A DNA stretch of 64,000 nt from Chelativorans multitrophicus (GTDB taxonomy: Bacteria > Pseudomonadota > Alphaproteobacteria > Rhizobiales > Rhizobiaceae): positions 1,674,001 to 1,738,000 of the forward strand of contig NZ_JAAAPL010000001.1 in assembly GCF_011317445.1 (NCBI RefSeq). The letters are read 5' to 3'. Below, one piece after another: positions 1 to 64,000 of the stretch (position 1 is its first letter; each line of letters opens with the position of its first letter). Below the pieces are notes generated by a model. It was not told where the DNA came from and did not search any database. It saw nothing but the letters and a program-made list of their open reading frames with translations. The translations under genes and the position numbers were made by a program.

Positions 1-1
1 G

Positions 2-346
2 TTTGAAGCGAGAATAGATGATCTGGAAGCGCGCAAAATGAAGTTGCCCGCCCTGCCCCGCCAACCGGCCGGACCTGCTGCCGAGTTCGTTGACGGCTAC
101 ACGCAGAAGACTAACCAGCCACGGATGAAAGCCCGCGCTAACATCCATGCCGCCTCCCAGCATTTACGCCACGCTGCATGGCGAACTCGGCACGATCCTG
201 AACTGGGTCGAGCGGCGGGTGGCGTGGAGGCGGACAACAAAAAAGCCCCTGGCTTGGGCCAAGGGCTTGGTTTGACATTTTCTGTATCGTTGGTTGCGGG
301 AGCACGCAACTACCGATACCGACACTCGCTCCAAATTGCTGTGTAG
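2..346 (+). pseudogene. 3' remnant of a large serine recombinase
   Basis: The reading frame is open from the window edge and begins with an acidic/basic helix (FEARIDDLEARK) like the coiled-coil that precedes the C-terminus of large serine recombinases. The last residues (SLVAGARNYRYRHSLQIAV, about 290-343) resemble the common C-terminal tail of alphaproteobacterial recombinase-family proteins. The middle only looks like that family in another frame (HGELGTILNWVERR, about 174-215), which suggests one or more frameshifts. I infer a decayed or truncated recombinase at the element's edge. It could also be the end of an intact gene that I misframed; the upstream part is outside the window. Confidence 0.45.
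242..267 (+). terminator. Hairpin inside the recombinase remnant
   Basis: Arms AAGCCC and GGGCTT, with an inner partly paired CTGGC/GCCAA and a TTGG loop, are followed by GGTTT. It could act as a weak intrinsic terminator, or it could be chance in coding-derived DNA. Confidence 0.25.
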
Positions 347-654
347 TCAGGTCAGCGCGGCTCTGACAGAAGCGCATCGCACAAGCGTGCGGTCGCCAAA
401 AGAGCCTCAAGGAGGCCCGGAACTCATCGACAAAGATGGACCAAAAAGGAAAAGCCGCCACACTTCGCAGCGTGACGGCTTCCTGAACTTGATCAGCCGA
501 TGCCTGATCGTGAGGCTTTTTCCCCTTACAGGATGGCCACCTCGGGCGCCGCTCGGACCTGCACGTTGCCGTGCTTGATGTTTTGAGACCGTGAGGCATA
601 GGCACGGTCTGTCTTGATGCGTGGAGAAATAGCGTAACAGGCCTCGAATGTCAA
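347..654. other. Intergenic stretch without a recognisable gene
   Basis: About 300 bp between the recombinase remnant and the 3' end of the phosphoribosyltransferase-like gene. Short frames on both strands have no recognisable protein features. No clear attachment site or tRNA gene was seen. Confidence 0.4.
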
Positions 655-1398
655 TCATGATGACGGTCGCACCGCGTTCAAGTCGCTCAGCAGGCAGACC
701 CCACGCTCTACGATCGCACCCTGCTCTCGCAGACATTCCGCCACAGAGATAATCGATGTTCCCGATGACACAAGATCATCGATCAGGGCAATCCTCTGCC
801 CTGCCAGCGCCGGGACTTCTCCGCTTACGGTAAACGGCTGAAAGAAGCGCCGCATCGGTTTGGCAACTTCCTTCATCTGGAAATCCGTGTCCCGCTTCGC
901 CCTCCTCAGTTGGCCGAGTTCGGCCTTGAAAGCTCTTTCATCACGATCTTTCGTGAACTGCGGAAAGCTGGCGTCAATGGCGTCCAGAACCTCACCGACC
1001 GTCCGCTTGCGCAGAAAGTTCGATTCTACGAGTGGCAATCCCGACACCTGCGCCACGCGCGTTGCAAACAATCGGCATAGGGGTTTGCTCGACGGAACAT
1101 CAACAAGAACATCCGCCTCCAGCTCGCCGACGAACGCTGCCAGAATCTCATCAGCGCGCTTGTAGAGCATCTGGTGGTACATTGGCTGCATACGGTAGCC
1201 ATTCATTTGCTTCAGCGCGTAAACCAGCGGATTGCCGTCACGGTCATGCCCCTTCGTAGTCTTGCGGCGGAAGACATATTGAATCCGCAGCCCGTCTATC
1301 GCGCCCTCTGTCGGATTTCCTTCGATGGAGGTATCCACGAGTTCCTGATGGGAGTGGTCGATAATCACCGTCTTGTTGGCGTAAACATTTATCCCCAA
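655..1398 (-). CDS. Phosphoribosyltransferase-domain protein
   Basis: A 247-aa protein. The motif ALIDDLVSSGTSI near residues 205-217 is the PRPP-binding loop of type I phosphoribosyltransferases: two acidic residues, then a small and Ser/Gly/Thr-rich turn. A preceding segment (VDVPSSKPLCRLFATRVAQ) fits the Rossmann-like PRT core. The N-terminal 100 residues are not recognisable. An upstream in-frame stop leaves TTG at 1398 as the most upstream start, preceded by GGAGG/GAGGG; an out-of-frame ATG lies close by, so the start is uncertain. Function is unknown. ComF-like or stress/defence-associated PRTases are possible, and its place at the element's edge suggests accessory cargo rather than purine salvage. 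Confidence 0.6.
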   Translation of the reverse strand: MGINVYANKTVIIDHSHQELVDTSIEGNPTEGAIDGLRIQYVFRRKTTKGHDRDGNPLVYALKQMNGYRMQPMYHQMLYKRADEILAAFVGELEADVLVDVPSSKPLCRLFATRVAQVSGLPLVESNFLRKRTVGEVLDAIDASFPQFTKDRDERAFKAELGQLRRAKRDTDFQMKEVAKPMRRFFQPFTVSGEVPALAGQRIALIDDLVSSGTSIISVAECLREQGAIVERGVCLLSDLNAVRPSS

Positions 1399-1524
1399 GA
1401 ACCCTCAACCTCCCCCCTGCTCATGTAAACAGAACAGCACATCTGCCGTATCCGAAGTCTTCGTGTATATGACCTCGCTCCGAGAAGCACACGCAAATGG
1501 TGCCTTGCACGACATCGAAGCGAA

Positions 1525-1746
1525 TTAGTTCCCCAGACGCCGCGCCTTTGCGAACCCGCGATCGGTGGCGATGAACCGCTCCAGCATCGGCACGATCAGC
1601 CGGACGGGATCAGCAGCGGGCTGGCCACTTTCGCGGGCCAGCACCTCTGCATAGACGATCAGATCACGGTGGAGCGTGCCCGGCAGTTCAACCGTCACTT
1701 TGACGGGTTTGTCTTCAACGAGTGGGCCGAGTTTCAGCTTTGTCAT
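1525..1746 (-). CDS. DUF2274 protein, last gene of the trb operon
   Basis: A 73-aa protein with the DUF2274 pattern: a charged N-terminus (KLKLGPLVEDKPVKVTVELP), then a helical segment LHRDLIVYAEVLARESGQP and a conserved MLERFIATDRGFAKARR end. It begins 2 bp after the trbI stop. DUF2274 genes usually follow trbI in Trb-type conjugation operons of alphaproteobacteria. Biochemical function is unknown. The N-terminal half resembles a small ribbon-helix-helix-like fold, so a regulatory or accessory role is possible but not shown. Confidence 0.8.
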   Translation of the reverse strand: MTKLKLGPLVEDKPVKVTVELPGTLHRDLIVYAEVLARESGQPAADPVRLIVPMLERFIATDRGFAKARRLGN

Positions 1747-1748
1747 GG

Positions 1749-2882
1749 TCAGTTCCTATAGGGTTCGAGTACCAGGTCGCGGGTGACGATGACCCTGACG
1801 GGATAGCCCGGTCGGACGGTCAAGGTCGGCGCGACCTGCAACTGACGCTGGACGATTTGCTGCCCGGCCTGATTGATGGTGTCCTGTGCGCCGTCGCGGA
1901 TGGCGCGGATCAGACGGTCTTCGTCGTCGGTCGCCAGTTCCGTGCCAATGCCGAGCAGCGTGGACAGCCCGGCTGCTTTCATCAGATCCCACCAGTGGTA
2001 ATCGACGCCATCCTCCAGACCGGCATAGCCGGAAGCGTCCGCGCCGGGCTGGCGCTCCAGCACGATCGAGCGGCCATTGGGCAGGATCAGGCGGTTCCAG
2101 ACCAGCAGCACACGGCGCTGGCCGAACTGCACACCGGCGTCATACTGGCCGATGATGCGCGTTCCCTGCGGAATCAGGAGCAGCGCGCCGGTCGGGCTAT
2201 CATAGACATTTTCCGTGACCTGCGCGGTGATCTGGCCAGGCAGATCCGAACGGATGCCGGTAATCATTGCAGCCGGGATCACGGCCCCTGCCTGAAGGAT
2301 ATAGGGCGATGCTGGCGCCATGATCCGATCGATGGCAACGGTCTGGCGATCCACCGGACCATTGAGAAATGCCGTGTGCCGGTCTTGCGTGGCGGGCTGA
2401 CCGCCAAGGTCAAGCCCCGCTAGGCCCGGCATATTAGAGCCTGGTATCGTCGCCGTCCTTTGGCCTGACTGGAAGAACACGGTGCTAAGACGTGCAGCTT
2501 CCTCTTCGGCAAGACGACGTTCCTCGGCGGGGTCTCGGGCTGGTGCTGCCATAACCGGCGGCGTAACGGGCTGCCCCCTGTTCTGGGCGTCGAGGATCGG
2601 GCCGCCGAGGTCGCCCGGCAAAGCTGGTCCCAGGACGGGGCCGGTATAATCGCGCGGCAGACCAGCCAGCCCGTCGGCTGTGGGGCGGTTCTCGGTGGAA
2701 TAGAGTTCCTCGCCATTTCCACCCATGTCGCGGGTCTGGAGCGCATAGATCAGTGCGCCGCCAATGCCGAGGAGCGCGACAGCTCCAACGCCAGCCAGCA
2801 TCTTGCGTGACAGGCGGGTGACGCGCGGCGGCTCGGCGCGCAGGCGCATAGGAGGCGCGTTGGTGGTGGTCTCGTCGCTCAT
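1749..2882 (-). CDS. trbI: TrbI / VirB10-like conjugation protein
   Basis: A 377-aa protein of the mating-pair channel that, in VirB10 relatives, spans from the inner membrane to the outer-membrane core complex. After a cytoplasmic basic head, a single TM segment (residues about 28-47, LAGVGAVALLGIGGALIYAL) is followed by a Pro-rich periplasmic linker. The C-terminal beta-barrel domain (about 190-377) holds the typical sequences LIPQGTRIIGQYD and VLVWNRLILPNGRSI. Its ATG overlaps the trbG stop by 4 bp, as expected in a translationally coupled operon. Length matches the family. Confidence 0.95.
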   Translation of the reverse strand: MSDETTTNAPPMRLRAEPPRVTRLSRKMLAGVGAVALLGIGGALIYALQTRDMGGNGEELYSTENRPTADGLAGLPRDYTGPVLGPALPGDLGGPILDAQNRGQPVTPPVMAAPARDPAEERRLAEEEAARLSTVFFQSGQRTATIPGSNMPGLAGLDLGGQPATQDRHTAFLNGPVDRQTVAIDRIMAPASPYILQAGAVIPAAMITGIRSDLPGQITAQVTENVYDSPTGALLLIPQGTRIIGQYDAGVQFGQRRVLLVWNRLILPNGRSIVLERQPGADASGYAGLEDGVDYHWWDLMKAAGLSTLLGIGTELATDDEDRLIRAIRDGAQDTINQAGQQIVQRQLQVAPTLTVRPGYPVRVIVTRDLVLEPYRN

Positions 2883-3892
2883 GACGGATTCTCCCCGGTT
2901 TTTGCGGGCTGGGCTGCCTGCCTTTGTTCAACGCGGACGATCCTGACGGTTTGCTGGCGATCACCGCTGCCAAGGCGCAGTTCGGCAGCACCGAACAGGC
3001 GATCCACGATCAGGATGTTCTGGTGAATGCGGCTGTTGACGATCTGCGTTTCGCCCTCGGAGCCTATGACAAAGATCGGCGGCATCTCGCCCTGCACAAT
3101 GCCGCGCGGGAAGACGACATAGACACGGCGGCCGTCGTCGAAGACGGAGATGGGGCGCCACGGTGGCGTGTCTCCAGTCAGTCCGTAGCGATAGTTGCGG
3201 GCCGTCTCGACAGGGATGATGGGGGCTGCCGGAACGGTCACGCGCTGACCGGCAGGTAGCGCGGGATAGGCCCAGGCCACAGCGGGCATATAGAGCGCCG
3301 CGCGGGCGCGAAGCTCAATGAGATAGACGCGGCGATCCGTGCTGATGACAAGATTGGTGGAAATATCCTCACGGGTCGGTTTGACGAGGATATGGACGCG
3401 GCGGCTTGTACCCGATCCACTTTCTGTATCGCCAATGATCCATCGGGCGGTGTCGCCTGCTGCAATCGGTCCCGCGCCGGTCAGGCTTTCGCCGGGTTCA
3501 AGCGCGATTGTCGTGATCTGCCCCGGTGCGGCATAGACCTGAAACAGCGCCCCTTCCGACCAAGGGTAGATCTGGATGGCGTTGTAGTAGCCCTCACGCC
3601 GTGGTTCGACACGGGCGGCGGCATTGGCGTTCTCGACGCGGCCAGTCGGTGTCGCTGCAACGGTCCCGCCGCGCGCCACAGTCCATGCCGGCGGCGTGTG
3701 CAAAGGCCGGGGGCGGTCATCGGTAACGGCTGCCGGCACCACGGGCAACGCGGGTACATCGGCATCATAGCTGAACTGCGGGGTGCGGTTGGTGGCGCAA
3801 CCGGCCAGCATGGTCGCTGACAGCAACAAAGCCGCCAAAGCGGGTTTACGGAAAACCGGCAAGCCGGAATTACGGACCATTATGCGAGTCAT
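2879..3892 (-). CDS. trbG: TrbG / VirB9-like conjugation lipoprotein
   Basis: A 337-aa VirB9-family protein that builds the outer-membrane ring of the transfer channel. The N-terminus carries a lipoprotein signal with lipobox LAGC. The CagX/VirB9 domain follows, with the sequences IQIYPWSEGALFQVYAAPGQITTI, YRYGLTGDTPPWRP and a C-terminal VDRLFGAAELRLG. The start at 3892 is preferred because it has a GGGAGATGAG ribosome site and forms an ATGA overlap with trbF; the ATG seven codons upstream has no ribosome site. Confidence 0.93.
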   Translation of the reverse strand: MTRIMVRNSGLPVFRKPALAALLLSATMLAGCATNRTPQFSYDADVPALPVVPAAVTDDRPRPLHTPPAWTVARGGTVAATPTGRVENANAAARVEPRREGYYNAIQIYPWSEGALFQVYAAPGQITTIALEPGESLTGAGPIAAGDTARWIIGDTESGSGTSRRVHILVKPTREDISTNLVISTDRRVYLIELRARAALYMPAVAWAYPALPAGQRVTVPAAPIIPVETARNYRYGLTGDTPPWRPISVFDDGRRVYVVFPRGIVQGEMPPIFVIGSEGETQIVNSRIHQNILIVDRLFGAAELRLGSGDRQQTVRIVRVEQRQAAQPAKTGENPS

Positions 3893-4578
3893 TGGCTCAT
3901 CTCCCGCGACCATGAAATTGCATTGACGTAGATGCCGAGCGGATTGGCGCGCAGGCGTTCAGCATCGCGCGGCGTCTGGATCACGATGGTCAGGATCGCG
4001 GTCCAGCGTTCGGTGGTGGAGAGCTGGCCATTTTCGTAATGGCGCTCCGTCCAGGCCACACGGAAGCTGTCATTCGAGGCGCGGATCACCGACGACACCT
4101 CGACCGCAATCTGTTGCCTGCCGACCTTGGTGAAGGGGTCATTGGCACGGGCATAATCATTGAGGGTTGCCGCACCCCGATCCGTGGTGAACTCATAGGC
4201 GCGCAGCCAGTTCTGCCGGACGATGATGGCGTCGGACGGGATCGAGCGCGTCTGCTCGATGAAGCGGCCGAGATGGAAGGCAATCTGCGGATCGGTCGGA
4301 CGGTATTCAGCCACGGCGGGCGCAATGGCCTGCGACTGGCCGAGATTATCGACCTGCACCACCCAGGGAACGACAGTCCCGCGCGCCGATTGCCAGACAA
4401 GGGCCGAGGCGAAACCGGCAGAGAGGATAAGTGAGCCGAAGGCCATGATGCGCCAGTTCTTTGCCTGCACGCGAGCCGAACCGATGCGCTCGTCCCAGGC
4501 CTGGGCAGCTTTCTGATAGGGCGTCTCGGGTTCGGGCGATTTGCCGTAATGGGCCGATGGACGTTTGAAGATGTTCAT
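3889..4578 (-). CDS. trbF: TrbF / VirB8-like conjugation protein
   Basis: A 229-aa bitopic inner-membrane protein. The segment PYQKAAQAWDERIGSARVQAKNWR before the single TM helix (about residues 45-64) is characteristic of TrbF. The rest is the periplasmic VirB8-type NTF2-like domain (about 85-229), including RWTAILTIVIQTP and the C-terminal NPLGIYVNAISWSREM. VirB8 proteins nucleate the inner-membrane complex. The gene overlaps trbL and trbG by 4 bp on each side, so it lies inside the coupled operon. Confidence 0.95.
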   Translation of the reverse strand: MNIFKRPSAHYGKSPEPETPYQKAAQAWDERIGSARVQAKNWRIMAFGSLILSAGFASALVWQSARGTVVPWVVQVDNLGQSQAIAPAVAEYRPTDPQIAFHLGRFIEQTRSIPSDAIIVRQNWLRAYEFTTDRGAATLNDYARANDPFTKVGRQQIAVEVSSVIRASNDSFRVAWTERHYENGQLSTTERWTAILTIVIQTPRDAERLRANPLGIYVNAISWSREMSQ

Positions 4579-5942
4579 GAGCGGTCACTTTCAGAAAGAT
4601 TGATGGAAGAGCCGCCGCCATGGCTGTCGCCGGAGCGCACAGCATGGGCGGCCATCGACGTACCGTGGCTGAGTGTCTGTTTGCGCTGCATCTGCTTTGC
4701 CCATGCCGGAGAGCCGCCAGCCTGCGCGGCGGGTGACGGGCCAGCGCTCGCGGCCTCGCTGGCGCCTCCGACTGTTCCGGCCGTGGAGGAGCCGCCGGTG
4801 ACGCCGAAGCCGGCACGCGCTCCATCGGAAAAGCTGGACTTGATGCTTTCGGAGGCTTTGGAAGCGGCGCGCTTCAGGGGCGATGCGGCGGCAGAGCCTG
4901 CGGCTCGGGCAACACCGCCCAGACCGGAGGCGACACCGGCAGCGCCGGACTGGCCAAGCGAACCGACACTGTAGGCGGCGCTCGCCGCACCTGCGGCGGC
5001 GGCACCACCTCGCACGGCAGCCGCTCCACCAGAGAGCGCTGCGGCTCCTCCCTTCGCGGCCATGCCTGCGGCAGCACCGCCGGCAAGCATCATGCCGCCT
5101 ACGGCAAGGCCGGTGCCAACGGCAGCACCGGCGCCAAGCTGCGGGCCGCCGGAAACCAGACCGGAAGCGATGCCGGGACCGAATATGCCGAGGCCGAGAA
5201 GGGAAAGGGCCGCCAGCACAATCGCCATGGCATCGTCGATGGTCGGCGTCACGCCGCCGAAGCCTGCCGTGAACTGTGAAAACAAGGTCGATCCGATGCC
5301 AATGATGACGGCCAGGACCAGGACCTTGATGCCGGAGGACACGACATTGCCGAGAACGCGCTCGGCCATGAAGGCGGTCTTGCCGAAGAGGCCAAAGGGA
5401 ATCAGCACAAAACCGGCCAGCGTGGTCAGCTTGAACTCAATCAGCGTGACGAAGAGCTGCACGGCCAGAATGAAGAAGGCGAGCAGCACCAGCACCCAGG
5501 CGAACATCAGGCAGGCGATCTGGATGAAGTTCTCGAAGAAAGACCAGTATCCCATCATGTCGGAGATGGATTCGAGCAGCGGGCGACCGGCATCGAGGCC
5601 GGTCTGCGCCACCTTGCCGGGCCGCAGCAGATCGGCGGCGGAAAAGCTGGTGCCTGACCCTTTCAGGCCCAGACCGGCGAAGCTGTCGAAGATGATCTGC
5701 GCGAGATTGTTCCAGTTGCCGATCAGATAGGCAAAGACGCCGACGAAGAGCGTCTTCTTGACCAGCCGGGCGATGATGTCGTCGTCCGCGCCCCAACTCC
5801 AGAACAGCGCCGCCAGCGTCACGTCGATGACGATCAGCGTCGTGGCGATGAAGGCGACTTCCCCACCGAGCAGACCAAAGCCACTGTCGATATAGGAAGT
5901 GAATACGCCCAGAAAATTGTCGATGACGCCGGTGCCACCCAT
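4575..5942 (-). CDS. trbL: TrbL / VirB6-like polytopic membrane protein
   Basis: A 455-aa protein. The first 275 residues hold several hydrophobic helices (VAFIATTLIVIDVTLAALFW, IACLMFAWVLVLLAFFILAV and others), as in TrbL/VirB6, which forms the inner-membrane part of the DNA channel. The C-terminal 170 residues are low-complexity Ala/Gly/Ser with the conserved PAWAKQMQRKQ motif seen in alphaproteobacterial TrbL. The gene overlaps trbF by 4 bp. Confidence 0.93.
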   Translation of the reverse strand: MGGTGVIDNFLGVFTSYIDSGFGLLGGEVAFIATTLIVIDVTLAALFWSWGADDDIIARLVKKTLFVGVFAYLIGNWNNLAQIIFDSFAGLGLKGSGTSFSAADLLRPGKVAQTGLDAGRPLLESISDMMGYWSFFENFIQIACLMFAWVLVLLAFFILAVQLFVTLIEFKLTTLAGFVLIPFGLFGKTAFMAERVLGNVVSSGIKVLVLAVIIGIGSTLFSQFTAGFGGVTPTIDDAMAIVLAALSLLGLGIFGPGIASGLVSGGPQLGAGAAVGTGLAVGGMMLAGGAAAGMAAKGGAAALSGGAAAVRGGAAAAGAASAAYSVGSLGQSGAAGVASGLGGVARAAGSAAASPLKRAASKASESIKSSFSDGARAGFGVTGGSSTAGTVGGASEAASAGPSPAAQAGGSPAWAKQMQRKQTLSHGTSMAAHAVRSGDSHGGGSSINLSESDRS

Positions 5943-5945
5943 GGT

Positions 5946-6233
5946 TCATTCTCCCCCGTTCTGATGCGGGGCGGCGGGCACCGGCGCCCGGCCGAGGAAC
6001 CGGTCACGGTTCTCGGCCCAGGTGGCGAGGCAGCCGGGATCACTCACGGCAGCCTCGCCTAACTGCTGGCAACGGCGCAGGCTCTGGCGCAGCGGATCGG
6101 CAGAGGGCTGAAGCGATGGAGCCGATCGGTTCTGCGCCGGTTCATCCTCGCGGGTCATTTCGATCACCGTGGCGGTGATAGCGATGGCCACGAATATGAT
6201 CGCGCCCAGTCGTGCCAGCATCTTGCCGTCCAT
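5946..6233 (-). CDS. TrbK-alt putative entry-exclusion protein
   Basis: A 95-aa protein between trbJ and trbL, the usual slot of TrbK. It has one N-terminal TM helix (residues about 6-25, MLARLGAIIFVAIAITATVI), and the exterior part contains two cysteines in the pattern RRCQQLGEAAVSDPGCLATWAENRDRF, which is the signature of the TrbK-alt family. By analogy with TrbK it may block redundant transfer between cells carrying the same element; that role is inferred. Confidence 0.85.
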   Translation of the reverse strand: MDGKMLARLGAIIFVAIAITATVIEMTREDEPAQNRSAPSLQPSADPLRQSLRRCQQLGEAAVSDPGCLATWAENRDRFLGRAPVPAAPHQNGGE

Positions 6234-6253
6234 GTCGCGCCCCTCCTGTTCGG

Positions 6254-7036
6254 TCAGTTGTTGCCGTTGCCGAACATCCGGGCATTGCCAGGCTGGTAAC
6301 CCGATCCCGGCGTCAGGAAGCGCTCACGCTGGACGCGGCCCTGTTCGGCGGCGGTGGCGCGCTCGGCCTCGATCAGCGCCTCGGACCGGCCATTGGCTGA
6401 CATCAGTGCGATGAGATCGGAAAGCTGCTGCGACTGGAGGGCGAGAAGCTGATTGCCCGCCTGCGTTGCCTGCAAGGCGCCGGTGGCATTCTGGCTCTGG
6501 CCGACCAAGGCGGACATCTCGGCGCGATTGGTGTCGATATTGCCGACCACGCCGGCCTGCACACGCATGGCGTCCTGCAAACCGCCAACTGTGTTCTGCC
6601 AGCGCGAACGGGCATCTTCGACAAGCTGGGTGTCGGTGGCCGACAGCGAGACATTGCCGTATTTTTGGCTGAACATCTGATCGACGTTCTGAACGTCGAA
6701 GGCGATGTTCTGCGCCTGGGCCAGGAGCTGCTGTGTGCGCTGCACATTCTGCTGCAAGGTCTGGAGCGATGAATATGGCAGGCTGGTGAGATTACGCGCC
6801 TGATTGATGAGCATCTGCGCTTCGTTCTGAAGCGACGTGATCTGGTGGTTGATCTGCTCCAGCGTACGCGCGGCCGTGAGCAGGTTCTGCGCATAGTTGG
6901 TCGGGTCATAGACGATGCGGCCGAAGCCGAATTGCGCATGGGCCGGGCTGGTCAGCATGGGCGAGAGCGCAAGCGGCGCGGCAAGCATGGTTGCCGCCAT
7001 GAGCATGGCCCGCGAATGGGAAAAACGGATCGTCAT
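6254..7036 (-). CDS. trbJ: TrbJ / VirB5-like pilus-associated protein
   Basis: A 260-aa secreted protein. It begins with a Sec signal peptide (about residues 1-33, ending SPAHAQ). The mature protein is rich in Gln/Asn helices (TARTLEQINHQITSLQNEAQMLINQARNL), as in TrbJ/VirB5 minor pilins. The ATG at 7036 is chosen because it places the signal peptide at the N-terminus; longer in-frame extensions run into trbE. The gene follows trbE by 2 bp. Confidence 0.92.
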   Translation of the reverse strand: MTIRFSHSRAMLMAATMLAAPLALSPMLTSPAHAQFGFGRIVYDPTNYAQNLLTAARTLEQINHQITSLQNEAQMLINQARNLTSLPYSSLQTLQQNVQRTQQLLAQAQNIAFDVQNVDQMFSQKYGNVSLSATDTQLVEDARSRWQNTVGGLQDAMRVQAGVVGNIDTNRAEMSALVGQSQNATGALQATQAGNQLLALQSQQLSDLIALMSANGRSEALIEAERATAAEQGRVQRERFLTPGSGYQPGNARMFGNGNN

Positions 7037-7038
7037 GG

Positions 7039-9489
7039 TCAGGACTCCTTCTCGGTCTGGGGGATGAGATTGGTGAGATCGGGGATCAGCGCCGCCGCCC
7101 ATTCGACGCCGCGCTCGCGCAGCCAGGCGGCGAGGAAGCCCTCCTGCCCATGCTCGGCGACTAGATCGGCGATACGGGTTTGATCGGTTTTGGATGATGC
7201 AGCGCAGAGCGCGAGACCGACTTCGGACAGGCCCAGCTCGAACAGGCGATTGCCGCGGCGTGACTGGCAGTAATAATCCCGCTTGGGTGTCGCCCGTGCG
7301 AGGATCTCGATCTGCCGGTCATTGAGGCCGAACCGCCGATAAATCGCGGTGATCTGCGGCTCGATGGCCCGTTCGTTCGGCAGGAGCAGCCGTGTCGGGC
7401 AGCTTTCGATGATGGCAGGCGCGATGTTGCTGTCGTCGATGTCCGACAGGCTCTGCGTGGCGAAGATGACGGAAGCGTTCTTCTTCCTGAGTGTCTTCAG
7501 CCATTCGCGGAGCTGGTTGGCGAAGCCTTCATCGTCCAGCGCCAACCAGCCTTCGTCGATTATGAGCAGCGTCGGCCGACCATCGAGCCGGTCGCCGATC
7601 CGGTGAAACAGATAGGCGAGCACGGCCGGAGCGGCGCCGGTTCCGACCAGCCCCTCGATCTCGAACGCCTGCACATCGGCGTGGCCGAGGTGTTCGGTCT
7701 CGGCATCGAGCAGCCGGCCATAAGCGCCGCCGATGCAATAGGGTCGGAGCGCCTGTTTCAAATCATTGGATTGCAGCAGCACCGCAAGGCCGGTGATGGT
7801 GCGCTCGCTGACGGGTGCGGATGCCAGCGAGGTCAGCGCCGTCCAGATATGTTCCTTCACCTCCGGCGTGATGGTCATGCCTTCACGCATCAGGATCGCA
7901 GCGATCCAGTCAGCGGCCCATGACCGCTCATAAGCGTCATCAATTCGCGCGAGCGGTTGCAGGGAGACGGAAACCTCCGATCCCTCAGTCAACCCGCCGC
8001 CGAGGTCATGCCAGTCGCCACCCATGGCAAGCGCGGATGCCCGGATCGATCCCCCGAAATCGAAAGCGAAGATCTGGCTGCGTTCATAGCGGCGAAACTG
8101 CAAGGCCATGAGCGCCAGCAACACGGACTTGCCCGCGCCGGTCGGGCCGACGACAAGGGTGTGGCCGACATCGCCGACGTGAAGGGAAAACCGGAACGGG
8201 GTCGAGCCTTCGGTCTTGCCGAAGAACAGCGGGGGCGCGCTGAAATGCTCATCCCGTTCCGGCCCCGCCCACACGGCCGATAGCGGGATCATGTGGGCAA
8301 GGTTGAGCGTCGAGATGGGCGGCTGGCGGACATTGGCGTAGGCATGTCCGGGTATCGAGCCGAGCCAGGCATCGACGGCGTTGACGGTCTCGGGCATCGC
8401 GGTGAAGTCGCGGCCCTGAATGATCTTTTCGGCGAGGCGGAGCTTTTCGTCAGCAATGCGCGGATCGGCATCCCAGACGGTGATGGTGGCTGTGACATAG
8501 GCCATGCCCGCCATGTCCGCCCCCAACTCTTGCAAGGCCATATCGGCATCGAGCGCCTTGTTCGCCGCGTCCGTGTCCACAAGAACGGACGCCTCATTGG
8601 TAATGACTTCCTTGAGGATCGCGGCGATGGATTTGCGTTTGGCGAACCATTGGCGGCGGATTTTGGTCAGCAGCCGGGTCGCATCGGTCTTGTCCATGAG
8701 GATGGCGCGGGTGCTCCAGCGATAGGGAAACGGCAGCCGGTTCATCTCGTCGAGCAGGCCCGGCGTCGTCGCGGTCGGGAAACCGATGATCGTCAGGACG
8801 CGCAGATGCGCGTCACCAAGGCGCGGCTCCAGCCCGCCGGTCAAAGGCTGATCGGCTAACAGCGCATCAAGGTGCATCGGCACTTCGGGCACGCGGACGC
8901 GATGACGGGTGGTCGAGATGGTGGAATGCAGATAGGTCAGCGTGCTAGTATCATCCAGCCAGCGGCATTCCGGCATAAAGCCGTCGAGTAGCGCCAACAC
9001 GCGGTCCGTGCGGTCGATGAAGCCGCGCAGCAGCTCATGCGGATTGACGCCGGATTGTTCGCGACCTTCATAGAGCCAGGTTTCAGCGCGTGCGGCATCT
9101 TCGGCGGGCGGTAGCCAGAGGAAGGTGAGGAAGTAGCCCGACACGAAATGCGTACCCGCTTCCTCGAAGCCAGCCTTGCGCTCGGCATCGACCAGTGCGG
9201 AAGCCGCATCTGGAAACCTGCTGTCGGGATAGGTTGCGGCCTCGGAACGCTGCGCCTCGACGAAGATCGACCAGCCGGAGCCAAGACGGCGCACGGCGTT
9301 GTTGATGCGACCGGCGACCGCGACCAGTTCGGCTGCAACGGCAGAATCCAAGTCGGGACCGCGAAATTTCGCCGTCCTCTGGAAGCTGCCGTCCTTGTTC
9401 AGCACGACGCCGGAACCGACAAGCGCTGCCCAAGGCAGGAAATCCGCGAGACGGCTGGCGGTGCGGCGATATTCGGTGAGGTTCATCAT
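7039..9489 (-). CDS. trbE: TrbE / VirB4-like transfer ATPase
   Basis: An 816-aa conjugal transfer ATPase that powers pilus and channel assembly at the inner membrane. The CagE/TrbE/VirB N-terminal domain opens with NLTEYRRTASRLADFLPWAALV. Walker A is VVGPTGAGKSVLLAL (about residue 440) and Walker B is LLIIDEGWLAL (about residue 640), followed by the FATQSLSDI motif. The start at 9489 (two tandem ATGs) is preceded by GAGGG; extension upstream would run into trbD. Length fits the family. Confidence 0.95.
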   Translation of the reverse strand: MMNLTEYRRTASRLADFLPWAALVGSGVVLNKDGSFQRTAKFRGPDLDSAVAAELVAVAGRINNAVRRLGSGWSIFVEAQRSEAATYPDSRFPDAASALVDAERKAGFEEAGTHFVSGYFLTFLWLPPAEDAARAETWLYEGREQSGVNPHELLRGFIDRTDRVLALLDGFMPECRWLDDTSTLTYLHSTISTTRHRVRVPEVPMHLDALLADQPLTGGLEPRLGDAHLRVLTIIGFPTATTPGLLDEMNRLPFPYRWSTRAILMDKTDATRLLTKIRRQWFAKRKSIAAILKEVITNEASVLVDTDAANKALDADMALQELGADMAGMAYVTATITVWDADPRIADEKLRLAEKIIQGRDFTAMPETVNAVDAWLGSIPGHAYANVRQPPISTLNLAHMIPLSAVWAGPERDEHFSAPPLFFGKTEGSTPFRFSLHVGDVGHTLVVGPTGAGKSVLLALMALQFRRYERSQIFAFDFGGSIRASALAMGGDWHDLGGGLTEGSEVSVSLQPLARIDDAYERSWAADWIAAILMREGMTITPEVKEHIWTALTSLASAPVSERTITGLAVLLQSNDLKQALRPYCIGGAYGRLLDAETEHLGHADVQAFEIEGLVGTGAAPAVLAYLFHRIGDRLDGRPTLLIIDEGWLALDDEGFANQLREWLKTLRKKNASVIFATQSLSDIDDSNIAPAIIESCPTRLLLPNERAIEPQITAIYRRFGLNDRQIEILARATPKRDYYCQSRRGNRLFELGLSEVGLALCAASSKTDQTRIADLVAEHGQEGFLAAWLRERGVEWAAALIPDLTNLIPQTEKES

Positions 9490-9499
9490 GCTCGTACCC

Positions 9500-9781
9500 T
9501 CAAACCGACAGATGACCGGGGATGCGCAGATGGCGGCGTCCGACCTCAACGAAGAGCGGATCGCGTTTGGCTGCCCATACCGCGAGGAAGTGTCCGATCG
9601 CCCAGATGGCGATGCCAACCAGCCAGAGACGGAGGCCGAGGCCGACGGCCCCGGCCAGCGTGCCGTTGACGATGGCGATGGAGCGCGGTGCTCCGCCGAG
9701 CAGGATATGCTCGGTCAGCGCCCGATGGACCGGGATCGAAAACCCCGGCACCGCGTCGAGCTGTTCGAGGCCGCCCGCCAT
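9500..9781 (-). CDS. trbD: TrbD / VirB3-like membrane protein
   Basis: A 93-aa protein with the TrbD sequence PGFSIPVHRALTEHILLGGAPRSIAIVNGTLAGAVGLGL and two adjacent hydrophobic helices (about residues 35-70). VirB3 relatives associate with the VirB4 ATPase. Its ATG overlaps the trbC stop by one base, and trbE follows 10 bp downstream. Confidence 0.94.
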   Translation of the reverse strand: MAGGLEQLDAVPGFSIPVHRALTEHILLGGAPRSIAIVNGTLAGAVGLGLRLWLVGIAIWAIGHFLAVWAAKRDPLFVEVGRRHLRIPGHLSV

Positions 9782-10113
9782 CAGATGAGCGCCCCGCCGC
9801 CGAACGAGAAAAACGACAGGAAGAACGAACTTGCAGCGAAGGCGATGCTAAGGCCGAAGACGATCTGGATCAGGCGGCGGAAACCGCCCGAAGTATCGCC
9901 GAACGCGAGCGCGAGGCCGGTGGCGATAATCACGATCACCGCGATGATCTTGGCGACCGGCCCCTCGATCGACTGAAGGATGGATTGCAGGGGCGCTTCC
10001 CAGGGCATCGACGAGCCGGATGCGTGTGCGGCCGGCGCCAGCATAAGGCTGATGGAAACAGCCGTTGCCGATGTCGCCATGACACGGCAGGCGCGGGAAA
10101 GTGTGGGGATCAT
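9781..10113 (-). CDS. trbC: TrbC / VirB2-like major pilin
   Basis: A 110-aa pilin precursor. A signal peptide ends near AHAS (residue 32). The mature part has two TM helices (IIAVIVIIATGLALAFGD and LSIAFAASSFFLSFFSFG) joined by a short Ser/Gly/Arg loop, the VirB2/TrbC fold. It lies between trbB and trbD, overlapping trbB by 4 bp. Confidence 0.93.
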   Translation of the reverse strand: MIPTLSRACRVMATSATAVSISLMLAPAAHASGSSMPWEAPLQSILQSIEGPVAKIIAVIVIIATGLALAFGDTSGGFRRLIQIVFGLSIAFAASSFFLSFFSFGGGALI

Positions 10114-11117
10114 GATGGGTCTCCTTTTGAGGTGGTTGCCAAAGTGATGGGATGCGTGATGCGGTAGTCGCCGTCCGATCCCAGCCCCTCGACGCGGGCG
10201 AGTTCGACCAGCCGGCGCGACGATCCGCGCCCGGCAAGGACAGCAACGAGGTCGATGGTCTCGGCGATCAGCGCACGCGGGACTGTGATGACGGCTTCCT
10301 GGATGAGCTGTTCGAGGCGGCGCAGCGCACCGATGCCGGAACCGGCATGGATGGTGCCGATCCCGCCGGGATGTCCCGTCCCCCAGGCTTTGAGCAGGTC
10401 AAGGGCTTCGGACCCGCGCACCTCCCCGACCGGAATGCGATCAGGGCGAAGGCGCAGCGAGGAGCGCACCAGATCGGAGAGCGTGGCAACACCATCCTTG
10501 GTCCGCATGGCCACGAGATTCGGGGCGGCGCATTGCAGTTCGCGCGTGTCTTCGATGATGACCACGCGATCCGAGGTCTTCGCCACCTCGGCCAGCAAAG
10601 CGTTGGTCAGTGTGGTTTTGCCGGTGGAGGTGCCGCCTGCGACGAGGATGTTGGCGCGCGTGGCGACGTTCAGGCGCAGCACCTCGGCCTGAAGACTGGT
10701 CATGATCCCGGCGGTCACATAGTCATCGAGCGTGAACACCGCGACAGCAGGCTTGCGGATAGCGAAAGCGGGGGCCGCGACAACGGGCGGCAGAAGCCCC
10801 TCGAACCGTTCGCCGGTTTCGGGAAGCTCTGCCGAGACGCGAGGTGCGCGGGCGTGAACCTCCGCGCCGACATGATGGGCGACGAGGCGCACGATCCGCT
10901 CGCCATCGGCGGCAGACAGCTTCTCCCCCGTATCGGCCAACCCTTCGGACAGCCGGTCGACCCAGATACGGCCATCCGGGTTCAGCATCACCTCGACCAC
11001 ACCGGGATCTTCCAGAAACCGGGCGATGGACGCCCCAAGCGCGGTGCGCAGCATCCGCGCGCCACGGGCAATCGTTTCCGGCTTCTGATGTGATGCAGTC
11101 ATAGCGGCCCCGTTCAT
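10110..11117 (-). CDS. trbB: TrbB / VirB11-like transfer ATPase
   Basis: A 335-aa traffic ATPase that forms hexamers below the channel in VirB11 systems. The N-terminal domain reads [22 protein letters not shown]. Walker A is [16 protein letters not shown] (about residue 160), the Asp box is [12 protein letters not shown], and the His box sits in [15 protein letters not shown]. Two ATGs (11117 and 11102) are possible starts, neither with a strong ribosome site. The gene heads the trb block downstream of the CopG-like gene. Confidence 0.95.
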
Positions 11118-11248
11118 GACGGGGAGCGCAAAAGACGGACCCCGGATCGGGGTCGATTAAAAGAACCTGATTTTAGGCTGATTCAACAGATGTTTACGCG
11201 CGTGCGGCCATCGGCGGGGCATGGCAGTGAATAGGACGGGTTGCAATC

Positions 11249-11710
11249 CTAGATCCCATCGCCGTCACCTTCGGTTTTACCGCCCAATGGGGTGTCGTGT
11301 AGCGCAGCGATGTCGTGCGATATTTCTTTGAGGAACCTGTCACCGGTAGCGAGACGCTTACCAAGGGACTGCATGAAGCCCTCAAAGCGCTCGTTTCCCT
11401 TGATGCGCGCAGATTGTTTTGCAGTGTCGGGCAGCGGCGGCGTGAGGGTCAGCCAGAATTGTACAAATAGCGAAAGGGTTTCGCCCAGCACGGCGACATC
11501 TTCGTCAAGCATGTCGAACTGGCGACCGAGTTTGTCGAGGCGGCGAGACATGGCGGCTTCCAGCCGCTCAGTCGTATCGCCTGACATGAAGGATGCCACG
11601 GCAGCCTCGATCACTGCGGATTTCGAGACATTGCGGCGCAAGGCCAGCGCTTCGATCTGTTTCAGCAGAGCGGGATCGAAATAGACATTCATGCGGGTGC
11701 GCGTCGTCAT
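11249..11710 (-). CDS. Ribbon-helix-helix (CopG-type) conjugation regulator
   Basis: A 153-aa protein. The N-terminal 45 residues (RTRMNVYFDPALLKQIEALALRRNVSKSAVIEAAVASFMS) have the ribbon-helix-helix pattern. The rest is helical, with a hydrophobic segment (ETLSLFVQFWLTLTPPLP) and a charged C-terminus. CopG-like genes regularly sit between traG and trbB in this element family and are assumed to tune tra/trb expression. The start at 11710 has GGAGA upstream; it begins 14 bp after the traG stop. Confidence 0.85.
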   Translation of the reverse strand: MTTRTRMNVYFDPALLKQIEALALRRNVSKSAVIEAAVASFMSGDTTERLEAAMSRRLDKLGRQFDMLDEDVAVLGETLSLFVQFWLTLTPPLPDTAKQSARIKGNERFEGFMQSLGKRLATGDRFLKEISHDIAALHDTPLGGKTEGDGDGI

Positions 11711-11724
11711 GCCTGTCTCCGTTC

Positions 11725-13713
11725 TCAAAGCTCGATGCCGTCATTTGGGTCAAGCGACGCCTGCCGCGCGACCATGCGCATCCGTTGGCGCATGGCACGG
11801 GCCTTGGCGGCATCGACATCTGGCTCATCATCAAGAAAATCGAACTCCTGCGATGGTGGCGGAGGTGGCGGGATGATTTCCTCATGCTCCGGCAGTTCCG
11901 GTTCACGACGGATACCGGCATTGGCCGGATCGTCATCGGATGTATCTGAGGCGGGTCCATTGCCGCTCGCAGCCGCGACAATGCGGCTCGTCCAGTCATC
12001 TGGCGCCGATGTGGTGATTTTCACCGGCTGCTTGCGCAGATCGGGCGGTGACATCACCCTCTCCTGAAACCGCGCATCAGCATAGTAGCGTGCCTTGGCC
12101 GCACGGATCGGCGGCACCCCCGCCACCATGACGATCTCGTCGGTGGGCGGAAGCTGCATGATTTCGCCGGGCGTCAGCAATGGCCGCGCCGTTTCCTGCC
12201 GCGACACCATGAGATGCCCCAGCCATGGCGCGAGGCGATGGCCGGCATAGTTGGTGGAATCGCGCATTTCCGTAGCCGTGCCGAGCGCATCACTGATCCG
12301 TTTGGCGGTGCGTTCATCGTTGGCCGCAAAGGCCACGCGCACATGGCAATTATCGAGAATGGCGTTGTTTTGCCCATAGGCGCGCTCGATCTGGTTGAGC
12401 GATTGTGCGATCAGGAACGCTTTCAGGCCGTAGCCGGCCATAAAGGCCAACGCCGATTCAAAGAAATCCAGCCGCCCCAGTGCCGGAAACTCATCGAGCA
12501 TCAACAGGAGGCGATGCCGCTTGCCGGAGGTTTCCAGTTCCTCGGTAAGCCGCCGCCCGACCTGATTGAGGATGAGGCGGATCAGCGGCTTGGTGCGGTT
12601 GATGTCCGAGGGTGGCACGACGAGATAGAGGCTGACCGGTTCCTTCTCACCGACCAGATCGGCGATGCGCCAGTCGCAGCGTTGAGTCACGCGGGCCACA
12701 ACCGGGTCTCGGTAAAGACCGAGAAACGACATAGCAGTGGACAGCACCCCAGACCGTTCGTTCTCTGATTTGTTCAAAAGCTCCCGCGCAGACGAGGCAA
12801 TGACGGGATGCACACCGGCTTCGCCCAGATGCGGCGTGTCCATCATCGCGCGTAAGGTCGCCTCGACGGGACGGCGAGGATCGGACAGGAAATTGGCGAC
12901 GCCCGCCAGTGTCTTTTCCTTCTCGGCATAGAGAACATGCAGGATCGCGCCGACGAGCAGGCTGTGGCTGGTCTTTTCCCAATGGTTGCGTTTGTCGAGG
13001 CTGCCCTCGGGATCAACGAGAATGTCCGCGATGTTCTGAACATCACGGACTTCCCATTCTCCCTGCCGCACTTCCAGAAGCGGATTGTAAGCTGCCGAAT
13101 GCACATTGGTTGGATCGAACAGAAGGGCTCGGCCATGACGGGACCGGAAGCCTGCGGTCAGATTCCAGTTCTCGCCCTTGATGTCATGGACAATACAGCT
13201 TCCCGGCCAGGTCAACAGCGTCGGCACAACGAGGCCCACGCCTTTGCCGGATCGGGTTGGCGCAAAGCACAGCACATGCTCAGGGCCGTCATGACGAAGA
13301 TAATCCTTGCTGTGCCGCCCCAAAACGACGCCATCGGGGCCGAGCAATCCGGCGGCATGGATTTCCTTATCCTCGGCCCATTGCGCCGAACCGTAGGTGG
13401 CGACATTGCGGGCTTCCCGTGCCCGGATGATCGACATGAGGAAGGCGGCGGCTATGGCAAGAACTGCCCCGGACGTGGCGATGAACGCGCCTTCGGTAAA
13501 GATGCCCGGCGCATAGGCGTCATAGGAAAACCACCACCAGAAGAAGGCCGGTGGATAATAGAACGGCCATCCGGCAACTTCGAACCAGGGATTGCCGAGC
13601 TGGGGCTGGAAGCCGAGCCGGAAAGCCACCCATTGCGTTGCAGCCCAGACCATCACCACGACGATGGTGAACACGACAATGATCTGGCCCCAGAGTATTC
13701 GGCCTCCACGCAT
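11725..13713 (-). CDS. traG: TraG / VirD4 coupling protein
   Basis: A 662-aa T4SS coupling ATPase that links the relaxosome to the channel. Two N-terminal TM helices (about residues 10-30 and 50-90) are followed by the cytoplasmic ATPase with Walker A CFAPTRSGKGVGLVVPTLL and Walker B LLLMLDEFPALGRLDFFE. LSLNQIERAYG-like helicase motifs follow. The ATG at 13713 has GGAG 8 bp upstream and is preferred over an upstream TTG. In related elements the relaxase gene lies next to traG; here about 6 kb of cargo separates them. Confidence 0.95.
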   Translation of the reverse strand: MRGGRILWGQIIVVFTIVVVMVWAATQWVAFRLGFQPQLGNPWFEVAGWPFYYPPAFFWWWFSYDAYAPGIFTEGAFIATSGAVLAIAAAFLMSIIRAREARNVATYGSAQWAEDKEIHAAGLLGPDGVVLGRHSKDYLRHDGPEHVLCFAPTRSGKGVGLVVPTLLTWPGSCIVHDIKGENWNLTAGFRSRHGRALLFDPTNVHSAAYNPLLEVRQGEWEVRDVQNIADILVDPEGSLDKRNHWEKTSHSLLVGAILHVLYAEKEKTLAGVANFLSDPRRPVEATLRAMMDTPHLGEAGVHPVIASSARELLNKSENERSGVLSTAMSFLGLYRDPVVARVTQRCDWRIADLVGEKEPVSLYLVVPPSDINRTKPLIRLILNQVGRRLTEELETSGKRHRLLLMLDEFPALGRLDFFESALAFMAGYGLKAFLIAQSLNQIERAYGQNNAILDNCHVRVAFAANDERTAKRISDALGTATEMRDSTNYAGHRLAPWLGHLMVSRQETARPLLTPGEIMQLPPTDEIVMVAGVPPIRAAKARYYADARFQERVMSPPDLRKQPVKITTSAPDDWTSRIVAAASGNGPASDTSDDDPANAGIRREPELPEHEEIIPPPPPPSQEFDFLDDEPDVDAAKARAMRQRMRMVARQASLDPNDGIEL

Positions 13714-13867
13714 ACAGGCTCCAATCGGCAAGAGAGACGGAGCCGATCAGAGAATGGTCGTTTTCGCGTGGTGCAATAGCAAAGGTGTGGCCGTCGGCCT
13801 GCAGAATACAATCGGCGGCAAATCGGATGGGTGACGGCGGCACTATTCCGGCACCGTTAACAGTGGG

Positions 13868-14836
13868 CTATCGCGAATCAGATTTCGGGCGTAAGCGGCC
13901 CATTTCCGTTGCTAGGGTGAGCAGGCTCAAAAGTGTAGGGTTTCGGTTTCGGGGCGACCAAACGGCCGAAAACGGGATAGTTTCGGGCTCATCGCGGATC
14001 GGCAGGAAAGCAACATTCGCCATGCTGGATGTCGCACCGTCCGCGACGAAGAGCGAAATACCGTGTCCGGCAGCGACCATGGAGAGCAGCGCGCTGCGAC
14101 CGACATCGAAGCGGAGTATTGTCGGCACCGGCCACTTCCCGGCTGCGCGCGTCACGATCAGATCATGGACCTGCGGGCCGGTGCCACCATAACGGACAAG
14201 GAAGATTTCCGCCGAAAGCTGTCGCCATTCGACATCGGCTTGTGTCGCTAAGTGATGACCGACTGGCAGCGCCGCCATGAGGTAGTCTCGCCAGACTACA
14301 CGGGAATGCAGGTCGGGGATTTCGTGAGTGCAGGCCATAAAGGCGGTATCGAGCCGGCCTTCGCGGATCATGAGTTGCGCGTCTCGCGCCGTTCCTTCGG
14401 TGATGCGCAGGCGGACGCACGGATGCTCGCTGCGGAACCGCCCTAGCAGCTGGTCTAGGAAACAGCCTTGCGTCAGGGCATGGAGTCCGATGTGAAGCTC
14501 GCCTTCCTCGCCACGTGCCGGCATCCCGGCGGTCTTGATTGCCCGGTCCAAGATGCCCATGGCGTCATCGACCTGATCGACGAAGCGGCGTCCGGCTTCG
14601 GTCAGGCGGACGCCGCGCGTGTTGCGGTCGAAGAGGATGACGCCGAGTTCAGCCTCCAGCGCCTTGATCCGCGCGCTCACACTCGATTGACTGGTCCCGA
14701 GCGCCTGCGCCGCACGATGGAAGCTGAGATATTCCGCGACAGCGAGGGCTTGGACGAGGGCTACCATCGGTATGCGTACGCTGGAAAGCGTCAGCGGGGC
14801 ATCCGGTGGCCGATATCGTTGCTGACGCCTCCGCAT
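13868..14836 (-). CDS. LysR-family transcriptional regulator
   Basis: A 322-aa regulator. The winged helix-turn-helix is at about residues 24-83 (VQALAVAEYLSFHRAAQALGTSQSSVSARIKALEAELG, then FDRNTRGVRLTEAG). The effector-binding domain follows (ELHIGLHALTQGCFLDQLLGRF). The ATG at 14836 has GAGG nearby; an internal ATG at 14767 is an alternative. Its neighbour upstream is the remnant of an MFS transporter, so the regulator may have lost its original target. The effector is unknown. Confidence 0.9.
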   Translation of the reverse strand: MRRRQQRYRPPDAPLTLSSVRIPMVALVQALAVAEYLSFHRAAQALGTSQSSVSARIKALEAELGVILFDRNTRGVRLTEAGRRFVDQVDDAMGILDRAIKTAGMPARGEEGELHIGLHALTQGCFLDQLLGRFRSEHPCVRLRITEGTARDAQLMIREGRLDTAFMACTHEIPDLHSRVVWRDYLMAALPVGHHLATQADVEWRQLSAEIFLVRYGGTGPQVHDLIVTRAAGKWPVPTILRFDVGRSALLSMVAAGHGISLFVADGATSSMANVAFLPIRDEPETIPFSAVWSPRNRNPTLLSLLTLATEMGRLRPKSDSR

Positions 14837-14838
14837 TC

Positions 14839-15129
14839 CTACCTCTTTACTGTTTCAAACTGCCTCGCTGCGGGTGGCGCGAGACTGAAAATGCCCGCTA
14901 TAGCCAGAACGAGACCGATCCAGAGAGGAGAGATAAACCCATATCCGGCTTGAATCCCGAGACCTCCTGCCCAAACGCCGAATGCGCGACCGATATTGAT
15001 GACCGAGACATGGACGGCGTTGACCAGCGGTCCGGCTGGAACTGCTCGCATCACCCGCGCGACCAGCCCCGGACCGATGGCTGGCGCAGCGGCATCAGTG
15101 CCGGTAGTATGATGGGCGGGAAACCCCAT
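14839..15129 (-). pseudogene. C-terminal remnant of an MFS efflux transporter
   Basis: Residues about 35-96 (AGPLVNAVHVSVINIGRAFGVWAGGLGIQAGYG, then a TM helix LWIGLVLAIAGIFSLAP) match the last two helices of DHA1-type MFS efflux proteins. A full protein would have about 390 residues, so roughly three quarters is missing. The first 25 residues look like out-of-frame sequence created by the truncation. It ends 2 bp before the LysR start codon. Probably not functional. Confidence 0.65.
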
Positions 15130-15135
15130 CAGCGA

Positions 15136-15432
15136 TCACGCATGTGCCGAGAGCGCTTTGCGCTTCAGCATGGGGTCATTGAGGAAGGTACCGAACGGGA
15201 TCAGCGATGCGAGGAAAGTTCGCGTCCACTCCCACGCGGTGAAGCCCTTTCCCCACATGCCCGGCACGAGGAAGAGCATATAGGCAAGGAAAGCATGGCC
15301 ATGACCCCAGCCGGCAAGCGGCATGATCGCTTCGTTCCCGGCGAGATATTTGAGCGGCATTGCGATTAGGAACAAGATGAGCGTGGTGATACCTTCGATG
15401 ACGGCAATGCTGCGGAATAGTTGAAGTCGCAT
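15136..15432 (-). CDS. DUF3817 small membrane protein
   Basis: A 98-aa protein with the DUF3817 pattern: FRSIAVIEGITTLILFLIAMPLKYLAGN, then GWGHGHAFLAYMLFLVPGMW and a final helix. There are two to three TM segments. Function is unknown; family members often sit beside transporters. It is 6 bp upstream of the MFS remnant. Confidence 0.85.
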   Translation of the reverse strand: MRLQLFRSIAVIEGITTLILFLIAMPLKYLAGNEAIMPLAGWGHGHAFLAYMLFLVPGMWGKGFTAWEWTRTFLASLIPFGTFLNDPMLKRKALSAHA

Positions 15433-15487
15433 GTTTGTCTCGAAATCCTGTTCTTGAATTGGGTCGTTGGGGCCATTGCCGTCTCCC

Positions 15488-16399
15488 TCAGGTTAGCGGC
15501 TCTGTCGGCAGATAGGTGAAGATGAGAACCGCCCGGACCGCCTGCCGCTCATGCGCGAACTGCCCGGCCAGCTTCTCCCGGTAATCGTCCGCCGCGTGGG
15601 CATCCAGATCGACATCGGGTCTGAGTTGCGCCTGCGCCATGATCTCCCAGGTTCGGCCGATCCGGACCGTGCGGATGTCCAGGGCAGTCAGCGGCAGATC
15701 GGCAAGAACGGCGCGAACCTTGCCCTCCAGCGGCTCGACCTCGGCCGCCGGCGGCGAAACATAGATGAGTTCCGACAGGGCGCCCTTGCCGAGCGAATAC
15801 GGAATGCCGACCGTCAGAACGACCAGCGCCAGCGTCAGCACCGGGTCGACGTAGCGGGCCGCGGCCTGATAGCCATTCGCGTGAAGCCCATAGGCGACCA
15901 GGAACGCCAGCAACGCGCCGAGGGCGGTCAAGGCGTCGATCATGCGCGCGGCCAGGTCGCCCTGGACCAATGGGCTGTCGACGTGGCGATAACGGATCCA
16001 GACATAGGCCGCCATGCCGATGGTGATCGAGGCCGAGAGAAACGCGAACAGGACCGCGCCGCCGAACTCGATGTCCGTGCCGCCGGCAAAGAGGTTCGAG
16101 GCCGCATACCAGACCGACAACATGGAGACGCCGGCGATCAGCAGGCTCTTGATCAGGTTGACCAGGGGTTCGAGCGGCGCATAGCCGAACGGGAACCGCC
16201 GGCTCGCGCCCTGATGCACGAGCCGTCCGACGCTATAGGTAAAAACCCCGGTAACGAGATAGATCAGCCCGAAGAATCCATCGAGCAGGATCGCCTGTGA
16301 GCCGGTCAGCGGCGCTGCGATCAACGCCAGCGCCGACACGATTACGCCTGTGATGATCGGGAGCCGAAGCACCTTCAGTTCAAGTTCACTATCCGTCAT
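15488..16399 (-). CDS. Cation diffusion facilitator (CDF) family transporter
   Basis: A 303-aa protein with six TM helices and a C-terminal soluble domain (about 225-303), as in CDF divalent-metal efflux proteins. The GSQAILLDGFFGLIYLVTGVFTYSVGRLVHQGASRRFPFGYAPLEPLVNL region is typical of the family: an Asp in TM2, then R-FPFGY-x2-EPL. The ATG at 16399 is chosen since the preceding 29 codons lack hydrophobic or conserved sequence. The metal substrate cannot be told from sequence. Confidence 0.82.
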   Translation of the reverse strand: MTDSELELKVLRLPIITGVIVSALALIAAPLTGSQAILLDGFFGLIYLVTGVFTYSVGRLVHQGASRRFPFGYAPLEPLVNLIKSLLIAGVSMLSVWYAASNLFAGGTDIEFGGAVLFAFLSASITIGMAAYVWIRYRHVDSPLVQGDLAARMIDALTALGALLAFLVAYGLHANGYQAAARYVDPVLTLALVVLTVGIPYSLGKGALSELIYVSPPAAEVEPLEGKVRAVLADLPLTALDIRTVRIGRTWEIMAQAQLRPDVDLDAHAADDYREKLAGQFAHERQAVRAVLIFTYLPTEPLT

Positions 16400-16442
16400 T
16401 CCTACCCCGTTATTGTTGGCGTCCTCGTCCGTTGAGGGCTGT

Positions 16443-16661
16443 TCATCGTTTCCTGCTGCGCCACCAGATGACCGCGCCGATCGCAATCATCAGGCAGCCG
16501 AAGGCGACAAGGACCGGATAGAAGCCGTCGAAGCCACTGGTTCGCCATTTGAACAGTTGGGCGAAAGCCAGCAGAACCAAGCCACAGCCAGCCCAATTCA
16601 AGGCCAGCGGTATGCCTTCCTGCTTGCGCTGCTTCTCGTCCGGTCGCTTGCTTCGTTCCAT
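16443..16661 (-). CDS. Small two-helix membrane protein
   Basis: A 72-aa protein with a charged N-terminus (MERSKRPDEKQRKQEG), two TM helices (about residues 20-38 and 48-66) and a basic WWRSRKR end. No family recognised. It lies 43 bp upstream of the CDF transporter on the same strand and may be co-transcribed with it. Confidence 0.55.
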   Translation of the reverse strand: MERSKRPDEKQRKQEGIPLALNWAGCGLVLLAFAQLFKWRTSGFDGFYPVLVAFGCLMIAIGAVIWWRSRKR

Positions 16662-16690
16662 CTTCCTTGTCCTTGAGGCCTCGCCTCGTC

Positions 16691-17755
16691 CTATTCAGAG
16701 ATTGCCGCATCTGACGGCCCACCTTCGCGCGCATAGGCCCCGAGAGGCCGGAACCGGAACACCGGCGCGGGAAGCGCTGACACAGTGGTGAAGCCCGGTG
16801 CGGCGTTGATGACATCGGGGATGCGGTTCACCACGGTCGCGCTGGTGGTGACGATATCGTGCCGGTCCTGCATGAAGACGCTCAGGCCCGGGCTACCCTC
16901 GATGTCCCATGTCGCGTGATTTGAATCGCCGTCTTCGCGCAGCTTGCTGATGAAACGGGCCGAAAGCGTCACGCCTTCCACGGTGTTGAGGCGCAGGCAG
17001 GTATCGAGACCCGAAAGATGCCCCGCACTGACCTCGATCCCGGCTTCTTCCGACCGGAAGGCCTTGCGCGCGATGACAGGCTCCACAGTCGTGACGGCGT
17101 CGATGACGGTCAGACCGAACCTGTCGGCCATGTCGTGCAGAGGCCCGATGAAGACCCCGGCGAAGGGCGATGCGAAGCCCCGATCGAGTTCTTCCGGCGC
17201 TTTGCCGATGCACAGGCCCTCGGCGATCCAGTCGCCATAACTGTCCACGAGCGCGACGCTTCGGCCATGAATGCCTGTGATGCTCTCGGCCGCACCGGAC
17301 AGCAGCACCGGCATATTGTCCCAGAACACATCCTGGACGCCGGTCCCCAATATCGTTTTGCCCCGCGCCACGGCGAGGTCGTGCAAGGCGCGCGCCTCGC
17401 TCGACGCCTGGTCGACCCACGGAAAGTAGGCATCCCCGGCGATGGTGATGACGTCGGTATCGTTCTCAAGGCACAGCTTCACCGTCGGGTAGATGTCCCT
17501 GATGCCGTTCTGGGTGGAGACGATCGCGATATCCGCCGCCCCGCCAGCAAACGCCGCTTCAGCGTCGGGTATGACGCTCACACCGATATCGGGCCAGCCA
17601 AGCACGGCGCCGACGTCCAGACCGTGGAACTGGAAGGCATCGACCGCCGCGACGATCCGGACCTCCCGGTCCAGAAGGATTTCGACGATCTTGCGTCCGG
17701 TGACGCCCAGCCCGAAGACGACTGCCGTAAGCGGTTTGTGGGTGCGGTCGGTCAT
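16691..17755 (-). CDS. NAD(P)-dependent amine/diaminopentanoate dehydrogenase-like oxidoreductase
   Basis: A 354-aa protein. The N-terminal Rossmann motif is VVFGLGVTGRKIVEIL (GxGxxG). The overall arrangement resembles the dihydrodipicolinate-reductase-like family annotated as 2,4-diaminopentanoate dehydrogenase or NAD(P)H-dependent amine dehydrogenase, including GTGVQDVFWDNMPVLLSGA. The substrate is unknown. The ATG at 17755 lies just after the TetR stop, so the two genes form a coupled unit. A role in degrading an amine or antimicrobial is only an inference from the TetR/MFS neighbours. Confidence 0.7.
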   Translation of the reverse strand: MTDRTHKPLTAVVFGLGVTGRKIVEILLDREVRIVAAVDAFQFHGLDVGAVLGWPDIGVSVIPDAEAAFAGGAADIAIVSTQNGIRDIYPTVKLCLENDTDVITIAGDAYFPWVDQASSEARALHDLAVARGKTILGTGVQDVFWDNMPVLLSGAAESITGIHGRSVALVDSYGDWIAEGLCIGKAPEELDRGFASPFAGVFIGPLHDMADRFGLTVIDAVTTVEPVIARKAFRSEEAGIEVSAGHLSGLDTCLRLNTVEGVTLSARFISKLREDGDSNHATWDIEGSPGLSVFMQDRHDIVTTSATVVNRIPDVINAAPGFTTVSALPAPVFRFRPLGAYAREGGPSDAAISE

Positions 17756-17759
17756 TGCA

Positions 17760-18317
17760 TCACTCTCCTTCGACGGGGTTCGATTCCTGCTCGGCCATCG
17801 CCACGAGGCGGCGGCAGATGCGGTCCTTGAGTTTTTTGGGAAGCGGCCGCGATGACAGCGCCTCATGCGCCCACAGACCGTCGGCCGCCAGACGCGCGAT
17901 GAACCGCGACAGCGCAGCTTCGTCTTCGGTCTCGGGAACAGGCGGCGCCCAGCGGTCGATCACATCCTGCCAGAGTTCGCCGAGCCGGGCCTCGCCCGCG
18001 CTTTCAAGCATCAGCAGGAGTTCCGCCCGATCGGCGGCCTGCGCGCAGGTCTGCACATAGGCCGCGTATCGCTGCGCCGGCGTTGCGGCGGCGGCTTTCT
18101 TGCCCGCCGCCTTCGCCATCGCCTTTTCCCAGCCTTCGGCCAGATGCTTGTGGGTCGAAAAGATCAGCTCTTCCCGCGACGGGAAGTGGTAGATCAGCCC
18201 GCCCCGCGTCAGCTTCGCCTCTTCCGCGACAGCATCGAAGGTGACGGCGGTGACGCCATCACGCTGGATGATGGCGACGACCGCATCGAGGATCTGCGTG
18301 CGCTTGCTCGTTCGCAT
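17760..18317 (-). CDS. TetR-family repressor
   Basis: A 185-aa regulator. The N-terminal HTH (RTQILDAVVAIIQRDGVTAVTFDAVAEEAKLTRGGLIYHFPSREELI, residues about 6-50) is a clear TetR motif. The C-terminal domain fits the TetR_C families found with MFS pumps. It is 13 bp downstream of the pump gene on the same strand, so it probably feeds back on the promoter upstream of the pump, where a 16-bp palindrome lies. Confidence 0.92.
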   Translation of the reverse strand: MRTSKRTQILDAVVAIIQRDGVTAVTFDAVAEEAKLTRGGLIYHFPSREELIFSTHKHLAEGWEKAMAKAAGKKAAAATPAQRYAAYVQTCAQAADRAELLLMLESAGEARLGELWQDVIDRWAPPVPETEDEAALSRFIARLAADGLWAHEALSSRPLPKKLKDRICRRLVAMAEQESNPVEGE

Positions 18318-18330
18318 CGGATCATTCCTC

Positions 18331-19839
18331 TCAGTGCGAGGAATAGATCGAGGATTGCGAACCCGGACCATAGTTGCGCAGCAGCACTGCGGTGATGACC
18401 GCACCCACTGCCAGCACCGCCGCGACCACATACATCACGGTCAGATAGCCGCGATCGAAGGCCTGGCTCGCCGCATCGATGATCGCCTGACCATCGGCTC
18501 CGGCTTGCGCTGCCAGCGCGAGCGCGCCGCCCATGCTGTCGCGCATCGCCTCTGGCGCTCCCGCCGGAAGCATGACCGAAGCCGTGTAGATCGCCGACAG
18601 CAGGCTGCCGAGGAAGGCCACGGCCAGCAGGCTGCCGAACTCGTAGGACACCTCCTCGACCGACGAGGCCATGCCCGCCCGATGCACAGGCGCATTCCCG
18701 ACAATGGCGGTCGAAGCCACCGACATGGCCGCGCCCACGCCGGCCCCGCTCAACACCATGCCGGCGATCAGCCAGCCAAGGCCATGGGTGACGCCCCAGG
18801 TCGCCAGCACGACAGCCAGCGATGCGGCGGCAAGACCACCCGCGATCAGAATGCGCAGGCCGATCTTGTGCAGAAACGCACCGCCAAGCATCGCGGTCGG
18901 CAGCGAGCCGAGCGCAGCCGCCGAAACCAGCAGCCCCGCCTCGAGCGGCGAGAAGCCGGCAACGAGCTGGAAGCGCTGCGTGGTGACGAGCTCAATGCCG
19001 CCGATCGCGAACATGGCGAAGGCCGCCGCCATCACGCCCGACGAGAAGGCGGCGTTGCGGAAGATCGAGAAGTCGAGCAGCGGGAAGGTCAGGCGCGACT
19101 GGCGGCGCACGAAGAGGATGCTCGCCACCACGGCGACGACAAACGCCCCGGCCGGCACCAGCCAGGATTGACCGACATGCGCCGATTCCTTGATCGCGAT
19201 CACCAGCGCCGACAACGCCACGAGCGCTTGCAGCGAGGAGACCAGATCCCATGGCTTGCTATGGTCGGTCTCACCCTTCGGCGCGACGACCAGTGTCGAG
19301 AGGAACGCAACGATGACCACCGGCACGTTGATCAGGAAGACCGATCCCCACCAGAAATGCTCCAGCAGGAAGCCGCCGACGATCGGGCCGAGCGCACTGC
19401 CGACGACCGACAGCGATCCCCAGATCGCAATGGCGATGTTGCGCTCGCGCTCATCGAGGAAGGTCACCCGGATCAAGGCCAGCGTCGCCGGCATCATCGC
19501 CGCCGCGCCGACGGCAAGAAACGCCCGGGCCGCAATCAGGATGTTGGCCGACGGCGAGAAGGCCGCGACCAACGAAGCGATGCCAAACAGCACCAGGCCG
19601 ATCAGGAACATCTGCCGATGGCCGATGCGGTCGCCGAGCGTGCCGGTGCCCAGCAGCAGGCCTGCCATCACCAACGGATAGGCATTGATGATCCACAGCC
19701 CCTGCGTCTGCGAAGCGCCGAGTTCGCGTGTCAGCGTCGGCAGCGCCGTATAGAGAACCGAGTTATCGAGGGTGATCAGCAGCAGACCGGCGGCGACGGT
19801 CACAAGCAGCACCCACCTGTTCGAATGCGAGGTGGTCAT
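18331..19839 (-). CDS. DHA2-family MFS multidrug efflux pump (SmvA/QacA-like)
   Basis: A 502-aa protein with about 14 TM helices. Helix 1 has LDNSVLYTALPTLTRELGAS (acidic residue in TM1, as in QacA/SmvA). The loop motif A-like GDRIGHRQMFLIGLVLF and motif C VGSALGPIVGGFLLEHFWWGSVFLINVP identify the DHA2 drug/proton antiporters. It is first in an operon with the TetR and oxidoreductase genes. Likely substrates are cationic biocides or dyes by family, not shown here. Confidence 0.9.
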   Translation of the reverse strand: MTTSHSNRWVLLVTVAAGLLLITLDNSVLYTALPTLTRELGASQTQGLWIINAYPLVMAGLLLGTGTLGDRIGHRQMFLIGLVLFGIASLVAAFSPSANILIAARAFLAVGAAAMMPATLALIRVTFLDERERNIAIAIWGSLSVVGSALGPIVGGFLLEHFWWGSVFLINVPVVIVAFLSTLVVAPKGETDHSKPWDLVSSLQALVALSALVIAIKESAHVGQSWLVPAGAFVVAVVASILFVRRQSRLTFPLLDFSIFRNAAFSSGVMAAAFAMFAIGGIELVTTQRFQLVAGFSPLEAGLLVSAAALGSLPTAMLGGAFLHKIGLRILIAGGLAAASLAVVLATWGVTHGLGWLIAGMVLSGAGVGAAMSVASTAIVGNAPVHRAGMASSVEEVSYEFGSLLAVAFLGSLLSAIYTASVMLPAGAPEAMRDSMGGALALAAQAGADGQAIIDAASQAFDRGYLTVMYVVAAVLAVGAVITAVLLRNYGPGSQSSIYSSH

Positions 19840-19868
19840 GGGTTAGCCATCCTGTTTGAATGGCCATA

Positions 19869-19897
19869 ATTATACAAACATGTTTGTAAGGTTTCAA
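19869..19897 (-). promoter_or_regulatory. Pump promoter with a palindromic TetR operator in the spacer
   Basis: Read on the minus strand: -35 TTGAAA (19892-19897), a 17-bp spacer and -10 TATAAT (19869-19874). The perfect 16-bp palindrome TACAAACATGTTTGTA (19873-19888) fills most of the spacer and overlaps the -10. This is the classic layout for a TetR repressor that excludes RNA polymerase. The adjacent TetR gene is the obvious candidate. About 30 bp lie between the -10 and the pump start. Confidence 0.85.
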
Positions 19898-20040
19898 GCG
19901 CAATTTGTTTTGTGCGCTACCTCGCCCTGAATGATGCAAATGGCGCCTTTCGGACTGAGTGTTCCGCAGCAAAAGTAGCGAGAGGGGAGACGGGATTTTC
20001 GTGACGGGTTTTAAGTATAAGGGCTCTCCACGCCGTCGCG

Positions 20041-20150
20041 GTGAATACCCCAACGGCTACTCCTGCTCAGAAAATCACCTTATCTTCCTGCACGACATTC
20101 CCTTCAGCGAATGGCGTAGTTGAGCATGTTAAGATCGGGCCGGTTGCTGC
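20041..20150 (+). pseudogene. Remnant of a ParB-like gene 5' end
   Basis: A GTG-initiated frame gives TPTATPAQKITLSSCTTFPSANG. The segment AQKITLSS matches the N-terminus of the intact ParB-like protein at 42567-44705 (MATAVQKITLSSSRDIPFNK), and DNA coding for DIPF follows in another frame. Similarity fades after about 110 bp, where the relaxase 3' end begins. I infer a decayed fragment of a second copy. Confidence 0.45.
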
Positions 20151-20185
20151 TGGTCTTCGCGATGATGGCGCCCGGCTAGCAGTGA

Positions 20186-22258
20186 CTACAACCCCAATGC
20201 CCGCTGCCTCCCAAGCTGCCACGACACCGATCCGCCCTGCACGATGCCCGCAACCTCGCGGCCGATCAGGCGGTCGATTACTGGCCGCCATGGGACGAGA
20301 GTGAACTCGTGACTCTTTTCGATAATGGCGAACTTGCCGCTCGATATATGTGCGGTCCCGGTGAACTTGCCGCTGACGGTCTCGCCATCGGTAGCCGCAC
20401 GAAACGGCAAGCCCTTGCTCCCGGCCATTTCCGCACCGACGCGGGCCACTTCCCGTTCGCGCAGATTGGCGAGCAGGTTGCGCCGATAGAGGATGCGTCC
20501 ATTCTGCTGCCGTGTGGCATCGCCCTGTGCAATATGATGCTCTCGCCGCTGGTCCATAGCCTCGCGCACCTGCTGACCGAACCCGGCCGGGGTAATATCC
20601 GAAGCGTCCGGCGTAACCAGTCGCCGGTCCAGCCAGGTCGCACCATCAGCGCCGATCTGCTTTTCCAGATCGAAGGTAGAGACGACACGAATGCTGGCCT
20701 GCCGGTTGCGACCGGCATCATAGGCGGTGGCGCGACTCTCGAAGTCATCGGGGATGCGCCACTGGTCAGCGTCGATCCGCTCAGCGATCCCGGCGCGGCG
20801 CAGCGCCTCCAGTCGCCGGACATGGGCATCTACATAGCCCTCGTAATCCCCGCCCGGTACACGTCCCTCGAACTTCGCCTGTTCGAGGTGGCGGCTCGGT
20901 CGGTAAATACCATTCTCCGAGATCGCAGCGATGGTGTGATCGGACGGCCGCTGCGCCGTATCGGCGGGGCCAACTTCGACGATGCTGCCGATCCGGGCAT
21001 CTTCGACGCGGGCCGGATCAATGCCGGGAAGATGGTGTGTTCGCCCGTCGATGCCGTCCACCACGAGCGTCAGGTTCTCGCCCATCTCGTCGGTGAGATA
21101 TTTGTCCACGACGCGTCCGGTGATGGGCGCCGCGGGTGCTGCATCGTGAAGCTGGAAGGTCATTGGATCACGTTCCTGCCCATCGGCCTTCAGCGCCTTG
21201 TGCATGTTGCGGATGATGTCGCCGCGTTCACCAAGTTCACGAAGCGCCGGTTCCATCTTCGCGCCGAGCTCCCAGACGCCCGGCGCGTGTTCGGTGGCGA
21301 GCCCCATCTTTTCCAGTTTGGCGAGACGGCGCAGGCGAAGCGTGCGGTTGAACTGGCGGCGTGCATCGGCCGGTTCATGGCGCAGATCAAGGAACCGTTC
21401 GTCGGCCTCCTCGGTCATGGTGCTGTCGATGCGCGTAAAGCGGTCCTGATCGATTTCGGCAGACAGCTTGCGGCTCTGCTCGATCTCGGTCACTGGGCCC
21501 AGTTCCAGCGTGGTCAGTTCGCTCGCCCGCTCACGAATGCCATTGGCGAGATAATCGCCATTGATGACCAGGTTCTCGCCTAGATCGTCCTTGCCCCGAA
21601 CGATGACATGGACATGGGGGTGGCCGGTATTGTGGTGATTGACCGCCACCCAGTCGAGTTTCGTGCCAAGGTCAGCCTCGATGCGGCTCATCAGATCGCG
21701 GGTGTGCTCGGTGAGATCGGTAAGATCGGCGGCATCTTCGGGTGAAACGATAAAGCGGAACTGGTGGCGATCATCCTTGCCTCGGTCAAGGAACGCATCT
21801 CCATCAGCGCGATCGTCGGTGGCGGAATAGAGCTGGCCACGTTCGCCATCACGCGAGGTTCCATCGCGCTGGATATAGCGCAGATGAGCAGCCCCTTTGC
21901 CATTCTTCCCCGCGTTCTGAACGTACCGGGTTTTGACGACGACGCGGCGCACGCCGGCCGCACTGTGCCGCCAGCCGCCCGACAGGGCGCGTGCGCGGAC
22001 AAAGGCCGCGCCGCGGCCACGCTTGACGCCCGGACCTTTGCCAGTCCGCGATGCCTTCCCGCTCTTTCCGGCCGAACCAGATGAAGGCGACGAGGACGTC
22101 CGTGATGCGAATGATGATGATCTGCCGGGGCCGTTGCTATGCTGACGCGCCAGCTTCTTCGCCTGCGTCAGAAAGCTCTTCGCCTTGCCCACCTTCGGCG
22201 CGTCGGATTTGATCCGACCTGACTTGGGGCGCAAGCGGTTCTCGTCGTCGGCACTCAT
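20186..22258 (-). CDS. VirD2-type relaxase (DUF3363)
   Basis: A 690-aa relaxase that would nick oriT and pilot the strand. The basic Ser/Lys-rich N-terminus (about 1-100) precedes HLRYIQRDG (about 128), the region with RHQFRFIVSPEDA (about 162-175) and the metal-binding histidine triad in VNHHNTGHPHVHVIVRG (about 208-224). The C-terminal half is the DUF3363 region found in relaxases of this element family. No separate helicase domain is present. The catalytic Tyr is likely among YVQ/YIQ near residues 111-131, but I cannot prove which. The gene reads away from the oriT candidate at 22326-22465. Confidence 0.9.
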   Translation of the reverse strand: MSADDENRLRPKSGRIKSDAPKVGKAKSFLTQAKKLARQHSNGPGRSSSFASRTSSSPSSGSAGKSGKASRTGKGPGVKRGRGAAFVRARALSGGWRHSAAGVRRVVVKTRYVQNAGKNGKGAAHLRYIQRDGTSRDGERGQLYSATDDRADGDAFLDRGKDDRHQFRFIVSPEDAADLTDLTEHTRDLMSRIEADLGTKLDWVAVNHHNTGHPHVHVIVRGKDDLGENLVINGDYLANGIRERASELTTLELGPVTEIEQSRKLSAEIDQDRFTRIDSTMTEEADERFLDLRHEPADARRQFNRTLRLRRLAKLEKMGLATEHAPGVWELGAKMEPALRELGERGDIIRNMHKALKADGQERDPMTFQLHDAAPAAPITGRVVDKYLTDEMGENLTLVVDGIDGRTHHLPGIDPARVEDARIGSIVEVGPADTAQRPSDHTIAAISENGIYRPSRHLEQAKFEGRVPGGDYEGYVDAHVRRLEALRRAGIAERIDADQWRIPDDFESRATAYDAGRNRQASIRVVSTFDLEKQIGADGATWLDRRLVTPDASDITPAGFGQQVREAMDQRREHHIAQGDATRQQNGRILYRRNLLANLREREVARVGAEMAGSKGLPFRAATDGETVSGKFTGTAHISSGKFAIIEKSHEFTLVPWRPVIDRLIGREVAGIVQGGSVSWQLGRQRALGL

Positions 22259-22325
22259 GAGCGCATCCCATGCCGTTTAAGCACGCAAACGGCAGATATT
22301 CGGCTATAGTGCCGGTCAAAATCCA

Positions 22326-22465
22326 GCAAAGCCAAGGCTTTGCGCCATATCGCGGCACGCGAGACCCAAAAGCAGGGTGCCGTGCGCCGCGCCCCAAAAC
22401 AGTGTGCAGACAAGGGCTTGCCCAGAAACCGGCCCGACAGGGTGCCGGTTTCCTTTATCTTGCCC
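22326..22465 (+). other. Candidate oriT: repeat array and nic site upstream of the relaxase
   Basis: The 313-bp gap between the relaxase and lytic transglycosylase genes contains three elements. An 8-bp inverted repeat GCAAAGCC-AA-GGCTTTGC lies at 22326-22343. A 9-bp inverted repeat GAAACCGGC/GCCGGTTTC lies at 22425-22433 and 22444-22452. The core TATCTTGCCC (22456-22465) follows; it differs by one base from the IncP nic core TATCCTG|CCC. An inverted repeat a few bases 5' of nic is the usual oriT design for VirD2/TraI relaxases. The nick would fall after G22462. Confidence 0.6.
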
Positions 22466-22571
22466 TCCGCCTTCCCTGCCCTTTTTGCCCTTCCTGCCGG
22501 GAATGCAGCCAGGCGACCCCTTGCCTGACTGCACACCGGAAGCGGACCGAAAGCGCGTGGAGACGCCATGC

Positions 22572-23282
22572 TCATGGCGCATCTCCATTGCTCGCACGGG
22601 CCACGAATATGCCGCCGTCCTGTGGCTCCTGATCGACGGCATCGCGCAGAGGAACGGTTGCGCGGACGCCGCTCGACGGCTGATTGGCCGCCGCCGAATT
22701 GCCGCTGGATTGCGCAACGAAGAGCGGAGCTTCGCGCCAATCCGGCGGTGGCGGCGGCACAATCGTCGGCACATCAGGCGCAGCCGTATGCCCGAGAACA
22801 GGTGCGAGCGTGGCGACATAGGCGCGTGTTTCTGCGGGCAAAGTGCGGCCTGTCGCCAGATGCTCGTCATAGCGACCGGGACCGGCATTGTAGGCGGCAA
22901 GCATGGCCGCGACATTGCCATAGCGGTCCCACATCTCGCGCAGATAGGCCGTACCTGCGAGGATGTTGTCGCGCGGATCGTAAGGATCTCGTCCGAGGCC
23001 ATAGCGGCTGTGCAGGCCCGCCCAGGTATCGGGCATGACCTGCATCAGTCCCATTGCACCCGCCGATGAGATGGCGCGCACATCGCCCGCGCTTTCCACA
23101 CGCAGCACGGCCCGAATCCAGTGCTCTGGAATGCCGAAACGCTGTGACGCCTCGGCAATGAGAGCAGCATGGGGATGCGCAGTGACAGGCGCGGGTTGCT
23201 GCGTGACCTGCGCAAGCGCTGGCGTCAATCCGCTGCCAGCCGACAGAAGGGCCGTGAAGAGAAGAAGGGCGCGGGATCGCAT
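22572..23282 (-). CDS. Lytic transglycosylase (VirB1-like)
   Basis: A 236-aa secreted peptidoglycan hydrolase that would open the cell wall for the transfer channel. A signal peptide (about residues 1-24, ending ALAQ) is followed by the SLT domain: catalytic Glu in AVLRVESAGDVRAISSAGAMGLMQVMPDTW, and the conserved NILAGTAYLREM and AAYNAGPGRYD. The C-terminus is Pro-rich. The start at 23282 places the signal peptide first, 4 bp from the DUF736 stop. Confidence 0.92.
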   Translation of the reverse strand: MRSRALLLFTALLSAGSGLTPALAQVTQQPAPVTAHPHAALIAEASQRFGIPEHWIRAVLRVESAGDVRAISSAGAMGLMQVMPDTWAGLHSRYGLGRDPYDPRDNILAGTAYLREMWDRYGNVAAMLAAYNAGPGRYDEHLATGRTLPAETRAYVATLAPVLGHTAAPDVPTIVPPPPPDWREAPLFVAQSSGNSAAANQPSSGVRATVPLRDAVDQEPQDGGIFVARASNGDAP

Positions 23283-23286
23283 GATC

Positions 23287-23622
23287 TCAGTCCCGATCTT
23301 CGCGGGGCCGCGGGCGGCTCCAGTGCAGCGACCATGACGAGCCTGCATCGTCGTCGCGGAACAGGTTGGCGCGGATCGGCTGCGGCAAGGCGGGATCGTC
23401 GAGCAGCACCGAGAGATATTCGCCAGCCTTTTCGCCGGTGCGTTTCCATGCAGCGCCGACCTCGGGGCCGTCATCAGCTCCGTGATGGACACGGTAGTCC
23501 GGCGCGTTTTCGGCGTCCGAATGCTCGGCTGGCATGATGGTAAGCTCACGGAAGAGCGTGAGCGTGTGAACGCGCCCGGAAAAGCCCGTTTCATCGCGCG
23601 TGAACAATCCGATCTGTGGCAT
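23287..23622 (-). CDS. DUF736 protein (copy 1)
   Basis: A 111-aa protein of the DUF736 family: MPQIGLFTRDETGFSGRVHTLTLF, DYRVHHGADDGPEVGAAWKRTGEKAGEYLSVLLDDP and ANLFRDDD-x3-WSLHWSRP. The family is abundant on alphaproteobacterial conjugative elements and of unknown function. It lies in the repA-to-transglycosylase gene string, 35 bp after traF. A second intact copy is at 28823-29149 and a decayed one at 29429-29700. Confidence 0.88.
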   Translation of the reverse strand: MPQIGLFTRDETGFSGRVHTLTLFRELTIMPAEHSDAENAPDYRVHHGADDGPEVGAAWKRTGEKAGEYLSVLLDDPALPQPIRANLFRDDDAGSSWSLHWSRPRPREDRD

Positions 23623-23657
23623 GAAAAATCTCCTGTCGTCGAGGTTTCGGCGTGGGT

Positions 23658-24203
23658 TCAATGCGTGGCCGACCGCCATTCGTAGCGGCCATCACCTTCC
23701 CCATCGGTCCAGAGCGGCAGCGCCCGGCCGATGACGGAACTGGCGGGAACAGGTCCGAAGTAACGGCCATCGAGGCTGTCCCGGATGTCCCAATTCATGA
23801 GGAAGAGTTCACCGTCGCCGATAATGCGGCAGCCCTGCCAGACCGGCAGATCGCGGCCCATGCGGTCGCGCTCCAGCGCGTCCCCCATCTCGACATGATC
23901 GACGGTAATGGTCGCACCGTTGCGGCAAACGCGCTGTCCCGGCAGGCCGAGGACACGCTTCAGCAGCGGCACGCCGCGTCCGATATAGCCGCGATCGACC
24001 ATGAACCGCTCCAGCGGCTCAGACGGCATGATGGCGACCAGTTCGGGCACTTCGAGCGCATCGGCGGGAGCAACTGTGTAGAAGCCGATGGGCGCGCTGG
24101 CAGTCGCATTCCAGATCAGCCGGGTGGGCAGATCGGCAACCGCCGTGACGACAAGCGTGCCGACGGCCAGCATGGACACGGCAAGGATATGACGACGGCT
24201 CAT
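23658..24203 (-). CDS. traF: TraF-type S26 signal peptidase
   Basis: A 181-aa conjugative transfer peptidase that in RP4 matures and cyclises the TrbC pilin. There is one N-terminal TM segment, then NATASAPIGFYTV with the serine of the catalytic dyad, and VPLLKRVLGLPGQRVCR with the catalytic lysine. GELFLMNWDIRDSLDGRYFGPVPASSVIGRALPLWT completes the S26 fold. It overlaps the DUF2840 gene by 4 bp. Its presence here matches the trbC pilin far upstream in the element. Confidence 0.92.
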   Translation of the reverse strand: MSRRHILAVSMLAVGTLVVTAVADLPTRLIWNATASAPIGFYTVAPADALEVPELVAIMPSEPLERFMVDRGYIGRGVPLLKRVLGLPGQRVCRNGATITVDHVEMGDALERDRMGRDLPVWQGCRIIGDGELFLMNWDIRDSLDGRYFGPVPASSVIGRALPLWTDGEGDGRYEWRSATH

Positions 24204-24718
24204 GGTGCGATCCTCCGGCGGCTGACCCATGCGGCATGGCGCTCCGGGGTGTAGGGATTGGGTTCCTGACCAGCACTCAAACGGTTGTGGACGTGCCGCC
24301 AATGCTCCGGCGCAACATCCGCCGGATCGACGCCTAGCGCGTCCACGGCATCGATCAGGGCCAACACCCGCTGGACTTGTCGCCAGCCATCGATACGCAG
24401 CAGGATCTCGCCGCCAGGACGAACGAAGGGCACGGTCTGGTACGGTTCGCCACGCCCGACAGCGCGCAGGATGTCGAGCCGCGAGACGATGGTGCCGTAA
24501 TCGTTGGAAGCCCAGCGATTGAGTGCGAAGATGCTTTCGGGCGCAAAACCGATCAGACTGCGGCGGCGGTCGATGATCTGCTCAAAGCTCTTGCGGCCGA
24601 AGCGTATCCACCGCTCGACCTTCTTCTTCTGGAAGGTCAGTTCGACCAATGTGGTGAACGGTGCAGGCCCGTCCGCCTGCGGATGTTCATGCGCAGCGCG
24701 CACGGTTTTGCCGGTCAT
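24200..24718 (-). CDS. DUF2840 protein
   Basis: A 172-aa protein with the DUF2840 core LTFQKKKVERWIRFGRKSFEQIIDRRRSLIGFAPESIFALNRWASNDYGTI. The family is found almost only between parA and traF in alphaproteobacterial elements. Function is unknown. It overlaps both neighbours by 4 bp, so it is part of the repA-parA-traF operon. Confidence 0.88.
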   Translation of the reverse strand: MTGKTVRAAHEHPQADGPAPFTTLVELTFQKKKVERWIRFGRKSFEQIIDRRRSLIGFAPESIFALNRWASNDYGTIVSRLDILRAVGRGEPYQTVPFVRPGGEILLRIDGWRQVQRVLALIDAVDALGVDPADVAPEHWRHVHNRLSAGQEPNPYTPERHAAWVSRRRIAP

Positions 24719-24969
24719 GGCTGATCTCCTTCGATGGGTGGAAACTCGCGGACCAGCAGCTCGCGCAGCATCACGGCGACGGTGACGCCACGCCGGAAAG
24801 CGGCAACCTTGATGCGCCCGCGCAGTTCGGGCGTGATGTCGATGGTCAGGCGCGCGGTGAACGCCTCCGTAGCCGTCTTGCCGGTTGCCGGCGCATCGGC
24901 GGCTCTGACCCAGCTATCGGGATTGCCCGGACGCGATGCGAAGCCGGATTTGACGGGCGGACGCGTCAT
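24715..24969 (-). CDS. ParG-like ribbon-helix-helix partition protein
   Basis: An 84-aa protein with a flexible N-terminus and a C-terminal ribbon-helix-helix (FTARLTIDITPELRGRIKVAAFRRGVTVAVMLRELLVREFP). It sits directly after parA with a 4-bp overlap, the position of centromere-binding ParG-type partners of Walker-type ParA ATPases. The partition role is inferred from context. Confidence 0.8.
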   Translation of the reverse strand: MTRPPVKSGFASRPGNPDSWVRAADAPATGKTATEAFTARLTIDITPELRGRIKVAAFRRGVTVAVMLRELLVREFPPIEGDQP

Positions 24970-25619
24970 GACACGATCCTCCCGACACCGAGGCCATCGA
25001 TCTCGGTCACCAGTGCTGTGACCTCCTGTGCGGCCCGTTCGCCGCCATCGGTCTCCGAGACCAGCCGTCCGGTCTGCGCGGCTTCGGCGAAGGCGACACG
25101 CTGGCCGACCGTCGTGGCCAGCAAAGGTGGATCATGGTCCGCCAGTGTCTCGGCCGTTTCGCGGGCGATGACGGTGCGCGCACTGCATCGGTTCAGCAGA
25201 AAACGGGCGGCGAGTTCAGGGCGATAGATGCGTGCTTCGTTCAGAAGCGCCAGCATCTCAGCTGATGCCCAGCCGTCAAAGGGGGATGGCTGCACCGGGA
25301 TCAGCAACAGGTCGGCTGCAAGCAGCGCTGAGCGCATCAGACCAGCGACACGGGGCGGACCATCAATGACGATATGATCGGCGTCACGCGCCAGTTCCGG
25401 CGCTTCCCTATGCAGGGTATCGCGGGCAAGGCCGATGACGGTGAACAGCCTTGGCAGCCCTTCATGGCTGCGCCGCTCTGACCAGTCCAGTGCCGAGCCT
25501 TGCGGGTCGGCGTCGATCAGGATGACCCGCTTGCCTTGCGCAGCCCAGGCTCCGGCAAGATTCAGCGCCAGCGTGGTCTTGCCCACGCCGCCTTTCTGAT
25601 TGAGGAGCGCGACGATCAT
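24966..25619 (-). CDS. parA: ParA-type partition ATPase
   Basis: A 217-aa short ParA. The deviant Walker A is LNQKGGVGKTTLALNLA (residues 6-22), followed by LIDADPQGSALDW and the Walker B IVIDGPPR. It would move element copies along the nucleoid with its RHH partner. Its ATG overlaps the repA stop by 4 bp. A partition cassette with repA suggests that the element can be maintained as a replicating circle. Confidence 0.93.
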   Translation of the reverse strand: MIVALLNQKGGVGKTTLALNLAGAWAAQGKRVILIDADPQGSALDWSERRSHEGLPRLFTVIGLARDTLHREAPELARDADHIVIDGPPRVAGLMRSALLAADLLLIPVQPSPFDGWASAEMLALLNEARIYRPELAARFLLNRCSARTVIARETAETLADHDPPLLATTVGQRVAFAEAAQTGRLVSETDGGERAAQEVTALVTEIDGLGVGRIVS

Positions 25620-26707
25620 GGCGTACCCCGCCCAGGTCGGCGAGAAGTGGCACTGGCACCGTGCCTTTCATGCGCGCGCGTCAAAGAAGAAAAGTTAGAT
25701 TCTATGTTAGATTCTAAGTTAGCAGTCGGATTCTTCTTTTCGTTCCAGAGGCTTAACTGGGGCTCGTGCGCCTGATGTGCCGATAGTGCTGCGCCTGATG
25801 TACCGATACCCTTTGCGCCTGATGTACCGACGGCATCAACAATGTTATCCACAGGCACTGTGGATAGATTTTCAGGGCGGATTCGCAGCAGTTCGCGGCG
25901 ATCCTCGCGCAGGATCTTAAGCTGGTAGCCGGGCAGCGGCTGGCGGGCAGCAATGCGGCGCAAGTCCAGTGCAAAGTCCGATGGTCGGGCCATGCTGCCG
26001 GATTTCTGGTAAAGGTGCGCAACCTCGAACAGCCAGCCATGCGGCTGATGTCCGGCGTGTTTGCGGGCAACACGGTAGAGCCAGCGCTCGATACCACCGG
26101 TCAGCCGGAAATAATCCGGATCGATGGTCAGGACCAGCGAACGGTCAAGGACACTGTTGTAGAACCACTCAGGCAGGACAAACTCCATGCCCTCAACGCG
26201 ACCGTCGCGCGTGGTCATCTCTTCCCATTCGTTGATCCAGGAGAACTGGCGGCGGCGCCAATGCTTGCCGTTACGGATCGTCGTGGCGACGACTGTGGAT
26301 TGCAGCCGGGCAAGCGCTGCCTTCAGCAGCAGATATTGGCGGTTTCCGGTGTCGCGGCCGATGGCGCGCAGCAGATGATAGGGCGTGAAGCGGAAGAAGC
26401 GGGATGTCTTGATGCCGTTGTTTTCGGCGGCAACGATCTGGCTTGCAGCCCAGATCAGCACATCGGCATCCCAGATCGTCGCCATGCCATGTTCGGGCAT
26501 CCCGAACACCTGCACCTCGACATCGGCGGTCTTGTAGAGGATGGGCTTCGTGCGCGGCGTCTTCGCCAGCGAGAAGAAAGGCCGCTCCATCAGATCGCGC
26601 TGGTCGCGCGGACTGGCATCGCCGGTTGCGACCACGAAGGGATCGAGGTGGCTGCGCTCGCTACCGCCTTCTCGTTGCAGGGCGTCAGGGTGATCGACGC
26701 GCCGCAT
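25616..26707 (-). CDS. repA: RepA replication initiator
   Basis: A 363-aa protein of the alphaproteobacterial replication initiator A family (RPA). Recognisable parts are MERPFFSLAKTPRTKPILYKTADVEVQVFGMPEHGMATIWDADVLIWAASQI and SRFFRFTPYHLLRAIGRDTGNRQYLLLKAALARLQST. A winged-helix region with WLYRVARKHAGHQPHGW follows. The C-terminal 80 residues are low-complexity (GTSGAKGIGTSGAALS, NLESNIESNF) because they are read through repeated DNA that looks like the origin itself. It starts directly after the HTH gene. Confidence 0.9.
   Translation of the reverse strand: MRRVDHPDALQREGGSERSHLDPFVVATGDASPRDQRDLMERPFFSLAKTPRTKPILYKTADVEVQVFGMPEHGMATIWDADVLIWAASQIVAAENNGIKTSRFFRFTPYHLLRAIGRDTGNRQYLLLKAALARLQSTVVATTIRNGKHWRRRQFSWINEWEEMTTRDGRVEGMEFVLPEWFYNSVLDRSLVLTIDPDYFRLTGGIERWLYRVARKHAGHQPHGWLFEVAHLYQKSGSMARPSDFALDLRRIAARQPLPGYQLKILREDRRELLRIRPENLSTVPVDNIVDAVGTSGAKGIGTSGAALSAHQAHEPQLSLWNEKKNPTANLESNIESNFSSLTRAHERHGASATSRRPGRGTP
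25694..25867. other. Probable vegetative replication origin inside repA
   Basis: Three origin-type elements lie together. First, an AT-rich stretch with a 12-bp period: GTTAGATTCTA at 25694-25704 and 25706-25716, then GTTAG at 25718. Second, three direct repeats of about 18 bp with core TGCGCCTGATGTRCCGA starting at 25767, 25790 and 25814 (periods 23 and 24). Third, two convergent DnaA boxes: TTATCCACA (25845-25853, perfect consensus) and TGTGGATAG (25859-25867, one mismatch). This matches the unwinding element, iterons and DnaA boxes of iteron-controlled replicons. Confidence 0.7.
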
Positions 26708-26980
26708 TCAGAGCTTGCTCCGCTCTTCAGGCGTCAGGGGGCGAGCCGGAAAGACCGTGCCGACGTCCTTGTCACTGGTGGATTTGCGTGCGCCGATGTC
26801 GGCCCAGGCCTGAAGATCCTCGACCGTGTAGAGAACCCGGCCACCGATTTTGCGATAGGTCGGACCGGTCCCGTAGGTCCGGTGTTTTTCCAGCGTGCGA
26901 AGAGAAATGCCAAGGAAACGTGCAGCTTCCTGAGTACGCAGCATGCGCGGTGGCAGGTCCGCGTTTCGGCGCTCGGCCAT
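26708..26980 (-). CDS. MerR/AlpA-like helix-turn-helix protein
   Basis: A 90-aa DNA-binding protein. Residues 13-58 (MLRTQEAARFLGISLRTLEKHRTYGTGPTYRKIGGRVLYTVEDLQAWA) form an excisionase-type winged helix (HTH_17). A strong ribosome site (GGAGGTGATC) precedes the ATG. It is first in the repA operon and could regulate repA or act as an excision factor. Confidence 0.85.
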   Translation of the reverse strand: MAERRNADLPPRMLRTQEAARFLGISLRTLEKHRTYGTGPTYRKIGGRVLYTVEDLQAWADIGARKSTSDKDVGTVFPARPLTPEERSKL

Positions 26981-27444
26981 GAGATCACCTCCGGTTCGTC
27001 AGGTTGATGCGGCTGCCGGAGACGGCGGCGCGCTATGGCGAACCATGGGAAGTGATCGGCGGCGTGTAGCGTGCCGCATTTGCGTACATACGCAGACGGC
27101 ACCCCGGAAAGGGGCTATGTCAGCGCGAAAAGACGTGAGATTTCAGCAACTCAGGAAGGCCGATGCGGATTCGCTCAAGACATCCGCGCGCAGTTCGGCT
27201 ATGAATGCAGATGGAGCAGACGCACTGCTCCGGGGGCGTAGTAACCCCTGACTAGCGGTTGGTGTCGGCCGTGACGGCACCATACTCCTTGACCCTATGG
27301 TCGGGGAGCCTGTGGCGTATGCAACAGGCTTTCCAGCTAAAGGCCATGGGGCCGTCTAGTCACGGTTACTAACTCCCCGATCACCAGGAGTCAGAGAGTT
27401 TTATTGCGGGGGCGAACCGCAGAAACTCTTCTGAAAGAAGGGGA
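26981..27444. other. Divergent control region of the replication operon
   Basis: A 464-bp gap between the leftward HTH/repA operon and a rightward small gene. A 44-codon frame at 27118-27251 (plus) has no recognisable features. The right half holds a run of hairpins, listed separately. Promoters for both directions must lie here, but none with a strong consensus is obvious. Confidence 0.5.
27241..27395 (+). ncRNA. Candidate structured RNA or leader with tandem hairpins
   Basis: Three hairpins follow one another. CTCCTTGACC-CTAT-GGTCGGGGAG (27285-27308) has a 10-bp stem including two G.U pairs. AGCCTGT/ACAGGCT (27307-27313 with 27324-27330) follows. ACTCC/GGAGT (27372-27376 with 27387-27391) is third. 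The last stem lies 55 bp upstream of the start of the 27445 gene. It may be a leader of that gene or an antisense/copy-control RNA of repA; neither is proven. Confidence 0.35.
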
Positions 27445-27741
27445 ATGACCGTGAAAGCATCCGACGAACTTGATCCCGAAGTGGATGATCTGGCCCCGTC
27501 CGGCCATATCATCACCGCCTATGACGAGCAGCACTTTGTGACCTATCTGCGCCTTCTCGACGCCAAAGCCGAGGAAGCCGACTGGAAGGAAGTGTCGCAG
27601 ATCGTTCTGCACCGCGATCCGGCATCAGATGAGATGCGAACCCGGCGATGCTGGCAGAGCCATCTGGAACGCGCCCAATGGCTGTCGCGGGAAGGTTACA
27701 GGCAAATACTGGAACAGGCTGCGGCAAACAGGAATCCGTGA
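27445..27741 (+). CDS. Small DUF2285-like putative DNA-binding protein
   Basis: A 98-aa protein. The C-terminal half (YLRLLDAKAEEADWKEVSQIVLHRDPASDEMRTRRCWQSHLERAQWLSREGYRQIL) follows the DUF2285 layout: a helix, then a Trp-containing recognition-like region, then the GYRxLL end. AAGGGGA precedes the ATG. It faces the frameshifted DUF2285 gene tail to tail. It is one of the few plus-strand genes in the core; function unknown, regulation of conjugation is often proposed for this family. Confidence 0.7.
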   Translation: MTVKASDELDPEVDDLAPSGHIITAYDEQHFVTYLRLLDAKAEEADWKEVSQIVLHRDPASDEMRTRRCWQSHLERAQWLSREGYRQILEQAAANRNP

Positions 27742-27748
27742 GATTGCC

Positions 27749-28544
27749 TCATTTGCCTTTTGATCGTGGGATCGGCTTGACCGGATAATGTAAAAGCAAC
27801 CGATAGCCCCCGCGCATCATCCTGATGCCGTGGGCAACAAGACGACGTGCCTTGTTCTTGCGCGGATCAGTCTCGAAATCTTCCTTGTTGCCGCGGAAGC
27901 CGAGCAGGACTTCGGCAACGGCGCGATAGCTTTCGCCGTGCAGCCGTGCGTCCAGCGCCCGCAGCGACAGAAGGTGCCATTGCCGAAGCTGCGCTGGCAT
28001 GGCACGAATATCCGGCCCCGGAGAGCGGCCTGTCAGGCACCTCCAGAGGCGGCGGGCCGCATGGGCCCGTAATTCCATGAACTCGTCCATGGGCAGGATT
28101 GCAGCATAGAAAGCTGCCGCATCGATTGCGCCCTGTGGCAGCCAGAGTTGATGCTCCATCCCACCGACACGCCAGATTGCGTGCCAGCCATCCGGTGCGC
28201 GGCGCAGGATCAGGCCATCGAGATGTGCGAGAGCGACAAGCCGCCCGCCATCCGGATCGTTCTGCTCGACCGGAGACAGAATAATGGCCTGCGGATTGAA
28301 ATGCGGCGACCAGAAAGGCGGCGCGCCGTCAGGCTGCGCGTCGGGGTCGTGCGCGAAATCGCACCCCCCAGCGGGAAGCAAAGGCGTTAACCTCTTCTCC
28401 CGCGGGTTCTCTCCTCTGCGTGAGTCTCTCGACGTCACGGCGATAGTCTTCGTTGCGACGAAGATATTCCCAGGCGAAACCGGCGGGCGGAAGGTCTTTA
28501 ATGCGTTTATAGGCCGCCGGAGTACGCCAATCTATGCTCTGCAT
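27749..28544 (-). pseudogene. DUF6499-DUF2285 regulator split by a +1 frameshift
   Basis: The first frame (28544-28329) gives MQSIDWRTPAAYKRIKDLPPAGFAWEYLRRNEDYRRDVE to ASRWGVRF, a typical DUF6499 N-terminus with a strong GGGAGGA ribosome site. The second frame continues at CDFAHDPDAQPDGAPPFWSPHF and ends with the DUF2285 HTH-like domain (LRALDARLHGESYRAVAEVLLG to RMMRGGYRLLLHYP). Homologues are single proteins of about 250 aa. The frames meet at a run of six C at 28364-28369 (G6 on the coding strand); one base less would join them. Either a mutation, a sequencing error, or slippage. Confidence 0.75.
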
Positions 28545-28694
28545 GGCGCGTCCTCCCAAAGCCGGACGGCACAAGGCCACGTCCGACCTGAAAAGGCTGC
28601 GGCATTGAATGATTTTGCGGTAGAGTGGCTAGTGCGATAAGTAAATCGCCTAACCCGATCAACCCATTAAAGAATTTCTCGTTAGCACTGTTGT

Positions 28695-28781
28695 GCATCA
28701 CATGGGAGACATCTTGGCGACGTTCTCGTGTCAGTGATCGGGGCGGTTGCGGTAGGCGTGACGATTTTCCTGCGGGCATAA
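28695..28781 (+). pseudogene. Remnant of the 3' end of a membrane-protein gene (inverted copy)
   Basis: Plus-strand codons 28728-28781 read VSVIGAVAVGVTIFLRA followed by a stop. This matches FSVIGAIAVGVTAFLR near the C-terminus of the intact membrane protein at 30850-31290, which lies on the opposite strand. The preceding 30 bp resemble the same gene only with a frameshift. No start or upstream part remains. Confidence 0.55.
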
Positions 28782-28782
28782 G

Positions 28783-28812
28783 AAAGGCCCCGACCTTGCG
28801 GTCGGGGCCTTT
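28783..28812 (-). terminator. Bidirectional hairpin terminator
   Basis: A 13-bp perfect stem (AAAGGCCCCGACC / GGTCGGGGCCTTT) with a 4-base loop, 10 bp after the DUF736 stop. A-rich and T-rich ends on both sides allow it to work in both directions. Confidence 0.85.
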
Positions 28813-28822
28813 GTGCCGCGCC

Positions 28823-29149
28823 TCAGTCGCCGCGGCGACCGTTGGGGCGGGACCAGATGAGGGAGAAGGTGTCGCCTTCTTCGTCATCGAAGAGGTTGGC
28901 GTAGATCGGGGCGTTGAAGCTCGGATCATCCAGCTTGAGGCCCAGATAGTCGCGGCCCTCGTTGGAGCGCTTGGACCAGGCGGCGCCGATCTCTGCGCGG
29001 CCGACCAGAACCCGGTGGCTGGGGGCGTTCTCACCGGTGGCGCGCAGGTCGGGGACGATGCGCACGCCCTTGGCCTGGACGCTGAGGGTGACGATTTCGC
29101 CGGTGAAGTCGTTCGAGCCGGTCTTCTTGAAGGTGCCGATGGTTGCCAT
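28823..29149 (-). CDS. DUF736 protein (copy 2)
   Basis: A 108-aa protein: MATIGTFKKTGSNDFTGEIVTLSVQAKGVRIVPDL, then VGRAEIGAAWSKRSNEGRDYLGLKLDDPSFNAPIYANLFDDEEGDTFSLIWSRP. This is the canonical DUF736 form, closer to consensus than copy 1. Family function is unknown. The gene stands alone between a terminator and a 280-bp upstream region that contains a C5-TT-G6 hairpin (29233-29245) and the palindrome TTCCGCGCGGAA (29273-29284), possible autoregulatory sites. Confidence 0.9.
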   Translation of the reverse strand: MATIGTFKKTGSNDFTGEIVTLSVQAKGVRIVPDLRATGENAPSHRVLVGRAEIGAAWSKRSNEGRDYLGLKLDDPSFNAPIYANLFDDEEGDTFSLIWSRPNGRRGD

Positions 29150-29428
29150 TTTAAGTCTCCGTTTTCCGTTTCCGAGCCCGCACCATTGCGGCCTCGATGG
29201 CGATCGAACGGCCGGAGACGAACGCTGGCGCACCCCCTTGGGGGGCTGGACAGCACAGGAGGAACTTTCTTGTTCCGCGCGGAATGGCGGCTTTGCCGTC
29301 AGGGGAAGAAAGTTGTGACGACGCTGTTGCGCTAAAGCGGTCGAAGCGCATCGCGCTGCTTTTCGGCCAGATCAGGCCATTGAAGAGGCCGTTTGGAGCG
29401 GTTGAGACACGGGGTCTGAACGGAGACG

Positions 29429-29700
29429 GTGGCAACTTTGAGTGCCCATCAGGATGATCTGACCGGCCGCACCGGCTTATCGTGTACCCTGTGCTTCAGG
29501 CTATGCGCATCTCTCCTTCCGGCCTGTTCCACCGGCATCGCTCCAACCGGGTTCTGGTCAGTCCACGAAGGTCAGTACCGACCGTCTTACGCTCCTATGG
29601 GCAGCGTCTGTGCCTCAAGCTGGATGATCCGACGCTTGGTTGCTGTCTGCCACCATTTTCCTGACGAAGACGGAAGATGATCCGCATCCGCTTCTGGTCG
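29429..29700 (+). pseudogene. Decayed DUF736 gene (copy 3)
   Basis: A GTG start at 29429 gives VATLSAHQDDLTG. Pieces in other frames continue the DUF736 pattern: SNRVLVSPRRSVP, SYGQRLCLKLDDPTLG and HHFPDEDGR. At least two frameshifts are needed. The upstream DNA also shares AACGGAGAC and TGGCAAC with the leader of copy 2. It points away from copy 2, so the two form an inverted pair. Confidence 0.6.
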
Positions 29701-29761
29701 CCATCCACGGATCATTGCGGTTCAGGTGCGTGCAAAGCCGCCGTCCGCCTGGTCGGTTGCT

Positions 29762-29790
29762 GCCATGCCCGCAACGCGCAGGAAAGCCGT
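29762..29790. repeat. 29-bp direct repeat, left copy
   Basis: Identical to 30890-30918; four of the next five bases also match. On the minus strand it codes for TAFLRVAGMA and then its own tail (ATDQADGGFART, stop), so it is a real 3' end of a gene like the one at 30850-31290. Confidence 0.8.
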
Positions 29791-29844
29791 TACGCTTCGA
29801 TAAGGGCAACGACCCTCTCCAGGACAACGGTGAAGTTCACGGCG

Positions 29845-30639
29845 CTAGAACTTAACGGTGTCAACATCTGGTTGGTTGCTCAACAGAACCAGGCCCGGAG
29901 CAAATGTGAAGCTTGTCTTCGCAAAGACAAGCTCACCGTCCCCTTCCTCGTCACCATATTGTTCCCAATACCCTTGGACGGGCTGATGATTATGCTCGGC
30001 ATTTAGAAGCCCGGCTTTGGCCCTCAGCCACGAATGAGTGGCCTTCAGCGTTGAAAGGTACGCGTTAACAGTTGCCAGAAGCCCTTGAGCTGTCACGGCG
30101 GCGGCGTCAGCCTCACCGCCTTCCTTTGCAGAGTGGAATAGTACGGCACCGTATACAGGGTGCTGATCGAGCAGCCCGAGTCGTTGGTACATCGTGAGTA
30201 ATCTCATCACTCGGTCTATATCTTGGATGATGCCCGAGACGTTTCCAACGCCGAGCTTCGCCTCGGCCAACAGAAGCGGGGGCTGATCGGTAGCGGAAGG
30301 GCGCACCACAATGTCGATCCGACAAGAGTCTTTCGCGCCGAATTTGTACTCACCTGCTATTTTGGCGATTTCGGGCCAGCGCGCCGTATCTTTTAAAGAA
30401 CGCATTCGCGCTAGTCCGCTCGCCTGATGACGGAGATCCCTCATGTGAGTTTCAAGGCTGACGTAACGATCAATCCCTGTAAGTTTCTTCGCCACCTCAA
30501 CGGTGGTAACATATTCTGGATGTATGTCGGCGTTCTCGAAAGATTCCGTTTCAACTCCGAGGAAGAAACGGCACGTTTTAAAAGCCTCAGCAACACCCGC
30601 GCCAATGTTCTTGACGAAATATTCAGCGTTGTTTTCCAC
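29845..30639 (-). CDS. Putative PD-(D/E)XK nuclease-like protein
   Basis: A 264-aa protein of unknown family. Residues about 110-145 (CRIDIVVRPSATDQPPLLLAEAKLGVG) have the spacing of a PD-(D/E)XK nuclease core: an Asp in a beta strand, then E-x-K in the next strand (AEAK). The rest is helical. A GTG start at 30639 with GGGGGAG 6 bp upstream is preferred; the frame is open a little further. Base composition is visibly less GC-rich than its neighbours, and 29-bp direct repeats flank the segment, so it is probably acquired cargo. A defence role is possible but not shown. Confidence 0.5.
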   Translation of the reverse strand: MENNAEYFVKNIGAGVAEAFKTCRFFLGVETESFENADIHPEYVTTVEVAKKLTGIDRYVSLETHMRDLRHQASGLARMRSLKDTARWPEIAKIAGEYKFGAKDSCRIDIVVRPSATDQPPLLLAEAKLGVGNVSGIIQDIDRVMRLLTMYQRLGLLDQHPVYGAVLFHSAKEGGEADAAAVTAQGLLATVNAYLSTLKATHSWLRAKAGLLNAEHNHQPVQGYWEQYGDEEGDGELVFAKTSFTFAPGLVLLSNQPDVDTVKF

Positions 30640-30849
30640 AATCTCTCCCCCAATATAACAGATCTTCGACACTGCTTTAACACAAGCATCAAATTCGTCT
30701 AACCTAATGGCAAAGCGACGAACAAGATCATGACGTCAATTTCAGAATATGCGCGCACAAAGCGGCTATTTGCTCCAAAAATGTACTGAATGCCGCTCGA
30801 ACGGGATCATGCGTTCGCTAAGGGTTTAAAGCAGCCACGCGAAGCAATT

Positions 30850-31290
30850 TTATACATGCCTGACGACATCACTAGCCGGGTCTGCCACCGCCATGCCCGC
30901 AACGCGCAGGAAAGCCGTCACGCCCACCGCAATCGCTCCGATAACTGAGAAGATGAGCTGCCATGTCTCAGACGGCATCATGTGTTTGACGATACCAAGC
31001 GTGGCATAGAACCCGGCCATCCCCGCCGGAGCGATGAAGGCCAGAGCAATCAGCAAACGTGCCCAGATCGGGCGGATTAGCATGAGCAGGCCCTGACCGA
31101 CGGCCAGTGTCAGACCGGCGGCGAGAAGACCGACGACGATGCCGCCGAGCCAGCCAGCCCCCGTGCCATAGGCCCAGGTGCCTGCATTCAGGCCTATAAA
31201 GAACGGCAGGGCGAATACGGCGAGATTGAACAGCAGCCAGCACATGGTGCCGATGGATGCGATGGAAACGAGGCTTCCGAGAACGATCAT
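30850..31290 (-). CDS. Polytopic membrane protein of unknown function
   Basis: A 146-aa protein with four to five hydrophobic helices (MCWLLFNLAVFALPFFIGLNAGTWAY, GWLGGIVVGLLAAGLTLAVGQGLL, LLIALAFIAPAGMAGFYATLGIV and SVIGAIAVGVTAFLRVAGMA). GGAGA precedes the ATG at 31290. Two remnants of the same gene's 3' end lie nearby (28695-28781 and 29710-29795). It is 150 bp downstream of the DUF2493 gene. Function unknown. Confidence 0.7.
   Translation of the reverse strand: MIVLGSLVSIASIGTMCWLLFNLAVFALPFFIGLNAGTWAYGTGAGWLGGIVVGLLAAGLTLAVGQGLLMLIRPIWARLLIALAFIAPAGMAGFYATLGIVKHMMPSETWQLIFSVIGAIAVGVTAFLRVAGMAVADPASDVVRHV
30890..30918. repeat. 29-bp direct repeat, right copy
   Basis: Lies in the 3' part of the membrane-protein gene and is identical to 29762-29790. 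The two copies bracket a 1.1-kb segment that contains the nuclease-like gene. Confidence 0.8.
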
Positions 31291-31441
31291 GGTGGTGTCT
31301 CCGTGCAAAAGGTTGGACGGTTGCGCCTTCCACCACCACCATGGCGCACCGCGACATATAGCATGAATTTGCCTGTCTGGGCGACATGGAATGATCGGCG
31401 GGCGCTGTCGTCATGCTCATGATGAGGTGGGAAGGCAGCGC

Positions 31442-32368
31442 TCACGCGCTGCCGGTCCCGAAGCGATAGACCGGGATGCCCATTTCGCGGGCCTTGTCGG
31501 CCAGGTTGTCCTGAATGCCGGTGCCGGGGAAGATGATGACCCCGATCGGCATCGTGGCGAGCATCTGGTCGTTGCGCTTGAAGGGTGCTGCCTTTGCATG
31601 TTTTGCCCAGTCGGGTTTGAAGGCGACCTGTGCGACCTTGCGGTTATTGGCCCAGGTGGCCGCGATGCGTTCCGCGCCCTTGGGTGATCCGCCGTGCATC
31701 AGCACCATGTCCGGGTGCTTGGCGTGGACCTGATCGAGCTTGGCCCAGATCGTCCGATGATCGGTGGTGTCACCGCCCGAGAAGGCGATCTTCGGTCCGG
31801 CGGGCAGCAGCACCTCGTTGTCGGCCCGGCGTTTTGCGGCGATGAAGTCGCGGCTGTCGATCATGGCCGAGGTCATCTGGCGATGGTTGACCCGTGAGCC
31901 GGAGCGTTGCGACCAGGGCGTGCCGGTGGTGCGCAGATAGATGTCGGCGGCGGTATCGCGGAAGGTTTCCATGCTGTCGCGGCGCTCGATCAGGCTTTGG
32001 CCCGCGCCGATCAGGGTTTCGAGCTGGACGGATTTGACCTCGCTGCCGTCCTGTTCGCGCTGAAGGCGCTTCTGTGCCTGCTCGTTATCGTCGAGTTTGG
32101 TCTCGATCCGCTCCACTGCGCGGTGGAAGGTGTTGACGGTGGACCACAGGATCTCGTCGAGGTCGAAATCGAGGCTGGTGTCGGCCATGGTGGAAATCAG
32201 CGCGTCGAAGATGTCGGAGACTGCGCCCTGGATGACGTGATCTTCGGGTGTGATCCGGGGATCGGCCTCGTCTTCCGAGGGGCGGTAGCCGTAGAGTTCG
32301 AGTTCTTCGATGGCATGGCCGGTCGGGGACGTGCTGTGATCGGGTTCGAAATCGTCGTGTGCGTACAT
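31442..32368 (-). CDS. DUF2493 (SLOG-like) protein
   Basis: A 308-aa protein. The N-terminal 180 residues are helical and acidic. The C-terminal DUF2493 domain (about 190-305) reads GPKIAFSGGDTTDHRTIWAKLDQVHAKHPDMVLMHGGSPKGAERIAATWANNRKVAQVAFKPDW and ends with a Rossmann-like GVIIFPGTGIQDNLADKAREMGIPV. Glycine-rich turns suggest nucleotide or ligand binding as in SLOG proteins, but the ligand is unknown. It follows the Toprim gene after a 306-bp spacer on the same strand. Confidence 0.88.
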   Translation of the reverse strand: MYAHDDFEPDHSTSPTGHAIEELELYGYRPSEDEADPRITPEDHVIQGAVSDIFDALISTMADTSLDFDLDEILWSTVNTFHRAVERIETKLDDNEQAQKRLQREQDGSEVKSVQLETLIGAGQSLIERRDSMETFRDTAADIYLRTTGTPWSQRSGSRVNHRQMTSAMIDSRDFIAAKRRADNEVLLPAGPKIAFSGGDTTDHRTIWAKLDQVHAKHPDMVLMHGGSPKGAERIAATWANNRKVAQVAFKPDWAKHAKAAPFKRNDQMLATMPIGVIIFPGTGIQDNLADKAREMGIPVYRFGTGSA

Positions 32369-32674
32369 GGGATGCTTCCGTCAGTTGGACCGCGACCGTC
32401 GCGGCCTTCATGGCGAGACACGCCCACGGGCGCTCCGGTCTGGCAGCGCGAGCCTCTGGCGAGGGCCTTGATGGCAAAGCCCGGCTGATTTGTTTCGCGC
32501 TGTAAAGGCGGCTCCGCCGCCGACGGAAATCAGTCGGGCGCCGCCATTGCCTGACCGGAGCGTTTGTGGGCCGATCGCCCTCTCGGAAGGCCAAGGCGCG
32601 GTCCTCTGCTGATGACAGGATGCAGCCTATGCGCATGACAGGATCGGAACGGCCCGATCACGGCCCCGTACCGG
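32369..32674. other. Spacer between the Toprim and DUF2493 genes
   Basis: No gene recognised. It holds a short hairpin GGCGGC-TCC-GCCGCC near 32510 and other GC-rich inverted repeats that could form a long leader for the DUF2493 gene. No consensus promoter is obvious. Confidence 0.4.
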
Positions 32675-33712
32675 CTATGCTGTTGGAGCCATGAAGCGGC
32701 TGACGTCCTCGGGAGCGATTTGCACCCGGATCTCTGCCCGAACGGCATCCAGCCCGTAAGTTGCGAGATCTTCGTTGAAGTCCCCCATCATGGGCGAGAG
32801 CGTGATGGCCTCGATCCCGGCCTCGTGCGCCCGGTCCACCAAGCTATCACGGGCGCTGTCACCTGCCGGATCGTTGTCGCGGACGATATAGAGCCTTCGC
32901 AGGTGCGGCGGGAACAGGATGGCCGTGAGGTGTCCGGCCGAGAGTGCGGAAACCATCGGCATGATGGGTGAAGCCTGACGCAGCGACAGGATGGTTTCGA
33001 TACCTTCCCCTGCTGCCATGACATCCTGCGCATCACCGAAACGAACCGCATGTCCGAGCAGGTCGCCCATTGCCTTCCTCGGCGGATCGACAGCTGCCTT
33101 GCCGGAACCGTCCGGGGCCAGCCATGTGCGGTGTGCGCCGGTGATCCTGCCATCGAGGTCGGTGACGGCGGCGATCATGGCGGGCCATGTTTCGGTCGGG
33201 CCATCGTCCTCGGGCCGCCAGTAGCAATTGGGATGGAAGCGCAGATTTGCGGTCTGGCGTAAATCCGTAATGCCGCGTCCGCGTAAATACGCTTCTGCGG
33301 TACTGCCGATCAGCGGCTGCGTCATGCGCCAGAGGCGGCGTGCGGCCTCGGATGATCCCGATGGTGCTGGCGTTCGGGACGGACGGGATGGCGGCTGCGG
33401 TTCAGGATGCGGCAGGCTGAGGAAGCGCCGGGCTTCTTCGGTAACGTCTGCGAAGTCGATCAGACCGAGCGAGTCGCGGATCACGTCCAGCAGATCGCCA
33501 TATTCCCCCGTGGCCGAGTCCTGCCATTTACCGGCAATGCCTTTCACGCTGTCGTGCAGCCGGACGAACATCGAGCGGCCAGCCGTGTTTCTGACATCGC
33601 CAACCTGCCAGTAATTGCCCTGTTTGCGACCATTCGACAAATAGTGACGGCACACCGCCTCGGCCTGTCGGCCGAGACGCTGCGCCAGTTCGGAAGCGTT
33701 GAGACGCGCCAT
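32675..33712 (-). CDS. Toprim-domain primase-like protein
   Basis: A 345-aa protein. The N-terminal part (LAQRLGRQAEAVCRHYLSNGRKQGNYWQVGDVRNTAGRSMFVRL) resembles the DUF7146/zinc-finger-like region of mobile-element primases. The Toprim domain (about 225-320) has the catalytic Glu in VMAAGEGIETILSLRQAS and the Asp pair in LYIVRDNDPAGDSARDSL. Such proteins are thought to help lagging-strand synthesis on incoming single-stranded DNA. Its ATG overlaps the stop of the giant helicase gene by one base (TAATG). Confidence 0.88.
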   Translation of the reverse strand: MARLNASELAQRLGRQAEAVCRHYLSNGRKQGNYWQVGDVRNTAGRSMFVRLHDSVKGIAGKWQDSATGEYGDLLDVIRDSLGLIDFADVTEEARRFLSLPHPEPQPPSRPSRTPAPSGSSEAARRLWRMTQPLIGSTAEAYLRGRGITDLRQTANLRFHPNCYWRPEDDGPTETWPAMIAAVTDLDGRITGAHRTWLAPDGSGKAAVDPPRKAMGDLLGHAVRFGDAQDVMAAGEGIETILSLRQASPIMPMVSALSAGHLTAILFPPHLRRLYIVRDNDPAGDSARDSLVDRAHEAGIEAITLSPMMGDFNEDLATYGLDAVRAEIRVQIAPEDVSRFMAPTA

Positions 33713-36700
33713 TATGCGGCCTCCCGCTCACCGATGCGTTCAACCGGGAAGCGGTCGAGCAGTTTGCCTGTGATCTCCGGTCCCGTTGCATCGACGGGCA
33801 CGAAGAAGCGCAGTTTCCACGAGATGATCTCGCTGAAGAGGCCATAGGCCCGCAGCCGGTCGCGCATTGCGTCAGTAAAGCCGGTCAGTTCGATCCGGCT
33901 GGCGCCCATGACCCGGACGCGGCGCAGTTGCAGCCCTTCGGCGAGATCAAGGATCGTGCGACCTTCGATCAGCGCGGCATAGGCGGCATCCGGTGTCAGG
34001 TTGCTGGTGACGCCACTGGTCGAGGCATTGGCAGCCCATGCCGGCGATACCCGGCGACCGATGATGCGTTCGCCCTCGTCGGTCTGGAGCCGATAGACGC
34101 GGGAGGAGTCCTGCGGCAGGCGTTTCCAGATTGGCAGAAGCAAACCTGTCACCATATGCAGGATGCTGTCGGTGAACTCCGGCACCTCGGCCAGTTCCGC
34201 CTTCCAGGCCACGGTGAAGGCGGAACGATCGGCCTCAAGCCAATGGGTTTCGCCCATCGCCCGAACCGGAATGTTCATCGCCTCCATGGGCCGGATCAGC
34301 CGCACGCGCCGTTCGATCTCGCCATCATCCAGCATGACGCTGGTGGTCGGGATCTGAACGGCGGCACGACCGGATCGCTCGTTGATGAGCAATCTTGCGC
34401 GGGGATCATCCAGTTCCGCCAGCGCGGCATCGAGCGCAACCGGCTGATTGCGTTTGCGCTCTGTGAGCGTCAGGAGCCGCGTTTCTGCGCCGGTGCCCGG
34501 ATGGGTGTGGATCACCTGCCGGTCCGTGACGATGAAGCTTTCGGCCTTCAGCGTCTCCAGCCCCATATCATAGGTGCCGGATGCAATCGCACCGTCGATC
34601 CGCGCCTGCAGAAGCTGCTCGAAGGCCGAGAACAGGATGCCCTGCAACTCGATGGTCAGCGCCAGCAGGCGGTTGAGGAAGGTGGTGATCGGCGGAAGTT
34701 CGTCCTTCACACCATTGCTGTCCATCAGCTTCAGCCCGGTGGCGGATTCAAACCGTTCGAGAGAGCAACCCTCGACCTTGCCGCGCACGATCAGCAGATA
34801 GAGCTGGCGCAACGCATCGCGGGCATAGGCGGATTCCAGATTGTCCTCGGGACGGAACAGCCCCTGACCGCCGGTCTGGCGCTGGCCGCGCGTGATCGCG
34901 CCCAGCGTGTCGAGGCGGCGGGCGATGGTCGAGAGGAAGCGCTTCTCGGCTTTGACATCCGTGGCGATGGGCCGGAACAGCGGCGGCTGCGCCTGATTGG
35001 TCCGGTTGGTGCGCCCAAGCCCCTGAATGGCGGCATCGGCCTTCCAGCCCGGTTCCAGCAGATAATGCACGCGCAGGCGCTGGTTTCGCGCAGAGAGTTC
35101 GGCGTGATAGCTGCGTCCGGTGCCACCGGCATCAGAGAAAACCAGAATGCGCTTCTGGTCATCCATGAACGCCGAAGTCTCGGCGAGGTTGGCAGAAGGC
35201 GCTCGGTTCTCGACCGCAAGACGTGCCGATGCTCCGTCACCCTTGCGCACGATGCGGCGCGAACGGCCTGTGACTTCCGCCACCATATCCGTGCCGAAGC
35301 GCTGGACGATCTGGTCGAGCGCCCCCGGCACGGGTGGAAGCGAACCGAGTTGCTCTAGCATCTCGTCGCGCCGCGCCACGGCTTCGCGGCATTCCACCGG
35401 CTGACCATCGCGAAAGACAGGGCGTGACGACAGGTTCCCCTCGCCATCGCTGAACGGCTCATAGAGCTGCACCGGGAAGGAATGCTGCAAATATGAGCCT
35501 ACATACTCCCTGGGCGTCACATCGAGGGAAATATCGTTCCATTCCTCGGTCGGGATCTCGGACAGCCGCCGTTCCATCAGGGCTTCGCCGGTCGAGACGA
35601 TCTGGATGACGGCCGCATGGCCCGCTTCCAGATCGGCATCGATGGAGCGGATCAGTGTCGGGGTCTTCATGGAGGTCAGCAGATGGCCGAAGAAGCGCTG
35701 CTTGGTGCTTTCAAAGGCCGAACGCGCCGCAGACTTGGCCTGCCGGTTCAGCGTGCCTTCGCTGCCGGTGATGTTGGCGGCTTCCATGGCCGCGTCCAGA
35801 TTCCCATGAATCACGGCGAAGGCGGCAGCATATGAGTCGTAGATGTGCCGCTGTTCGTCCGTGAGCTGATGCTCGATCAGTTCATATTCGACGCCATCGT
35901 AGGAGAGTGAGCGGGCGGTATAGAGGCCGAGGGACCGCAGATCGCGCGCCAGCACCTCCATCGCCGCAACGCCGCCGGCTTCGATCGCCTCGACGAACTC
36001 AGCGCGGGTCTGGAACGGAAAATCCTCACCGCCCCAGAGACCGAGGCGCTGTGCATAAGCAAGGTTGTGTACTGTGGTGGCCCCGGTTGCCGAGACATAA
36101 ACCACGCGGGCATCGGGCAGCGCGTGCTGGAGCCGCAGGCCCGCACGTCCCTGCTGCGAGGCGGCGACATCGCCGCGTTCGCCTTTTCCGCCACCGGCAT
36201 TCTGCATGGAATGGCTCTCGTCGAATATAATGGCTCCATCGAAATCGGACCCCAACCATTCGACGATCTGCTTGACGCGGGAAACCTTCTCGCCCCGGTC
36301 GTCGGAGCGTAGCGTGGCATAGGTGGTAAAAAGGATGCCTTCCGACAGCGCGATCTTTGCGCCTTGAGGGAAGCGTGACAGAGGCGTGACCAGCAACCGT
36401 TCCATGCCGAGCGCCGACCAGTCGCGCTGCGCGTCCTCGATCAGCTTGTCGGATTTGGAGATCCAGATCGCCTTGCGCCGACCGCGCAACCAGTTGTCGA
36501 GAATGATGGCGGCGGACTGGCGACCCTTGCCAGCGCCGGTTCCGTCACCGAGCATGAAGCCCCGGCGAAAGCGGATCGATCCCGTAGAATCTTCGGGCGC
36601 GGCGCTCACATTGTCGAAATGCTCGTCCACGGTCCAGGCACCCGCGAGATGATCGGCATGGGCTTCCCCGGCATAGATCACCGTTTCGAGCTGGGCGTCC

Positions 36701-38034
36701 GACAGACGCGCGCAGATGTCGGCGGGCAGCATGGGCCGGTAGGAGGGCTTCGGCGGTGCGACCGAGGCCATGGCGGCGGATTGCACCAGCTTGGTCGGAT
36801 GCGGCTGCGCGCCAGCAATGCGCAGCGATTGCAGCGCATATTCCTCATAGATGGCATCGGACAGGCGAGCGCCTTCCGGTGGCGTCCAGTCCACGGTCTC
36901 ATAGGCGAGTTCGACGCCCTCGGGATCGTTGGCGGGAGCAGCAGCAGGCCGCGCAGCTGTCGCCCGGGCCATATAGCCCCGCACGGTTTTCGGCGCGGTG
37001 GTCGAAGCGGACACCACGATCGTCGGCAATGATACCGGCGAACGCTGTGGGACATGCGCCTCGATCCAGCCGATCAGCGTGGCAACGTCGGGTGCAATTT
37101 CCGGTGAGCCCGGGAAACTGGCCGGATCGTCGGCGGGCAGCTTGTCGATCACGGTCAGCCGCGTGTCGATTGTGGTGCCATGCTTTGCATAGACCGCACC
37201 ATCGACGGCGGCGGTGAACACCACACGGCCACGGGCCTGCAAGCGGATGAACGCGTCCCGCCAGGCCGGAGCTTCGGGGCCAAAACCTGCACCGGTGATC
37301 GTCACCAACCGGCCACCGGGAGCAAGACGGGCCAGCGCCGAGGCAACATGCCGGTAGGCCGCATCTGCCACACGCCCGCTGACATTGGCCATGACCGAGA
37401 ATGGCGGGTTCATCAGCACCACGGACGGGACGGCATCTGGTGCGAGATGATCATCGATCTGGGCGGCGTCGAACCGGGTGACGGCGAAGGCCGGAAAGAG
37501 CGAGGATAAAAGATCGGCGCGGGTGTCGGCGAGTTCGTTGAGGATCAGCGAGTTGCCGACAATCTGCGCCAGGATCGCGAGAAGGCCGGTGCCCGCCGAT
37601 GGCTCCAGCACCCTGTCTTCAGGTGTGATCGCAGCTGCTGTCAGAGCGGCAAGGCCGAGCGGGATCGGCGTCGAGAACTGCTGGAAGTTCTGGCTTTCCT
37701 CGGAACGCCGGGTCTGCGTCGGCAATAGTGCGACGATCTTTGCCAGCACGGAAATCCGTGCAGCCGAAGAAGCGGCTTTACGGAAAAGCGCTTTTCCGTA
37801 TTTGCGCAGGAAGAGAACCGTAGCGACCTCGCACGCCTCATAGGCCAGCTTCCAGTCCCAGGCGCCGGTCGCATCGGATGCGCCGAAGGCCGTTTCCATC
37901 GCACCGCGCAAGGTGGCGGCATCGACGCGCTCACCGTGTTCGAGATGGGGGAGCAAAAGATTGGCCGCAGCCAGGATCGCAGGCGCAGCCGCCAGTGGCG
38001 TGACCGGATCGGCCACGGGGAAAACCATGTTCAT
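33712..38034 (-). CDS. Giant methyltransferase-like / strawberry-notch-type helicase
   Basis: A 1440-aa cytoplasmic protein. Residues about 90-290 look like an N6-adenine-type methyltransferase: FSTPIPLGLAALTAAAITPEDRVLEPSAGTGLLA, then the NPPF motif in VVLMNPPFSV. Residues about 480-800 are an SF2 ATPase with GDGTGAGKGRQSA (Walker A) and AIIFDESHSM (Walker B). The C-terminal helicase half contains FSDAGGTGRSYHA and IQGLGRTNRTNQAQ. This is the strawberry-notch family common on alphaproteobacterial elements. The start at 38034 removes a low-quality N-terminal extension. Proposed roles are DNA modification or remodelling after entry; unproven. Confidence 0.85.
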   Translation of the reverse strand: MNMVFPVADPVTPLAAAPAILAAANLLLPHLEHGERVDAATLRGAMETAFGASDATGAWDWKLAYEACEVATVLFLRKYGKALFRKAASSAARISVLAKIVALLPTQTRRSEESQNFQQFSTPIPLGLAALTAAAITPEDRVLEPSAGTGLLAILAQIVGNSLILNELADTRADLLSSLFPAFAVTRFDAAQIDDHLAPDAVPSVVLMNPPFSVMANVSGRVADAAYRHVASALARLAPGGRLVTITGAGFGPEAPAWRDAFIRLQARGRVVFTAAVDGAVYAKHGTTIDTRLTVIDKLPADDPASFPGSPEIAPDVATLIGWIEAHVPQRSPVSLPTIVVSASTTAPKTVRGYMARATAARPAAAPANDPEGVELAYETVDWTPPEGARLSDAIYEEYALQSLRIAGAQPHPTKLVQSAAMASVAPPKPSYRPMLPADICARLSDAQLETVIYAGEAHADHLAGAWTVDEHFDNVSAAPEDSTGSIRFRRGFMLGDGTGAGKGRQSAAIILDNWLRGRRKAIWISKSDKLIEDAQRDWSALGMERLLVTPLSRFPQGAKIALSEGILFTTYATLRSDDRGEKVSRVKQIVEWLGSDFDGAIIFDESHSMQNAGGGKGERGDVAASQQGRAGLRLQHALPDARVVYVSATGATTVHNLAYAQRLGLWGGEDFPFQTRAEFVEAIEAGGVAAMEVLARDLRSLGLYTARSLSYDGVEYELIEHQLTDEQRHIYDSYAAAFAVIHGNLDAAMEAANITGSEGTLNRQAKSAARSAFESTKQRFFGHLLTSMKTPTLIRSIDADLEAGHAAVIQIVSTGEALMERRLSEIPTEEWNDISLDVTPREYVGSYLQHSFPVQLYEPFSDGEGNLSSRPVFRDGQPVECREAVARRDEMLEQLGSLPPVPGALDQIVQRFGTDMVAEVTGRSRRIVRKGDGASARLAVENRAPSANLAETSAFMDDQKRILVFSDAGGTGRSYHAELSARNQRLRVHYLLEPGWKADAAIQGLGRTNRTNQAQPPLFRPIATDVKAEKRFLSTIARRLDTLGAITRGQRQTGGQGLFRPEDNLESAYARDALRQLYLLIVRGKVEGCSLERFESATGLKLMDSNGVKDELPPITTFLNRLLALTIELQGILFSAFEQLLQARIDGAIASGTYDMGLETLKAESFIVTDRQVIHTHPGTGAETRLLTLTERKRNQPVALDAALAELDDPRARLLINERSGRAAVQIPTTSVMLDDGEIERRVRLIRPMEAMNIPVRAMGETHWLEADRSAFTVAWKAELAEVPEFTDSILHMVTGLLLPIWKRLPQDSSRVYRLQTDEGERIIGRRVSPAWAANASTSGVTSNLTPDAAYAALIEGRTILDLAEGLQLRRVRVMGASRIELTGFTDAMRDRLRAYGLFSEIISWKLRFFVPVDATGPEITGKLLDRFPVERIGEREAA

Positions 38035-38141
38035 GTCGGGAACCTCAGGAGAGCGGGAAGGACAAGCCCGAACGGCGCTCTCTTTCGACCACCCGGACCT
38101 GACTCCTCCCGGCCCACCTCTCACTCTCAAAGCGCAGCATG

Positions 38142-38174
38142 AAAAAAGCGCCCCGACCGGACGGCGGGGCGCTT
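38142..38174 (-). terminator. Intrinsic terminator after the antitoxin-like gene
   Basis: A 10-bp stem (AAGCGCCCCG / CGGGGCGCTT, 38146-38155 with 38165-38174) is followed on the minus strand by six T. It lies 18 bp beyond the gene's stop and insulates the helicase gene downstream. Confidence 0.85.
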
Positions 38175-38192
38175 GTCAGCGTCATCTCAGGA

Positions 38193-38843
38193 TCATCCGA
38201 AGCGGCGTCCGCCCTCGGTGAAGGTGTGTTCATTGGCGGCGATGGTTTCATCGACCGCCTCGTCCGAGGATAGATAGTCATATTCGCGTTCAAGCTGGCG
38301 GTAGAGCCATCGAGCCAGATCGCGCAGCGCCTCGATGATCGTCTCCTCGGCATCGGCGGTCATGTCCTGCCAGGTCGGGCTGTCGCGCTCGACCGAGATC
38401 GCCATGCAGTATTCGTGATAATAATGGCCGCGATGGCTGGCATCGGCGCGAAGCTGATAGAAGTTTCGGCGCTGGATCGCCTGAAGGGCATCGGCGATGT
38501 GGTGCAGTTCGCTGTCCTGTGGGGCGTGTTCCCGGATCAGGCGCGGTGCATGTCTGCGGTAGGAATACCAGGATTCAAAGCAGGCACCGTCCCCCTGCGA
38601 GGAGAAGCCGCGGAACCAGATGCAGGGGTCTTGCCGTGTGCCGCCGCCCATCAACCGGATGGTGCGGGTCTTGAGGTTCAGCCCGAGGATTTCGGCGATG
38701 CGCTGGAAATCACCATAGACGGCATCGTACCAGTCATAGTCGAAGCCGCCCTCACGATACCAGGCGCGGGCCTTGTCCTTCGCCGCATCGGACAATTCGC
38801 CCAAGCGATAGACGGTGGTTTCGATGATCTCAGATGCCGTAAT
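38193..38843 (-). pseudogene. Antitoxin-like conserved gene cut at its 5' end by an IS
   Basis: From ITASEIIETTVYRLGELSDAAKDKARAWYREGGFDYDWYDAVY to the stop, about 216 residues match a conserved mobile-element protein often labelled 'antitoxin of toxin-antitoxin stability system'; no toxin is visible beside it. Upstream of 38843 the frame runs into IS110-type DNA and conserved sequence stops, so the native start is lost. The frame stays open antisense through the IS, so a fusion product is conceivable. A short ATG frame at 40330 (MANFQTNALSKLSTSRA) on the other side of the IS may be the displaced 5' end. Confidence 0.65.
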
Positions 38844-38844
38844 G

Positions 38845-40285
38845 GGGCGGCTGCCCGGGGCTGAAGCGGATCCAAAACTTTTCCCGCTGGGAAAATCGGA
38901 ACCTTCGTCGTTTGATTCCGGCTGCCTGTTATTGGGATCAAGAGGGGAGTGATCTATGGGTGTTTTCGTTGGCATTGACGTATCTCTCGAGAATTCTGCG
39001 GTTTGCGCCGTGGACGAACACGGCAAGCTTTTGAAGGAAACGAAAGTTGCGAGTGACCCCGGGGCATTGAACGCCTGCATCAGGAGCATGCCGGGAGTAG
39101 TAGAAGCGATCGGTATCGAAGCCGGACCCTTGTCCCAGTGGCTTCATAAGTCTTTGACTGACCTTGGACTGCCGGTGGTGCTGATGGAGACCCGGCAAGT
39201 AAAAGCCGCCTTGAAAGCGGCGCCGGTAAAGACCGATCGACGCGATGCCGCTGGCCTGGCCCGCTTGCTGCAAATGGGCTGGTTCCGACCAGTCCATTGC
39301 AAGTCGCTTTCCGCGCAGGAGCTTAGGGTTCTTCTCGGTGCACGCCGATCCGTGCAAGAAGCCGCTATCAACATCGAGATGTCTATTCGGGGCATGCTGC
39401 GCAATTTCGGACTTCGACTTGGTCGGATCGGCAAAGTCAGCTTTGAAGACCGGGTTCGCGAATTGACCGATGGCAACAAGCTCATCCAGCTTTCAATCGA
39501 GCCGATGCTCAGGGCTCGAGCTGCGTTGCGCAGCGAGCTTGTGCGCCTTGAACGCCTCGCACGAGACATCACGCGCGAGGATCCGGTTTGTCGCTTGATG
39601 ATGACGATGCCCGGTATTGGTCCGGTCGTCGCATTGACTGTCCGCTCAACCATCGATGACCCCGGCAGGTTTCGGCGGTCTAAAGATGTTGGCCCATCAA
39701 TCGGGTTGACTCCTCGTCGCTACCAATCCGGAGAGACGGATATCATCGGCGGTGTCACCAAAGCTGGCGATCTGGATATGCGGACCGCACTGTATCAAGC
39801 TGCCACCGTGGTGATCCATCGCTCGAAAAAGCCGACTTGGTTGCGCGCATGGGCGGAACGGGTTGTTCGTCGGCGTGGAGCGAAACGAGCGGCGGTCGCT
39901 CTGGCCCGCAGGATGGGTGTAATTCTGCATCGCATGTGGGTCGACAACACAGAATTCCAGGCCGCCAGACAGGTTTAAGGCAAGCCAGTCGAGCCGCCGC
40001 GAATGAACAACAATCTGGCCGCCCTAAGTGCCGGCCATCGAGGTCCTCACCAGGACGCGGTCTCCGATGACGCCGTTCGATGCCTTGTCGCCGGAGCCTC
40101 CGCTCCGAGCACGTATCTCAGATAGGCGCGCGGAAACCGCAATGAACCAGCATCAAGTTGGCGACCACTGCGTCGACCACGGACAGAAGCGCGAACCGGT
40201 GTAGGATCATAACCGATGGAACGACATCGAAAGCGCCAGAGGGGGGTGCGCGCCAAGACTTATACGTTCCGCAGAGTCATGCCCT
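38845..40285 (+). mobile_element. IS110-family insertion sequence (ends approximate)
   Basis: A single transposase gene with about 110 bp of non-coding DNA on the left and about 300 bp on the right, inserted between the antitoxin-like gene and the next conserved gene. IS110 elements lack clear terminal inverted repeats and usually make no target duplication, so the exact ends cannot be set. The left limit is where antitoxin similarity ends; the right limit is a guess. The long 3' non-coding part could hold the bridge RNA known for this family. Confidence 0.7.
38956..39978 (+). CDS. IS110-family transposase
   Basis: A 340-aa DEDD recombinase. The RuvC-like N-terminal domain has the acidic residues in FVGIDVS, IGIEAGPLSQW and VKTDRRDAAGLARLL. 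The C-terminal Transposase_20 domain (about 205-290) reads MTMPGIGPVVALTVRSTIDDPGRFRRSKDVGPSIGLTPRRYQSGE, with the conserved Ser expected to act in the second catalytic step. Full length for the family, no frameshift, so it may be active. GAGGGGAGTG precedes the ATG. Confidence 0.95.
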   Translation: MGVFVGIDVSLENSAVCAVDEHGKLLKETKVASDPGALNACIRSMPGVVEAIGIEAGPLSQWLHKSLTDLGLPVVLMETRQVKAALKAAPVKTDRRDAAGLARLLQMGWFRPVHCKSLSAQELRVLLGARRSVQEAAINIEMSIRGMLRNFGLRLGRIGKVSFEDRVRELTDGNKLIQLSIEPMLRARAALRSELVRLERLARDITREDPVCRLMMTMPGIGPVVALTVRSTIDDPGRFRRSKDVGPSIGLTPRRYQSGETDIIGGVTKAGDLDMRTALYQAATVVIHRSKKPTWLRAWAERVVRRRGAKRAAVALARRMGVILHRMWVDNTEFQAARQV

Positions 40286-40322
40286 CGAAGTGCTCAGCTT
40301 CGAGAGTGCGTTCGTTTGGAAA

Positions 40323-40769
40323 TTAGCCATTGACTGCACTGGCCCCATTACAGAAGGCATAGGGATCTCTCCCTTCGAGAACCGCGGAAAGCCAACCATC
40401 GGTGTCGATCCAGTCCACCGTTTCGCCGATGGCGAGATCAAGGACATGCGTCCCGCCACCGAACCCATCCAAGCGAGGTCGAGAGCAACTGTTTGCCCAT
40501 TGCAGTCCCCATGATCCGGTCAGGCCGAGGGTCGCCGCGCAGTGCATGACGAACCGGATGACATGCTCGGGGTCGCCGGTGTCATCGTCGCGTATCCAGA
40601 GCTGCGTGCCGTCATGCTCAGGCTGGATCGAGAGCAGGAAGCTGTTGGCGGGTTCATGTTCGGCGCTGCTTCCGTCCGGCAAGGCATTATAGAGATCGAC
40701 GGCACGGACGGCATTCTCATGCGTCCCGACATCGAGCAGGCAGGAAAAGTGGGTGTGATAATCGGCCAT
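40323..40769 (-). CDS. Conserved mobile-element protein, unknown function
   Basis: A 148-aa acidic protein (MADYHTHFSCLLDVGTHENAVRAVDLYNAL to AFCNGASAVNG) with WGLQWANSCSRPRLDGFGGGTHVLDL near residue 100. It appears with ParB/ArdC genes in this element family as far as I recall; no domain is recognised. The ATG at 40769 follows GAGG. Its stop overlaps a possible ATG of the IS-disrupted downstream gene. Confidence 0.6.
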   Translation of the reverse strand: MADYHTHFSCLLDVGTHENAVRAVDLYNALPDGSSAEHEPANSFLLSIQPEHDGTQLWIRDDDTGDPEHVIRFVMHCAATLGLTGSWGLQWANSCSRPRLDGFGGGTHVLDLAIGETVDWIDTDGWLSAVLEGRDPYAFCNGASAVNG

Positions 40770-40791
40770 ATCAGCCTCCTGAAACAAGAAA

Positions 40792-40810
40792 GCCCGGCAT
40801 GGCACCGGGC
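40792..40810 (-). terminator. Hairpin terminator
   Basis: GCCCGG (40792-40797) pairs with CCGGGC (40805-40810) and is followed on the minus strand by TTTCTTG. It lies 24 bp after the stop of the 40834-41382 gene. Confidence 0.7.
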
Positions 40811-40833
40811 GGAATGACGGGGATAGGTAGCGG

Positions 40834-41382
40834 TCACGCAGCCTGCGGCAGGTGAAGCAGCTCGGCCGAGGTTTCACGCCAGAAGGGATCGACCAATCGG
40901 GCTTCCAGCGCAGCGGCGCGGTAGCGCAGCCGTCCCACATCACCGGGATCTGATGTCCGGAACGCCGTGCCGCGCAGGCGGCTGGCCTCGGTCACGATTC
41001 TGCGTGCCTCGGCATCGGATGCGACCGGCTGTTGCCAGAGGATAATGCCGGCGCGGATTTCACCGGCGAGGACCAGGCGCTGATCTCGGTCCTGAATGAG
41101 CATGATGCGCGGCTGAAAATACGGGAAGCTGTCCGGCTCCGTGCAAATATCACCGCGCGACAGGCGCAAGGCCGCCGCCTGAATGGCGTCTTCCGGTGAC
41201 GGGTATTCCCCAAGCGGGATCACGCGGTCAAAGCTGTTCGCCGTGTTACTGGCGTCATAGCTGGCCACACCAAGGCACGAGATGCGCAGCGGCAGCTTTC
41301 GCGCCCGATAAAGCGCGGGCAGAACATCGGCAGCCAGAATCTGGCCGATAGAGCGGAAGGTTTCGGAACGGGCAAAGGTCAT
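40834..41382 (-). CDS. Conserved mobile-element protein, unknown function
   Basis: A 182-aa soluble protein (MTFARSETFRSIGQILAADVLPALYRARKLPLRISCLGVASYDASN to ETSAELLHLPQAA). No domain is recognised. It has its own terminator downstream and shares the structured leader (41393-41442) with the ParB-like and ArdC genes, which suggests joint control. Confidence 0.6.
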   Translation of the reverse strand: MTFARSETFRSIGQILAADVLPALYRARKLPLRISCLGVASYDASNTANSFDRVIPLGEYPSPEDAIQAAALRLSRGDICTEPDSFPYFQPRIMLIQDRDQRLVLAGEIRAGIILWQQPVASDAEARRIVTEASRLRGTAFRTSDPGDVGRLRYRAAALEARLVDPFWRETSAELLHLPQAA

Positions 41383-41392
41383 CGGGATTACT

Positions 41393-41442
41393 CCATGACG
41401 GGTGCCGGTGAGCCTCTCTCTCCAGCCCTCAACCCGTCACGG
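41393..41442 (-). promoter_or_regulatory. Structured leader L1, covers a ribosome site
   Basis: On the minus strand an 11-bp outer stem (CCGTGACGGGT with ACCCGTCATGG) encloses an inner stem GCTGG/CCGGC and a GA-rich loop. The 3' arm includes GG of the GGAG ribosome site 10 bp before the start at 41382. See also L2 and L3. Confidence 0.65.
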
Positions 41443-41582
41443 CCGAACGGCCCGCACTCTTCCTCTCTGACCGGGCTTGTTCCCGGTTCCGCTGCCGACG
41501 ATGAGGGACCATCGTGAGGCACTGAAGGCCCGAAGCGCGGGTCTCCGCGCTCGGGCCGTCGGGGATGAGGCGCTTTCGCGCC

Positions 41583-41747
41583 TTACTCCCATGGGTCCAG
41601 CTCCAGCTTCACCATGTCGTCGTCGCCGTCGAACTCGGCGGCGGGGCAAGCGGCGTGGGTGCCGTCTCCGGCCTGGAACACAACGATCGAAACCATCAGC
41701 GTGGTGGCGAGGCTGGCGGCGAAGGCAATGGCGTCTGCATAGGACAT
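41583..41747 (-). CDS. Small single-TM protein
   Basis: A 54-aa protein: MSYADAIAFAASLATTLMVSIVVFQAGDG, a predicted TM helix, then an acidic tail (EFDGDDDMVKLELDPWE). AGGAG precedes the ATG. A 9-bp perfect hairpin (GCGGGGGAT-GGT-CCCCCGC region, 41772-41790) lies just upstream. Unknown function. Confidence 0.45.
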   Translation of the reverse strand: MSYADAIAFAASLATTLMVSIVVFQAGDGTHAACPAAEFDGDDDMVKLELDPWE

Positions 41748-42164
41748 GGGTTCCGGCTCCTGTCTTTGGAGGCGGGGGACCATCCCCCGCGCGACAGGCG
41801 CCCGAAGTGTCTGACCGGATCTGCAATCACCCGAGGGCGTTCGGACTTTTTCCGAATCCCCGAGGGCGGCACGCGCGCGTAAGCCGACCCCTTTGGGGTT
41901 GAATGTCAAAGAGACGGATCGGACCAAGGTTTGCGAATGGAAGCGGGGGTGGTTTTTCGCATCTGACAGGATGCCGGATACCTGTCGCAGATGCTCTGCC
42001 GCGCCAGCCTTGCCACCATGCTGGCATCAGGATCGTGTTCCCTTCAGGCCAGAGATGGCTGCCGCTTGTCCTGATGGGGATGGCGGATTGAATGGTGAAG
42101 CCGGATTGGACCCGTCCGGTGCAGACCTCGCATCCTCACGGCCCGATACCCTGCGATCGGGTCT
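41748..42164. other. Intergenic region with hairpins, no gene seen
   Basis: Besides the hairpin at 41772-41790, a short stem ACCCTGCGATCGGGT near 42145 may terminate transcription of the 42165-42470 gene. Frames on both strands show no recognisable protein. Confidence 0.4.
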
Positions 42165-42470
42165 TCAGCTCCAAAGCCCATCGGCGATTTCGCGGGCGAT
42201 CATCGCGCGTGCTTTCATCATCAGATCGTCGCCCGATGTGTCGATATGACCATAGAAGCGCGCGCGGCCGCCATAGGCAGCCCATTCGGCGTAGCGGCAA
42301 TATTCACGAGCATCGAGCCGGAACACCCGCATATCTTCGGCCCAATGGGGCTTTGGCTCGACGACGACGGTGATGCCGTCGCGGGTTTCTTCCCAAGGCA
42401 GCGTGCGTTCGTTCGGATGCATCTCCCGATCCTGGGCGATGATTTCGTCAATGCTGATGCTGGCAGCCAT
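42165..42470 (-). CDS. Conserved mobile-element protein, unknown function
   Basis: A 101-aa protein (ISIDEIIAQDREMHPNERTLPWEETRDGITVVVEPKPHWAEDMRVFRLDAREYCRYAEWAAYGG). No named domain recognised. The start follows a weak GGAG. It lies directly downstream of the ParB-like gene and its terminator. Confidence 0.55.
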   Translation of the reverse strand: MAASISIDEIIAQDREMHPNERTLPWEETRDGITVVVEPKPHWAEDMRVFRLDAREYCRYAEWAAYGGRARFYGHIDTSGDDLMMKARAMIAREIADGLWS

Positions 42471-42489
42471 GGCGGCTCTCCAAAGAAAA

Positions 42490-42510
42490 GCCCGATCACG
42501 AGGACCGGGC
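42490..42510 (-). terminator. Terminator after the ParB-like gene
   Basis: GCCCG and CGGGC arms (42490-42494 with 42506-42510) with inner partial pairing; TTTTC follows on the minus strand. It lies 57 bp after the ParB-like stop. Confidence 0.7.
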
Positions 42511-42566
42511 GAGTTGCGGAAATGGCGGGTGATAAACGGGGCGACCGAAGCCGCCCCGCATGAGTG

Positions 42567-44705
42567 CTATTCAGCAGCGACCATATGCTGTTCTTCCTCG
42601 TCGTCAGCCGGGTCGTCCTCGCCATCACCCGAGAGGAAATCGGGCAGATCATCGACTTCCGCCACAGCGCCCGATGCCGGATCGACGTCGATACCATCGT
42701 CCACCATGCGCAGCGGCTCAGGCAGCCAGCCAGTCTCGGCCAACAGGCGTTCGGCTTCCTTGGCCATGTCGCCCTTCTTGAGGTGCCCGATCAGATCGGC
42801 AGCCCGGTCTCCGGCCCCTTCGCGCACGGCCTCAAGAATACGCGGCTTGGTCACGCGGCCGAGATAGTTGCCGACGGTCGGTCGCCAGCCCACCGCCACC
42901 ATGTCGAGGCCGGTCGAACGCGCGAGCCGGTCAGCCTGCGACAGGCGGATGTCCAGCCCGTGCTGACTGACGCCCGTGCCGCTATAGGGGTTGGGCTTTT
43001 CATAGAGCGCGTTGACACCGTAGCTGACGCAATGGGCGAGCAGATCCATGCGCGAACCATCATCCAGATCGGTCAGCCAATCCCAAAGTGCAGCATCGTC
43101 TGCCGGAACATGATCGCCCCAGCGTTCGTGCCGGTCTGCAATGGCCTTGGCCGACGCGCTATCGCGCAGATCCTCGGCCTGTGCGGGCAGATGGACCTCC
43201 CGGACCTGTGCTTCGAGGCATCCCTTGCTGGAATGCGGCATGAAGCAATCCATGACCAGCCGGTGGAGCAGTGCCATCATGGCGACATGCGGGTTCACGG
43301 CCACCGCATCCCGCAGCGCCAGCGTGCGATGCGCAGTCAGTTCGCTGACTAGGCGATCGGGCAGCGGCTTGATGGTGTCTCCCTCGTCTTCCTCCTCCGT
43401 TTCGACCGGCTGGCCGCCCAGCGTGATAACCGCACGCATGCGGCTTGCCTCCGGTTCTGCCCGCTGGATCACTTCGCCGGTTTCCGGGTCAACGATCTCC
43501 GCCTCCGGTCCCGCAGGCGCTTCATCCTCGGCGCGAACATAGCCACGTTCGATCAGCAATGCGCCATCGGCGTCGACGCTGATGAAGACACCCGCCATGC
43601 CGATCTGTTCCGGCTCGAAAGTCATCGGACGGCGCTCGAAGGTTTCCAGCGCCTGTTCGATCTCACCCAGGCGGGCGTCGATCTCGTCAGGCAGTTCGTC
43701 AGCCTCGCCATATTCGGCTTCAAGCCGGTCATATTCGTCGCGCAATGCCTCGCGGGTGGCGCGCTCTTCTTCGCTCAGATCGACCGTAGTGCCGACAATC
43801 TGGCGAAGGCCATGATCGTGACCATAGGGAAAGGTGATGGCGACCTCGATCCATTTCCAGCCCTCGGCGGCGATGGCTTCGGCCTCCGCTTTCAGCTTTT
43901 CGCCCACCAGCCGGCCGAGCAGCACCGGATCTTGCAGCCAGCCACCATCGTCCTGCTGAAAGAGATCGCGCAGCACGCAGCCGCCAGCCTCCTCATAGGC
44001 CTCGATACCAACGAACACTGCCCGCTTGTCGGCGGCGCGGACCGTGGTTTCGGTCAGCAGGCGGCGGATGTGGTAGGGTTCTTTCTGCCAGCCATCCTTG
44101 ATCGCTTCCCAGACATGCTCCTGCCGGGGATGGTCAGAACTGACGCTGAAGGCCATGAGTTGCTCCAACGTCATGCCGTCCTCGGCATAGACGTCGAGCA
44201 ATGCCGGTGAGACGGAAACCAGACGCAGGCGCTGCTTCACCACCTTGGCGTCCACGAAGAAGGCAGCGGCGATCGCTTCCTCGGTCATGCCCTTGTCGCG
44301 CATGGCCTGGAAGGCGCGGAACTGGTCGAGCGGATGCAGCGGTGCGCGCTCGATATTCTCGGCGAGCGAAACCTCGTCGATCAGCACATCGGCGCTGGCC
44401 TCCGACACCACGCACGGAACCGGCGCGACCTTGGCGAGGCGCTTCTGCTTGACCAGCAGTTCGAGCGCGCGGAAACGGCGACCGCCGGCAGGCACCTCGT
44501 ACATGCCGGTTTCCTTGCCATCGGCATCCACGACCGGGCGTACATGCAGGGACTGGATCAGGCCGCGACGAGCGATGGACTCGGCCAGTTCCTCGACCGA
44601 GATCCCGGCTTTGACGCGCCGGACGTTGGACTGGCTGAGAACCAGCTTGTTGAAGGGAATGTCGCGCGAGGACGACAGGGTGATCTTCTGAACGGCAGTG
44701 GCCAT
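42567..44705 (-). CDS. Large ParB/Spo0J-family protein
   Basis: A 712-aa protein. The ParB/Srx-like N-terminal domain (about 10-130) has IPFNKLVLSQSNVRRVKAGISVEELAESIARRGLIQSL, VPAGGRRFRALELL and LIDEVSLAENIERAPLHPLDQFRAF. A KorB-like HTH follows (TEEAIAAAFFVDAKVVKQRLRL). The remaining 500 residues are acidic and specific to mobile-element ParB proteins. Being far from parA, it is more likely a leading-region DNA-binding/CTPase factor than the partition partner. Structured leader L2 precedes it. A decayed copy of its start lies at 20041. Confidence 0.9.
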   Translation of the reverse strand: MATAVQKITLSSSRDIPFNKLVLSQSNVRRVKAGISVEELAESIARRGLIQSLHVRPVVDADGKETGMYEVPAGGRRFRALELLVKQKRLAKVAPVPCVVSEASADVLIDEVSLAENIERAPLHPLDQFRAFQAMRDKGMTEEAIAAAFFVDAKVVKQRLRLVSVSPALLDVYAEDGMTLEQLMAFSVSSDHPRQEHVWEAIKDGWQKEPYHIRRLLTETTVRAADKRAVFVGIEAYEEAGGCVLRDLFQQDDGGWLQDPVLLGRLVGEKLKAEAEAIAAEGWKWIEVAITFPYGHDHGLRQIVGTTVDLSEEERATREALRDEYDRLEAEYGEADELPDEIDARLGEIEQALETFERRPMTFEPEQIGMAGVFISVDADGALLIERGYVRAEDEAPAGPEAEIVDPETGEVIQRAEPEASRMRAVITLGGQPVETEEEDEGDTIKPLPDRLVSELTAHRTLALRDAVAVNPHVAMMALLHRLVMDCFMPHSSKGCLEAQVREVHLPAQAEDLRDSASAKAIADRHERWGDHVPADDAALWDWLTDLDDGSRMDLLAHCVSYGVNALYEKPNPYSGTGVSQHGLDIRLSQADRLARSTGLDMVAVGWRPTVGNYLGRVTKPRILEAVREGAGDRAADLIGHLKKGDMAKEAERLLAETGWLPEPLRMVDDGIDVDPASGAVAEVDDLPDFLSGDGEDDPADDEEEQHMVAAE

Positions 44706-44716
44706 GTCAGTTACTC

Positions 44717-44764
44717 CATGACGGACGCCGGTGAGCCTCTCTCTCCGGCTATCAGCCCGTCACG
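44717..44764 (-). promoter_or_regulatory. Structured leader L2 before the ParB-like gene
   Basis: Outer stem CGTGACGG with CCGTCATG and inner stem GCCGG/CCGGC. Relative to L1, the inner U.G pair has become a C-G pair, so pairing is kept. The 3' arm again runs into GGAG upstream of the start at 44705. Confidence 0.65.
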
Positions 44765-44829
44765 AAGCGAAGCGCCGCCCTCTTCCTCTGAAGAGAGCGA
44801 CGCCAGCCGCAGAACCTGAAACCCGGAAG

Positions 44830-45225
44830 TCAGGCACTCCGGTTTTCTGTATCGGCGGATGTACGGGAAAAGCTCGCGTCGACGCGGTAGAGCAGACGCT
44901 CGGCGGCGCGGATGCTGCCGGTTTCGCGGGCGGCCTCGGCCCAGACCGAGATCGGGAAATCGCCGGTGAACAGCAGATCGCGCTCGATGCCCATGCCGAA
45001 GGGCAGCCGGACTGACTGCATCTCGCTCAGGCTCCACGACCCCAGTTCGGGAGAACCGAGATCGGCCAGGCCGAACATGATGTCGCCACCCTCATCCAGT
45101 TCGGTAGCGAGCCAGACGCCCTCGCCGAGGGGGTTGAAGAACTTCACGACCGGGATGTGATCCAGATCGCGCTGGCGACCGTTCGCGAGCAGACGGTCGC
45201 GCTGTGTGCCGGTCAGGAGGATCAT
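44830..45225 (-). CDS. DUF2958 protein
   Basis: A 131-aa protein with the DUF2958 pattern MILLTGTQRDRLLANGRQRD, HIPVVKFFNPLGEGVWLATELDEGGDIMFGLADLGSPELGSWSLSEM and LPFGMGIERDLLF. The family accompanies ArdC genes on alphaproteobacterial elements; function unknown. The ATG at 45225 has AGGAGG upstream and overlaps the ArdC stop by 4 bp. Confidence 0.9.
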   Translation of the reverse strand: MILLTGTQRDRLLANGRQRDLDHIPVVKFFNPLGEGVWLATELDEGGDIMFGLADLGSPELGSWSLSEMQSVRLPFGMGIERDLLFTGDFPISVWAEAARETGSIRAAERLLYRVDASFSRTSADTENRSA

Positions 45226-46181
45226 GCCGCAGCCCTCCGGTCGGTTACGCTGGCATCCGACTCCACGGTGTCCTCGGCCGGCAGATGCGACAGCAGCCAG
45301 TCCGCCGCCTTGCTGGCCTGCGAAGCCGCGCGGACAATGGCGCGGGAATCCTCGCGCATGACCTCCAGCCACGACCCGATGTAATCGGCATGGCGGACGG
45401 TCGGCACGATCCCGAGCGCGGCGCAGCTGAAGGCCGCAGCTTGCTCGGCAATCATCTCCTCGAAGGCGTATTTCTTCGAACCGAACGAACCTGTCAGATC
45501 TCGGTTGAGACGGCTGTGGTGGCCGCTGGCGTGACCCAGTTCGTGCAGGGCCGTCCTGTGCCAGTTGATCGGCTCGAAATAGGCTTGCGGAGGCGGCACC
45601 TGCACATAGTCGAGCGACGGCATATAGAAGGCGCGATTTCCACCGATACGGAAATCGATGCCGGTGGCACGGATCAGCGCCTCGACCCGAGGTTCGATCA
45701 GGCCCAGCGGCGGCGGCACGACTGCCGTGATGTCATCAGGCAGACCATCGCATTGCGCGGCGTTAAAGACCGTGAACCGCTTCAGGAACGGAATGGCATG
45801 CGCATCCTCACCCGTCTCGCGGGCACGGCGCTTTTCGTCATCGGGCGTGAAGCGGTCCGCATAAACGACGGTGGTGCCGCGCTCCCCCTTCCTGACATTG
45901 CCGCCAAGCGACAGCGCCTGGCGGAAAGTCAGCCACGCCTGACCGGGAAAGCCATGCTGGATGACAGCGCCCCAGAGAATGAGAATATTGATGCCTGAAT
46001 AGGACCGGCCGGTTGAAGCATTTCTCGGCAGGCCCGGCGGGGCGGTATCGAGCGACGCACCCCAGGGCTGGACCCAGGGGAGACGCCCTTGCTCCAGCTC
46101 GGCGATGATCTTGTTGGTGATGTCGTCGTAAAGGTTGCTGCGCGCGCCGCCTTCTGCGGGGCTGCGATCATGTCTGGCCAT
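45222..46181 (-). CDS. ArdC-type antirestriction protein
   Basis: A 319-aa protein. The N-terminal ArdC ssDNA-binding domain (DUF1738, about 15-145) includes NLYDDITNKIIAELEQGRLPWVQPW and GINILILWG. The C-terminal zincin-like metallopeptidase domain has HELGHASGHHSRLNRDL (HExxH variant HELGH) and FEEMIAEQAAAFSCAALGI. In plasmid systems ArdC protects incoming single-stranded DNA from restriction. Its place in the leading region, behind leader L3, fits early expression in the recipient. Confidence 0.92.
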   Translation of the reverse strand: MARHDRSPAEGGARSNLYDDITNKIIAELEQGRLPWVQPWGASLDTAPPGLPRNASTGRSYSGINILILWGAVIQHGFPGQAWLTFRQALSLGGNVRKGERGTTVVYADRFTPDDEKRRARETGEDAHAIPFLKRFTVFNAAQCDGLPDDITAVVPPPLGLIEPRVEALIRATGIDFRIGGNRAFYMPSLDYVQVPPPQAYFEPINWHRTALHELGHASGHHSRLNRDLTGSFGSKKYAFEEMIAEQAAAFSCAALGIVPTVRHADYIGSWLEVMREDSRAIVRAASQASKAADWLLSHLPAEDTVESDASVTDRRAAA

Positions 46182-46192
46182 CGGGATGATCT

Positions 46193-46240
46193 CCGCGACG
46201 GGCGCCGGAAGCCTCTCTTCCAGCCCTCAACCCGTCACGG
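46193..46240 (-). promoter_or_regulatory. Structured leader L3 before the ArdC gene
   Basis: A 10-bp outer stem CCGTGACGGG with CCCGTCGCGG and an 8-bp inner stem GCTGGAAG with CTTCCGGC. Two outer positions differ from L1 yet stay paired (G-C for G.U, U.G for U-A). GGAG of the ribosome site is at the base of the stem. Upstream it shares TTGAGAGTGAGAG with the leader of the giant helicase gene. Confidence 0.65.
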
Positions 46241-46522
46241 AAAACCCGTCCGCACTCTCACTCTCAAGGGGGCGTTGCGGGGTCTCCCCGCTGATGGGGG
46301 TGCGTCGGCAACGCCAGTGCCGACCAGGGGGAAAGCTTTCCCCCAATATGCTCTCAAATTATAAGCGCTTAAAGTATCTTCAGATGAACAGCACGCCCGG
46401 CGCAAGGATCGAATGACGACAACTTACTTTACCCACAAGAGGCCCGCTCTGGAACCGGAAAACTCGTGCGACGAAAGTCGTTTCCGCTACAAGCGAACCA
46501 CCAGGCAGCACCGATGCTGCAC
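46241..46522. other. Junction between the conjugative core and the defence island
   Basis: No gene recognised. Base composition drops in GC from about 46340 (stretch around AAATTATAAGCGCTTAAAG), consistent with a junction between DNA of different origin. No clear repeat or attachment core was found. Confidence 0.4.
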
Positions 46523-46735
46523 TTATCCAACACGTGAATACGGATATGCATTCCTAATATAGGTGTTGAGGAATTGCCCTTTTGACGGAGCCGCCATTAG
46601 CTGCTCATGCAATCCGGCAGGTACGTTGAAATACTGGTATATCGAGCCGTTCGTGAACTCGATTTCCAGCGTTTCACTACCGGGATCGTAGCCGATGGAC
46701 GCGATGTTGCTGGAGGAAACAGGGTCTCTAAGCAT
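46523..46735 (-). CDS. KTSC-domain protein
   Basis: A 70-aa protein that fits the KTSC domain: SSNIASIGYDPGSETLEIEFTNGSIYQYFNVPAGLHEQLMAAPSKGQFLNTYIRNAYPY. KTSC domains are small, often fused or linked to lysyl-tRNA-synthetase-like or phage proteins; biochemical role unknown. It is 8 bp downstream of the HerA gene, so it is likely the third gene of the SIR2-HerA operon. Confidence 0.85.
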   Translation of the reverse strand: MLRDPVSSSNIASIGYDPGSETLEIEFTNGSIYQYFNVPAGLHEQLMAAPSKGQFLNTYIRNAYPYSRVG

Positions 46736-46743
46736 ATGTCTTC

Positions 46744-48579
46744 CTATTGCTCATCTTCGTTGATGGGAGTTCGATCTATTGCAATGTTCCGTACGACAGC
46801 GGTTGTTCGTTGCGCCCGCCACGACGCCACCATGCGATCATAGCCTTCCGCCACACGACGGGTCCGCCAAGCTGCGCTTACTTCTGGGTCAGAACTGCGG
46901 GGCAAGCGATCTGCCGGGGGAAGCGATACACGGCAACGCACGGGCAGTCGTGCGGCTTCGCCAGAGATGATGGTCTCCCCCGTCCGCAAGACGGGCAGTA
47001 GGTCCATGAGGCCTGATAAATTGTCAGGAAGAGCACCCTTCACGCGACCGCGATCGGCTGGGTTGGAGAGGCGCAGTGCTATGAGCGTTCCACACTGGGA
47101 GAGGATAGTCTCATCGATTTCGGAAGGGCGCTGCGAGACGAGCATGGCTCCAACTCCATACTTGCGACCCTCTTTTGCGATGCGCTTCACGACGTCAGCA
47201 GCGACGTTGCCGCTGTCAGGGCTCACGTACCGATGGGCTTCCTCCATCACGATCAGCAGAGGCCGGAGCACGCCACCTTCTGTCTTTTCCCGGCTCCAAT
47301 AGAGCGCCTCGTAGACAACGCGGAGTATGGAGCCAATCAGCCGGACCAAGACGCTGCTGGGTACGCCGGAGAGATCAAGGATTGTGATTGGACGGTCGTG
47401 ACCAAGCCAGCCGGCGAGCAGCGTATCAAGATCCTGTGCCGTTTGCCCAGCGAGGTCGGGCTCCCAAGGGCCGGGATGGAGGACAAAGTCGTACCGCCGG
47501 TCCAGAAGACGAGAGCGCAGCAGGTTGAGCGGGCGGCGGATGCCCTTAGCGGCCTGATTGAGGAACGGCCCGGCAGCTCCCATAGCGTGCGGAGTGTATC
47601 GAGGAGCGGTTAAAGTTACCGGGTTGCCCGCCGCTTCGAGTGCAGGCTGGTCGCGCTGCGGCCCGGTGAATGTGGCTGTTTCAAAGTCAATCAGGTCATA
47701 CCAGAGCTGCTTCAGCGAGAACGGCACCGGACTGTCAACCGTGAGGGATTGAGGGTCGAGCCCGGGCAGTGCGCCAGCGCCCAGCCGGTTTTGCTTCAAC
47801 TCCTGAATCTTGTCGGTAAACGCCATCAGATGATTGTCGCTGAGGCTGCCAGCGATGAAGTCGAGCAGTTCTTCAGCTTCCAGCGCCCAATAGGGCACAA
47901 ACAGAGGCTCCTCACCGGGGGACGGCGTAGCACTGAACGTTTTGGCGAGATCTCCGAGTGCAGCGGAATACTCCCCGTGCACATCCAGTAGAAGAATGCG
48001 GGCGCCGCTAGTGGCGACACTCTCCGACGAGCGAACTATGGAACGCAGTATACTCGCAACAGTGGTTGACTTACCTGAGCCGGTCGAACCGACGATGGCG
48101 CTGTGGCGAGTGACCAGCGCGTCGAGTGACAAACGCACAATGATATTCTCGGCGCTTGAAAGCGTTCCAATTTCGACCTGATCTTCCTCTGTCCCGCCAT
48201 ATATGCGGAGGAGATCTTTCTGGGTCACCAAATGGACTGCATCATCAACATTGGGATGTTGACTGAGGCCACGCTCAAAATATTCGCCTGTGGCTTCGCC
48301 AGCCAGCTCGACCCGCATCCAGCGCCCGGTGTCCTGCCCCTCGGCTTCCAGAACGGCAACGGCATCCGTCACAGCTCCTGCCCCAATCTCGGCAACAACA
48401 CCATAGAGATCCTGATATCCAAGAGGTATACGGACAAAGCTCCCTACCTGACCGACGCGGTAGGTATGACCAGCTATCATTGCCAGTCCGGACGAGAGGG
48501 ATTCTGCCAGCCTTACGGTGATGGTCGAGCCGGAAACAGCACTTACCCTTCCGAGATAAGTAGGGTCGGTTGCACTCAT
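46744..48579 (-). CDS. HerA-like hexameric ATPase of a SIR2-HerA defence pair
   Basis: A 611-aa FtsK/HerA-type ATPase. The N-terminal HAS-barrel (LGRVSAVSGSTITVRL, about 9-110) precedes Walker A AIVGSTGSGKSTTVASILRS (about 160-178) and Walker B LLIVMEEAHRYVSP (about 430). KRIAKEGRKYGVGAMLVSQRPSEIDETILSQCGTLIALRL and the arginine-containing tail complete the motor. Its ATG overlaps the SIR2 stop by 4 bp. SIR2-HerA pairs are known antiphage systems in which HerA assembles with an NADase; this pair has that architecture. Confidence 0.9.
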   Translation of the reverse strand: MSATDPTYLGRVSAVSGSTITVRLAESLSSGLAMIAGHTYRVGQVGSFVRIPLGYQDLYGVVAEIGAGAVTDAVAVLEAEGQDTGRWMRVELAGEATGEYFERGLSQHPNVDDAVHLVTQKDLLRIYGGTEEDQVEIGTLSSAENIIVRLSLDALVTRHSAIVGSTGSGKSTTVASILRSIVRSSESVATSGARILLLDVHGEYSAALGDLAKTFSATPSPGEEPLFVPYWALEAEELLDFIAGSLSDNHLMAFTDKIQELKQNRLGAGALPGLDPQSLTVDSPVPFSLKQLWYDLIDFETATFTGPQRDQPALEAAGNPVTLTAPRYTPHAMGAAGPFLNQAAKGIRRPLNLLRSRLLDRRYDFVLHPGPWEPDLAGQTAQDLDTLLAGWLGHDRPITILDLSGVPSSVLVRLIGSILRVVYEALYWSREKTEGGVLRPLLIVMEEAHRYVSPDSGNVAADVVKRIAKEGRKYGVGAMLVSQRPSEIDETILSQCGTLIALRLSNPADRGRVKGALPDNLSGLMDLLPVLRTGETIISGEAARLPVRCRVSLPPADRLPRSSDPEVSAAWRTRRVAEGYDRMVASWRAQRTTAVVRNIAIDRTPINEDEQ

Positions 48580-49799
48580 GCCGGCACCTCGGTCGGATCA
48601 TTGCCGTCAGTCGCGAGACCCGCGGCAGCTTGGCGAGCCAGGTCCGGCGAGTAGGACAGCGCGCAGAAGCGACTAAAACTTGCAAAGTCGCCCAGGAGAA
48701 AGGCATCTCCGCTGCCACGTTTGCCCCAGAAACTGGAACGGATATCCCCCCAGTTCTTGGGCAAATCACCCAATCGCCACTGTCCAGGAATACCGCCGAT
48801 CACAGCAGCATCTGAGGCATAAACTGACAGGTTTGGGTGTTCGAACGCAAGCTTCCGTGCGGGTTCCTCTTCAGCAAGAGTCTGGAATTGCAACGCAATG
48901 ACCGCTGCATTGGCATTCATTGCGAGCGCCTCGCCCAGCACTGCACAGATATGGGCATCTCGAAACGAAAATCCCGTCGTCAGAAGCACCGTGTCCGGGG
49001 TCAGCAGAAACCGCTTCAGTCTCTCGAACAGCGCCGCGTAAGGCTGCTTCTGAGTGAGATCGTACTTCAGATGGTCCGGGTATACGAGTTCGGTACAATC
49101 TGCACCTCCGCTCCTCACCACAGTTCCATTGTCACTTTTCCAGCCCAGTGATCCGTGCAGTTTCCAAACGCGCGACCAACGCGGGGGCAAATCGTTGCCT
49201 GCCACAGTGACCGGATCAAAAAAGGGTGCATGCCCCCCAGAAAAGCCGTCGAAATACGGTGCTTTTGCCTGCTCGAAGGCGGATTCAATCAATAGGTCGT
49301 AGTTTGTCGTGAATATTTCTACGGGATGAGCTCGCTGCGTACCGCTCACCCAAGAGACCAGTTCGTGATATGGAGTTCGACCTTCGGGTAGCTTGGCGCC
49401 GACGATCTCTCCGATAGCTGCGCAAATCGACTTCCCCAACCCAGCATAGCCTGCACCATCCAGCCCGTGCATTGGCGTGTCCCCCAGCGCTGTCTGAAGG
49501 AGACGAATCTTGGACAATATGGTCTCGATGTTGCCGCCATCCGGCAGCGAGTTGCGGATTGCAGCCGCTGCGGTTGCTTCCGTTCCAGTAAGGTGAACCA
49601 ACGCCCGGTCTGTCAGAACATTTACACCCGGGATCAGCGGCTGACCTGTGGGGTCAAGTTTGCCGTGTGCATCTACTCTTACGGATAGGGGGCCACCCGC
49701 GCCGATTAGAACACCAATGCGTTTGCGACCTTGCGACAAGATCTGGCGAAGATCCGCCATAAAACGATCTGGATTATGCACCGTATCTAATGCGCTCAT
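48576..49799 (-). CDS. SIR2-domain protein, probable NADase effector
   Basis: A 407-aa protein. The Rossmann NAD-binding elements are GVLIGAGGPLSV (about 28-39), EIFTTNYDLLIESAF (about 163-177) and WKLHGSLGW (about 215), with TTGFSFRDAHICAVLGEAL near residue 280; the LHGS histidine and NYD residues match active SIR2 enzymes. In the homologous defence pairs this subunit depletes NAD+ on infection. GGAGG precedes the ATG. It leads the SIR2-herA-KTSC unit and starts 72 bp downstream of the AddA-like gene on the same strand. Confidence 0.88.
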   Translation of the reverse strand: MSALDTVHNPDRFMADLRQILSQGRKRIGVLIGAGGPLSVRVDAHGKLDPTGQPLIPGVNVLTDRALVHLTGTEATAAAAIRNSLPDGGNIETILSKIRLLQTALGDTPMHGLDGAGYAGLGKSICAAIGEIVGAKLPEGRTPYHELVSWVSGTQRAHPVEIFTTNYDLLIESAFEQAKAPYFDGFSGGHAPFFDPVTVAGNDLPPRWSRVWKLHGSLGWKSDNGTVVRSGGADCTELVYPDHLKYDLTQKQPYAALFERLKRFLLTPDTVLLTTGFSFRDAHICAVLGEALAMNANAAVIALQFQTLAEEEPARKLAFEHPNLSVYASDAAVIGGIPGQWRLGDLPKNWGDIRSSFWGKRGSGDAFLLGDFASFSRFCALSYSPDLARQAAAGLATDGNDPTEVPA

Positions 49800-49871
49800 C
49801 GTTCCTGTTGCCTCCCCCGCACCGAAGTAATTGTGTTTGATGTTCGAATAAGATTGCCTGTTTGAACAGCG

Positions 49872-52800
49872 TTACAACGCGGAACTTCGAGTGGGCAGAA
49901 CTGGTATGACCACTCCGGGTGTCATCAGCACAATCAAGCCGCGCTCTGCCCTGGTCATATCGAGATAGGCCCTAACCTGCGCGCGATAATGATCGAGTGT
50001 CTCCGCCTCCGCCGTCACATCGCTTTTCCAGTCCACGACGACGGCGGGGCGTCCCTCGGCCGTCAGGGTCAGGGCATCAGCGATCCCGGCCGTTGCGATT
50101 TCCACGCCGTCGGACATCTGTGCGGCGTAGACAGGAAATTCGGCAACAAGTTCCAGCCGCAAGGCTTTGATTTCAGGCAAAGCGAGAGTTCGGGTCACGC
50201 AGGCCGCCAATTCCAGCGCCGACAGTCCTATCGCCGCGTCGGCAGCCGGAGCCTTGCCGAGGGCACGGATAAGCTCGCCAGCTCGTTTGGTCAGGGCGGC
50301 TTCCGCTTCTTGGACTTCACCTGTCAGCACCTCTTCCATGAGCTTGTGGAGGATCAGCCCGCGCTCGCGGCCGCCCTGTACGAGGGCAGCGGTTTCCAGC
50401 ACAGGACCGGGGTCATCGGACGATCCCGTCCAGAGGGAGGTTTCTTCTTCTCGCAGTACGGTCCCGGCGGCATTTTCGTCACGGCTGGGCGCAAGCCAGG
50501 TCAACCGCGCCTGCGCGGCTTCGATGGCTTCGGCTTCCTCGGCAAAGCTCACGCGTGTCTGGGTGTTGTCTGCGCTCGCACCGGCGGCTGCGAGATCGGC
50601 AGGCAGGTGAGATACGTCCAGACCTGGCAGGTCGGCCAGCGACAGGTCGACGAGACCGATCCAGGCCGATTTCGAGGGTGCGACATCGAGCCGAGGCAAA
50701 ACGAGGAGTTCACGGGCGCGGGTGGCTGCGACATACCAAAGCCGGATACGTTCGCGATCCAGCTCATCCTTCTCTGCTTGGCGCGCTGTTTCGTAGCCCT
50801 CGGGCGTAACGCCCAGGACTGGGCAATAGAAGGTCTCGGTCTGACGTTCGATGATGGCGTTGTCGGGCGCCATGACGCCGGTCATGGTGTTGATCGGAAT
50901 GACGATAGGCCATTCCAGCCCCTTGGCCGCGTACATGGTGAAGAGCGCTACCGCCTCCTCCTGCGCGTCGGGTCGTCCCTCAACTGCGCGGGCCTCGTCG
51001 GACCACGCCGCTGTCATAGCCTCGGAGAAGGCGCGCAGGCCGCGCACGGCGTAGCCAGTCGACAGACTGAGATAGAGATCGACATTGGCGAGCGCGCGCT
51101 CGGCCTGACCGCGATGGCGCTCGAGGAGAAGCGGACGGACGCGCAACACGTCTACGGCCTGCGAGAGCAGCTCGTGCGGGGTCGTGCTGTTGCCACGCCG
51201 GGAGAGCGATTGCAGCCGCTCGATGACATCGCGCGCGAGCGGATGCATGATGACAGCAGGGTCGATGCTGAGGTCCAGGCGCGGAATCCGATCCGGTTGT
51301 TCCTCCGAGCGGGGAAGTCCCCAGATGATGTCCAGCAGATTTTCTTCGGTGAGGCCAACCAGCGGCCCGCGCAGCAGCGCGCCGAGCGCCAGCGTGTCGC
51401 GGCGGTCAGCCAGAACGCGGGTCAGCGCGATCAGATCCTGCACCTCCTGGCGGCGGAACAGCCCCTTGCCGGCCTGGGTCGCGACAGGGATGCCGCGGCG
51501 TTCCAGGGTTTCCTCATAGCGCCACAGCTCCGCGCCCGTTGGCGCCAGCAAGGCGATGTCACCCGGCTGGCAGGGGCGCTCTGCGCCGCTGCGACAGTCG
51601 ATGATGGTGTGACTTTCGATGAGCCGGGCGCACAGCTCGGCGATGGCGTCGGCTTCGGCGTCGCGCTGCTGTTCGGCGCTGGCCTTGCCGTTTTCGTCGG
51701 CCACGGCGATGTCGAGAGCCGCCACGCACAGGCCGCCCCGATCGTCATGGAACGGGTCGAGAGCGGTGAAGCCCGGCTGGCCATCGGCCGAGAGAACGGC
51801 CTCAAATCGCTCATTGACGAATGTGAGGATTGAGGCGCTGGAGCGGAAATTGGTTGAGATCGACAAGAGACTGTCGGCGTCCTGGGCGTGGAAGGCATCA
51901 CGTGCCTGCACATAGGCGCCGACATCGGCGCCCCGGAAACGATAGATCGCCTGCTTGGGGTCGCCGACAAGGAAGAGCGCGCCCGGCCGGATTTGGAACC
52001 GCGTCCAGTCGTCATCGTCATCGACCGGCTCACCACACAGCCGCCAGAAGATTTCTGTTTGCAGGGGATCGGTGTCCTGAAACTCGTCGACGAGGACATG
52101 TGCGAAACGGTGTCCCAGAGCTTGGCGCACGGCGTCATGGTCGCGGAGCAAGTCGCGAGCGGCAAAAATCAGATCGTCGAAGTCGAGCTGGGCGCTGGCG
52201 CGTTTGTGGTCGCGGTAGCGTTGCAGGATCGGACGCGCTTCGTCGATCAGCGCGGCCAGGGCATGACCGGCGACGGCCTGCGCCAATGAGACCCAAGCGT
52301 CGCAACAAGAGATGTAGTGTGTTTCGGCGGCGTCGTTCAGCCGGTCGCCATCGGCCTTGGAGAAGCCAGCCTGCTTGGCCGTAGCGGCCCATTTGCCCTT
52401 CTTGCGGTAGGACGCGAAAGTGCCGGTCTTGGTGCAAAGGTCCGGGTGTGGTCGCGCGGTCAGGAGCCTAACAAGGCCGGCAGGCGTCGCAGGATTAGGG
52501 CCGTTCGCCACGTCGGCCGCCATTTCGGTCAGCCGCTCGACGATTGTCACCGTTTCCGGCTCGGCCGCAGCCACGCTTTCCATGAAGCTCGCGAAATCCG
52601 CTGTGGCTTGCCGAAATGCCGTGAGCCGGTCGTCAAGTGAAGAGACCGGCGGCGCCGTGAGTGTGGGGCGCCGGCGCATATTTTCGGCGATCTTGTGGAT
52701 GAGCGCCACGGTCTCACCGGGGCTGTGCAGCACCATCTCGGCCAGGACACCGCCTTGACCGCCCGACAGGCGTTCGCGCAGCCAACCATCGACGATCTCA

Positions 52801-53264
52801 AGGAAGGTGAGATCAGCCTGGTTACGATCCATGACGCCTGCGCCAGGATCGATGTCTGCCTCCGCCGGATAGGGCTTGATCAGGCGCTGGCAGAAGCCGT
52901 GGATGGTTGAGCAGGTGATTTCGTCGATCGCTGCGCTAGCGGCGGCGAGATTGTCGCGATGAGCCTGGGACAACCCATCAGGCAATGCCACGCGCAGCTC
53001 GGTCGCAATCGTGCCGACCGAGAGATCGGCGACGAACTCGCGGACACGCGATAGAAGCTCACTCGCGGCGAGTTCGGTGAAGGTAACGGCGGCGATGGAG
53101 CGCGGCGCGATGCCTTCGGCCAGCATGGCAGCGATGCGGCCAGCCATGACGGCGGTCTTGCCTGAGCCCGCGCCAGCCTCGACCAGGATCGAGCGTTCAT
53201 GGAGGCTGATCGCGGCGCGGCGCGCACCGTCGTCTTGCAGTACCTTGGACCCGCTGTTCATCAT
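49872..53264 (-). CDS. AddA-like UvrD-family helicase-nuclease
   Basis: A 1130-aa SF1A helicase with a C-terminal nuclease. Motif Ia/I: ILVEAGAGSGKTAVMAGRI (about 25-43). Motif II: VLVDEFQDTDPLQTEIFW (about 385). Motifs V/VI: LFTMYAAKGLEWPIVIPIN and LWYVAATRARELLVLPRL. The C-terminal RecB-type nuclease has the IADALTL and VVVDWKSDV to HYRAQVRAYLD elements (about 1060-1110). It overlaps the AddB-like gene by 4 bp (ATGATGA) with GGGAGG upstream. A resident extra AddAB-like pair on mobile DNA beside defence genes points to phage or plasmid DNA degradation, though recombination functions are possible. Confidence 0.88.
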   Translation of the reverse strand: MMNSGSKVLQDDGARRAAISLHERSILVEAGAGSGKTAVMAGRIAAMLAEGIAPRSIAAVTFTELAASELLSRVREFVADLSVGTIATELRVALPDGLSQAHRDNLAAASAAIDEITCSTIHGFCQRLIKPYPAEADIDPGAGVMDRNQADLTFLEIVDGWLRERLSGGQGGVLAEMVLHSPGETVALIHKIAENMRRRPTLTAPPVSSLDDRLTAFRQATADFASFMESVAAAEPETVTIVERLTEMAADVANGPNPATPAGLVRLLTARPHPDLCTKTGTFASYRKKGKWAATAKQAGFSKADGDRLNDAAETHYISCCDAWVSLAQAVAGHALAALIDEARPILQRYRDHKRASAQLDFDDLIFAARDLLRDHDAVRQALGHRFAHVLVDEFQDTDPLQTEIFWRLCGEPVDDDDDWTRFQIRPGALFLVGDPKQAIYRFRGADVGAYVQARDAFHAQDADSLLSISTNFRSSASILTFVNERFEAVLSADGQPGFTALDPFHDDRGGLCVAALDIAVADENGKASAEQQRDAEADAIAELCARLIESHTIIDCRSGAERPCQPGDIALLAPTGAELWRYEETLERRGIPVATQAGKGLFRRQEVQDLIALTRVLADRRDTLALGALLRGPLVGLTEENLLDIIWGLPRSEEQPDRIPRLDLSIDPAVIMHPLARDVIERLQSLSRRGNSTTPHELLSQAVDVLRVRPLLLERHRGQAERALANVDLYLSLSTGYAVRGLRAFSEAMTAAWSDEARAVEGRPDAQEEAVALFTMYAAKGLEWPIVIPINTMTGVMAPDNAIIERQTETFYCPVLGVTPEGYETARQAEKDELDRERIRLWYVAATRARELLVLPRLDVAPSKSAWIGLVDLSLADLPGLDVSHLPADLAAAGASADNTQTRVSFAEEAEAIEAAQARLTWLAPSRDENAAGTVLREEETSLWTGSSDDPGPVLETAALVQGGRERGLILHKLMEEVLTGEVQEAEAALTKRAGELIRALGKAPAADAAIGLSALELAACVTRTLALPEIKALRLELVAEFPVYAAQMSDGVEIATAGIADALTLTAEGRPAVVVDWKSDVTAEAETLDHYRAQVRAYLDMTRAERGLIVLMTPGVVIPVLPTRSSAL

Positions 53265-55915
53265 TCCGCCTCCCAGACCTGAGCGACTTCGCCAAGCCGC
53301 TCCGTGGCGGCAGGCATTTTCCGTTTGCAATAGGTGGCGCTGGCATTGGCCGGCAGGGCGAAGGCGAGATCGTCATAGTCGCCGCCGGTATCCGGGCCAG
53401 GCAGGGCCGCGCCTCCGGCGAGACTCGACCGTGCCGCGCGCAGATAGCCTGTGATCTCCGCCAGCACGGCCTCGGGATCGTCGAGCTGAAGATCAACGGG
53501 CTCGCGCGGGTAGAGCAGCGAGGCGCTGATGGCGACATCGTCGCCGAGAAGCGCCTTCACCGCGAAGGCGTAAAGACAGCGCTGAAGCTCGCGTCCACCG
53601 TTCAGACGTATCTCGCCGCGCGGCGGCCGTCCGGTCTTATAGTCCCGTACGAGGGTGCGCTTACCATCGCCCGAGATGTCGAGCCGGTCGATATAGCCCG
53701 CAATGTTGAAGCCCGTTTCGGGGATAGCGACCGGAGCATTAGCATCCCAGGGCGTCTCTGCCTCAGATTTCGGCTCGGAGCCGCCGAAGGGCACCTCTCC
53801 GTAGGAGCGTGTGCCCGGATGGACGTCATCACCGTAAGCCAAGGCGCGGCCCGCCAGCACGCGAGCGTCTTCGAGCGTACGGCTCCAGATGACAGCTGGT
53901 GGAACAGGGCGCTCGCTTTCCCAATCGGTGGCGACGGATTGTGCAGCCCGCGCGATTGCGGCTTCGATAGTCGCGGCGTCGGCGGAGGCGAGCCCCTCTC
54001 CGGTCTCGAGGTCGCGCAAGGCGCGGTCGAGAACCAAGTGAACGAGATCGCCGGTCCCGAGCGCGTCGAGCACAAGCGGTTCGGCGCTGCTCTGCGGTTC
54101 ACGCCATCCGAACGCATAGACCCACACGAAACTCAACGGATTGCGCAACAGACGGCGCAGCGAACTGGCCGACTGGGTACGGCCGAGGATGGCGAGAATG
54201 AGCGGATGATCCGCCCGCACGAGCCCGTCATGGGGAGTGATCTCAGCCTGCCGCCAGTCACGCCAACAGCCCAGCGCACCTACTGCTTGCGGATCGGCAG
54301 CGAACTCCTGGGGCCGGGCCATGAGGCGGTCGGTCTCGCTGAAGGCGTGCGCCGGCGTCGCGTTGCGGCGCAGATAGGTTTCGTCGCCGCGCCCGGCAAG
54401 CAAAGGGCTGCGACCGAGCAGACGCCCGTCGCTGTCACGTCGGGCCCGCGACAGGACAACGGTATCGGCTGTCGTCGCGAGGATCGTATCGAAGTCGCGG
54501 CGGTCGGCGAGGTTGACTGGCAAAGGGTCGAGCACAGGGGTCGGGATAATATGGTGCGGGATCAACCGATCCTCGGCTATTCCGCGCGGCCAGCGAGAGG
54601 AATTCAACCCGAGGAGCCGAACGAAGCGGCGGGGCGATGCCGCGAGCGCGCTGGCCGGCATCCAGGCGATAGAGACGCACGCCTCCAGTTCGTCGTCCTG
54701 CTTCAGGGTTTCCAATATCGTATCGATCGAGGCAGCAGGACCGGCGAGCAGCGCCTTGCGCCAGATCGTGAGGGCGCGGCCCTTGAGGAAGGCTTCTCCG
54801 ATCTCGCTGGCGGCTTCCGATCCTTTCACAAGGGTCTCGACTGCCATGCATAGCGCCGCAACGTGGTCGGCGCCGTCGGGCCAATCCTCCGGCGTCAGCC
54901 TGGCCAGCAGGCGATTCCATGCCTCCGGGGTCGAAAGCGGCGCATCGGTCGGCAGCACCCGCAGCCAGCCTTCGGGCAGGGCCTCGAAAGGCCCGCTGTC
55001 CCGGCAGAGCGCTGCGAGGCGGCGTAGCCGCGACTGCGACAGGCCGCGGATCACAATGTCGGCCAGCGCCGCAGCAGCCTGGCCCTCGCGGGTAGTGACA
55101 GTGCGGATACCATGGACGAAGTGCAGGTCTATATTGGCATCGGTGCGCAAGGCCAGGAAATGATCGTCATAGTCTGCGGGCGAAGCGGTCGCGATGGCGA
55201 TCTCCGAAGCCGGTACACCCGAAGAGAGTAGTCTTCGAGCCCAGCGCATGGCTTCAATAGCCTCGTGATAGGACGTCGCCGCGCTCACGGAGCTGATTCC
55301 CGGCGTCTGCTCCGGTGCGCGCGCGATCGTGACGCCAGTGCCCTCTAGCCATGATGGCACGCTTCTTGGGCCGGCCGTCCATTGCACGGGGATATGAGCT
55401 GTGAGGGCCTGGAGCAACGGCCGCCAGCAGAGCGAGAGTTCGGTAAGCCCAACGATTTCAATCGAACCGAAGACCGTCTGCGCATGAGCGATACGGGCGT
55501 TTGCGGCCGTGACGATGTCTAGCGGTCGCATCATGCCAGGCGGAAGCTGCTCGAGAACGGCAGCTTCCAAGCGCGCGAAAGCGGCGAGACGTGGATGGTC
55601 GGCCCCGCGGGTGGCAAGATTGATGCCCGCACGCCATGCTTTGTGAAGCGTACCGACCGCCGCGTCGATCATGCCCGGGAGAGCCTTGATTTCCTCTAGC
55701 TCCCCCATCGGGGTAGCGGGCAGGGCTGTTTGGATGGCCGCACGCAGGCTGTCGTCATCAATGGGGCGCGCAAAGCCGCCCGCCAGCCGAACCGCGGCCT
55801 GTTCGAAAGACATAATCTGAAGACCGTGCCGGCCGCTGCGGGCCGCCGCCAGGCGACTCTCACGCATGGCAAGGCGGCCATGAACGACCAGAGTGGATCG
55901 ATGCGAAAGGGTCAT
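53261..55915 (-). CDS. AddB-like PD-(D/E)XK nuclease partner
   Basis: An 884-aa protein. The middle part (FVRLLGLNSSRWPRGIAEDRLIPHHII) resembles the inactivated helicase region of AddB. The C-terminal PD-(D/E)XK nuclease reads FNIAGYIDRLDISGDGKRTLVRDYKTGRPPRG (Asp, then D-Y-K-T-G), followed by RELQRCLYAFAVKALLG. Iron-sulfur cysteines typical of AddB are not evident. Start at 55915 with a long GGAGGAGGAGGA site. The N-terminal Walker A of classical AddB is not visible, and the protein is shorter than chromosomal AddB (about 1000 aa). It is first in the leftward operon and starts about 200 bp from the divergent WYL regulator. Confidence 0.78.
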   Translation of the reverse strand: MTLSHRSTLVVHGRLAMRESRLAAARSGRHGLQIMSFEQAAVRLAGGFARPIDDDSLRAAIQTALPATPMGELEEIKALPGMIDAAVGTLHKAWRAGINLATRGADHPRLAAFARLEAAVLEQLPPGMMRPLDIVTAANARIAHAQTVFGSIEIVGLTELSLCWRPLLQALTAHIPVQWTAGPRSVPSWLEGTGVTIARAPEQTPGISSVSAATSYHEAIEAMRWARRLLSSGVPASEIAIATASPADYDDHFLALRTDANIDLHFVHGIRTVTTREGQAAAALADIVIRGLSQSRLRRLAALCRDSGPFEALPEGWLRVLPTDAPLSTPEAWNRLLARLTPEDWPDGADHVAALCMAVETLVKGSEAASEIGEAFLKGRALTIWRKALLAGPAASIDTILETLKQDDELEACVSIAWMPASALAASPRRFVRLLGLNSSRWPRGIAEDRLIPHHIIPTPVLDPLPVNLADRRDFDTILATTADTVVLSRARRDSDGRLLGRSPLLAGRGDETYLRRNATPAHAFSETDRLMARPQEFAADPQAVGALGCWRDWRQAEITPHDGLVRADHPLILAILGRTQSASSLRRLLRNPLSFVWVYAFGWREPQSSAEPLVLDALGTGDLVHLVLDRALRDLETGEGLASADAATIEAAIARAAQSVATDWESERPVPPAVIWSRTLEDARVLAGRALAYGDDVHPGTRSYGEVPFGGSEPKSEAETPWDANAPVAIPETGFNIAGYIDRLDISGDGKRTLVRDYKTGRPPRGEIRLNGGRELQRCLYAFAVKALLGDDVAISASLLYPREPVDLQLDDPEAVLAEITGYLRAARSSLAGGAALPGPDTGGDYDDLAFALPANASATYCKRKMPAATERLGEVAQVWEAE

Positions 55916-56028
55916 AAACGTCCTCCTCCTCCCGGACTCAGTCTTTGGGCTGAGAGTCATGCCGACGCTCTGGCGTTCACGCCATTGCCGCAGCATGTTC
56001 TGCCTCCCGTCTCGAATCTGATCGCCCA

Positions 56029-56087
56029 TTGACGACAGACCGCAATGAGCATAGTAAATACACGGACTATTTTGGATTGTCCATATA
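56029..56087 (+). promoter_or_regulatory. Divergent control region: promoter and inverted-repeat operator
   Basis: For the rightward operon: -35 TTGACG (56029-56034), 17-bp spacer, -10 TAGTAA (56052-56057). Directly downstream lies an imperfect inverted repeat, GGACTAT-TTTGG-ATTGTCC (56064-56082), extending outward to 56059-56087 with 9 of 12 matches per arm. A repressor bound there would sit at the transcription start. WYL regulators of the BrxR/CapW type bind inverted repeats in their own promoters, so the next gene is the likely regulator. Confidence 0.6.
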
Positions 56088-56119
56088 GTTTTGATTCTGA
56101 CTGATGCGAGGCGAACACG

Positions 56120-57004
56120 ATGGCGGAAGCCGCGACGGTGCTGAAGTGGGGGGTGGAGCGCCGACTCGAATTCATCGAGTTCCGACTGTTCTGGGAGGGC
56201 TCTATAAACCGCGCCGCCCTCGTTGAGACGTTTGGGGTGTCGGTGCCGCAGGCGTCCAAGGATTTGGCGCTGTATCAGGAGCGCGCTCCGGGCAACATGG
56301 AATATGACACGCGTGCCAAGCGCTATGTCGCCGCGGAACGGTTTGTCCTGCGTTTCCTTGAACCTGACCCTTACATCTACCTCTCGCAGCTTCGTTCGAT
56401 CGCCGAAGGTTCTGTGCCGGCAAGCGATTCGTGGATTTCGGTTTTTCCTGGTGCTGATGTCGCGATGACACCTCGACGGGACATAGACATAGCTGTTCTG
56501 CGTAAGATTCTCGACGCCACCCGCGAAGGCGTCTCTATCGACATTTTCTATCAGTCCATGAATAAGGCTCGGCCAGACCCAATCTGGCGTCGCATCACAC
56601 CCCACGCATTCGGCTATGATGGTTTCCGCTGGCACGCCCGAGCCTATTGTCATCTAGAGCATAAGTTCAAAGATTTCCTGCTGCCACGCGTTCTGGATGC
56701 TGGTGCCAAGAGTGAACCGGGAGAACTCGGTGAGCGGGACTGGCTCTGGAACAATTATTTTGATGTGATTATCGGTCCGCATCCCGCTCTGACGGCCAGT
56801 CAGAAGCAGGTTGTCGCTAAAGATTACGGATTAGATCACGGCAACGACGTGCTCACGGTTCGTTATGCGATGCTCTTCTATGTATTGAAACGCCTTGGTT
56901 TGCTTGGTGATGCTGCAAAGCAAAGTCCGTACACTCAGCATATCGTGACAATAAATCGCAAGGAAACTGAAGACGCGCTTGAACGAGCGGAGCTTCAGCT
57001 ATGA
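56120..57004 (+). CDS. BrxR/CapW-like WYL-domain transcriptional regulator
   Basis: A 294-aa protein. The N-terminal winged HTH (RLEFIEFRLFWEGSINRAALVETFGVSVPQASKDLALYQERAPGNMEYDTRAKRYVA, residues about 15-70) is typical of the BrxR/CapW family. The WYL-like domain (about 130-205) reads GVSIDIFYQSMN to RRITPHAFGYDGFRWHARAYCHLEHKFKDFLLPRV, and a C-terminal extension follows. Family members repress defence operons and may sense nucleotide or nucleic-acid ligands. It is the first gene of the rightward operon and 16 bp from the helicase gene. Confidence 0.88.
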   Translation: MAEAATVLKWGVERRLEFIEFRLFWEGSINRAALVETFGVSVPQASKDLALYQERAPGNMEYDTRAKRYVAAERFVLRFLEPDPYIYLSQLRSIAEGSVPASDSWISVFPGADVAMTPRRDIDIAVLRKILDATREGVSIDIFYQSMNKARPDPIWRRITPHAFGYDGFRWHARAYCHLEHKFKDFLLPRVLDAGAKSEPGELGERDWLWNNYFDVIIGPHPALTASQKQVVAKDYGLDHGNDVLTVRYAMLFYVLKRLGLLGDAAKQSPYTQHIVTINRKETEDALERAELQL

Positions 57005-57020
57005 GTGCCCGGGGAGATGA

Positions 57021-60000
57021 ATGATGTCCGCGAAGCTTGAGGAGATTAAGAACGGCGCGTCTGTTCGAGGCGTGGCTTCGGCGCAGGCTGTGCATGTTGT
57101 TTCCGTCGACTGGATCGGGGACCAGGCGATCAGTGTCGTTTTTCGTGATCACAACGGTGCGGTGGCAGAGGCCATTTTGTACCGAGACGACGAGCATCGC
57201 CTTGAAGTTGAACAAAACGGACGGGCTTGGTCGTTCGATGCCGATGGCGCGTTGCTGCGCTTGGTGACGGAGGCCAATCGCATCAAGTTGGCGCATTTTT
57301 TCGACCCGTATCTGGCCATCCACACGAGCCTTGTCGATCCGCTGCCGCACCAGATTTCGGCGGTCTATGGCGAGATGCTGTCGCGCCAGCCGCTGCGCTT
57401 CCTCCTTGCCGATGATCCCGGCGCCGGCAAGACCATTATGGCTGGGTTGCTGATGAAGGAACTGATCGCCCGCAGCGATCTGGAACGCTGCCTCGTCGTT
57501 GCGCCGGGCAGCCTGGTTGAGCAGTGGCAGGACGAACTCGGCCAGAAGTTCAATCTCGAATTCGACATCCTCTCCCGCGACATGATCGAGAACTCGCGGT
57601 CGGGAAATCCGTTTAGTGATCGGGATCGGCTGATCGTCCGTCTCGACGTGTTGGCGCGCAATGAGGAGCTTCAGGAGAAGCTCATGAATGCGCGCGAATG
57701 GGACCTGATCATCTGCGACGAAGCCCATCGCATGTCAGCCACCTATTTCGGCGGGGAGGTCAAATATACGCGGCGCTATCAGGTCGGCCAGAAGCTCGGC
57801 CAGGTTTGCCGCCATCTGCTATTGATGTCGGCGACGCCGCACAACGGCAAGGAAGAGGATTTCCAGCTCTTCATGGCGCTCCTCGATGGTGATCGGTTCG
57901 AGGGCCGGTTCCGCGACGGTGTCCATTATGCCGATACCGAAGACATGATGCGCAGGCTGACCAAGGAGGAACTGCTCAAGTTCGATGGTCGGCCGCTGTT
58001 TCCCGAGCGACGGGCGCGTACGGTCAAGTATCAGCTGTCGGAAGGGGAAGCTGCGCTCTACACCGCCGTCACCGAATATGTGCGCACCGAGATGAACCGT
58101 GTGCAGCGTTTTGCCGAGGGCGACGGGAAGAAGCGCAACAATGTCGGTTTCGCTTTGCAGATCCTTCAGCGGCGTCTCGCCTCGTCGCCAGCGGCCATCT
58201 ACCAATCCCTCAAGCGCCGCCGGGAACGGCTGGAAAACGAGTTGGGCGAAGCCCGATTGGCCTCCAAGGGTCGCAGGGCCGGCGCAACCGAACCCGCGAT
58301 CAACGCCGACATGCTGCGGAACATCGAGGAGTATGGTCAGGAGGAGATCGACGAGCTTGAGGATCTGATCTCGACAGGCGCGACGACGGCTGAGACAGTC
58401 GAGCAGCTTGCCCTGGAGGTCGAGACCCTGAAGGGTCTGGAGACGATGGCGCTCGGCGTGCTGCGCTCGGGCGTGGACACGAAATGGAGCCAGCTCAACC
58501 GGATCCTCGACGACGATTTGATGATCGACGCGGCCGGCAATCGCCGCAAGCTGATCATCTTCACCGAGCCCAAGGACACGCTGCACTACCTGCTTGACAA
58601 GGTGCGGGCGCGGCTCGGCAACCCGGAGGCCGTCGAGGTGATCCACGGCGGCGTGTCGCGCGAAGAGCGGCGAAAGGTCGTCGAGCGCTTCATGCAGGAC
58701 AAGGACATGCTGGTCCTGATCGCCAACGACGCGGCAGGCGAAGGCGTGAACCTCCAGCGCGGCCATCTCATGGTCAATTACGACCTGCCGTGGAACCCGA
58801 ACAAGATCGAGCAGCGGTTCGGCCGCATCCACCGCATCGGCCAGATGGAGGTCTGCCACCTCTGGAATCTCGTCGCGGCCGATACGCGCGAAGGCGAGGT
58901 TTACGCGCGGCTGCTGGAGAAACTGGAAGCTGCGCGCGAGGCGCTGGGCGGCCGTGTCTATGACGTGCTCGGCGAATTGTTCGACGGCGTGGCGCTGAAG
59001 GATCTGTTGTTCGAGGCGATCCAGTATGGCGAGCAAGAGGACGTGAAAGCGCGTCTTTTCCAGCAGGTCGATGGTGCGGTCGATCAGGCGCACTTGCTCG
59101 AGCTGCTGCGCCGCCGCGCCCTGACCAACGACACCATGCCGGAAGCGAGGGTCGAGGAATTGCGGCTGGAAATGGAGCGCGCCGAGGCGCTGCGCCTACA
59201 GCCCCATCACATCCAGAGCTTCTTCGTCGAAGCGTTCCAGCATCTGGGTGGCAAGATCAAACGCCGGGAGGAAGGGCGTTGGGAGGTTACGCATGTCCCG
59301 GTGCGGATCCGCGAACGGGATCGCCAGATCGGGACCGGCGCGCCGCTCCAGACACAGTATGAGCGCATTTGCTTCGAGAAGGACAAGATTAACCAGCAGC
59401 CGGTCGCCGCCTTCGTTTGTCCCGGCCATCCGCTGCTCGAAGCCGTGATCAGCATGATCCGCGAACAGTATGAGCAGATCATGCGGCAGGGCGCGATCCT
59501 GGTCGATGACACAGATGCGGGTGATGCGCTGTCGGCGATTTTCCTGCTGGAACATGTTGTCCAGGACGGTCGCGTCACCAGTGCAGGCAAGCCGCATGTG
59601 ATCTCGCAGCGGCTCCAGTTCGCTGCGATCGACAAGGCGGGAAACACCATCAACGCCGGCATCGCGCCGCATTTGAATCTGCGGCCGGCCACGCCGGAAG
59701 AGGTCGCCAGCGTGCGGGACCTTCTGGACGAGAGTTGGCTGACCACTGATCTGGAGAAGGCCGCGATCCGGTTTGCGACAGTCGAACTGGCCCAAGGCCA
59801 TGTCGCCGAGGTCAAGGCGCGGCGTCTGCCCGAGATCGAAAAGGTTGAGCAGGAGGTACGCGCACGCCTCAAGAAGGAGATCAATTACTGGGACTCGCGC
59901 GCCTTCGAGCTGAAGGAGGAGGAGCGCGCCGGTAAGAAGACGCGGGTGAACTGGCAGAACGCGCAGCGCCGCGCCGAAGACCTGGCGGATCGGCAAAAGC

Positions 60001-60527
60001 GACGCATGGACCAACTTGAGCGGGAGCGTTTCATCTCGTCGCAGCCCCCGCGTGTGCGGGGTGGCATGGTCGTCATCCCCCGGGGGTTGCTGCAAGAGCG
60101 CCAAGCGCCGAGCATTCCAAACCATTTTGCAGAAGACCCGGCCGCGCGCCGCGAGATCGAGCTTGCGGCGATGGCCGCTGTCATGGCGGCCGAGCGCGCG
60201 CTGGGCAACGAGCCGGCAGACGTCTCCGCCCAGAAGATTGGCTACGACATCGCGTCCCACGATCCTAGGTCGGGGCATCTACGCTTCATCGAGGTCAAGG
60301 GGCGAATCGACGGCGCGGACCGCGTGATGGTCACGCGCCAGGAGGTCATTACTTCGCTACACGAGCCGGAGAAGTTCATTCTGGCGATCGTCTCCGTCAA
60401 CGCAGGCTTCGCTCACGCGCCGCGCTATGTGCGCGGCCCGCTCGTGGAACGGGAACCGTCGTTCCTTGAGACTGCGATCCAGTTTGACCTCCGACGCCTG
60501 CTGGAGCGGGCGCAAGAGCCGGCATAG
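57021..60527 (+). CDS. SNF2-family helicase with C-terminal DUF3883
   Basis: An 1168-aa ATP-dependent translocase. Motif I: LLADDPGAGKTIMAGLLMKEL (about 130). Motif II: LIICDEAHRMSA (about 232). Motif III: LLMSATPHNGKEEDF. Motif VI: QRFGRIHRIGQMEVCHLW (about 610). The C-terminal DUF3883 domain (about 1065-1130) has IGYDIASHDPRSGHLRFIEVKGR, with the E-x-K of a nuclease-like fold. GGGGAG precedes tandem ATGs. Similar SNF2-DUF3883 proteins occur as DrmD in class 1 DISARM and as orphans; no other DISARM gene is visible here. Confidence 0.85.
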   Translation: MMSAKLEEIKNGASVRGVASAQAVHVVSVDWIGDQAISVVFRDHNGAVAEAILYRDDEHRLEVEQNGRAWSFDADGALLRLVTEANRIKLAHFFDPYLAIHTSLVDPLPHQISAVYGEMLSRQPLRFLLADDPGAGKTIMAGLLMKELIARSDLERCLVVAPGSLVEQWQDELGQKFNLEFDILSRDMIENSRSGNPFSDRDRLIVRLDVLARNEELQEKLMNAREWDLIICDEAHRMSATYFGGEVKYTRRYQVGQKLGQVCRHLLLMSATPHNGKEEDFQLFMALLDGDRFEGRFRDGVHYADTEDMMRRLTKEELLKFDGRPLFPERRARTVKYQLSEGEAALYTAVTEYVRTEMNRVQRFAEGDGKKRNNVGFALQILQRRLASSPAAIYQSLKRRRERLENELGEARLASKGRRAGATEPAINADMLRNIEEYGQEEIDELEDLISTGATTAETVEQLALEVETLKGLETMALGVLRSGVDTKWSQLNRILDDDLMIDAAGNRRKLIIFTEPKDTLHYLLDKVRARLGNPEAVEVIHGGVSREERRKVVERFMQDKDMLVLIANDAAGEGVNLQRGHLMVNYDLPWNPNKIEQRFGRIHRIGQMEVCHLWNLVAADTREGEVYARLLEKLEAAREALGGRVYDVLGELFDGVALKDLLFEAIQYGEQEDVKARLFQQVDGAVDQAHLLELLRRRALTNDTMPEARVEELRLEMERAEALRLQPHHIQSFFVEAFQHLGGKIKRREEGRWEVTHVPVRIRERDRQIGTGAPLQTQYERICFEKDKINQQPVAAFVCPGHPLLEAVISMIREQYEQIMRQGAILVDDTDAGDALSAIFLLEHVVQDGRVTSAGKPHVISQRLQFAAIDKAGNTINAGIAPHLNLRPATPEEVASVRDLLDESWLTTDLEKAAIRFATVELAQGHVAEVKARRLPEIEKVEQEVRARLKKEINYWDSRAFELKEEERAGKKTRVNWQNAQRRAEDLADRQKRRMDQLERERFISSQPPRVRGGMVVIPRGLLQERQAPSIPNHFAEDPAARREIELAAMAAVMAAERALGNEPADVSAQKIGYDIASHDPRSGHLRFIEVKGRIDGADRVMVTRQEVITSLHEPEKFILAIVSVNAGFAHAPRYVRGPLVEREPSFLETAIQFDLRRLLERAQEPA

Positions 60528-60535
60528 GAGGTGAC

Positions 60536-61027
60536 ATGACCGGCATCGCGGATTTTTCCATCCTGGCCCCCGTGCCGCTAGAGCACCTTCAATCGGGGCG
60601 CGCTATCGCCGACGCCACGGGTTTCGTCGCCTTCGGGTCGCGCAAATGGGAGCTGTTTCGCAAGGTTGATGAACTGCGAGGCGGCGCGCGGGTGCCAGTC
60701 CTGATCTATCCGTCACATGAGGATGTGCCTGCCAAGCTGAGCTTCGTCGTGTCTTGGCTGGGATGGTATGCTGGCTGCGAGGAAAGCGGTAACGGCAAGC
60801 ATTCAAAGGGAATGGTGCATCGGCCGCCGACGACAGGCCAATATGCCGCCGACAATCAGGGCCACTGGGCGGTGTTCTGGCATGTTTGCGATCTGCACGA
60901 GCTGCCCGCCGGGCAGCGGCTGCCGATCTCCGCGATCCAGATCATCAAGGGCGGCTGGCGCAAGACGGCGCCGCCGCGGGGACCGGAATTGGTCGCTACG
61001 CCGTCGACGGTGGAGCTTTCGCTATGA
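60536..61027 (+). CDS. 163-aa protein of unknown function in the defence operon
   Basis: A soluble protein with aromatic-rich segments: FVAFGSRKWELFRKVDELRGGARVPVLIYPSH, WLGWYAGCEESGNGKHSKGMVHRPPTTGQYAADNQGHWAVFWHVCDLHELP. The mixed beta pattern and Trp/His residues could fit a PUA/EVE-like reader of modified bases, but this is speculation. A perfect AGGAGG site precedes the ATG. It overlaps the next gene by 4 bp, so the two are translationally coupled. Confidence 0.75.
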   Translation: MTGIADFSILAPVPLEHLQSGRAIADATGFVAFGSRKWELFRKVDELRGGARVPVLIYPSHEDVPAKLSFVVSWLGWYAGCEESGNGKHSKGMVHRPPTTGQYAADNQGHWAVFWHVCDLHELPAGQRLPISAIQIIKGGWRKTAPPRGPELVATPSTVELSL

Positions 61028-64000
61028 GCGTGAGCCACCAGATCGAAACCGTTGCTGCCAATCCACCCGACTATTTCCGGTCGATCCAGGAGCGTGCGAC
61101 CAAGCGCTGGGATCAGCTTGAGGCAGACCCGGAGCTGGCTGGCCCTTGGCACCAGCTCTTCAAGCAGGTCCAGAGCCCGCGGCACATCCTGTCCGAGTTG
61201 CTCCAGAACGCCGACGACGCCGGCGCCAGCGAAGCGCGGGTGTCAATCGAGGACGACCGCTTTGTGTTCGAGCACAATGGCGAGGACTTCATCGAGGCCC
61301 ATTTCGCCTCGATTTGCCGCTTTGGCTATTCCAACAAGCGCGCCCTGCACACGATCGGCTTCCGAGGGATCGGATTCAAGAGCACGTTCAGCCTGGGCGA
61401 TCGAGTTGAACTGTTTACGCCGACGCTGGCGGTGGCCTTCGAGCGCGTGCGGTTCACCCAGCCGCATTGGCTCGACAACCGTCATCCGACAACGGGAACC
61501 ACGCGCGTCGAAGTGGCGATCGCCAACCCGCTGCTGCGCCGAGAAGTCGAGAAGAACCTCGACGAGTGGCTGAAGAGCCCCGTGTCGTTGCTGTTCTTCA
61601 AGAAGATCCGTCGCCTTCAGATCGGCGATAGTGAGGTGCATTGGCAGAGTCTCGGACCCGGCCCCATCGCGGAGAGCGAATGGATGGCCTTGGATCAGAA
61701 AGCCGAAGATCCCTTGCTCCTCGTGCGTTCGGGCGAGGAATCTTTTCCGTCGGAAGCGCTCGACGAGATCCGCCAGGAGCGGATGCTGGGGGCCGAGGAT
61801 GATGGTGATTTCCCGCCCTGCCGGGTGGAGATCGTGCTGGGCGCGAAGGGCCGCCTCTATGTCGTGCTGCCGACCGGCGTCGAAACGGCGCTACCTTTTG
61901 CCTGCAATGCGCCCTTCATCCAGGATCCGGCACGTCTCAAGATCAAGGATCCGGAGACCTCGCCAACCAATCGCTGGCTCCTGAACCGCGCTGGCGAGTT
62001 AGCCGCCAGTGCCATGATGGAGTGGCTGGAGCAGACGAAGACCGGCCCGCAGCACCGGGCGGATGCCTATGGTCTGCTGCCGGACGTTGATCGGGAGGCC
62101 ACTACGCTCGAAGGGGCATGCGGCGCGATCGTCGAATTAGCGTTCGACGCCGCCGTAGAAGGCAAATCGATCCTCCTGACCGAGGAGGGGAGCCTGGTTG
62201 AGGCGAAGGCCGCGATCACCGTACCACGGCCGATCTTTGACATCTGGCCGGCTGACCAAGCGATGGCGCTGCTCGATACCAAGTCCCGGCCGGCGCTTTG
62301 CCAGCATGTCTCGGCCAAGAACCGGACCAAGCTCGTTCACTGGGGGCTGATCGAGGAGTTCTCGAAGTCGGACTTGCTTGAGCGTCTGCGCAGCAAGCAT
62401 CTGCCGAAACCTGCGACCTGGCGCCATCTTCTGAACCTGTGGACCTATATCGCGCCAGAGGTGACGGGCTGGCAGTGCCATGATGCCGACGCCCTGCGGA
62501 TCGTGCCCGTGCAGGGCAAGGAGGTGCTTTACGCGGCGTCGGAGATCGTCCGGCTCGGCGAAAAGAAGCTGCTACAATCGGAGAAGGATTGGGAGTTCCT
62601 CGCCAGCCATCTGATCGTCCTCAACCAGAACTGGACTCGATTCCTCGCCGATCAGCGCCGGGACAAGGCGGAAGGCGGAAGCCGCAACGATCCCGTCGAA
62701 GCGGCCTTCGCGGTGCTGGAGGAGATCGGTCTCGACGGGACGAGCGACGTCAACGCGGTGATCGAGCGGGTCGCCGCCGACTATTTCGGTTCCGGTCAGG
62801 CGAAACTCGTCGAGTGCGTCCAGCTTGCCCAGATCGCGGCCAAGCTTAGTGTCACGATCGGAGACTCTTTCCGATATGCCTGCGCTGACAGAACACTGCG
62901 GGCGATCAGTAATAGCGTGTTGTTCGACGAGAATGGCGCGCTGGAGGAGCTGCTGCCGGAGGCGGTCCGAAAGGCGCAACTTCTGCATGGTGACTATGTC
63001 GCGAGTTTCAAATCCTGCACGCGGGAGGATTGGCTGCGCTGGGTGTCGTCTGGCCGTTCGGGGCTTCAGACGATGGCGCCCCTGGTCCAGAAGCGGCAGA
63101 GCCTTTACGGGCGACAGCAGCTCACAGCGGAAGCGCAGGCGCGCGGCGCCAGCAGCGCTCTCTACTATCCCTATGTCACCAACCAGTTCGTCATTGAGGA
63201 CTGGGATTTCCCTGCGGACTATTGGCGGCATTGGGAGGGGCTGGCGAAGACGGACGCAGGAATCTGGACGAAGATCGTCGGCAAGATCCTGGATCAGCGC
63301 GACACTTATTGGTCGCGGGCCGTCAGCGCTCGGCTGTTGCAGGTAGCGACCACCGGGTCCACGCGATCGATTTCATCAGAGCGCCTACTGACCGACTGGT
63401 TGCTGAAGCTGCGGGCCAAGCCCTGCCTTCCCGATACCCGCAATATGGTCCAGCTTCCGGCGGATCTCGTGCGCAGGACGCCGGAAACGGAGGCGTTGAT
63501 CGATGTGGAGCCTTTCGTGCACGGGCTGCTCGATCGCGAAACCACCCGCCCGCTGCTCGACCTTCTTGGCGTCCGCAGCACGCCGAGCGGTCCCGGGCGT
63601 CTGCTCGACCGGCTGCGCGCCCTGGCCAAATCCGACAAGGCTCCGGCCCATGAGGTCGAGAAATGGTATCGCCGCCTCGATCAGATGCTCGACGGATGCT
63701 CGACTGCCGACGCACAGAACATCAGAACCGCCTTCAAGACGGAGAAGCTGATCCTCGCCCAGGACGGGACGTGGGTGACGTCCGGCGGTGTCTTCCTGGC
63801 AGGGGACGAGGAGGATGTTCCCGGCGCTGCGGTCGTGCGCGCGTCGGTGCTCGATCTCAGCCTGTGGCATCGTGTCGGTGTCGCCGATCGCCCATCGGCG
63901 GACCTGGCGCTGCAATGGCTCGGAACGCTGGCCTCGGGAAAGGGGCTGTCGGCCGACGACGCCCGGCGGGTTCGCACCCTGCTGATCCGTTACCCCACGC
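61024..64000 (+). CDS. Sacsin-like GHKL ATPase, continues past the window
   Basis: At least 992 residues, open at the window end. The N-terminal Hsp90/sacsin-type ATPase has the N box HILSELLQNADDAGASEARV (about 58-77) and the glycine box HTIGFRGIGFKSTFSLGDRV (about 109-128). LFFKKIRRLQIGDSEVHW and following beta-rich segments fit the sacsin repeat-like transducer region. The rest is helical and unassigned. GHKL proteins of this type occur in several bacterial defence loci, often with DUF3883 modules. Its ATG overlaps the previous stop (ATGA). Confidence 0.82.
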   Translation, partial: MSVSHQIETVAANPPDYFRSIQERATKRWDQLEADPELAGPWHQLFKQVQSPRHILSELLQNADDAGASEARVSIEDDRFVFEHNGEDFIEAHFASICRFGYSNKRALHTIGFRGIGFKSTFSLGDRVELFTPTLAVAFERVRFTQPHWLDNRHPTTGTTRVEVAIANPLLRREVEKNLDEWLKSPVSLLFFKKIRRLQIGDSEVHWQSLGPGPIAESEWMALDQKAEDPLLLVRSGEESFPSEALDEIRQERMLGAEDDGDFPPCRVEIVLGAKGRLYVVLPTGVETALPFACNAPFIQDPARLKIKDPETSPTNRWLLNRAGELAASAMMEWLEQTKTGPQHRADAYGLLPDVDREATTLEGACGAIVELAFDAAVEGKSILLTEEGSLVEAKAAITVPRPIFDIWPADQAMALLDTKSRPALCQHVSAKNRTKLVHWGLIEEFSKSDLLERLRSKHLPKPATWRHLLNLWTYIAPEVTGWQCHDADALRIVPVQGKEVLYAASEIVRLGEKKLLQSEKDWEFLASHLIVLNQNWTRFLADQRRDKAEGGSRNDPVEAAFAVLEEIGLDGTSDVNAVIERVAADYFGSGQAKLVECVQLAQIAAKLSVTIGDSFRYACADRTLRAISNSVLFDENGALEELLPEAVRKAQLLHGDYVASFKSCTREDWLRWVSSGRSGLQTMAPLVQKRQSLYGRQQLTAEAQARGASSALYYPYVTNQFVIEDWDFPADYWRHWEGLAKTDAGIWTKIVGKILDQRDTYWSRAVSARLLQVATTGSTRSISSERLLTDWLLKLRAKPCLPDTRNMVQLPADLVRRTPETEALIDVEPFVHGLLDRETTRPLLDLLGVRSTPSGPGRLLDRLRALAKSDKAPAHEVEKWYRRLDQMLDGCSTADAQNIRTAFKTEKLILAQDGTWVTSGGVFLAGDEEDVPGAAVVRASVLDLSLWHRVGVADRPSADLALQWLGTLASGKGLSADDARRVRTLLIRYPT

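What the first reader, a model, noticed from the sequence alone, without database searches (positions are those of the whole stretch)
49872..64000. Divergent BrxR-controlled island: AddAB-like nuclease facing SNF2-DUF3883, 163-aa protein and sacsin-like ATPase
Seen: two operons run apart from a 204-bp region that holds a promoter and an inverted repeat next to a WYL regulator of BrxR/CapW type. Leftward are AddB-like and AddA-like genes overlapping by 4 bp. Rightward are the regulator, an SNF2-DUF3883 translocase, a 163-aa protein and a GHKL ATPase, tightly spaced. Known: BrxR/CapW regulators guard BREX, CBASS and other defence operons; SNF2 translocases, AddAB-type nucleases and sacsin-like ATPases each occur in defence loci. 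Inference: a multi-gene antiphage system combining DNA translocation, degradation and a GHKL switch that I cannot match to DISARM, BREX, Gabija or other named systems.
Basis: partly seen in the sequence, partly recalled or inferred. Interest (0 to 1): 0.9.

Follow-up and report, generated by a model that had tools for sequence, protein, structure and literature searches.

The report
Portable AddAB-like nuclease joining defence systems
A mobile bacterial DNA element carries an extra DNA-shredding enzyme pair that, in many related bacteria, sits in the middle of interchangeable virus-defence gene sets, here between a SIR2-HerA set and an already named set called Hma; the defence sets are known, while the shared enzyme pair in the middle was not found described.

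Summary
The leftward operon is AddB-AddA-SIR2-HerA. The rightward one continues past 64 kb with HmaB (DUF1156 methylase) and HmaC (HEPN-DUF499 ATPase). The right half is therefore a known candidate system, Hma (Type-1 BREX-related), with two extra genes: a 163-aa orphan and a sacsin-like ATPase. SIR2-HerA is also a known kind. All lie on a conjugative element. What looks new is the AddAB-like pair: helicase and both nuclease motifs intact, 27% identical to the host's own AddA. In 80 related loci it is a constant unit with exchangeable neighbours: Hma, BREX, type III RM, Shango, Zorya, a multiubiquitin-E1 cassette, Zac, SIR2-HerA. AddB and AddA diverge together (rho 0.97), AddB and HmaA do not (0.29). 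An operator-like palindrome before the CapW/BrxR-type regulator is kept in 44 of 44 regions examined. Best explanation: a portable, co-regulated DNA-end-processing module that finishes off DNA opened by whichever cassette is installed. Co-occurrence, spacing, motifs and operator are shown; repression and cooperation are inferred.

The parts
46744..48579 (-). HerA-type ATPase (611 aa) of a SIR2-HerA pair
   Evidence: PADLOC HerA PDLC04105 530 bits; Walker A GSTGSGKS
48576..49799 (-). SIR2-like protein (407 aa), overlaps HerA by 4 bp, 72 bp behind AddA
   Evidence: PADLOC SIR2 PDLC04094 518 bits; Pfam SIR2_2
49872..53264 (-). AddA-like helicase-nuclease (1130 aa; the listed ORF extends to 53330)
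   Evidence: Pfam UvrD-helicase, PDDEXK_1; NCBIfam addA_alphas 286 bits, cut-off 860.75; PDB AddA 3u44_A E 3.6e-30; motifs
53261..55915 (-). AddB-like nuclease subunit (884 aa), ATGA overlap with AddA
   Evidence: Pfam PDDEXK_1; predicted fold, top Foldseek match AddAB subunit B 3u44_B E 3.9e-14; junction
56057..56089 (.). operator-like palindrome between the two divergent operons, about 30 bp before the WYL start
   Evidence: 44 of 44 WYL-linked intergenic regions examined (window included) vs mean 1.05 in shuffles
56120..57004 (+). WYL regulator of CapW/BrxR type (294 aa)
   Evidence: PDB CapW 7tb6 E 1.9e-60; Pfam WYL
57021..60527 (+). HmaA: SNF2-type helicase with C-terminal NOV_C/DUF3883 (1168 aa)
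   Evidence: PADLOC HmaA 1587 bits over residues 5-1167
60536..61027 (+). 163-aa orphan protein in the HmaA-HmaB slot
   Evidence: no Pfam, PADLOC or PDB match; homologues at 67-99% in 9 other Hma loci held, one of them partial
61024..64000 (+). sacsin/TmtA-like GHKL ATPase (1408 aa; continues past the window to L003:3251)
   Evidence: NCBIfam P_loop_sacsin 77 bits, cut-off 50; TmtA PDLC03968 193 bits; GHKL motifs
45222..46181 (-). ArdC-type anti-restriction protein, part of the conjugative-element backbone beside the island
   Evidence: Pfam ArdcN and MPTase-PolyVal

Best explanation
The locus is a composite defence island on an integrated conjugative element. A CapW/BrxR-type repressor sits on one palindrome between two divergent operons and keeps both low until infection. 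Rightward is an Hma (Type-1 BREX-related) set: HmaB marks self DNA; HmaC (HEPN-DUF499 ATPase) and HmaA (SNF2 translocase with a REase-like NOV_C end) attack unmarked DNA, with a sacsin-like ATPase and a 163-aa protein as accessory parts. Leftward is a mobile AddAB-like helicase-nuclease that degrades DNA from ends, in one operon with a SIR2-HerA pair as an NAD-depleting last resort. The AddAB pair is the constant element: a portable DNA-end-processing module that works with whatever defence cassette is installed beside it, and a spare for the host's own AddAB that phage inhibitors may not block. Shown: gene content, intact catalytic motifs, purifying selection, operon-like spacing, conserved operator-like site, exchange of flanking cassettes around a constant AddB-AddA. 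Inferred: repression and induction, functional cooperation, resistance to inhibitors, NAD depletion by SIR2.
For: Named families. Upstream cassettes of AddB in 65 loci with at least 5 kb: Hma 20, multiubiquitin-E1 9, BREX 8, type III RM 5, Shango 3, other WYL-linked 9, none assigned 11. PADLOC on six of those 9 names BREX (L081), Zorya (L089), a DrmD-like helicase (L102) and HmaC (L097). AddA follows AddB in 77 of 80 loci; in the other three the contig ends within 16 bases of AddB. Constant unit: AddB-AddA identity rho 0.97 in 2628 pairs, AddB-HmaA 0.29, AddB-ZacB 0.17. L045 and L050 share 6018 bp at 93.7% over AddB-AddA while both flanks differ (apart from 185 bp at 74% in WYL); L085 (Shango) and L086 (BREX) share 95% from the 16th base of AddB on. 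Spacing: SngC stop to AddB 2 nt in 5 of 5; AddA stop to the DEAD helicase 13-14 nt in 19 of 19, to ZacA 4 nt in 8 of 23. Operator-like site in 44 of 44 regions examined, with WYL proteins as low as 47% identical to the window's. AddA Walker A lysine, DEFQD and DWK in 68 of 68, AddB DYK in 77 of 77. dN/dS 0.08-0.19 in 12 comparisons. 64 plasmid records carry AddB, 40 typed conjugative. Precedent: RecBCD as shared DNA-processing hub of two defence systems, PMC13192584 (passages).
Against: No experiment. Loci are related by descent and transfer, so counts are not independent. Only the best 80 of 160 relatives were kept. Of 56 loci with both flanks long enough, 15 had no assigned cassette on either side. 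Hma occurs without AddAB (5 of 9 class-sample loci), and so does Zac (2 of 4 in a phylum sample, a third with only a 27% AddA-like match), so AddAB is not required. The 29 non-WYL loci tested lack a good operator. SIR2-HerA follows AddA in only 3 of 63 relatives. HmaA and HmaB do not diverge together (rho 0.07, 28 pairs of 8 loci), so the Hma cassette itself is a mosaic. Several dS values exceed 1, where the estimate is poor.
Confidence: 0.55

Rival explanations
1. AddAB is mainly a recombination anchor or passenger: its long conserved sequence lets mobile elements swap flanking defence cassettes by homologous recombination, without AddAB acting in defence.
For: Shared DNA blocks end near the AddB start and the AddA end; AddAB stays constant while flanks change.
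Against: Catalytic motifs fully kept, dN/dS about 0.1, 2-14 nt spacing to genes of different systems and the conserved operator-like site point to selected function. Both may be true at once.
Confidence: 0.2
2. The whole locus is one fixed multi-gene system in which AddAB, SNF2, the 163-aa protein and the sacsin-like ATPase form one machine.
For: 20 of 65 relatives pair AddAB with Hma; WYL and HmaA diverge together, rho 0.81; HmaA beside AddAB is 86-98% identical to the window's in 19 loci, while HmaA of five Hma loci without AddAB is 34-74%.
Against: AddAB sits with at least six other systems; the sacsin-like and 163-aa genes are missing from several AddAB-Hma loci, some with GmrSD-type or unknown genes instead; Hma occurs without AddAB.
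Confidence: 0.1
3. AddAB serves the mobile element rather than immunity: repair of its own DNA or establishment after transfer, with defence genes as separate cargo.
For: 52 of 64 plasmid records are typed conjugative or mobilizable; the window is a conjugative element; the host keeps its own AddA.
Against: 45 of 65 relatives have an assigned defence cassette directly upstream or divergent, and five of six annotated plasmid regions show one beside the pair; the sixth (L042, 40% identity) has only an AbiE pair next to it.
Confidence: 0.15

Closest known systems
Hma / Type-1 BREX-related (DUF499) system
   Same: HmaA, HmaB, HmaC by nearly full-length profile matches on one strand; HEPN fused to DUF499; DUF1156 methylase with DPPYY motif
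   Different: CapW/BrxR-type regulator, AddAB across the promoter region, and two extra genes between HmaA and HmaB; five Hma loci without AddAB gave no hit over 80 bits to these
AddAB / RecBCD / AdnAB helicase-nucleases
   Same: a Walker-A helicase with a nuclease end plus a second nuclease subunit, translationally coupled; AddB model closest to AddAB subunit B
   Different: 27% identical to the host's own AddA; far below the NCBIfam AddA cut-off; mobile and embedded among defence genes
SIR2-HerA defence pair
   Same: SIR2 gene overlapping a HerA gene; PADLOC profiles over 500 bits each
   Different: below NCBIfam equivalog cut-offs; placed 72 bp behind AddA
[quoted passage not shown]
   Same: one end-processing enzyme serving more than one defence system
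   Different: there the housekeeping enzyme; here a dedicated mobile one inside the island
BrxR/CapW-controlled defence islands (PMC9122601, PMC9122588, passages)
   Same: WYL regulator, palindromic site, mosaic defence content
   Different: the first paper's text has no word AddA or UvrD; here one operator pattern recurs across different cassettes that face the same AddAB pair

Membership tests
Hma / Type-1 BR system | HmaA, HmaB and HmaC encoded together | tested here: met
   1587, 1253 and 948 bits, same strand, consecutive but for two inserted genes
Hma / Type-1 BR system | DUF1156 and amino-methyltransferase motif in the methylase | tested here: met
   Pfam DUF1156; SSDPPYYDN; that DPPY marks amino-methylases is recalled
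Hma / Type-1 BR system | N-terminal TUDOR domain in the helicase | not tested
   reported for the family in PMC12839542 (passages); not examined here
Hma / Type-1 BR system | phage protection | not testable with these tools
   needs an experiment
AddAB family | AddA: UvrD-type helicase plus PD-(D/E)XK end | tested here: met
AddAB family | AddB-like fold with nuclease end in the second subunit | tested here: met
   Foldseek top match 3u44_B E 3.9e-14, prob 1.00, but TM 0.23 because the domains are badly placed in a model of mean pLDDT 65.7; nuclease part 554-856 fits AdnA 6ppu_A with Z 15.2, rmsd 4.2 over 241 residues; DYK in 77 of 77; no PDB match by sequence
AddAB family | reaches the NCBIfam equivalog cut-off for housekeeping AddA | tested here: not met
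   286 of 860.75 bits; so not the housekeeping orthologue
SIR2-HerA | adjacent SIR2 and HerA genes | tested here: met
SIR2-HerA | NCBIfam equivalog cut-offs | tested here: not met
   SIR2 58 of 500 bits, HerA 242 of 850 bits
CapW/BrxR regulators | WYL protein homologous over its length to CapW and BrxR | tested here: met
CapW/BrxR regulators | binds a palindrome and represses | not testable with these tools
   site conserved, binding not shown
DISARM | drmA, drmB, drmC core | tested here: not met
   ten island proteins scanned; the SNF2 protein hits DrmD below cut-off (383.5 of 610) and is best matched by HmaA; none is best matched by DrmA, DrmB or DrmC
Gabija | GajA beside GajB | tested here: not met
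   AddA resembles GajB through the helicase only; no GajA among the ten proteins scanned

The most novel reading that the evidence does not exclude
A dedicated, mobile AddAB is a general-purpose effector hub for many unrelated defence systems, under a regulator-operator pair common to several of them; its single-stranded DNA products might also be the signal that releases the WYL repressor, making end-processing a self-amplifying infection alarm.
Probability: 0.3. Interest if true: 0.82.

Novelty: new variant of a known kind. Interest (0 to 1): 0.62.

Why it matters
Defence systems are usually catalogued one by one, and PADLOC-DB 2.0.0 gave no hit for this AddB at E 0.01. A helicase-nuclease pair that stays constant while BREX, Hma, type III RM, Shango, Zorya, Zac and ubiquitin-type cassettes change around it would mean that some systems share a removable effector. 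That makes the question of how different systems cooperate, and why RecBCD-type enzymes matter to several of them, testable in one genetic swap experiment.

Tried and rejected
Structure of the 163-aa protein: model pLDDT 33.6, unusable; no Pfam match at E 5 for it and three homologues, no PDB match with a profile of seven. A guess that it is EVE-like was mine and no call supports it. The idea that Zac always needs AddAB looked good in the class sample (ZacC in 5 of 289 genomes, all 5 among the 8 with AddB) but failed in a phylum sample: ZacC in 4 of 398; 1 with AddB (G238, its ZacC only 29% identical and on the other strand), 2 with none within the 20 kb read, 1 with only a 27% AddA-like match. 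BrxC profile PDLC02479 in the class sample: 1 of 289, a genome not in the AddB list. A first count of AddA-to-neighbour gaps read a wrong AddA stop in some loci; the recount is.

Literature. Searches showed no paper describing an AddAB pair inside such cassettes, but four of them listed only part of the papers found (20 of 67, 15 of 348, 10 of 143, 10 of 16). PMC12839542 has 0 mentions of UvrD, RecB or AddA in its main text, PMC9122601 none of AddA or UvrD. Papers were seen as search listings or passages, none in full; supplements were not read. The search for ZacA/B/C showed only unrelated papers, so Zac is named from PADLOC alone.

Limits of the counts. Cassette counts rest on tblastn thresholds that I chose and on one representative per cluster scanned with PADLOC and Pfam; cluster numbers such as c7 are mine. 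ZacA relatives under 35% identity were not counted as Zac, though in 8 loci one follows behind another gene. The full-length AddB loci of the order sample, besides the window, were fetched separately and are outside the 80-locus counts, though some are the same places.

Full report
What is there. The window is a stretch of a 4.8-Mb genome. TrbE-, TraG- and relaxase-type genes, a ParB-like gene and ArdC lie to the left and a serine recombinase to the right of the island, so the island is carried by an integrated conjugative element. The leftward operon reads AddB-AddA-SIR2-HerA; the rightward one WYL-HmaA-163 aa-sacsin-like ATPase-HmaB-HmaC. The finding stopped at 49872 and at the window's end and so missed SIR2-HerA, HmaB and HmaC.

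The right half is known. HmaA, HmaB and HmaC match PADLOC's Hma over nearly full length. Hma was proposed in PMC8565338 (passages) and re-described as Type-1 BREX-related, with HEPN-fused DUF499 in many members, in PMC12839542 (passages). The sequence has RNKLSH in the HEPN part, DPPYY in the methylase and EVK in NOV_C. DPPYY fits the amino-methylase assignment of PMC12839542 better than the m5C one of PMC8565338 (motif knowledge recalled). The HmaA-HmaB slot is variable: sacsin-like gene, 163-aa gene, GmrSD-type protein or unknowns.

The AddAB pair. AddA has helicase and nuclease domains and its best PDB match is the AddA subunit of AddAB. AddB has no meaningful PDB match by sequence, but its predicted fold is closest to AddAB subunit B (mean pLDDT 65.7, residues 392-563 poor, TM 0.23 for the whole chain). 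The host has its own AddA at 1476 bits, 27% identical. Catalytic residues are kept in 68 of 68 AddA and 77 of 77 AddB sequences; dN/dS is 0.08-0.19 in 12 comparisons, some with dS over 1. No PADLOC model hits AddB at E 0.01.

Distribution. In 297 genomes of the order, 12 match AddB at E 0.001: 8 at full length (the window, six at 85-89%, one at 67%; one of the six has a second copy at 42%) and 4 only weakly. In plasmids 64 of 72,556 records match, 40 typed conjugative and 12 mobilizable; in 50,697 phage records none. A scan of genome contigs of 84,980 species found 160 relatives, of which the best 80 were kept.

A constant core with changing neighbours. Among the 80 loci AddA was found in 77 (the other three end within 16 bases of AddB) and WYL in 46. 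Of 65 loci with at least 5 kb upstream: Hma 20, multiubiquitin-E1 9, BREX 8, type III RM with an HKD-SNF2 protein 5, Shango 3, other WYL-linked 9, none assigned 11. Of 63 with at least 3 kb downstream: a 1113-aa DEAD helicase 17, Zac 15, SIR2-HerA 3, Shango 3 (opposite strand), ubiquitin cassette 1, none assigned 24. The DEAD helicase is not a named system. Of 56 loci with both flanks, 41 have at least one assigned neighbour, 33 on both sides, 15 none. PADLOC on ten proteins from six of the nine other WYL-linked loci adds BREX (L081), Zorya (L089), a DrmD-like helicase (L102), HmaC (L097) and a weak LmuB hit (L121); L103 gave nothing, and L080, L114 and L122 were not scanned. Six annotated plasmid regions of the 64 were read: BREX with divergent WYL, multiubiquitin-E1, a Shango-like TerB/ATPase/helicase set, a type III-like set, and one with only AbiE beside it.

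Spacing. SngC stop to AddB is 2 nt in 5 of 5. AddA stop to the DEAD helicase is 13-14 nt in 19 of 19. AddA stop to ZacA is 4 nt in 8 of 23, 18 nt in 2, 60-159 nt in 5, and about 2.9-3.4 kb in 8, where another gene stands between; to SIR2 72, 168 and 256 nt.

Exchange. AddB and AddA diverge together (rho 0.97), as do WYL and HmaA (0.81). AddB with WYL is 0.45, with HmaA 0.29, ZacB 0.17, BrxC 0.54 (9 loci), DEAD helicase 0.53; HmaA with HmaB is only 0.07 (8 loci). Shared DNA blocks end near gene edges: L045 (type III RM / SIR2-HerA) and L050 (Hma / DEAD helicase) share 6018 bp over AddB-AddA; L085 (Shango) and L086 (BREX) share 9383 bp from the 16th base of AddB on; the window shares SIR2-HerA-AddAB with L022 and everything from AddA rightward to the window's end with L066.

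Regulation. The regions between WYL and AddB of 43 relatives (of 46 with a WYL hit; L057, L114 and L122 left out) and the window contain a palindrome of the form ACTATATGGAC-N11-GTCCGTGTAAT, 24-57 nt from the WYL start: 44 of 44 at 7 or fewer mismatches of 22, spacing 11 in 40; shuffles mean 1.05, largest 3. The motif was taken from the window, so it favours itself and close relatives, but WYL proteins down to 47% identity keep it. On the AddB side follows the run TAATTATTATTCCCAT, exact in 15 of 44, within two mismatches in 31, four in the window; I read it as part of the AddB promoter, by inference. Of 29 loci without WYL, two reach 7 mismatches in the last kilobase and 27 are worse. CapW sites overlap the -10 box (PMC9122588, passages) and BrxR binds inverted repeats (PMC9122601, passages). 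The WYL proteins PafBC and DriD bind single-stranded DNA (abstracts in the listing); whether this regulator does is unknown.

How specific is the link to Hma? In 289 genomes of the class HmaB occurs in 9 and AddB in 8; 4 have both, 3 of them side by side (window included), the fourth on separate contigs. The five Hma loci without AddAB gave no hit over 80 bits to WYL, the sacsin-like gene or the 163-aa gene, and their HmaA is 34-74% identical to the window's, against 86-98% in 19 loci beside AddAB. So AddAB goes with one Hma lineage, and with other systems too.

Mechanism. Defence cassettes that cut foreign DNA create ends; an AddAB-type enzyme degrades from ends. A dedicated, infection-controlled copy would finish DNA opened by Hma, BREX or RM and would stand in if phage proteins block the host's enzyme. 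That phages inhibit RecBCD and that systems monitor it is reviewed in PMC12904381 (passages); [quoted passage not shown] All cooperation in this locus is inference.

Verdict. Observation confirmed and extended; interpretation partly supported. Known: Hma, SIR2-HerA, CapW/BrxR-type regulation, mosaic islands. Apparently new: a conserved mobile AddAB-like pair as the fixed centre of exchangeable defence cassettes, not seen in the searches made.

Noticed in passing
L068:16062-19403 and 18 other loci: A 1113-aa DEAD/SWI2-SNF2-type helicase starts 13-14 nt after AddA in 19 of 19 loci measured; only weak PbeA/Cas3 matches. It may be a third subunit of the AddAB module.
   Followed up: partly
L052:16058 onward, L092, L083 and others: ZacABC follows AddA by 4 nt in 8 of 23 loci measured; Zac also exists without AddAB.
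   Followed up: partly
L082:3971-7372 and relatives; L037: A cassette of multiubiquitin, E1/DUF6791 and DUF6527 genes with an M78 peptidase-UvrD-PDDEXK fusion stands upstream of AddB on the same strand.
   Followed up: partly
L054:9735-9980, L067:9732-9989, L068:9726-9989: A small ORF of 81-87 aa lies between the operator and AddB in these loci.
   Followed up: no
window 60536 to L003:3251, and L043, L055, L069, L079, L099, L105: The slot between HmaA and HmaB holds different accessory genes in different loci (sacsin-like, 163 aa, GmrSD-type, unknown proteins of about 325 and 423 aa).
   Followed up: partly
L060:1144-8919: HmaA and the sacsin-like ATPase appear as one open frame of 2591 aa, a fusion or a sequencing artefact.
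   Followed up: no
window 7039-46181: Conjugative-element genes: TrbE-like ATPase, TraG-like coupling protein, relaxase with DUF3363, strawberry-notch-type helicase beside a Toprim protein, ParB-like protein, ArdC.
   Followed up: partly
L003:10058 onward: A serine recombinase follows HmaC and then the sequence is masked.
   Followed up: no
L040:36755-42652: On a Sulfitobacter plasmid a SIR2-ATPase pair and a WYL gene next to SbcCD lie about 11-12 kb from the AddAB-Shango operon.
   Followed up: no
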